From the NCBI GenBank assembly GCA_036244855.1, contig BQKZ01000487.1:67688-97699 (forward strand): a stretch of DNA of 30,012 nt, given 5' to 3'. Source of the DNA: Temnopleurus reevesii (taxonomy: Eukaryota; Echinodermata; Echinoidea; Temnopleuroida; Temnopleuridae). The position numbers and the translations under genes were made by a program. Shown here in pieces: positions 1 through 30,012 of this stretch (position 1 is its first letter; every line of letters starts with the position of its first letter). The notes beneath the pieces are model-generated. The model was not told where the DNA came from and ran no database searches. It saw nothing but the letters and a program-made list of their open reading frames with translations.

Positions 1-110
1 ACCCCTATTCGGACGATGGAGTCGTCCATACTTTTCTGTGACCCCGTTCACGAGAGCTCGAAACGGGTTGACCTCGGCGTGCACGCGTTGTGCGCTGCAC
101 CTGCCCGATG
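1..110. other. GC-rich segment with short hairpins at window edge
   Basis: This stretch is much richer in G+C than the AT-rich sequence that follows. It contains perfect short inverted repeats, for example GGACGA/TCGTCC at about 12-28 and CCCGTT/AACGGG around 43-68. It abuts a MITE relic, so it may be transposon sequence. The window edge prevents a firm call, and I see no RNA gene or supported ORF. Confidence 0.3.
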
Positions 111-212
111 TCCAAAATCAACTCAAAGTTTTCATTATGATTTTGATTTGGGCATCCCAATCAACTGCAACTTGTGGTCAATTGCAACTTTTTGAACAAC
201 TCCCCCTTAATA
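110..212. mobile_element. Partial copy of GGGGGTGTTG-type MITE (right half)
   Basis: The right-hand part resembles the right ends of the elements at 5765-5933 and 21073-21248. All three share a CAACTGCAAC motif, a CAATTGCAAC motif, and an end close to CAACNCCCCC (here CAACTCCCCC). The left terminal repeat is not recognisable, so this is a fragment. Confidence 0.55.
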
Positions 213-1364
213 TTATTGAGAATTAGGGGGGTGCAAATATTCAGGCAAAAGGCTTAATGCAGACACTGTCAGTTTTTTTTTCAGGCTACAGCATTTATTG
301 TACACAATATTGCATTTTGATTGATTTCCAGTCCTTCTGATCAACTTGAATGTTCATCACTGTTATTAATATATTTTAACTGATTATGAATATAATGTGT
401 ATTAATGATTATTGTTTTGGGATTATGCTTTTGTAATAGTACTCTGATCAGCCTTTCTCTAAAAGCGCTTGATACATATCAATTATTATTATTGTTAGTA
501 TTTTGGTTCAGAATATATTACAAATTTTAATGCTTTACCAGAAATTTATAACAAAAATTGATTTAAACTTACAATACTCTGTGATTGTGATGTTTAACTA
601 CCTGCTGTTGACTTCATCAGACAAATAAACTTCAATATTATGACATCTTTTGAAGTAACTTTGCACCAAAGTGAGCCAACTGTACTTGGTTTCTTGGGGG
701 CGGGGAACCAGTCATGTGAGAGATCACACTCATAAAATGTTCACACACTCTCAGTAAAAATTTGTAATCTTCTCTTATGTAGATTTTTTTAAATCTATTT
801 GATATTTGTCAATGACTCTCCTAAATTTGGAGTTCATCCTTTGAAACGAACAAGTTAGTCTCCTTTAATATTAAATTTGCTTGTGGCTCTCACCTACTAA
901 ACACTACTAAAGCCGTAAACCGTAAAGTAGCAGAATTGTGGGGTGTCCAATACCAAAATGAATACTTAATGTTCCCCCTATATATCCCGTATGTAAATCT
1001 TATTTTGATTAAAGATGTAATGTGTGACTGAGCAAATTCAAATGGGAATTTATGATTTCATGCATAAGCATGGGAATTGCACTTTTGCTTTCATTATCAT
1101 CGTTTGACCCCACAGCCCACATACTCAGGCAGTTGTCATGGTTAGAATACATGTGTAACTTCATTTCAATGAGATTCCTCAGTTTAGTTGATTTTTTTTT
1201 AATTCCCGTTAAACTAGATTCTAATGATGAAGTTGCTTCATGCATTTCGTGATTCCAACTTGAATTTAACATCCTGAAAACGGATAAAAACAGATTTACC
1301 TAAAAAATAAAAAATAGTCAATAGCCCCATTTGTGCAGCATCTTTATGAGCATATAGTATAAGT
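213..1364. other. Upstream intron or intergenic sequence, no gene seen
   Basis: AT-rich sequence. There is no SRCR-like exon and no convincing signal-peptide exon that ends with a phase-1 donor. A short ORF at 1052-1252 begins hydrophobic, but no usable donor joins it in phase to the exon at 1649. Confidence 0.5.
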
Positions 1365-1571
1365 CAGATATTTTAGCATACACACATTCTAGCAAACCCT
1401 TCGTATTTTAAACATATTTACATCTTAGCTGGTTGTTATTTTCACCTTTTTAAAGATTATTGTTCCTAAGTCTATAGGTAGTGTGATAGGTGAACATTTT
1501 AGGAAATTCATAGCATGAAATTAGTGAAAATAAGACCTCGGGGAAATATCTGAACTCATACGTTAGTTATT
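1365..1571. repeat. Interspersed repeat copy A
   Basis: This is a diverged relative of 10089-10300. Both contain TTGTTATTTTCAC followed by a T-run, then GAAATTAGTGAAAATAA, then a segment ending in ATACGGTAG (ATACGTTAG here). Similar lengths suggest two copies of one dispersed family. No coding capacity or clear terminal repeats are visible. Confidence 0.55.
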
Positions 1572-1648
1572 CAGCACTTGCTTCAATAAACATTGATATG
1601 CACATCTAATCTTGAATATCTTTTATATCTTTTATATCTCCTGAATAG

Positions 1649-1996
1649 AGACTAATGTTGGTATCCGTCTGATTGGTAGTGATGAGACTAATCCATTAGA
1701 GGGCCGTGTTGAAGTGTTCCTAGCAAACACATGGATGTCAATCTGCTCAGAGGACTGGACACTGAGAGAGGCATCAGTGGTCTGCCATCAGCTGGGCTTT
1801 GGTCCTGCTGTTATAAGAGCTCCAGGACTCATTAGACCTGGATCAGGTCTAAGCGCTGGACCAGCCCCAATGTTGATTACCAGTGTGAGCTGTAATGATA
1901 CTCGTATCAACCTTCTAGAGTGCAGCTATGTGATCCTTGAAGCACCGCAGATCGGATGCACTCCAGCTGAAGTCGTATGTCAACCTCAAGACATAA
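1649..1996 (+). CDS. SRCR module 1, single exon, divergent
   Basis: The acceptor TAG at 1646-1648 opens a phase-1 exon reading GIRLIGSDE..., then [14 protein letters not shown] and a last conserved Cys (VVC). Six cysteines are present, which is the group A SRCR pattern. The domain is divergent: the usual W-GTVCDD block is WMSICSEDW, and the NC-H-EDAGV motif before the last cysteine is replaced by IGCTPAEV. The expected donor after the last Cys is not a strong GTAAGT. The best in-phase donor is GTATGA at 1997, giving 348 nt and phase 1 out. It is the first recognisable exon in the window, and a leader exon must precede it. Confidence 0.82.
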
Positions 1997-4900
1997 GTAT
2001 GAACGCACCCAACTCTCTCCTAAGTCGTGTAACAGAAATTTGTGTGATTTGCCGTTAATGAAAGTGACCAATTAAGACATTTGTTGGATGCGCATTTTGT
2101 TCAATATAATGGCCTCTAACAAATTTAAAGTTCTCACTCAAATTAGCAATTAATCACAATCCTTTATGTTATTGGGCCTATATCATACTTATACGATTTG
2201 AGTGAAAATGTTGTGTATACATGTATGTACTGTGCATGAAGTGCATAGGTACTCATAGGTATTTGCATCATGCTTTATCTGTCTTTGCTCTGTCATAATG
2301 CAAAGCATTATGTGTATTGGGTTTTTCTTGAATTTATTCTTATGTTCTGTGATGCACTTATTTATTCACGATTCAAAGGCATTGAATATATTAAATATTA
2401 CCTTGGAAAAGGAATTTGATAAGGAAGGGCATGAATGTAAGTAGGTAATAGGAGCTATTATAGGCCTAGATACAAATAGATATACTGATTTCAATTAAAA
2501 ATTGAATATGATTATATATAACAATTGTAGATTGATAATGGATGGAATTGTGAGTCTGGTTGCAATCTACTTCTAAAATAGGGTAATAATCAACTGATTG
2601 ATTAAGGGCATCAGTGAAGAGTCAACATGAATGCTACACGATGATGACATTAGTCATAATGGTAGTGTTAATAATCATAATGATAATAATACCGATAGTA
2701 AATATCATCATGGTTTTATTTAATGCAGATATCCCATTAGGTATCCGTCTGGCTGGTGGGTCTAACGCATTGGAAGGGCGAGTTGAGGTGTACAGGAATG
2801 GTACATGGGGTACTGTTTGTGATGATTTATGGTCTCTAACCAGCGCTCGTGTCGCTTGTCGTCAGCTTGGTTACCCCGATGCCTTGGAAGCACCTGGAGC
2901 AGCGAGGTTTGGGGCTGGCACAGGACCTATTCACATGGATAACATCGCTTGTACTGGGACGGAAAGAACCCTCTTTGATTGCTCCTTCTCAGACACACAC
3001 AATTGTGGGCATAGTGAGGATGCTAGCGTGGTCTGCAGCCAAGAAGGTAATGCATACTTTCTTTTCCAACCTATCACCAGGGTGCCACCCAACTCTAGGC
3101 ACATCTTACACTCCATTGAGAGTATTCCAGCAGGGCACTTCTTGATCTTCAATGCTAATTGACCCCCCTATGATCACTTCCAAATTGTATCACTCATACA
3201 TGGGTAGAGTGCAGCACAATGTAGATGAATTTGTTTCTGAAGGAAATAGATGCCATGGGTGGATGTAAAACCAGAACCCCTGGTTGAAAGGTGAATGGCA
3301 GAACCACTACACCGCAACAGTTCTAAAAAGCCTAGATCCTTACATAATCATTTCTTATGAAATGGATCACTCTTTATGAACCTCGTTCTTAGAAAATTAA
3401 CAAATAGTTAGAAAGTTTGTTGCTGTTGACCCTTGGAGTTCTAAAACTCATTTTTTTTATATATTAGTTTAATAGACAAATGTATTTACTTCAACTTACA
3501 TCTTTAATATCTTTAATCCAATAATCCTCTTTATCCCAATGTATCTCACACACGAATATTTCTTCTATCCACCACAGAGCGGGGAGCGTTGATTCGTTTA
3601 GTCGATGGTCCATCTGAATATGCAGGTCGTGTTGAAGTGATTTACGACGGTGAATGGGGTACAGTGTGTGACGATTCCTGGGACATTACTGACGCTATGG
3701 TGGTGTGTAGCCAGCTAGGGTTTGGACCAGCAGAATCAGCTGTGTCCATGGCAGGGTTTGGTAGAGGAATAGGTCCGATTCATCTTGACGGCGTAGCATG
3801 CAGTGGGTCAGAGCAGACGCTACAGGCTTGTGGTCACAATGGTGTAGGGGTACATAACTGTAACCATGGAGAGGATGCAGGGGTTAGGTGCAGTGGTGAG
3901 TAATGGGGCCCATTGACAAACCTTTGACAAGTTACAAGTGACTTTAAAGATAGAATACTTCTTTTGCAGCCTAAAATTTGACTTTCCAAGATTGTTGTGT
4001 TATGTTGAAGAGTACTAAATTTTAGAACTTATCACCAATCAATTAAGCACAAAGATTGGTCATGATAGGCGCATTTATAGTTATTCCAATAATAATTCTA
4101 CTATTCGGGCCTCGAACTAATGGACCGTGCGTTCAAAATTCAAAACAGCCATTAACCCCTCGTTGACGAATAGCGCAAGAGTCTCTCTCGGTGCGTATTC
4201 CGCATGGTGTGGCAGCGTATTGAAGTGCGTACTGTATGTGCTCTTATGTTTTGTGGGTGTGTGTGGTACCGTAATACGCTAGGAGTATCGAGATACCGTT
4301 GGTGTCAAGATGATTATGATAGAATAGACTTTTATTTGAATTAAATATTATGGACTACATTCGACCAAAATACTTCATAGAGGTTATTGTTTTGGCATAT
4401 CTGAGGTACACAACAAGTTGTAAGCATAAACGTAATGTGTGCAAATGTAGTTTTCTACCTTTAAAGACTGGGTATGCCCACAAATATTTTTGTATTGATT
4501 AAAAGTAGAAAATGAGATGAACGGATCAAAAAAAAGTTTTGAAGCAAATTGGACAATAAATATGAAAGTTAAGAATATTTCCATTTTATAACTCAACAGT
4601 TGTTTGTTATGCAAATTTGTAACATTGTGTCACGTGATATGGCACAAAAACAAAAGTTTGTTCGTTGTTATATACTTGGGTAAAGATACATTTATTGATT
4701 CAACCATTTGAGGATTTTTTAGAAATAGACATTCATGGATTAAAACGGATTCTTAAAAACAATTAGTTATAATAAGTCTACTGACAGGAAGTGCATGAAA
4801 TATGTCATGGTGAATGCTGTAGAATAATTTATGAAAACCACCGTTTGATTTAAAAATTTAGTACAAAGTCATTTGATTTTACCACTATTTGACAGTACTA

Positions 4901-7900
4901 GTGAATTCACAATATATTATTCTATTATTGTTACTTTTGATTTGATATCTTTGATCTGTTTTTTGTTGTTTCAGCTCCTGTGACATCACCATAGCCCCTG
5001 CTTCACGTTCGCTTACTTGATGGTGATTCGAGCCTGTCTGGTCGTGTTGAGGTGCTATGGAACAATGAATGGGGCACTGTGTGTGATGATGAATGGGGAT
5101 TGGAAGATGCCAGGGTAATAAGTCTTTCTCTTTATTATAAAAAAAATAGTAGTATTAGTATTATTTAGTTATTTGGCATATTCAAAACTTTTACAGTGTC
5201 AGTAAACGATGCACAGGTACAAAAATAGGCGGGTTTACTTATCTATTCAAATTGATGTGATTTTCTTGCCACTGAACGTAGTTACATGGTACTCCTTAAA
5301 CCGTTTGATAACAATAAGACTGCAATACTTGGAATCCAGTTTGCATACATTACTTGTTAATATGTCAGACAAGCCTCGAGCAAGCCTCGGGCAAGCCTTA
5401 GGGTTGTCAAGAACAACCTTTGTGTTAAAGGTATGCATAAAATGTGCATCTATTAGTAAACCTGCCTATTAGGCATGAGACAATCAGACCGAAAAGTGGC
5501 AATTACTGACATTGATGGATGCTAAAATGCTACGTCTTGTTTTGCTCATAATTTTAAACCTTTTACTAAAACATGAATCTCTTGAATCGTAGAAGCTCAT
5601 TGGTATCATATATTTCAATATGCAACCAGGGATCTGTGACATAAACCAATTTTTCGATTAATTGCAAAGTTTAGTACATGATTTGCCATAAACCTGCAAT
5701 TGATATAAATTGTGTCCTAGCCTTGAGAATGTGTAAGCCATGGCTGGCATACTTACCTTTCTCTGGGGGTGTTGTTCAAAAGTTGCGATTGATCGCAAAT
5801 CAATTGCAAATCAGTTGCAAATTGAAACAAGTATTTTCATTCTTGCATGATATGCAATTCTAGCAAAATGTGCATGAAACATTGATTGTGATTGGCCCGT
5901 TCTGATCAGCTGCAACTTTTCAACAACACCCCCTTAGATGAGATGTGCGCAAAGCTAAGTAACTGGTTAAGGCAAAAAGAATCACCTTCATGCCGCTTTA
6001 TACTGAATTCCATATATGCTTTCTGAGCACTAATCTATTTTTGCCCTATTTGGATTGTAAAATTATTTTTGTATTCTTACTCTTTTATACCTTCAGATAT
6101 TCTAAGATAAAAGATATTAAGAAGATCACACATATTTGAACATGGTTTTAAGATCATTTTGCAATGCATTGCAAAGATAAATCCTCCAGTCTTAAAAGTA
6201 GTGGTTTCACTCACAGATGAAACAGAAGTATTGAAATGTTATTCTAATAGGTCAATGTTGGATTTTAACCTTCATTTCTCATGTAAGTATGTCGGGAATA
6301 TTCTTGTGTGTTTACTAAATTCATAGAAAATGTGTTGCAGGAGACTTATGAAATGATGAGATTGTAGTACATCTTTGAATAAGACATCTGCCAATTATCC
6401 ATCAGCTCACGTTTATTTTATTTCATGTCTTCTACATAGGATTATTAGCACATAGCAATACAAGTAAAAAAAAAATTAAAAAGGGAGAAGAAGATGTGAA
6501 ACTAGATTCCAGTCCTGGCAAGTTACTGATGTGCATGTATGACTGGTGTTTTGTGTACAGGTCGTGTGCAGGGAACTAGGTTTTACTGATGTATGACCAG
6601 TGTTTTATGTACAGGTCGTGTGCAGGGAACTAGGTTTTACTGATGTATGACCGGTGTTTTATGTACAGGTCGTGTGCAGGGAACTAGGTTTTACTGATGT
6701 ATGACCGGTGTTTTATGTACAGGTCGTGTGCAGGGAACTAGGTTTTACTGATGTATAACCGGTGTTTTATGTACAGGTCGTGTGCAGGGAGCTAGGTTTT
6801 ACTGAAGCAGCGTCAGCGGAAAGAGGGGGCGTCTTCCCACAAGGCACAGGGAGTATCATACTGGATAATGTGCGTTGTGAGGGAAGTGAGCCGTCCTTAT
6901 TATTATGCCCTAACAATGGAATGAAAGTACATAACTGTGGACACTCGGAAGATGCTGGGGTCAGATGTACATCAGATGGTATGTGGAAGATTTTGACTTG
7001 AGATCACCAATTATCCTCAAACTAAATGAATTATTTCTTTTAAAATTCAGCATCAAAATTATATTCCAATGTATTTTATTGTGATGTGATTTTTCAACCT
7101 TTTGTTAATATTATATGGGGAAATTTGAGCCCCAAAATTTGTGCGTGAAATCATGTCATTTAAAAAAATTAGGGATTAATAAAGTAGATAACTTGAAGAT
7201 AATATCTAACATTTTTAACAACCAGTAAGTGTTTTTTTACTTAATCTATTACTATTCCCTTACTACTACTACTCATAATAGAAATGCACAATAGCACTTT
7301 AATACAAAATGTTTCTAAGCACTCTGTGAACTTTTACCAGCTAAAACAACGGTACCATTTGATGCTCACTGCATCAAATTTCTTCCTACTGGTACGCATT
7401 TGCCTCAACTGGGGTGAGTGAAGCACAATGTAGATACATTTTTTGCTGAAGGAAATTTCTGTCATGAGTAGGATTCAAGCCTACTACCCTCTGGTTGAAG
7501 ACGAGATTTATAACCACTACACTACAGCACATCTACAACATCCATCAACCAGGTTAAATGTACCTTATAAGTTTTTGATATTGCTTACAAAATCATGTTA
7601 CCTCTTTTATTTATGACAAAGGTTTTAGATAAGTCGTCTCAGGAAAAAACATTGATCTCGGCTTTTCTGCAAAATTGTGTACACCCATTCATTTGGCAAT
7701 CATATTCTTGATTAATCTAAATTGATAATCAGTGTTGTTTTATATATTGTACAGGTCTTGAATAATTCCTCTTGTTTTAGTGTATAGAAATGTTGTAAAT
7801 GATAGATATTGTGTTGTAAATGATGTGTAATCCTTTGACCCCACAGTACCCCCTGAAGGCACATGGGTGCGCCTTGTCGACGGGGAGAACTCTGGTGAGG

Positions 7901-8228
7901 GGCGTGTAGAGGTGTACTCTAACAATGAATGGGGTACAGTCTGTGATGATTCATGGGATCTCAATGACGCTGGTGTCGTCTGTAGAGCTCTAGGATTCAA
8001 TGAAGCATCAGAGGCTCCGGGTGGTGGTCGGTTCGGTACAGCAGCCAGCTCAGTGCCAATCTATCTGGACAATCTAGGATGTTTAGGATCAGAGGAGACG
8101 CTCTTTGATTGCTCTCACGGAGGTCTGGGGGTTCATAACTGCATTCATAGAGAGGATGCAGGAGTTGTCTGCGGGTTTAACGGTGAGGAGTTTGGTGGTG
8201 ATGGTTCATGGTGATAATGATGATGATG

Positions 8229-8269
<41 letters not shown>

Positions 8270-11200
8270 TGATGATGATGGTAGTCATTGTGGTGGTGAT
8301 GATAATGATAATCACGATGGTGATTGTTATTGATGAGAATGATGATGATGATGGTGATGATAATGGCGATATGGTTATGATAATAATGGTAATGTGATTA
8401 TGATAATAGTGATGGTAAGGGAATTGATCTAGTGGTGATGATGGGGATAATCATAATGAGTAGGATGGTTTTGTAAGTATGTTCATGTTTGTGGATGATT
8501 TTAATGTTGGTGTTATTGGTGATGGTAATGATGATCATGATGATGTTTATGGGAATTACTGGGTATGATGTCGATTATAATGGAGATGTTAATGATGATG
8601 ATCATGATGTGATTGATGATGGTGGTGGTGGTGATGGTGACGATTATGATTTACTGATTTTAAGCATTTTGATATTGGTGCTGATGTAAGTGGAGATAAT
8701 TAATCTGATAGTGGTGTTTGTGGCATAATGGTTTGCTATTGTTGAGTATACACCTTTTTCTTTCTTTATTGTGTTCTGGTGTTTGAAACTTTTTGGCAAT
8801 AATAGTAATAATGATAACAAAAATAAACTTGTAAAGGTGACATTTATAAATGATTATGGTGATGAGAATTGCTTAATATGAAAGTATTTGGTGATTTAAA
8901 TGTTTAAAAGATACATCCTTTCCATTTATTTTGTCAGTGAATACAATGTCGAACATCCGGTTGGTAGGAACAGATAGCCCTTTCCGTGGTCGTGTTGAGG
9001 TTCATTACAACAGCCAATGGGGAACTGTGTGAGACGATGGCTGGGATCTTAATGATGCACAGGTCAGTTTTAGTTTTATGATGATAATAAGAATACATGC
9101 TCTATGTTTAGTGATGGATCCATTCTGCACTGTTATTATTACCCTGGATCTAGCCATAACCTTGCTGGTGCTCAAGTGTGTTCAAATGTATATGTATGAA
9201 TTTCATAACTCGCCAAGTCAGTTTTACTTAACTCTCTTCATTCCAGTGTATGTCTTTCCTTTTCATTTTCGTCTATATCTCTCTCGTCCCTTTGTCCCTA
9301 TACCCCACTCTTTCACCCTTTTTCTTCTGCTCTCTCTCTCCATCATCTTTTAGCCCACTCCTTCTTTCTCTCTTCGCCTCCCCCCCCCCTCTCTCTTTCA
9401 CTTCCCGTCCTCTGAACACCTCTTTCCTTTTGCTTTTTTTCCATTCTTTATCATAACAGTGGAATGTAAGAATGACTTACAAGATGTACTCATTATTTTG
9501 TGATCAATGCCACATCTTAGCCACATGTTTTTCAAAGCCCTTGTGTTAAATCAAAATATTAATTCTTAATTGTAAATATAAAATCAAGTTTTTAATGTAT
9601 AACACTAGAATTTGTGAGTGTTCAATTCTATTTCGCTGTTCAATCATTCATTTTTCATTATATGTATTCTTGTATATATATCTGCAATTCAGCCATTAGA
9701 CCGCGAAAGATATTGTGATTTTAAACCGTTTTGAATAAATGAATAAGTAAATAAATGAATTAATTGTCCACGTATTACCCATTCACCTAACCTGGGTTAA
9801 ATGCAGCACAGTGTTTATTAATTTTGTGATGAAGGAAACAGATATCACTGCTGGGATTTGATATTGCGGCCATTGGGTATAAAGGTGAGAGTCATAACCT
9901 CTCCACCACAATACATTTTAGGCTGCAAGATAACCTAAAATTTTAAGTATCAGTTTGTGTTTGTACTTCTTAAGAGCAGAGTAATTTTATTTTGATATTT
10001 ACCTGTGAGGTCTTTATCAAATAAAGCTCTCTGATATGTTTGTATACAAAAATAATAGATTCCATTTCTCATGCAATACTGTATAAACCAATATTTTGGC
10101 GCACAGATATTTTCGCGATTTCTGACCAGTTTGACACATTGGCGTGTTGTTATTTTCACGTTTTTGAAAGTGTTTGTACACAAATGAATGCGCATCATAT
10201 AGAGTGAAAATTTTTGCGAGGCCATAACCGCGAAATTAGTGAAAATAAAACCACCGTGAAAATAAAACCACCGCGAAAATTTCAGCTTATACGGTAGTCA
10301 AAATTGAGTTTTTTATTTTAAATTTAATTATCTATTTTACTCTACCCCACCTGATGAAATAGAAAAGTAACAATTTGATCTCATGACGAATGTTGTACTT
10401 GAACACTTAAAGCAACACATCAAAGCAATCAGAAACAAGTTTTAAGTTGGAAGAGCATTTATCAATAGAGTATTTATAAGTTCTTGATCAAAGGAAATAT
10501 TACATGGTCATGTAATAATGAGAAAGGATTTCAAAGACGATTGTGCTTTTTTCCAGTATTGGATCTTTTAAATTCATGTTTTATCATGTATAATAGTACT
10601 TTGCGTGTTCATTCAATTTTCTTGCATCTTTGAATAATAAATTTTTTTTTATTTAATATGTTTTTTTAATTTAAATTCATATATATTTCTTTGTAGTATA
10701 CATTTGAAGATTTATTTAGTATAGGACCCCATTGTAATTTGGCGCATTTGAGTTTTCATGGGTTAATCCTGTCAAGATTTTTGATATTGCTTTACATTGC
10801 TCATATATTGTATTTCTTTCTTGAGAAATAAAGCAAATAAAAACTGTTGATGCGCAGGTTGTATGCAGACAGCTTGGTTACAGCAATGCTGTTGACTACG
10901 TCTCCTCAGCTCAGTTTGGGCGTGGCACTGGTAGCATCTTACTGGATGATGTAGCATGTACTGGAACTGAAGAGACTCTCTTAGGATGCACAAATCGTGG
11001 CGTTGGTAGTCATAACTGTGGACATTCTGAGGATGCGGGTGTTATCTGTATGCCAGAGCGTAAGTCACTTACACAAATCAGTTATCTTCCTCAGTCATAG
11101 GTTTTGTGACTTTTATCAAGATATCATTCTTGATCATATTTTGATGTGGCACAATTGAGGAGTAAGGCCTTGGTGTGTTTAGGCTTTAAAATGATACTGT

Positions 11201-14200
11201 GTCAATGTAATTAATCAGTATGATATTTTTCGTGCAGTCACATTTATCTTTTATTTTATTATAATAGTAATGATAATAATAATTAGATAATATATCTCAC
11301 TTCATGGATATACTTCACTGTGCTATAAGTGAATTTCGACAAGTTTAAAAAAAAACCAAAAAAAAAGACCGATATGATCTTTATTTCTATTGGAAATCTA
11401 TTCCAGAGATTTGGAGCAGCACAGTTGAAGGCGCAGTCGCCAAGTGTTACTTTTGTAGATGTGATAGTTTTAGAATCAGTTTGTCCTGTCTTCTTCGCAA
11501 ATTGTTTGAATGTTTTTTTTAATTAAAGGATACTAGTTGAGACAAGTATCAGGGGCCTGACCATTCAGTGCCTTGTAGGTGAGCAACAAATGGACAAATT
11601 TACTGTCACACATAGTATATTGCTGATAAAATAGTAATGATGAGAAAGATACACAAGAATGATTAAATGGATATTTACATGTACATTGTGTTGTTTCTAA
11701 AAGCAATAATATCCTGTTTCCTAACTCTTTATTTGTTTTAAATCTTGCTATTGTATAGTTCGCCTCGTGAACGGTTCCCACCCTCAGGAGGGGCGTGTTG
11801 AGATCATGATAGGAGGGGTCTGGGGGACTGTCTGTAACGAGGGATGGGACATACGAGATGCACACACTGTATGTAGTCATCTAGGCTTTGGCGTAGCTGA
11901 TAACTCATCAGCTAGTCTAGGAGGGGCATACTTCGGGCCTGGTGTTGGTCCTGTGCACCTGTCTGGGGTGGATTGTAGCTCTCATAGTGCTTATCTCTTT
12001 GAGTGTGCTGCAATACTCTCCATGGGTATTGATCCATCTTGTGATCATTCAAGGGATGTCAGTGTTATCTGTACACAAAGATGTAAGTAGGCCATTCTCG
12101 GCTTTCTCATTATTAACATTAGGCTGAAATGAAGAAAAAAAATATTGTACGTTTGTTGTTACTTTTGCATGTATGCGCCATTCAAAATCATTGGCCCATG
12201 TGTGTCTTCGTGGAATTGTATCTCAAAAGCCAATTAGAACTTTCATTTCAATTTGAAATTATTGTAATTACAGTTTATTTGCAATGGAGTGCAATATCCA
12301 TTCAAGACCGGAATAAGCCTTATAAAGTTTAAGAGAGCAAAACGCTTTTACAGGGTCCCCACCCAAAATAGTGAACCTGGAAAACGATTTTCACTTTTTA
12401 CATTCCTAGAAAAAATTGCAACATTATTTATTTGGTAATTGGAAGTGCATCAGAATAGGTTGGATAGTGTGAATAACATTGACAAAGTAATAATGAAATT
12501 TTAGAAATTCATAAGGGAAATTCAGAGAATTTTGTTCTCCTCAAATACTACTTGCTGTATTGTTTCTTTCTTTCAGCGATTCCAGAGCAGCATGTACGTT
12601 TGGTTGGTGGTCCCACCCCATTCAAGGGTCGTGTTGAGGTGTTCATGGAGAACAGCTGGGGAACCATTTGTGATGATCTATGGGATGTAAGTGATGCCTC
12701 AGTCTTCTGTCGTCAGCTTGGCTATGGAGGCGCATCAGAGGCGCCGCGATACGCACAGTTAGGTCGCGGCTACGGAGCCATTCATTTAGACGATGTCCAG
12801 TGTGTCGGTAATGAGACGGACATCATGGATTGTCCAAGGTCAACTACAGAGACTTCCTGTACTCATCGAGAGGATGCTGGCGCTACCTGTATTCCACAAG
12901 GTAATACTTGGTTTATAGGGGTTTGACTTTAAATGGGATCTTTTCTCAGTTTTTGCAATTGAATATTACCTGATTTTAAGAGGGTGGACGCTCAAACTCA
13001 AACACATTGCCGCAGGGGCTTTCTGAGGCATATCAGTCTGTTTCTAAATTCCTTTGCCAGCTAAAGTAATTATCAGGCAGATATCTCCTTCAGTCGAGGT
13101 TGATGTTACGTAATATGTGCCAAGCTGGTAAAGGCAACAAGTGGCTAGTCTCAACGAGTAGACCATGGTTTTGCTTTTAGAATGCTTCCATGTATATTGC
13201 AGTATGCTTTGATGTTGTGTGAATTATAAAAGGCTTCTTAGAGGCTACAACTGGGAAAGATATACGAATCCGGAGCATCGGACTCAGTGAACGTTCGTCT
13301 TTTCCGAACATTTATCACTGGGCTTGCCGTTTGTTGAGATTGTGTAGACGTGAATAAGAATTCCTAAAATTCCTTTCGATTACCTCACCACATAATGTGT
13401 CAGCAACATGTACCTTTAAAAGGCCATTTTACAAGATGTTACAAAAGTAAAGAAAAAATAATGGCATTTTTGCTTTAAAGGTAAATTCTTTTGCTCTCCA
13501 AGGGTGCTTGTATAAATTTTCATTTATGCACCTAAAATACATGTTGCATGAATATAGACTTGCTTTGGCTAAATGCCAGTTGGACTTTTGTAAGCTGATT
13601 AATTTCTTCTGATAAGTTTCTTAGAACTTCAAAATAAAGCATGGAATCATAGAAATAGCCTTTACCCTCAATTTATGTGTTTATTTGTTAGCCGTTCGTC
13701 ATTCATATCGACAGTTATTTGACTTTAATAAGTTAGACTTAGCCAGAGTTGATTGTGCATTTCATATTTCAAGGATGTTTTTCTACTATTGCAGTGAGAC
13801 TGATTGGAGGGAGCAATATCTACAAAGGTCGTGTTGAGATCCAAATAGACAATCAATGGTTGGGTTTCTGTGGTGACGGATGGTCTCTATCCAATGCTCG
13901 TGTGGTTTGTAGCCAGCTCAAGCTAGGTCTGGTAGCACAAGCACCAACTGGTTATATGTTTGGTGAGCCTGAAGGTGGAATCTACTACCATCGTCCGACG
14001 TGTGGAGGCTACGAGAGATCACTTGGTATCTGCTTCATGGAGCCTCATGAGAACTGTACAGGAGGATACGCTGGGGCTGTCTGCTCTCTGCCAGGTGACT
14101 TCATTCATTCTATAGTCTTGTCACTTTTGTCTTGACTTTGTTTTACAGGAAATAGATTAGTTTGAAAAATAAAACATTCTGTTGGTGCTACCATGGTTCA

Positions 14201-17200
14201 TGCATGTCGGTATCAATTTGGGTTCAAGTGTCAAATGTATGATCTTGTCAAAATAAAATGGGTCATTTGGATTACTAACCTCTCAGAAGAGAAGATTTTG
14301 TCCTTTTCATTGTAACATCTGATGAGCTTTTAGTGACAAAATTTCTATGGAAAGAATACACATTTTATTTATTACAATTTTTCTCTTTTTTGTAGCATAA
14401 ATTGAATGTTGCTCTGGTCATAGTTCTGATAGTGTTAAACATTCAGTCATAGTTTTGAGGGCATAAATAGATAGGCCCTACATATTGTTATTAATGTACA
14501 TAACTAAAGAACTGGCCAGAAGCAGAATGGCATAGTGACAGACTGTTTTTCGATCAAATATTGCAAATGATTTTTGCTAGCAAATATTGCATATGCTTTT
14601 TCCTGACTAATGCATAATTGAACATCTCTGTGCATGATACTATTTGATCTACAGAGGAGGGAACTGAGATCCGACTGGCTGGTGGAGGGAACCCCTACGA
14701 GGGGCGTGTAGAGGTCGGCCTGGGGGGCATCTGGGGTACAATCTGCTCCAACAGCTGGGAAAAGACCGATGCCAACGTGATCTGCCGCCAGCTCGGCTAC
14801 GCTACGGCGACGGCGGCCATCCAGGAGACGTCTCGCTACGGCATGGGGACCGGTCCTATCTACCTAGATAATGTTGGCTGCACTGGCCTGGAAGCTAACA
14901 TTGCTCTCTGTCCTAGCAGTGGAGTGGAGAATCATAACTGCAGTCATAAGAATGATGCTGGAATCATCTGCTCTCCACCAAGCAAGTTTGATGATTTTAC
15001 AACCAATCATTTCAAATTTTAAAAAGATGATCATTACCACATTATGCTTGAGATTAAAGAGTCTAAGAAATATTTTCAAATTGTTTGGAATATCTGCTCT
15101 TTTTGATAGTTTTAAAAATAGTTCTGAATGATTGCTGATAATATTTATTTAGATTGATACTCATTATCCATACATGCATGTGAGATTCTATGCATTTCAA
15201 ACAGAATTTCTGCATTTTCTAGCGAGATCCCTGATTCCAGTAGTGGACAAGTTAATACATTGTTGAGTGATATATGTTCAGTTGTACTATAGATCATCTA
15301 TACATCACATTAATTTCCTGCAGAATCTTCACTATGGGGTTTTATTAAGGTTCCTATTAGATATGAACATCTTTACCACTAACTACTGTAGTACACCTTT
15401 TTAAAGGGATCATTAGTTTTCAGCAGCAGTCACATCAATCCAATGGGTGACTTCAAGTACGTTGTTTGGTGTTGGTGTTGGTGTTGAGAGAGCAAAACGG
15501 GTCCGTAAACCGAGCTCCAACACCGTTGGTCAGTTTACAGAAGTGATACAGAAACGACCGGAAATACGTCAGAATCTTGCGAGGTCTACCCCAAACACTG
15601 ACAGACTTCAAGTTTGGTGTTGAGGCTGGTGTTGGTTTTGCTGCAACACCAACACCAGCGTTCAACACCGTACTTGAAGTCACCCAATGTGAAGGGAGAG
15701 GTCCATATCTATTCCAGATATGACTGCATATCTTGTTTCCTTTTGCAACTTTTTTGTATTCTTTACATTAATGAATTCTGTATATCATCATTTCTTTTTT
15801 TTTTTTTAAAGGGACAATTGAGTTCTGCAGCATTTGAATACAATGTTCATATCTACTGAAGATTATATTGAGATAATATTGAGTTTTTTGTAGGATTCTA
15901 CACAAAAATTGCACAAAAATACACATTACATATAATAATAACTTATTTTCAACCGAACTTTGTAATTACAGTTAATTTTGTGAGGAATGGTTTGATTTCA
16001 GCCATATTGGGGTAATGCTTTGTTAACGAGAACTTCATATCTACTCTGGGTTGCCTGTAAATCTTATCAATTTTCTGTTGGAACGGGGTTTATTAAAGTA
16101 CTGAGTAAATACTCTGCCCAATCACTGAATTCTGTTATTACTGGTTTTAACACCAGACAGGTTGATTTAGTCATTGTAGTGAATAATGTTGAATAATGTT
16201 TTCACATCTACTTTAGATTATGCTTAGATCCTATCATGTTGAGATGCGTGGGAAATATATCTCTAATTGTTTTAGGTGGAAAGCATACAATGGTTACGTT
16301 GAACTATCCTTATTGTTTTGGATGTTGATATCTTTTGTCTCTTAGTTTGTCTTGTAGGAAGCAGAAACCCATACAAGGGTCATATGGATGTGTACATAGG
16401 AGCATGGGGAACTGTCGTATAATAATTTTGGATGTTGTTATCTTAGTTTGTCTTGTACGGGAAAGCATTCTTAATCCTAATCCTTATTGTTTTGTATATT
16501 TTCATCTCTTAATAGTTCGTCTTGTAGGGGGCATCAGTCCATACAATGGTCNNNNNNNNNNNNNNNNNNNNNNNNNNNNNNNNNNNNNNNNNNNNNNNNN
16601 NNNNNNNNNNNNNNNNNNNNNNNNNNNNNNNNNNNNNNNNNNNNNNNNNNNNNNNNNNNNNNNNNNNNNNNNNNNNNNNNNNNNNNNNNNNNNNNNNNNN
16701 NNNNNNNNNNNNNNNNNNNNNNNNNNNNNNNNNNNNNNNNNNNNNNNNNNNNNNNNNNNNNNNNNNNNNNNNNNNNNNNNNNNNNNNNNNNNNNNNNNNN
16801 NNNNNNNNNNNNNNNNNNNNNNNGTAGGTGGTAGCAGTCCATACAATGGTCGTGTAGAGGTGTACAAGGGAGCCTGGGGAACTGATCTCTTATTGTTTTG
16901 TATATTTTCATCTCTCAGTTCGTCTGGTAGGTGGTAGCAGTCCATACAATGGTCGTGTAGAGGTGTACAAGGGAGCTTGGGGTACTGTGTGTGATGATGG
17001 ATGGGACATCCAAGATGCTAAGGTAGTGTGTAGCATGCTAGGGTTTGGACCAGCTCGGAGGATCATCGCTACGGCAGGAATGCGTCAGACGTACAGCACC
17101 ATCTACATGGATGAGGTTGGTTGCCTTGGTAACGAGTCGTCCATCTTTAACTGCCCTCACAGTCCCGTTCATGATTGTACGCACGCTGAGGATGCCGGTG

Positions 17201-20200
17201 TGGAATGCTGGGAAAGAGGTTAGTATTCATGAGTGTGTACATAAATTGGAGTGTACTATGTAATAGTAGTAATTGTACGAATAATGATAATGACAACTCT
17301 TCTTTCTGTTATTAAGATGTTTTTGTTGTGTGAAATAGTTCAGTATTTCATCTTACTGTATCATTTCTCTTGTGACAAAATTAACTCCATTGTTCATATT
17401 TGCCTTATGAATTGTTATCCTCTTGCAATTATAATTGTTATATGATACTTTATGAATTACTTAGTTTCTTACAACATGAAAATCCCCAAGAATAATCGTG
17501 AAATCTTGTACTGAAGTATATGCCCAAAGAAACTCTAAATGAATAAGATTAAAAGCATTAGCCAAGAAGCCAAACATTCTTATACAAATTGAACTCTCAA
17601 TGGAAGGAACTCGCTTTGGTCTTTCTTTCTATGGATTAAACCTGAAACAACGTCTCTCCTGCATTATTTTGCATCATTATCTACTTTATGTACCATCTCA
17701 TTTTGTCTAGACTTGTTATGTGAACTTCCAAGAATCTCTCGCTGGGCTTACATCAGCGTCACCCAGGTGAATTACGAGCAAGGAGAGGGTCTGGATATCA
17801 GCTGCATTGATGGATCTGCATCAGTGACCCTCATCTGTGGGCCAGGAGGGGTGTGGAATGGACCCCCTATAACATGCCTACCACCTGATGTTCAAGAAAG
17901 TAAGTCATTACAAGGACATAGTGGGAGTGTTGTGGGCCAGGAGGGGAGTGTTGTGGGCCAGGAGGGGTGTGGAATGGACCCCCTATAACATGCCTACCAC
18001 CTGATGTTCAAGAAAGTAAGTCATTACAAGGACATAGTGGGGGTGTTGTGGGCCAGGAGGGGTGTGGAATGGACCCCCTATAACATGCCTACCACCTGAT
18101 GTTCAAGAAAGTAAGTCATTACAGGGGCATAGTGGGAGTGCTGTGGGTCAGGAGGGGAGTGTTGTGGGCTAGGAGGGGTGTGGAATGGATCCCCTATAAC
18201 ATGCCTACCACATGATGTTCAAGAAAGTAAGTCATTACATGGGCATAGTGGGAGTGTTGTGGGTCAGGAGGGGTGTGGAATTGGCCTCCTATAACATGCC
18301 TACCACCTGCTGTTCAAGAAAGTAAGTCATTACAGGGGCATAGTGGGAGTGTTGTGGGCCAGGAGGGGTGTGGAGTGGGCTAGGAGGGGAGTGGGATGGA
18401 CCCCCTATAACATGCCTACCACCTGATGTTCAAGAAAGTAAGTCATTACAGGGGCATAGTGGGAGTGCTGTGGGTCAGGAGGGGTGTGGAATGGACCCCC
18501 TATAACATGGCTACCACCTGCTGTTCAAGGGAGTAGGTCATTACAGGGGCATAGTGGGAGTGGTGTGGGTCAGGAGGGGAGTGTTGTGGGTCAGGAGGGG
18601 TGTGTTGTGGGCCAGGAGGGGAGCGTTGTGGGCCAGGAGGGGTGTGGAATGGACCCCCTATAACATGCCTACCACCCGATGTTCGATTTAAAGCTGTTAG
18701 TACTGTATATGGTAGTTATTACTGAAAAGGAACCAATGTCAAGAAAAGATGAGGGTTTTTCCTTTCATGTCTTGTAATAAGTTCATTCAAACATTTAAAA
18801 TGTACCTTACATTTGATCAATGTACCTTACATTTGATCAATCATACTTTCCATATTTTGATCTGACAAGTTAGTACCTTACATGTCACTAATGAGCTGCC
18901 GAACAGGATTTTATCCTATTTGATAGCATTTTTCAGTGAAATCAGGACACCTAAATAACAAATAAAGGCCACCGCACACTACACGATTTTTAGTCTTAAG
19001 ACCTTAAGACCGGGGTTATGAAGTCACCATTTAACTGGTCGGAGGCAAAACATCCGACCTTAAGACCGAGGTCTTAAGGTTTTAGCATGTTGAATCTTTT
19101 TGAGGTCTCATGCGACCTCAGCAGCCCCATCACACTGGCACAGCCTCCCACCCCACACACAACAGCATCACTCGAAAATTGCTCATTAAAACGATGATGT
19201 TTTGTTATTCAATGATAAATTCATTATCATTAGCTGAAATCATGAATGTATTTTTTTTTAATTTTCGATGACTCTGTCAAATATGACAAATTACGAAGAA
19301 AAATCCAAGATTTAACGTTGAAATTCCGACTTATCGCGCTGCATGTTGCGATGGGAAACGAGCGCGTAACTTTTGAGCTATCGATTATTAATGTTAAGAT
19401 ATCGGTATCGGCTGTTCAGTCTTACGGTCTTTGGTCGCGTAGTGTGCGATGTCAGGTCGTTAAGTCTGGTCGCAAGGTCTTAAGGTCGTACGACTAAAAG
19501 TTGTGTAGTGTGCGGTGGCCTTTAGTCCACAAAGAATTAAATTCCTTTATTCATATTTCATGTCTAAAAATTTATCAAGCATGGCAGACAAGAAAGCAGA
19601 TGCTGTTAGAAGTAATTCTATTGATCACATTGCTTCTTTCCAGAGCAATATTAAATGACATTTAATTATTTTTGCTATCTTTTTTATATTATTTATAATA
19701 TTATCATTGAATGATTTTCCATCTCTTTCCAGAAGCCGTGTGCTCGTTGCCAGCGCCACCACTAAACGCAGTGTTTAATACAGTGAAGACAGTATTCCAA
19801 CCATCAGAGAGTCTTGTGGTGTACTGTGATGATGGAAGACCTATCTCTCAGACCTCAGTCGTCTGGGAGTGCAAGCAAGATGGAACATGGTTTATGAAAA
19901 ATATCAATTGTGCTCAAAATAGTAAGTCAATTTTCATCTCCCATCAAATGAAAGAATTTTGATCTTAATACATATTGATGAATGTAAACTATTAAATGGC
20001 TGACTCATCATTCAAGCTTTTTTTTTCCAGTGTTCATTTAATGGTCACATTGTATTGTTCACTTTCCATATCTCTTCGGGCACGAAACAACCTGATGCCT
20101 ACACATCTGTTTTTATGCCATAATACTTATTGTTACCGTTATGAGGTATTTCAAGTTAGCTTTTGCAAATTCAATATCACCCACAGTCTTCCTATTCGAG

Positions 20201-22815
20201 CTCATTGTGACGTCACACTACTGCGTAGAGTTTTAGGGCATATTATGCACAAGCTTAACAATCTTGTTGCTGCGGGGTATATTGGGCATATCACCTGGAA
20301 CAAAAATAATTCAATTGAAATTCCAAGCATTGATGAAGGGTAGTCTATTCTTAATACTTCCCAACATCCGCAAATTTTCCGTGAGAAAATAATTGATGAC
20401 TCACTCTCTGAACAAACATGACATATAATTTGGACTATTTCACAGACTTATTATTCAAGTCCTAGTGTTAGGTAGTTGATCAGATAATAATTGAAACATT
20501 GACTGTTTTTAGGCATATAACATATGGTGTCCTCACTTGCCCCATATTGCCGGAGTCATAAGGATAATGACAAGGCTATGTCGTATTGCCCTCAAGGCTA
20601 GTCACTATTATCAATTATAAAATTATATATGTAATGTTATAATTGATATAGTAAATATACTTTCTTTGTTAAACAATTTGACTATATTAATCTTTTCTTC
20701 TTCTGAAGGTTCATTGAAATCCAAAGCGATGAGCTTCAACATAATTGTTCTCATCAGTGTCATCATCGCAATAATCATCATTGTCATCATCGTTGTGGCA
20801 ATCATTTTTATAAGAAGGTAAGAGATTTGTAGTGTTAAAAAGGAGTATTATGTAATTAAAAAGTAACATAATTGAATGGAACATATTTCAGGACAGATAA
20901 GGTAATTGTAGGCCTGGGACATTGCTTCTATATGATTATACTTTGAAAATGTCAATGTATAATCATTTGGACAGTTTGATAACAACGGAAGTTATGAACT
21001 ACATGTGAGGTATTAGAATTGAATAGTGATTGGAGTAAGTGCAAAGTAATTATAAACCCACTGAAAGTCTAGTGGGGTGTTGCTCAAAATCAACTGCAAA
21101 TCAACTGCAACTTTGCAAATTATAACGCGCATTTTCATTCGCGCGCGGTATGCGCATTTAACAAGAAGCGCATGAAACAATTATTTTGATTGGCGCGTTT
21201 CGATCAACTGCAACATGCGATCAATTGCAACTTTTGAGCAACACCCCCTAGGATGTACTCCCCCAGTTCTGAATAGAAGCAAAGAATTAAAAGTTTGCAT
21301 CTTTGAAAGTAGCAACTTTTATTGCTTGACCCAGACAATTAGGAGTATAATAGGACCAGTACAAATAAGGCCTTGACCAAACCCTTTGAAAAAGAAAGTT
21401 TATGACGTAGAGAGTTTAATGGTCAGCTGTTGAGTTACTCAACACACTGCCAAGGTCTTGAGACCAAAACATTCTCGATATAAGGAAGAGGTGATTTAGA
21501 CCAGGTGGACTTAAAAACAGAGACAGACCAGAGTTAGAGACAGAGACATTGGGTGATTTCAAGTACGGTGTTCGATGTTGGTGTTGGTGTTGAGAGAGCA
21601 AATCGGCCCGTAAACCGAGCTCCAACACCGGTGGTCAGTTTACAGAAGCGATACGATCGCCCAACTACAACTTCAACACCGAGTGATGTAATACGCCCTC
21701 GCGCAAACCCTCGCGAACAGCTCGAAAATGAAATAATTTTCGGTCCGAAATTCTCAAATTAATGTATTTCAAGTCATCCAAATTATGTAATCATTTTTAA
21801 AATCCAGAAGCAAAAATATTGCCTTCCAACATTAAGTATATGGTTTAAGTTTTTGTATGCAAATTTAACTGTAAAGTGATTTTTAAGACCGACATGTCAC
21901 GAGTTGTCGTAGCGAAACTGCTCCTGTTCTGCGAGTCGAAAACAAATGCATGATTTAAACACCAACACCGAACTTGAAGTCGCAATTTTCCCGATCCCTA
22001 GGGGTTGGTGTCGAGAGATGGGAAAATTGCACGTAAATCGTCAACACCGACCGTGATCCTCGAATCAGCAGACGACATACGACACCAGCAATCAACACGG
22101 ATGACCGGAAATACGTCAGAATCTTGCGAGGTCAACCCCAACACCGACAGACTTCAAGTTTGGTGTTGAGGCTGGTGTTGGTGTTGCTGCGACACCAACA
22201 CCAGCGTTCAACACTGTACTTGAAGTCACCCATTCAGACAGATGGAAGGACAGAACTTCTACTAAACATAATTATGTTCTAAGATAAACTACACTTCTGT
22301 ATCTCATTGATCTGAACACTGTATATTTAACTTGTTCTGAGTTTGGCACTCAATAAAAGTATTGAGCTTAATTCCCAGTGTTATTAACTTTATCATTTTA
22401 TGTGCACTGTACCTCTTTGCTAATAACTGATATAAGTTGCTCCCCTAAACGATCCCAACTGACAAATTTTGATTAATGAGTTGAAAGGTTTCCTTTTCAT
22501 CAATAGTTTTCCTACATCTAAAGTTAGGAATCATCATAAAATCCCCATTGCAATCATTGTAATCATTTGCACTTCTCCTTTTTCTGCTGCTGTTTCCTTT
22601 CCTTCTCAATCAGATACAGACAGCGCCGGCTGGACATGCTGCAGCCACAGGGCATTGACATGGAGAACGTTAATAGCAAATACTCAAATGTGAACTACGC
22701 TAATCCAAGCTATGACCCGACCTCAGATCCACCTGAACCAGACACACTTGGTCTTCCTCCGCCTTCTCCAGCCGAGGGGCAGTCGTTCAGTGATGTCAAA
22801 CCACTCATTACGTAG
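1649..22815 (+). CDS. Multi-SRCR, CCP, single-pass transmembrane receptor gene (5' end missing)
   Basis: This is the span of a spliced gene for a probable type I surface receptor: 11 SRCR domains, 2 CCP/sushi domains, a membrane segment and a tail of about 67 residues. SRCR proteins of this kind bind microbial or host ligands and are abundant in echinoderm immune cells; the exact ligand cannot be read from sequence. Predicted exons are 1649-1996, 2729-3046, 3578-3895, 4975-5114, 6777-6978, 7847-8182, 8938-9062, 10858-11059, 11759-12082, 12577-12900, 13795-14094, 14655-14981, 16919-17218, 17711-17899, 19733-19921, 20709-20817 and 22614-22815. Phases agree at every junction (1-1 between modules, 0 inside split modules, 2 before the tail). 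Two in-frame stops (4992-4994, 9030-9032) break the full-length reading unless modules 4 and 6 are skipped. The first exon enters in phase 1, so leader exons lie upstream. Confidence 0.88.
1997..2728 (+). other. Intron after SRCR1
   Basis: AT-rich intron. I recognise no repeat or embedded gene. It ends in TTTAATGCAG, the acceptor of the next module. Confidence 0.7.
2729..3046 (+). CDS. SRCR module 2, single exon
   Basis: A canonical group A SRCR domain in one 318-nt exon, phase 1 in and out. It reads [16 protein letters not shown], then [36 protein letters not shown], and [13 protein letters not shown]. Six cysteines sit at the expected spacing. The acceptor is AATGCAG (ends 2728) and the donor is G|GTAATG at 3047. 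The acidic DD pair after the first Cys and the ED pair before the last Cys resemble the cation-binding residues of SRCR domains (family knowledge). Confidence 0.93.
3047..3577 (+). other. Intron after SRCR2
   Basis: This intron holds a reverse-oriented SINE copy (3199-3320) and an otherwise AT-rich tail, ending in the acceptor CCACCACAG. No gene is seen. Confidence 0.7.
3199..3320 (-). mobile_element. tRNA-derived SINE copy 1
   Basis: Read on the minus strand this matches the copies at 7388-7530, 9778-9916 and 25171-25260. The shared features are GGTGTAGTGGTT, CTTTCAACCAGGGG, a CCACCCATG block, TTTCCTTCAG and CATTGTGCTGCACT. The layout of an A-box-like then a B-box-like block fits a tRNA-derived SINE. 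Confidence 0.65.
3578..3895 (+). CDS. SRCR module 3, single exon
   Basis: Canonical six-cysteine SRCR domain, 318 nt, phase 1 in and out, the same length as module 2. It reads [55 protein letters not shown] and [13 protein letters not shown]. The acceptor CACCACAG ends at 3577 and the donor G|GTGAGT is at 3896. I prefer the acceptor at 3577 over the AG two bases downstream because it keeps phase 1. Confidence 0.93.
3896..4974 (+). other. Intron after SRCR3
   Basis: About 1.1 kb. A segment at about 4105-4310 is richer in CpG and G+C than its surroundings and may be the remnant of an inserted element, but no terminal repeats were found. The remainder is AT-rich. It ends in a strong polypyrimidine tract and TTTCAG. 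Confidence 0.6.
4975..5114 (+). pseudogene. SRCR module 4, first half, with in-frame TAG
   Basis: The exon follows a strong acceptor (TTGTTTCAG) and reads, in the frame fixed by the domain, [35 protein letters not shown], then the donor AGG|GTAATA in phase 0. In the phase-1 frame demanded by module 3, a TAG stop lies at 4992-4994 in the linker just before HVRLL. The alternative acceptor right after that TAG (exon from 4995) would enter in phase 0 and mismatch the upstream exon. So this half-domain is either inactivated, skipped, or affected by a sequence error. The SRCR sequence itself is not decayed, which suggests any inactivation is recent. Confidence 0.75.
5115..6521 (+). other. Phase-0 intron inside SRCR4
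   Basis: This intron splits SRCR4 between EDAR and VVC. It contains a MITE at 5765-5933 and otherwise AT-rich sequence with no recognised gene. Its 3' end runs into the 54-bp acceptor repeat. Confidence 0.7.
5765..5933. mobile_element. MITE with GGGGGTGTTG terminal inverted repeats
   Basis: The left end GGGGGTGTTGTTCAAAAGTT is mirrored at the right end as AACTTTTCAACAACACCCCC. The 169-bp interior is AT-rich and has no coding capacity. It is related to 21073-21248 and to the fragment at 110-212. No clear target-site duplication is seen (flanks TCT and TTA). Confidence 0.75.
6522..6805 (+). repeat. 54-bp tandem repeat spanning a 3' splice site
   Basis: Five copies of ATGTACAG|GTCGTGTGCAGG (first copy GTGTACAG) occur with exon-side starts at 6561, 6615, 6669, 6723 and 6777, an exact 54-bp period. 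Each copy carries about 20 nt of pre-acceptor intron, the AG, and the first 29-30 nt of SRCR4's second exon. Copies 1-3 then run into in-frame TGA and copy 4 into TAA. Only the fifth copy continues into the intact exon. The unit joins where TTACTGA of the exon meets TTACTGAT of the intron, which suggests origin by a duplication at that microhomology. Confidence 0.93.
6777..6978 (+). CDS. SRCR module 4, second half
   Basis: Exon of 202 nt entering in phase 0 and leaving in phase 1 (donor G|GTATGT at 6979). It supplies [49 protein letters not shown], completing the six-Cys domain begun at 4975. It has exactly the same length as the second half of module 6. The acceptor is the last of five tandem copies. 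The open frame is intact, but it is useful only if the first half is also used, because the first half supplies the first conserved Cys. Confidence 0.85.
6979..7846 (+). other. Intron after SRCR4
   Basis: This intron holds SINE copy 2 (7388-7530) in AT-rich sequence and ends in TTTGACCCCACAG. No gene is seen. Confidence 0.65.
7388..7530 (-). mobile_element. tRNA-derived SINE copy 2
   Basis: Minus-strand reading gives the family order: GTAGTGGTTATAAATCTC, TCAACCAGAGGG, TTTCCTTCAGC, CATTGTGCTTCACTCACCCC and a GGTACC-like end. It is longer at the 3' side than copy 1. Confidence 0.65.
7847..8182 (+). CDS. SRCR module 5, single exon
   Basis: Canonical SRCR domain, 336 nt, phase 1 in and out. It reads [36 protein letters not shown], then [15 protein letters not shown] and [13 protein letters not shown], with six cysteines. 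The acceptor CCCCACAG ends at 7846 and the donor G|GTGAGG is at 8183. A long GAT microsatellite begins just downstream of the donor. Confidence 0.93.
8206..8690. repeat. GAT/TGA-rich microsatellite region
   Basis: A near-perfect (GAT)n run lies at about 8219-8280, followed by roughly 400 bp of degenerate GATGATAATGGTG-like sequence. It is intronic, between SRCR5 and SRCR6. A 66-codon ORF at 8489-8689 is only the repeat read in frame. Confidence 0.9.
8938..9062 (+). pseudogene. SRCR module 6, first half, Cys codon changed to TGA
   Basis: The acceptor TTTTGTCAG ends at 8937 and the donor CAG|GTCAGT is at 9063. The exon is 125 nt, phase 1 in and phase 0 out, the same architecture as the first half of module 4. 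It reads [25 protein letters not shown], stop, [10 protein letters not shown]. The stop TGA at 9030-9032 occupies exactly the place of the first conserved cysteine (TGT or TGC elsewhere), so a single base change explains it. The rest of the half-domain is undamaged. Skipping both halves of module 6 would keep the frame. Confidence 0.8.
9285..9456. repeat. Pyrimidine-rich (CT) tract
   Basis: This tract is almost entirely C and T on the plus strand, with CTCTCTCTC and C-runs. The overlapping ORFs (9078-9353, 9250-9456) are low-complexity reads of this tract and are not treated as genes. Confidence 0.85.
9640..9763 (+). mobile_element. Possible LINE 3' end with AAAT/GAAT tail
   Basis: The text TTCAGCCATTAGACCGCGAA ... 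AAACCGTTTTGAATAAATGA followed by (A)AATGAAT-type short repeats resembles the 3' UTR and microsatellite tail common to CR1/L2-like non-LTR retrotransposons. This is inferred from form only. Confidence 0.4.
9778..9916 (-). mobile_element. tRNA-derived SINE copy 3
   Basis: It matches the family on the minus strand: TGGAGAGGTTATGACTCTC, a B-box-like segment, TTCCTTCATC and CACTGTGCTGCATTTAACCC. It sits directly after the putative LINE tail. Confidence 0.6.
10089..10300. repeat. Interspersed repeat copy B
   Basis: This is the better-preserved relative of 1365-1571. Its minus-strand start resembles CCGTATAAGCTGAAATTTTC followed by GCGGTGGTTTTATTTTC, a form of repeat common in marine invertebrate genomes. 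No ORF is supported. Confidence 0.6.
10858..11059 (+). CDS. SRCR module 6, second half
   Basis: Exon of 202 nt, phase 0 in and phase 1 out (donor C|GTAAGT at 11060). It reads [46 protein letters not shown], giving the last five cysteines of the domain. It is intact although the first half carries a stop. It has the same length and boundary as the second half of module 4, which points to these two split modules having arisen by duplication of one two-exon unit. Confidence 0.87.
11060..11758 (+). other. Intron after SRCR6
   Basis: This intron contains a minus-strand LINE relic (about 11330-11610) and AT-rich sequence, ending in TTGTATAG. Confidence 0.65.
11330..11610 (-). mobile_element. Non-LTR retrotransposon (LINE) ORF2 C-terminal relic
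   Basis: On the minus strand, one frame (about 11533-11610) encodes [18 protein letters not shown], which resembles the conserved end of LINE reverse transcriptase ORFs. Further on (about 11380-11510), another frame encodes a [23 protein letters not shown] segment, which normally follows it in such ORFs. The pieces are collinear but in different frames and separated by a stop, so the copy is dead. The 5' part of the element is absent. The clade is not decided. Confidence 0.75.
11759..12082 (+). CDS. SRCR module 7, single exon
   Basis: 324-nt exon, phase 1 in and out. It reads [72 protein letters not shown]. The six cysteines are kept. The usual DD after the first Cys is NE, and the ED before the last Cys is RD, so the cation site is probably altered. 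The donor T|GTAAGT at 12083 divides what would read as an extra Cys codon, so that Cys is not in the protein. Confidence 0.92.
12083..12576 (+). other. Intron after SRCR7
   Basis: AT-rich intron ending in a strong CTTTCTTTCAG. Nothing else is recognised. Confidence 0.7.
12577..12900 (+). CDS. SRCR module 8, single exon
   Basis: 324-nt exon, phase 1 in and out. It reads [75 protein letters not shown], with all six cysteines. The donor G|GTAATA is at 12901. Acidic positions DD and ED are conserved. Confidence 0.93.
12901..13794 (+). other. Intron after SRCR8
   Basis: About 0.9 kb. A short inverted pair (TTTGCCAGCT near 13053 and AGCTGGTAAA near 13123) lies within it. No gene or full element is recognised. 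It ends in TACTATTGCAG. Confidence 0.6.
13795..14094 (+). CDS. SRCR module 9, single exon, atypical core
   Basis: 300-nt exon, phase 1 in and out. It reads [15 protein letters not shown], then [48 protein letters not shown]. Six cysteines are present, but GTVCDD is LGFCGD, the GPI-LD-V segment is GGIYYHRPT, and the H-ED pair is GGYAG. The fold is probably kept, while the two acidic patches typical of SRCR ligand and cation binding are largely gone. The acceptor CTATTGCAG ends at 13794 and the donor G|GTGACT is at 14095. Confidence 0.9.
14095..14654 (+). other. Intron after SRCR9
   Basis: AT-rich intron with no recognised repeat. It ends in TTTGATCTACAG. Confidence 0.7.
14655..14981 (+). CDS. 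SRCR module 10, single exon, GC-rich, GC-type donor
   Basis: Phase-1 exon reading [73 protein letters not shown], with six cysteines. The first acidic pair is SN and the last is ND. No in-phase GT donor follows. The sequence at 14982 is GCAAGT, and cutting there restores phase 1 and a length of 327 nt, so a GC-AG intron is the best model. The part around 14690-14850 is visibly richer in G+C (CG-ending codons such as GCGACGGCGGCC) than other modules. Confidence 0.88.
14982..16264 (+). other. Intron after SRCR10
   Basis: The first part of the SRCR10-SRCR11 intron is AT-rich. It carries a 241-bp foldback element (15445-15685) and no gene. The remainder of the intron is the SRCR11 acceptor repeat. 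Confidence 0.65.
15445..15685. mobile_element. Foldback transposon copy 1 (short form)
   Basis: The ends are GGGTGACTTCAAGTACG and its reverse complement CGTACTTGAAGTCACCC, flanked by AAT on both sides (15442-15444 and 15686-15688), a 3-bp target duplication. The interior has GGTGTTGGTGTTGGTGTTG and matching ACACCAACACC arms. It lacks coding sequence and shares both end regions with the longer copy at 21551-22231, so it is an internally deleted relative. Confidence 0.87.
16265..16990 (+). repeat. About 103-bp tandem repeat of SRCR11 acceptor and exon start
   Basis: Partial copies of the intron end, the AG, and the first ~60 nt of the SRCR11 exon (CGTCTTGTAGG, CCATACAATGG, GGGGAACTG) recur. 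A weak copy lies at about 16270, with others at acceptors 16346, 16447 and 16516. A copy whose exon part resumes right after the assembly gap at 16824 follows, then the real exon at 16919. The last decoy and the real exon align at a spacing of 103 bp with about two mismatches in 61. Copies further upstream are more diverged, and one is shortened. A 272-base run of N (16552-16823) interrupts the array. Confidence 0.9.
16552..16823. other. Assembly gap (272 N)
   Basis: The run of N lies inside the tandem array, which is the likely cause of the gap. The distance across it is close to three repeat units if the N count is an estimate of true size. Additional partial exons may be hidden here. Confidence 0.98.
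16919..17218 (+). CDS. SRCR module 11, single exon
   Basis: 300-nt exon, phase 1 in and out, using the last acceptor of the array (CATCTCTCAG). It reads [69 protein letters not shown]. All six cysteines and both acidic pairs are kept. The donor G|GTTAGT is at 17219. If an upstream decoy acceptor were used, the added 103 nt would shift the frame. Confidence 0.93.
17219..17710 (+). other. Intron between SRCR11 and CCP1
   Basis: AT-rich, with no recognised element. It ends in TTTTGTCTAG. Confidence 0.7.
17711..17899 (+). CDS. CCP/sushi module 1
   Basis: 189-nt exon, phase 1 in and out. It reads [38 protein letters not shown], with four cysteines and the Trp before the last Cys that define a CCP (complement control protein) domain. 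CCP modules next to the membrane often act as spacers or protein-binding units. The donor A|GTAAGT is at 17900. The exon's last 64 nt and the donor form the first unit of a tandem repeat that continues downstream. Confidence 0.9.
17836..18690 (+). repeat. 95/116-bp higher-order repeat carrying the CCP1 5' splice site
   Basis: Donor sequences (mostly TTCAAGAAA|GTAAGTCATT) occur at 17900, 18016, 18111, 18227, 18322, 18438 and, degenerate, 18533. The spacings alternate 116, 95, 116, 95, 116, 95, which makes a 211-bp dimer. The 95-bp unit is 64 nt of exon tail (TGTGGGCCAGG ... CAAGAAA) plus 31 nt of intron. The 116-bp form adds one 21-bp TGTGGGCCAGGAGGGGAGTG T block. A last copy near 18690 lacks the donor. 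Reading past the real donor hits a TAA at 17986-17988, before the second donor. Confidence 0.93.
18691..18964 (+). other. Intron sequence after the donor array
   Basis: AT-rich. It contains a two-copy direct repeat of TGTACCTTACATTTGATCAA at about 18800-18840. Nothing else is recognised. Confidence 0.6.
18965..19522. mobile_element. Foldback transposon with AAGGCCACCGCACACTACAC ends
   Basis: The left end AAGGCCACCGCACACTACAC is mirrored at the right end (GTGTAGTGTGCGGTGGCCTT). The inverted arms extend through TTTTAGTC and CTTAAGACC motifs. TA flanks both sides (18963-18964 and 19523-19524), a possible target duplication. The ORF at 19246-19497 is not recognisable as a transposase, so this is probably a non-autonomous element in the CCP1-CCP2 intron. 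Confidence 0.8.
19733..19921 (+). CDS. CCP/sushi module 2
   Basis: 189-nt exon, the same length as CCP1, phase 1 in and out. It reads [43 protein letters not shown], with four cysteines and the conserved Trp. The acceptor CTTTCCAG ends at 19732 and the donor A|GTAAGT is at 19922. It directly precedes the membrane exon, so it is the juxtamembrane domain. Confidence 0.9.
19922..20708 (+). other. Intron between CCP2 and membrane exon
   Basis: AT-rich. A 115-codon ORF at 19996-20343 has no recognisable domain and I do not treat it as a gene. It ends in TTTCTTCTTCTGAAG. Confidence 0.6.
20709..20817 (+). CDS. Transmembrane exon
   Basis: 109-nt exon, phase 1 in, phase 2 out (donor AAG|GTAAGA at 20818). 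After SLKSKAMS it encodes about 26 hydrophobic residues ([16 protein letters not shown], then VIIVVAIIF), followed by basic IRR. This is a single-pass segment with the positive-inside end toward the next exon, so the SRCR/CCP part is extracellular. Confidence 0.92.
21073..21248. mobile_element. MITE with (T)GGGGTGTTGCTC terminal repeats
   Basis: The left end TGGGGTGTTGCTCAAAA mirrors the right TTTTGAGCAACACCCCC. TAG flanks both sides (21070-21072 and 21249-21251), suggesting a 3-bp target duplication. The interior is rich in GCGCGC motifs, and the family is the same as at 5765-5933. Confidence 0.8.
21551..22231. mobile_element. Foldback transposon copy 2 (long form)
   Basis: The ends GGGTGATTTCAAGTACGG and GTACTTGAAGTCACCC are flanked by ATT on both sides (21548-21550 and 22232-22234). 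It shares its outer 90-130 bp with the short copy at 15445-15685. The middle contains a further end-like piece (ACTTGAAGTCGCAATTTTCC) followed by its hairpin partner GGGAAAATTGC, so the element may be composite. No transposase is visible. Confidence 0.87.
22614..22815 (+). CDS. Cytoplasmic tail exon and stop
   Basis: The acceptor TCAATCAG ends at 22613. The exon enters in phase 2, giving Arg from AG|A, then [18 protein letters not shown]. It then contains [15 protein letters not shown], with overlapping tyrosine motifs: YSNV (a YxxV sorting form and a YxN form that SH2 domains can bind) and NPSY (NPxY, a clathrin-adaptor and PTB-domain motif). A proline-rich stretch ([15 protein letters not shown]) follows, then SDVKPLIT and TAG at 22813-22815. 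No ITAM or ITIM is seen. The tail is about 67 residues, suited to endocytosis and perhaps signalling. Confidence 0.92.
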
Positions 22816-23040
22816 TCTTAATCTAACAACTTCCAGATTATCTATTTTTCATTGTGTCTTACCATGTAAGGTATGGGAATAATATATATAGGGATGAAAA
22901 AGTTAAAGCTACGTCTTATAGCATGAATATCTATAATTGGATGAGAAAAAAAACAAATTAGCTCTCTCTTCTTTAAATTTGCATATGTATATGACAAAAT
23001 GGAATGTAGCAAGAATAAAAGTTTCATCATGACTTTTGAT
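22816..23040 (+). promoter_or_regulatory. Probable 3' UTR with polyadenylation signal
   Basis: AATAAA at 23014-23019 is followed within 40 nt by T/GT-rich sequence (TTTTGATATGTGACGTTTTA), a fitting cleavage region. Another AATAAA at 24799-24804 could serve a longer form. The choice cannot be decided from sequence. Confidence 0.55.
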
Positions 23041-23768
23041 ATGTGACGTTTTACTTTTGTTGTGCATTTTTATGGATAACTTATGCAAATTTACCTCATT
23101 TTCTCTTGGCCAATTTACTAATTGTCTAGTTTCTGTAGTGGAATGAGGTTGATTTTAACTCCTACCAAATGGCATGTGCATAAAAATGTTTGTTGAAAAA
23201 GCTTTTCCACTTCAAAACACATTATTATTGTTGTGTTTAGATTGCCTTTTATTTCAGTAGCTATAAAAAAAAAAAAAAAAATGCATATGCAATTCTCATT
23301 GAGATTTCCATATGTATATGCTTTCAGATACCAACTCGAAGTTCACACGTTCAATTTTATGTGTTTATATAAACCTGTAAGACTCTAAATCCATAGTCTT
23401 GTCAGGATTAGACATGTTCTTTTTGTGTTTACAGTTTGGAATAAGTACTAAGGGTATATGTATATGTATGGGCCGTGGATATAGGTTATGTACAATTAGA
23501 AAAGTGAAAACAGAGTAATGTAAAGCATTGATAAGTTTATTGTCTGTATAATGATCACAGGTCAGCATATTAAGCATTGTCTTTGATTGAAAACCCACCC
23601 CGAGACTGGGAATCAAATGAGGAACAGTAGCAAGAGACAAGTTGAGCTGGCTTAATTAGTCACTGGCCCTTTGACTATATCAAACAAGTTGAATGGGGAT
23701 ATCTCATTTTAACATGTATTTCCCGTAGTAGTGTGATCTTATAAAGATAGTCTGATGTTAGACCCATT
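23041..23768. other. Downstream region, no gene seen
   Basis: AT-rich, with a poly-A run near 23265-23282. It may still belong to a longer 3' UTR. The minus ORF at 23365-23640 has no recognisable domain. Confidence 0.5.
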
Positions 23769-24080
23769 GGCCCGTATTCCGATAGCGAGGTTTAAGTTAA
23801 CCCTGGTCTAAATCTGTGGTTTAAGTATGGGTAGCCAAAAGTGCCAACACTTTATTAACAATGTATAATTCTTATGTTAATTGCTCTCTTTTACCATGCT
23901 CTAATAATGTAGGAAACTATTGAAGTTTTTATTCCGAGACAGTTTTATATACTACGAGTGCCAAATGTGCTGGTAAATTAAACATCGACTGTTATAGATT
24001 CAAGCCTCTTTTGGCTCTCCATACTTAAACCACAGATTTAGACCAGTGTTAACTTAAACTTCGCTATCAGAGTACGGCCC
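23769..24080. mobile_element. Long-arm inverted-repeat element
   Basis: About 75-bp terminal arms match almost throughout: GCGAGGTTTAAGTTAAC, TGGTCTAAATCTGTGG and TTTAAGTATGG on the left, with reverse complements on the right. ATT flanks both sides (23766-23768 and 24081-24083). The loop is AT-rich and non-coding. This is a MITE-like foldback element with a 3-bp target duplication. Confidence 0.85.
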
Positions 24081-25170
24081 ATTGTCTGAGACCCCCCTTT
24101 CATTTTAATCGACTTCAGGTTTAGGTAGAAGAGGTGGAGTGATGAATAATATTACATATACCTGAAGAGCAATGTCGAATTACTGAGGAAACAATTTCAA
24201 ATTAAATGTAATGTCATAGACATGTCAGGCTGTAGTTGAGTAGGGAATGTATTTTGTCCTTTGTCAATTATTTGTGTTTAGAAATTATGACCAAAAGCTA
24301 TAATAATTGGGATTATTGCATTTTGATATTTTTGGCTGAGATACCCATTTTCTCCAAAATTTGGTGTGTATTTAAAGACATCATGATTCTTAAATCTTTC
24401 TGAAATATAAAAATAGATAGTAGTTCCATAGTTTCACGCTGTTACATATATAGTTAAAAAGAAGTACTCAAATTTGACCACTTCCTTTCATGTCAAGATT
24501 TTGCTAGACTTGTTTGTATTTCCATAACAGTTTTTGTACAGTCCTCTTTTGTCATTGTCTAAAATAATGTACCATTATTTCCTTTTTCTAACTAATTTAT
24601 CAATATGCTAAAGTCCGAGTTGTATTTGTCTATGGATGTGAGGTAAATTGGTACTATTTTCTATGGTACGTTAATCCCTGTAGGAACAGAGCCCTTACAT
24701 TGATAATGTATAGAAAACAGGTAAAAGTACTATTTATAACAGAACTGAAGTTCATTGTTATATATTTTTCTTTAGTGTGTTTAGTATATTGCATTGAAAA
24801 TAAACAATACATAAGACAATTCAGATAAGAATAATATCTGAATAATTGCTGTACATTATAGATTTAAATATGTCTTAGAAGTGAATTCTCCTTACACGTC
24901 CACTTGTTTCCATTAAATATGATCATTCCTACTTAATCTTCATCTCTTTACAGTTGAGATGTAAGACTCTGTTCTCACTCGGGACAAGTATTTTATAAAA
25001 TATTTAGAATAGAAAATGTTACATGTTACATGTTTTACTCTTGGTGAGACATTCCATTGATGACATTCCAGCCATTAAATAATAAATTAATGGGAATATT
25101 TTGATATGGCCTCTTTGTTTCTTAAATGCTGAAATGGTGAGTCTTTATTATTTGGAGTTGACAGAATGCA
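24081..25170. other. Intergenic, no gene seen
   Basis: AT-rich sequence with several AATAAA motifs. I see no coding region and no recognised repeat. Confidence 0.55.
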
Positions 25171-25260
25171 TAATGGTGTCGTAGACCGGACGCTTGCCTT
25201 TCAACCAGGGGGTCTACGTTCAAATCCCACCCATGATGTAATTTCCTTCAGCAAGAAACG
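25171..25260 (+). mobile_element. tRNA-derived SINE copy 4
   Basis: It reads forward: GGTGTCGTAGACCGGACGC (A-box region), CTTTCAACCAGGGGGTC, the B-box-like GTTCAAATCCC at 25218-25228, and TTTCCTTCAGCAAGAAACG. It has the best preserved Pol III-type B box of the four copies. Confidence 0.7.
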
Positions 25261-25285
25261 TGAAGTGAGGAGTTTGTGTGCTTGA

Positions 25286-26650
25286 AGAAAATGTTGGTGT
25301 GTGTGAAATAAATGTTAGTGTATGTGAAACAGGTGTATGTTTGTCTGAATTAAGAAGGTACATGTTTGTCTGAAGAAGGTGTTAATATATTTGAAGCAGG
25401 AATATATGCGTCCGAGGTAGAGTTGTGTATCTGAAATAAGTGTTAGTGTTTTTTAAGCAAGTGTTAGTGTATCTAAAGCAGGTAATAGTGTATCTAAAGC
25501 AGGTAATAGTGTATCTAAAGCAGGTAATAGTGTATCTAAAGCAGGTAATAGTGTATCTAAAGCAAGTGTTAATGTGTCCCTTGTAGGTATTAGTGTGTCT
25601 GAAGGAGGTGTTACTGTGTCTGAATCTTGTGTTAGCTAGTGTACATGAACAAAGTGTTAGCGTGTCTGCATGGTGTCTGTGTGTTTGAAGCAAGTGTTAG
25701 TGTATCTGAAACAAGTTATAGGGTGTTTTAAGAAAGTGGTATTGTTTTTAAGCAAGTGTTAGGGTGTTTGAAGCAAGTGTTAGGGTGTTTTTAAGCAAGT
25801 TATAGGGTGTTTTAAGAAAGTGTTATTGTTTTTAAGCAAGTGTTGGGGTGTTTGAAGCAAGTGTTAGGGTGTTTTAAGCACATTATAGGGTGTTTTAAGA
25901 AAGTGTTATTGTTTTTAAGCAAGTGTTAGGGTGTCTTTAAGCAAGTTATAGGGTGTTTTAAGAATGTATTATTGTTTTTAAGCAAGTGTTAGGGTGTCTG
26001 AAGCAAATGTTAGGGTGTTTTAAGCAAGTATTAGGGTGTTTTAAGAAAGTATTTGAAGCAAGTGTTAGTGTATCTGAAGCAAGTGTTGGGTGTTTTTAAG
26101 CAAGTTATAGGGTGTTTTAAGAAAGTGTTATTGTTTTTAAGCAAGTGTTAGTGTTTTTAAGCAAGTGTAAGGGTGTCTGAAGCAAATGTTAGGATGTTTT
26201 AAGCAAGTATTGGGGTGTTTTGAGAAAGTGTTAGTGTTCAATAAGCAAGTGTTAGTGTGTCTGAAGAAAGTGTTGGTGTGTCTGAAGCAGGTGTTAGTGT
26301 GTCTGATGAAGGTGTTAGTGTGTCTGTGAAGCACGTTTTAGTGGGTCTGAAGTACGTGTTATTGTGTCTGATTAAGGTGTCAATGTGTCTGAAGCAAGTG
26401 TTTTTAGGGTGCTTTTAAGTATTAGGGTGTTTTAAGAAAGTGAAATTGTTTTTAAGCAAGAGTGTTATGGTGTCTGAAGCAGGTGTTAGTGTGTTTGAAG
26501 AAAGTGTAATTAGTGTGTTTGAAAAAAGTGTTAGTGTGTCGGAAGTGTCAGCGTGTTTGGAGCAAATGTTTGTGTGTCTGAAGTACGTGTTATAGTGTGT
26601 CTGAAACGGGTGTAAGTGTATCTAAAGGAGATGTTGGTGTCTCTCGTTCA
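25286..26650. repeat. 20-21-bp minisatellite, about 1.4 kb
   Basis: Degenerate repeats of GTGTTAGTGTGTCTGAAGCA dominate. A homogeneous block at about 25475-25560 has four to five copies of a 21-bp form (AGGTAATAGTGTATCTAAAG C). A middle part (about 25720-26230) alternates with TTTTAAGCAAGT and TTTTAAGAAAGT variants, suggesting larger repeat units. ORFs on the minus strand with 7-residue periodicity are a by-product of the 21-bp period. Confidence 0.92.
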
Positions 26651-29017
26651 GGTGTTGACACGTACGTCTGATGAAGGCGATCCGGTATGCAAAGCGCGGT
26701 GTCAGTTATCTAAATCATGAGTAACTGTATCTAAATCAGATGTTGTTTTGAAAATTGAAAATAGGAGAGAAAGGGGGCGAAAAATAATCGATGCCCTCTT
26801 TAGGGTAGGGTTGTCAGCTCGACGGGGGTGTCTAACTATGTAGGAGGTTTTTTTTTTTTCGTTCATTTTCAATCTTGTCTGAATGTGTCTGAAACAAATG
26901 TTAATGTCTCAAAGTGAATATAAGAATACTTTTTTCCAATTTGATAACTCTTGATTAATTATTAAAATGAAAGTTGAATCGTATGGAAAGAGGAAACATG
27001 ACCGCTGATAAACGGGATGCAAGGGTGAAAACGCACCCCCTTTCCAGGATTTAAGCTGAACAAAACTTATGGGTGATACATATGGTAAAGACGCGCACCC
27101 CTGTCTTTGTTTGTCAATTCATTTATGTATATAATTTTGTTATCTATTTGTTTATTTGTTTATTTATTTATTTATGTTTGCTTGTTGTGAAGTATACCCA
27201 TGCATCCATAGGGTCCTAGAGGATTTCAGAGTCTTCAAATTGGAGCTCAACCTCCCCCCCCCCCACACACACACACACACACACCCCACGGGCCAGATTA
27301 GGATATGATCGGAGGGGATAGGGAAAGATGGAGGAAAAGGAAGAAGGTCATTTTGATTCGTCTCACATAATAACAGGCTAAACTAGTGTAAGCAGAGGTT
27401 TTGGAAGGGTCGCTATGAAGCAGTCTGATCAATCCCTCTTTATTTCTTGGGAAATTATTTCATAATGAAGAGGACAAAATTCAATTACAAGAAATACAAT
27501 TTGCATGAAAATAAAGCACATTTTTTTCAGATCCTGGTTAAAAAAAGGGGGTTTCCTTCTCGGAATATATACATTTTTAGGAGAATCAAAATTTTACTCG
27601 GAGTAACGATTAAATTAAAATAAACAAGCGTATGAAATTTGTTTCTTTTAGAGACTTTATATTGTATATCTTATTATATGAGTGTACCAATTAAATTTTA
27701 CACTTCTGAAAAGATTGCAAGATAAATTTAAACTATTATCAGGATATTTCCATGTTAAAGATACTCAATAACTCTATCTATCAAGTGCCACTTAAATAAT
27801 TTTCATTCATGGTTGAGTGAACACAAAGTGTTTATGTCCACGGTGTCAATATACCTTGCCCCCCAAAAGACATGAAGGGGACTCATTCAACGCATTATAC
27901 ATTTATTCTCGTTCAAAGAATTTCTTTAATCCATGTAAAGTGGCTCCCGAAAAGATTTTAAAACAGCTAAGTCAAAGAGAACCCAAAAAGAGTCATCTTC
28001 TATATAATGATTAAATCAGTAAATCATCTATTCAATCGATCAATCAATTAATAAAGTGAACAAAATCAATAAATTTAAAAAAAATGAACTAGATCAATAT
28101 GTAAATAATCCAAACCGCCTTGAGTACTCCGCCGAGTGGATTTGTGTGCTCTGTAATATATCACTATCATTCGAAAGCGAAAAATAATATCATGCAGTCA
28201 ATAACGTATCAGATATCCAATAATCAAGTCAAAGAACAAGTCGTTAAGTTGATGTTATTGTTGATCATTTGAATGATCCGATCTCTAGTTAAATAGCATA
28301 GGCAAATAATTTTTATTTGAAAGGGAGCAGTTATATTTTAATGACTCATTTTGGCGCGAAGCATTTTGGATACCTTGTCTAAAGACATGAACAGTTGGTA
28401 CTCGGTACACACCCAATCGTGAATATTAATACCAATTAATTTCGGAGGTGGAGTAATTGATAAAATCATCGATCATGGAGCATTTGTAAACAAGAAAAAA
28501 AAAATTATTTTGAGTTGCATTTTAACGGGCGTTTAAAAGTGCAAAGTTTTGATTGAAACCCACATTGCCCGGATCTGAGCAAAATAAGTAGATCTCACGG
28601 GGTTATAGCGATCAATTGAAGAAAAAAAAACATATTGCATGTCCCACTAAAGAACTATACCCATAATGAGAAGATAAGATAACCTTTTTATCAAGGAGGC
28701 TGCAGACCGTGTTAGAAAATTTAAGGTAGTTTCAAAGTAATTAATCATCGTTACTTAGAATGGCAAAATTGCACAATGAGGAAAGATAGTGTATATGTGA
28801 AACACCTTGCGCAACTTTAAGGAGGAGGGGTGGGGGGGGATGTCCCGAGCCCCGATAAACGGAAGATTTGGGCAAGATAATTCCCTGAAAGCCAGTTTCT
28901 TTTTCCTTGTCAGCTACTTTTGGGTGCAAGTTCATTCTTTGCCAAATATTCGTGTAGCATATTGGGGCAAAATTATAGATTCAGGGATCTGGGGAAATAT
29001 AGCCTTGTATATAGTGT
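26651..29017. other. Intergenic, simple repeats only
   Basis: AT-rich. Contains TTTATTTG-type runs near 27143-27178 and a C-run followed by (AC)n at 27251-27285. Short ORFs (27817-28014, 28807-29043) show no recognisable domain. Confidence 0.55.
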
Positions 29018-29325
29018 TTAATTCTATGGTTCAATTCTTGTGATTTGTATTTATTATTTTATAGCTATAATCACCATCATTTGTATACAGGCAATCCTTT
29101 TGATATATATATTTATATTTTCTTGCGAAAACGACTGCAATTTCAATATTTTATCAACCTTAATAATATATATAGTCTTCAATTCTATGGTCAAGTTTTT
29201 AATTTTTAATTTTGTATTTATTGTTTTATCGCTATAATTCTATATTTGCAATCCTTTTAATATATTCATATTTTCTTGCGCAATATAAAAAAATCGACTG
29301 CAATTTCAATATTTTTATCAGTTTA
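29018..29325. repeat. Two-copy diverged tandem duplication, about 161-bp offset
   Basis: AATTCTATGG, GTATTTATT.TTTTAT, GCAATCCTTTT, ATATTTTCTTGCG and GACTGCAATTTCAATATTTT occur in the same order twice, starting near 29020 and 29181. The copies differ by substitutions and short indels. No coding role is seen. Confidence 0.8.
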
Positions 29326-29559
29326 ATAAAATTCCTAAGTTTTTACATTTAGTATTTTAACGTTTAATCATATCTCTAATTTTGCATTGTTTATCTCCTT
29401 CATTCTTTTTATTTATTCTTAATTCCTGAAATCTATTCACACAAATGCAATTTTTTTTATCAATTCAGTAAATCGTCATCTTGAAATGGTCTGGATATTT
29501 ATTTTTTTTTAACTTTTGTAATTCAAGTATTCCAAGTATAATACTTCATTTTGAATCCT

Positions 29560-29716
29560 TATGTTTGTTACATGTATATTTAATGTATAATGTACATGAT
29601 GTATCCACTGTAATTGAATGTATTTTTACTGCACGGCCCCATTGAAAAACAGCATGTGCTGAACTGGGTTTTTAACCGTGTTTAAATAAATGTATCAAAT
29701 CAAATCAAATCAAATC
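29560..29716 (+). mobile_element. LINE-like 3' end with (AAATC)n tail
   Basis: A segment with GCACGGCCCCATTGAAAAAC, TGCTGAACTGGGTTTTTAAC and TTTAAATAAATGTATC ends in four repeats of AAATC. This matches the usual 3' UTR plus short tandem tail of CR1-like non-LTR elements. No ORF2 part is visible upstream, so it is a strongly 5'-truncated copy. Confidence 0.55.
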
Positions 29717-29805
29717 CGCTAACATTAAATCAGTATTTTTTTCCAGCAGCCAAATAACAACATTCATAGGGCGCTTTATACGAATGTTCCATGCCTCTCC
29801 CTCTG

Positions 29806-30012
29806 GCCCCTCCTCCTCCTCCTCCTCCTCCTCCTCGATCTCCTCCTATTTTCTAGCTTTTCTCCGCCCCGGCCTCCGTTCTCCTCCCTCTTCCTCTTTC
29901 CCCAGTCACCCTCCTCCTCCACCTTTTTCACCGTTCTTCTCAGTCTCTCTCTTTTCCTCCTCCTCCTCTTCCTATTCCTCTTCCTCTTCCTCCTCCTCCT
30001 CCTCCTCCTCCT
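29806..30012. repeat. CCT/CTC-rich microsatellite at window end
   Basis: (CCT)n runs at about 29810-29836 and again to the last base, with degenerate TCCTCTTCC between. The repeat continues beyond the window. Confidence 0.92.

Follow-up and report, generated by a model that had tools for sequence, protein, structure and literature searches.

The window, a stretch of 30,012 nucleotides from the sea urchin Temnopleurus reevesii, contains part of a predicted receptor gene. The gene model comprises 17 exons that encode 11 SRCR domains, two sushi exons, a transmembrane (TM) segment and a cytoplasmic tail, and the 5' end of the gene lies beyond the modelled part. Pfam recognized two Sushi stretches on the joined C-terminal region of the model. 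All three large tandem arrays of this gene straddle exon-intron borders, and each unit carries a splice site together with coding sequence. The intact acceptor of exon E4b is the last acceptor of array 1, the acceptor of exon E11 is the last one of array 2, and of the donors in array 3 the first belongs to exon E12 (Table 1). Among the best 120 of 3051 matches, the search with the full-length protein was dominated by DMBT1-like proteins, 8 of the 11 SRCR domains had an echinoderm protein as the best match, and no lancelet protein was present. No protein relative of the sushi-TM-tail region was found among 552 and 784 candidates, and the window gave no matches when scanned for Rfam families and tRNAs.

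Table 1. Positions of the gene, exons and arrays in the window, and of the clear border-spanning arrays in other SRCR genes
Feature	Position	Strand	Basis or remark
Host gene, part within the window	1649..22815	+	gene model; Pfam on parts of the model; profile matches
Exon E4a, SRCR domain 4, 5' half	4975..5114	+	gene model; in-frame TAG 4992-4994
Array 1, 54-bp unit, five copies	6523..6806	+	TRF 6535-6805
Exon E4b, SRCR domain 4, 3' half	6777..6978	+	gene model; Pfam SRCR on the joined domain
Exon E6a, SRCR domain 6, 5' half	8938..9062	+	gene model; in-frame TGA 9030-9032
Array 2, ~103-bp unit	16346..16990	+	copy comparison; no TRF call
Exon E11, SRCR domain 11, open	16919..17218	+	gene model; profile match
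Exon E12, first sushi exon, open	17711..17899	+	gene model
Array 3, alternating 116/95-bp units	17836..18684	+	TRF; donor and copy comparison
L025, two arrays	donors 3471 and 6101		reverse-strand coordinates
L024, one array	acceptor 7208		reverse-strand coordinates
L022, one array	acceptor 8721		

Because two SRCR domains contain nonsense codons (TAG 4992 in domain 4, TGA 9030 in domain 6), the gene could be a decaying pseudogene in which arrays were free to grow, a possibility that we take seriously but regard as unlikely. The remaining exons of the model are open, their phases are consistent, and their splice sites are canonical except for one GC donor. None of the AGs in 4851-5105 provided E4a with an alternative acceptor that left it open. 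Each stop is in a domain that can be skipped without loss of the frame, and when domains 4 and 6 were skipped a single open frame of 1193 residues resulted. The stops could also be sequence errors or alleles. In a sea urchin SRCR gene, a mutation of TAC to the stop codon TAG is inferred to have led to the loss of an SRCR domain (PMC10855680).

Anatomy of the three arrays

The unit of array 1 is composed of 27 bp of intron end with the acceptor and 27 bp of exon start, and TRF reported 5.0 copies of 54 bp with 97% matches. Between copies, 49-54 of the 54 bases are identical; copies 3 and 4 are the same, and the end copies are the most divergent (49-52 of 54 to the others). The motif CAG^GTCGTGTGCAGGGA[A/G]CTAGG (the caret marks the splice site) was present in all five units. 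TTACTGA occurs at both ends of the array, at 6523 in the intron and at 6799 in the exon, and this pair is likely to represent the founding breakpoints. Array 1 was found at a single place in the genome assembly. It is located in SRCR domain 4, which itself has a nonsense codon.

Array 2 is older, and its copies differ in age. The array is broken by 272 N (16552-16823), owing to which its unit, an intron end with the acceptor followed by the first 67 bp or so of an SRCR exon, was verified in part. TRF made no call of a ~103-bp repeat. One near-complete copy is readable before the intact exon (59/64 bases). The outer copies match at 88% over 69 bp and at 74% over 117 bp, and retention of the splice signals is mixed.

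In array 3 the unit consists of exon end, donor and intron. TRF called a higher unit of 211 bp at 17836-18604, overlapped by rows of 116 and 95 bp. There are seven donor positions, from 17900 to 18533, followed by a terminal copy that has no donor. Six of the seven are strong, the intact donor and five copies reading AAA^GTAAGT, and the seventh is degraded to GGA^GTAGGT. The exon sides differ from the intact one by 0, 0, 3, 5, 3 and 5 of 62 bases; copies near the exon are the most alike, unlike the end copies of array 1. Mean pairwise divergence was 0.069 for the exon parts of the copies and 0.066 for their intron parts, suggesting that the copies are under no coding constraint.

The initial annotation had described three border-straddling arrays whose copies all lie on the intron side, and it knew of no named system of this type. 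The anatomy is largely as claimed, apart from the gap-interrupted array 2 that TRF did not call. The position of the copies is also true, but it is uninformative because in a readable gene the terminal copy alone can adjoin the intact exon, and geometry thus forces the others into the intron. A name already existed: repeats of this kind are called "mirages" in amphioxus (PMC3087553), where they are minisatellite-like tandem duplications with units of 10-160 bp that span an exon-intron border (PMC3087553, PMC3902484).

Predicted products of the copies

Splice sites were scored with a rough matrix built from 15 sites. On this rough scale, acceptor copies 2-4 of array 1 scored 4.3-5.2 vs. 3.8 for the true acceptor, and the five donor copies of array 3 scored the same as the true donor. 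Because these copies equal or exceed the true sites, splicing at them is possible on sequence. No pseudo-exon was indicated in array 3, in that 17900-18700 held no acceptor-like AG scoring >2.

The results of computing the products showed that all four upstream acceptors of array 1, at 6561, 6615, 6669 and 6723, yield one product, VVCRELGFTDV followed by a stop, that all six downstream donors of array 3 yield one 29-residue tail followed by a stop, and that the sole copy of array 2 computed leads to a frameshift and a stop. Each array gives a single truncated product, however many copies are present, and not a set of different open-frame products; isoform diversity is therefore unsupported.

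These early stops would suit decoy or poison splicing, in which the additional splice sites rival the true ones and part of the transcripts become truncated or decayed, leaving less full-length receptor or making a soluble form that ends after the first sushi exon with the 29-residue tail. The strong, identical donors of array 3 and the acceptor copies of array 1, which are no weaker than the true acceptor, are consistent with such competition. However, only one product arises per array regardless of copy number, and the known precedents point the other way. Amphioxus mirages seemed, by RT-PCR, to have no effect on regular splicing (PMC3087553), and in intron 7 of human factor VII, where 37-bp repeats hold a donor, the most upstream donor alone is normally used (PMC6627357). 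We consider decoy splicing improbable at this gene.

Borders and local duplications in SRCR genes

With units placed evenly over the non-exonic sequence of the gene, the probability that all three arrays straddle a border was P = 0.0027, or P = 0.0012 when a 10-bp overhang was required, and that for at least three of six repeat families (units >=10 bp) was 0.0078; all of these in-gene values are post hoc for one picked gene. Unit placement was chosen because the border can sit in the terminal copy alone; it replaced random placement of whole array spans, for which the probability of border overlap was 0.38-0.75. An automatic cluster count in the window, which missed array 2 because of the gap, gave 2 of 5 clusters straddling vs. 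0.85 expected (P 0.20). Local duplications contained 3 of the 33 borders in the window; the corresponding counts were 35 of 363 for positions in introns and 44 of 190 for positions outside the gene.

We also analyzed 20 other SRCR stretches of the same genome (170 kb), with 7 sushi/trypsin stretches from these two families (67 kb) as controls. Clear mirages were found in L025 (two), L024 and L022, and decayed traces in L021. L027, which has stop codons in the duplicated exon end, and L028, which resembles an exon duplication, were excluded from the clear cases, and both are included in the six straddling clusters given below. Three of the four clear cases stop early, and the fourth would be an out-of-frame extension of 83 nt.

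Over the 20 stretches, 6 of 26 duplication clusters straddled an SRCR border vs. 5.93 expected (P 0.57), suggesting no preference for junctions. When clusters with at least two SRCR matches were dropped, 4 of 24 straddled vs. 5.18 expected. The strictest setting gave 3 of 10 vs. 1.36 expected (P 0.13), which leaves room for a weak preference; at the other five settings, 3-4 were observed vs. 2.5-5.2 expected. Counting TRF arrays only, 2 of 24 straddled vs. 2.20 expected, a count that is too low because domain ends served as borders. In the window and the 20 stretches together, a local match spanned 48 of 204 edges; a few of the inferred edges are wrong (for example, 6722 instead of 6777). Thirty-five of the 48 were dropped, their target lying inside another SRCR match, which left 13 of 204 edges vs. 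146 of 1439 control positions; without this drop, the edges exceed the control. Local duplications numbered 26 in the 170 kb of SRCR sequence vs. 2 in the 67 kb of sushi/trypsin sequence (one-sided P 0.0067), and the SRCR stretches look richer in them than these 7 stretches.

A mutational process that seeks junctions, such as R-loop or splicing-coupled breakage, could found duplications at borders. The three of three arrays in this gene (P about 0.001-0.003) and the strictest setting favor such a process, but the other five settings and the count of 6 in 26 do not, and we regard it as very unlikely. The proposal of the initial annotation as a whole, in which splice junctions are duplicated again and again in this receptor family and their copy number generates isoform diversity, is hardly credible: such duplications do recur in other SRCR genes and local duplications are denser there, but no junction preference was seen in the genome test, this gene offered no open-frame alternative, and the clear cases elsewhere stop early or would be out of frame. 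Of the annotation's expectations, recurrence in the family was borne out; the aim at junctions was not, and the excess of border-straddling repeats that it anticipated in SRCR genes was absent from the 20 stretches, in which its scan was run in part.

Origin of the arrays and their known relatives

Taken together, these data suggest that all three arrays belong to the mirage type of minisatellite and that the SRCR gene around them is rich in duplications, a reading that we hold to be probable; that they came from ordinary local duplication and that splicing passes over them are both likely. The first duplication may have resulted from mispairing between short direct repeats, for which TTACTGA is the candidate in array 1, and the arrays would have grown by unequal exchange or slippage. 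The graded divergence among copies fits such tandem turnover. Selection would retain the single border with which the exon can still be read and would thereby strand every extra copy in the intron. By analogy with factor VII and the known mirages, normal mRNA would be made from the intact border. Array 3 is expected to do the least harm because its true donor comes first, whereas arrays 1 and 2, in which decoy acceptors precede the true one, should interfere more.

The border-spanning repeats can thereby be named, compared with precedents and set against a null model, and in the sister genes straddling repeats are about as frequent as duplication density predicts. A broader reading, which we find rather doubtful, is that SRCR loci are tandem-duplication hot spots that repeatedly turn splice borders of many receptor genes into mirage arrays, which, along with the skipping of domains in frame, would provide a lasting pool of decoy sites for truncated or soluble receptors and for new introns. 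If so, mirages would not be peculiar to lancelets but would be general among the expanded immune gene families of invertebrates. Should the higher duplication density hold genome-wide, SRCR genes would be good loci in which to follow decoy splice sites and occasional introns.

In a potato RdRp gene, a new intron arose when a segment spanning an intron-exon border was duplicated in tandem, and RNA-seq supports its splicing (PMC4974935). The duplicated segment likewise comprises intron end, acceptor and exon start, but the copies here are numerous and nothing points to a new intron. The ATP2A1 work and the 24-bp arrays of fission yeast (both as cited in PMC4974935) share with our arrays tandem copies of splice signals in one gene; their units are exonic, whereas those described here straddle an existing border. 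Array 3 resembles factor VII intron 7 in that the donor farthest upstream is the true one, but factor VII has a single array, on the donor side, and its splicing was studied around a patient mutation in cell models (PMC6627357).

The repeats named mirages in PMC3087553 and PMC3902484 have cephalochordate hosts, and were described in Adh3, the globins BflGb6 and BflGb9, PGBD5 and TnC of amphioxus. According to these sources, both 5' and 3' borders are affected, many copies retain their splice signals, and the cluster ends escape homogenization. Length polymorphism between haplotypes or cells is also expected of mirages. The arrays in the sea urchin gene agree in that the unit lies across an exon-intron border with coding sequence inside it (in part for array 2, with its N gap), in that both border types are represented (acceptors in arrays 1 and 2, a donor in array 3), and in that many but not all copies keep their splice signals (5/5 in array 1, mixed in array 2). 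Array 1 also has homogenized inner copies and divergent ends, from which array 3 departs. In anatomy, the three arrays belong to a kind of repeat already known as mirage, and the difference is their number and host: lancelet PGBD5 has two, whose repeats of 60 and 108 bp lie at splice sites within one gene (PMC3902484), and here three are found in one SRCR receptor gene.

Host gene model and its repeats

We modelled the receptor gene with 11 SRCR domains, two sushi exons, one transmembrane exon and one tail exon; its 5' end was not found within the window. Nine SRCR domains occupy single exons, and domains 4 and 6 are each divided over two. The host gene thereby has in common with sea urchin SRCR genes the layout of one exon per SRCR domain, as described in PMC10855680. 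Phase 1 holds at every border apart from those within the split domains, which are in phase 0, and the one preceding the last exon, which is in phase 2. Pfam confirmed SRCR in the submitted stretches (domains 1-3, 4 and 6) and found Sushi in two stretches of the C-terminal region, which was also submitted. All 11 SRCR domains were re-found by a profile made from the window's own domains, a check that is circular by design, and the best matches of 8 of the 11 were echinoderm proteins among 120 matches listed (phylum assigned by us). The sole non-GT donor in the model, CAA/GCAAGT, ends exon E10.

Coordinates of features in the window
Feature	Position	Strand	Description
Modelled receptor gene	1649-22815	+	17 exons
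Array 1	6535-6805		54-bp repeat at acceptor of exon E4b (3' half of domain 4)
Array 2	16346-16990		~103-bp repeat at acceptor of exon E11 (domain 11)
Array 3	17836-18684		95/116-bp repeat at donor of exon E12 (first sushi exon)
Nonsense codon	4992-4994		TAG, domain 4
Nonsense codon	9030-9032		TGA, domain 6
ATG microsatellite	8208-8404		
Domain 6 intron repeat	9053-9064		TGATGCACAG followed by GT
Domain 6 intron repeat	10848-10859		TGATGCGCAG followed by GT
GC donor	14979-14987		end of exon E10
Inverted-repeat pair	5760-5938		
Inverted-repeat pair	15441-15689		arms similar to those of 21550-22232
Inverted-repeat pair	18963-19524		
Inverted-repeat pair	21550-22232		arms similar to those of 15441-15689
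Inverted-repeat pair	23765-24084		
21-bp minisatellite	25272-26635		

The initial annotation had placed three unrelated tandem repeats across exon-intron borders of this one gene, and in its main points this proved real. Array 1 consists of five units (unit-to-unit identity 49-54 of 54), each joining 27 bp of intron end, closing in a TACAG acceptor, to 27 bp of exon start. The 7-mer TTACTGA occurs once in the intron (6523) and once in the exon (6799), where the breakpoints would be expected if mispairing founded the array. Array 2 has a near-complete copy (59 of 64 bases) ahead of the intact exon, a run of 272 N on the far side of this copy, and older copies beyond it (88% over 69 bp; 74% over 117 bp). 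Spacings of 116 and 95 bp alternate in array 3, where the donor AAA/GTAAGT is present in the intact unit and five copies, is degraded in the sixth, and is missing from the last partial copy. Exon-side differences from the intact side were 0, 0, 3, 5, 3 and 5 of 62. Divergence was about equal on the exon side (0.069) and the intron side (0.066), so no coding constraint is visible in the copies.

Other repeats were also seen. The long ATG microsatellite begins 25 bp past the E5 donor, and a copy of that donor, sought inside it, was not found. The domain 6 intron is flanked by a near-identical direct repeat; its ends match at 9 of 12 positions, a level reached by 0 of 240 non-cognate end pairs, and resemble intron gain by AGGT duplication. 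Five inverted-repeat pairs (arms 35-77 nt) have a MITE-type look, and the window's largest array, a minisatellite with a 21-bp unit that extends over more than 1 kb, is located beyond the modelled gene.

Border placement and recurrence in SRCR genes

That the copies lie on the intron side in all three arrays, counted as a third common feature in the initial annotation, is correct as to position but carries no weight as evidence. Only one copy of a border-straddling tandem repeat can adjoin the remaining exon, and the rest must lie beyond it for the exon to be readable; the position is thus forced.

The gene has 32 internal borders over 21,167 bp, so that a randomly placed unit straddles a border with probability 0.08 (54 bp), 0.155 (103 bp) or 0.143 (95 bp), and with 0.095, 0.176 or 0.163 when purely exonic places are excluded. 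The product of the latter three gives P 0.0027 for all three arrays, and at least three of six repeat families straddling gives P 0.0078 (excluding the microsatellite at 8208, the 23-mer within it and repeats beyond the gene); both values are post hoc, for a single picked gene. An automatic cluster count in the window found 2 of 5 straddling against 0.85 expected (P 0.20), array 2 being overlooked because of its 272-N gap.

In the 558-Mb genome that contains the window, 150 of 578 candidates were scored, which gives a lower bound of 150 SRCR matches. A scan of its SRCR genes, as proposed in the initial annotation, was run in part, on 20 SRCR and 7 control stretches, and it bore out recurrence but not an excess at borders. 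Self-comparison of the 20 stretches (10 kb each around strong SRCR matches; 170,369 readable bases, 91 SRCR matches) yielded 26 tandem-like duplication clusters. Six straddled an inferred SRCR border, the only borders covered (two per match), where even placement would predict 5.93 (P 0.57); two of the six are L027, whose duplicated exon end carries stops, and L028, which resembles an exon duplication. A variant with a looser BLAST cut-off, and with clusters holding at least two SRCR matches removed, gave under six parameter settings 4/24 (5.18 expected), 4/22 (4.57), 3/15 (2.47), 3/17 (2.66), 3/10 (1.36) and 4/20 (3.70), with a lowest P of 0.13. A duplication process aimed at junctions is thus unsupported.

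The controls, which carry sushi or trypsin exons, comprised 66,687 readable bases, with 27 of the 30 listed matches being usable; they showed two clusters, none straddling against 0.30 expected. Spanning local matches were found at none of 54 control edges. The share of borders straddled did not differ between SRCR stretches (6 of 178) and controls (0 of 54; Fisher P 0.34), the 178 being the SRCR-stretch edges testable for spanning local matches (204 minus 26 in the window). Clusters were denser in the SRCR stretches (26 vs 2, one-sided conditional P 0.0067); because both sets were hand-picked from match lists, this is a lead, not a result.

Sister cases were identified by reading the sequence, followed by a frame check. 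They are repeats of the kind named mirages in amphioxus genes (PMC3087553), whose unit holds a splice site and adjoining coding sequence. L025 has two donor-side duplications of ~80 bp each, and in L024 a single 161-bp segment is duplicated on the acceptor side. L022:7934-8809, where the start of an SRCR exon has three copies upstream with acceptors ending TAG, AAG and TAA (AG lost in one), is an older acceptor-side mirage. Together with two decayed duplications in L021, these clear cases indicate that mirage-like repeats recur in SRCR genes here. A very recent exon duplication is seen at L018:7590-9061, where a pair of half-SRCR exons share identical 90-bp edges at a distance of 1.29 kb.

Predicted products

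Whichever of the four upstream acceptors in array 1 exon E4a is joined to, the predicted product reads VVCRELGFTDV and then stops. In array 3, all six downstream donors lead to one common 29-residue tail and then a stop. Since the product is common within each array, copy number leaves it unchanged, and the suggestion that splice-site copy number supplies isoforms is not supported. In array 2, the copy adjoining the intact exon, the one computed, shifts the frame to a stop (its first eight letters fall in the gap and were borrowed from the intact copy). An early stop is also predicted for the L024 and L022 copies and for one L025 donor; at the other, as read by eye from the sequence, the copy donor lies 83 nt further on, ahead of the stop, and its use would give an out-of-frame extension. 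Each of the two in-frame nonsense codons falls within the 5' half of its domain, and these are the only SRCR domains that an intron splits; computationally skipping domains 4 and 6 leaves an open frame of 1193 residues.

Comparison with known systems

To judge from Adh3 data and globin RT-PCR, amphioxus mirages seem to leave regular splicing undisturbed, and mirages are proposed as a source of new introns (PMC3087553); in one lancelet gene, splice sites carry repeats of 60 bp and 108 bp (PMC3902484). The factor VII intron 7 donor is described with 37-bp repeats in variable number, the most upstream donor alone being in normal use (PMC6627357). Also described are a potato duplication that crosses a border, with a new intron (PMC4974935), and support for intron gain through tandem duplication in Drosophila (PMC2891723). 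The three arrays are further cases of the mirage kind; what is notable is that three mirages lie within one gene, with sister cases in other SRCR genes.
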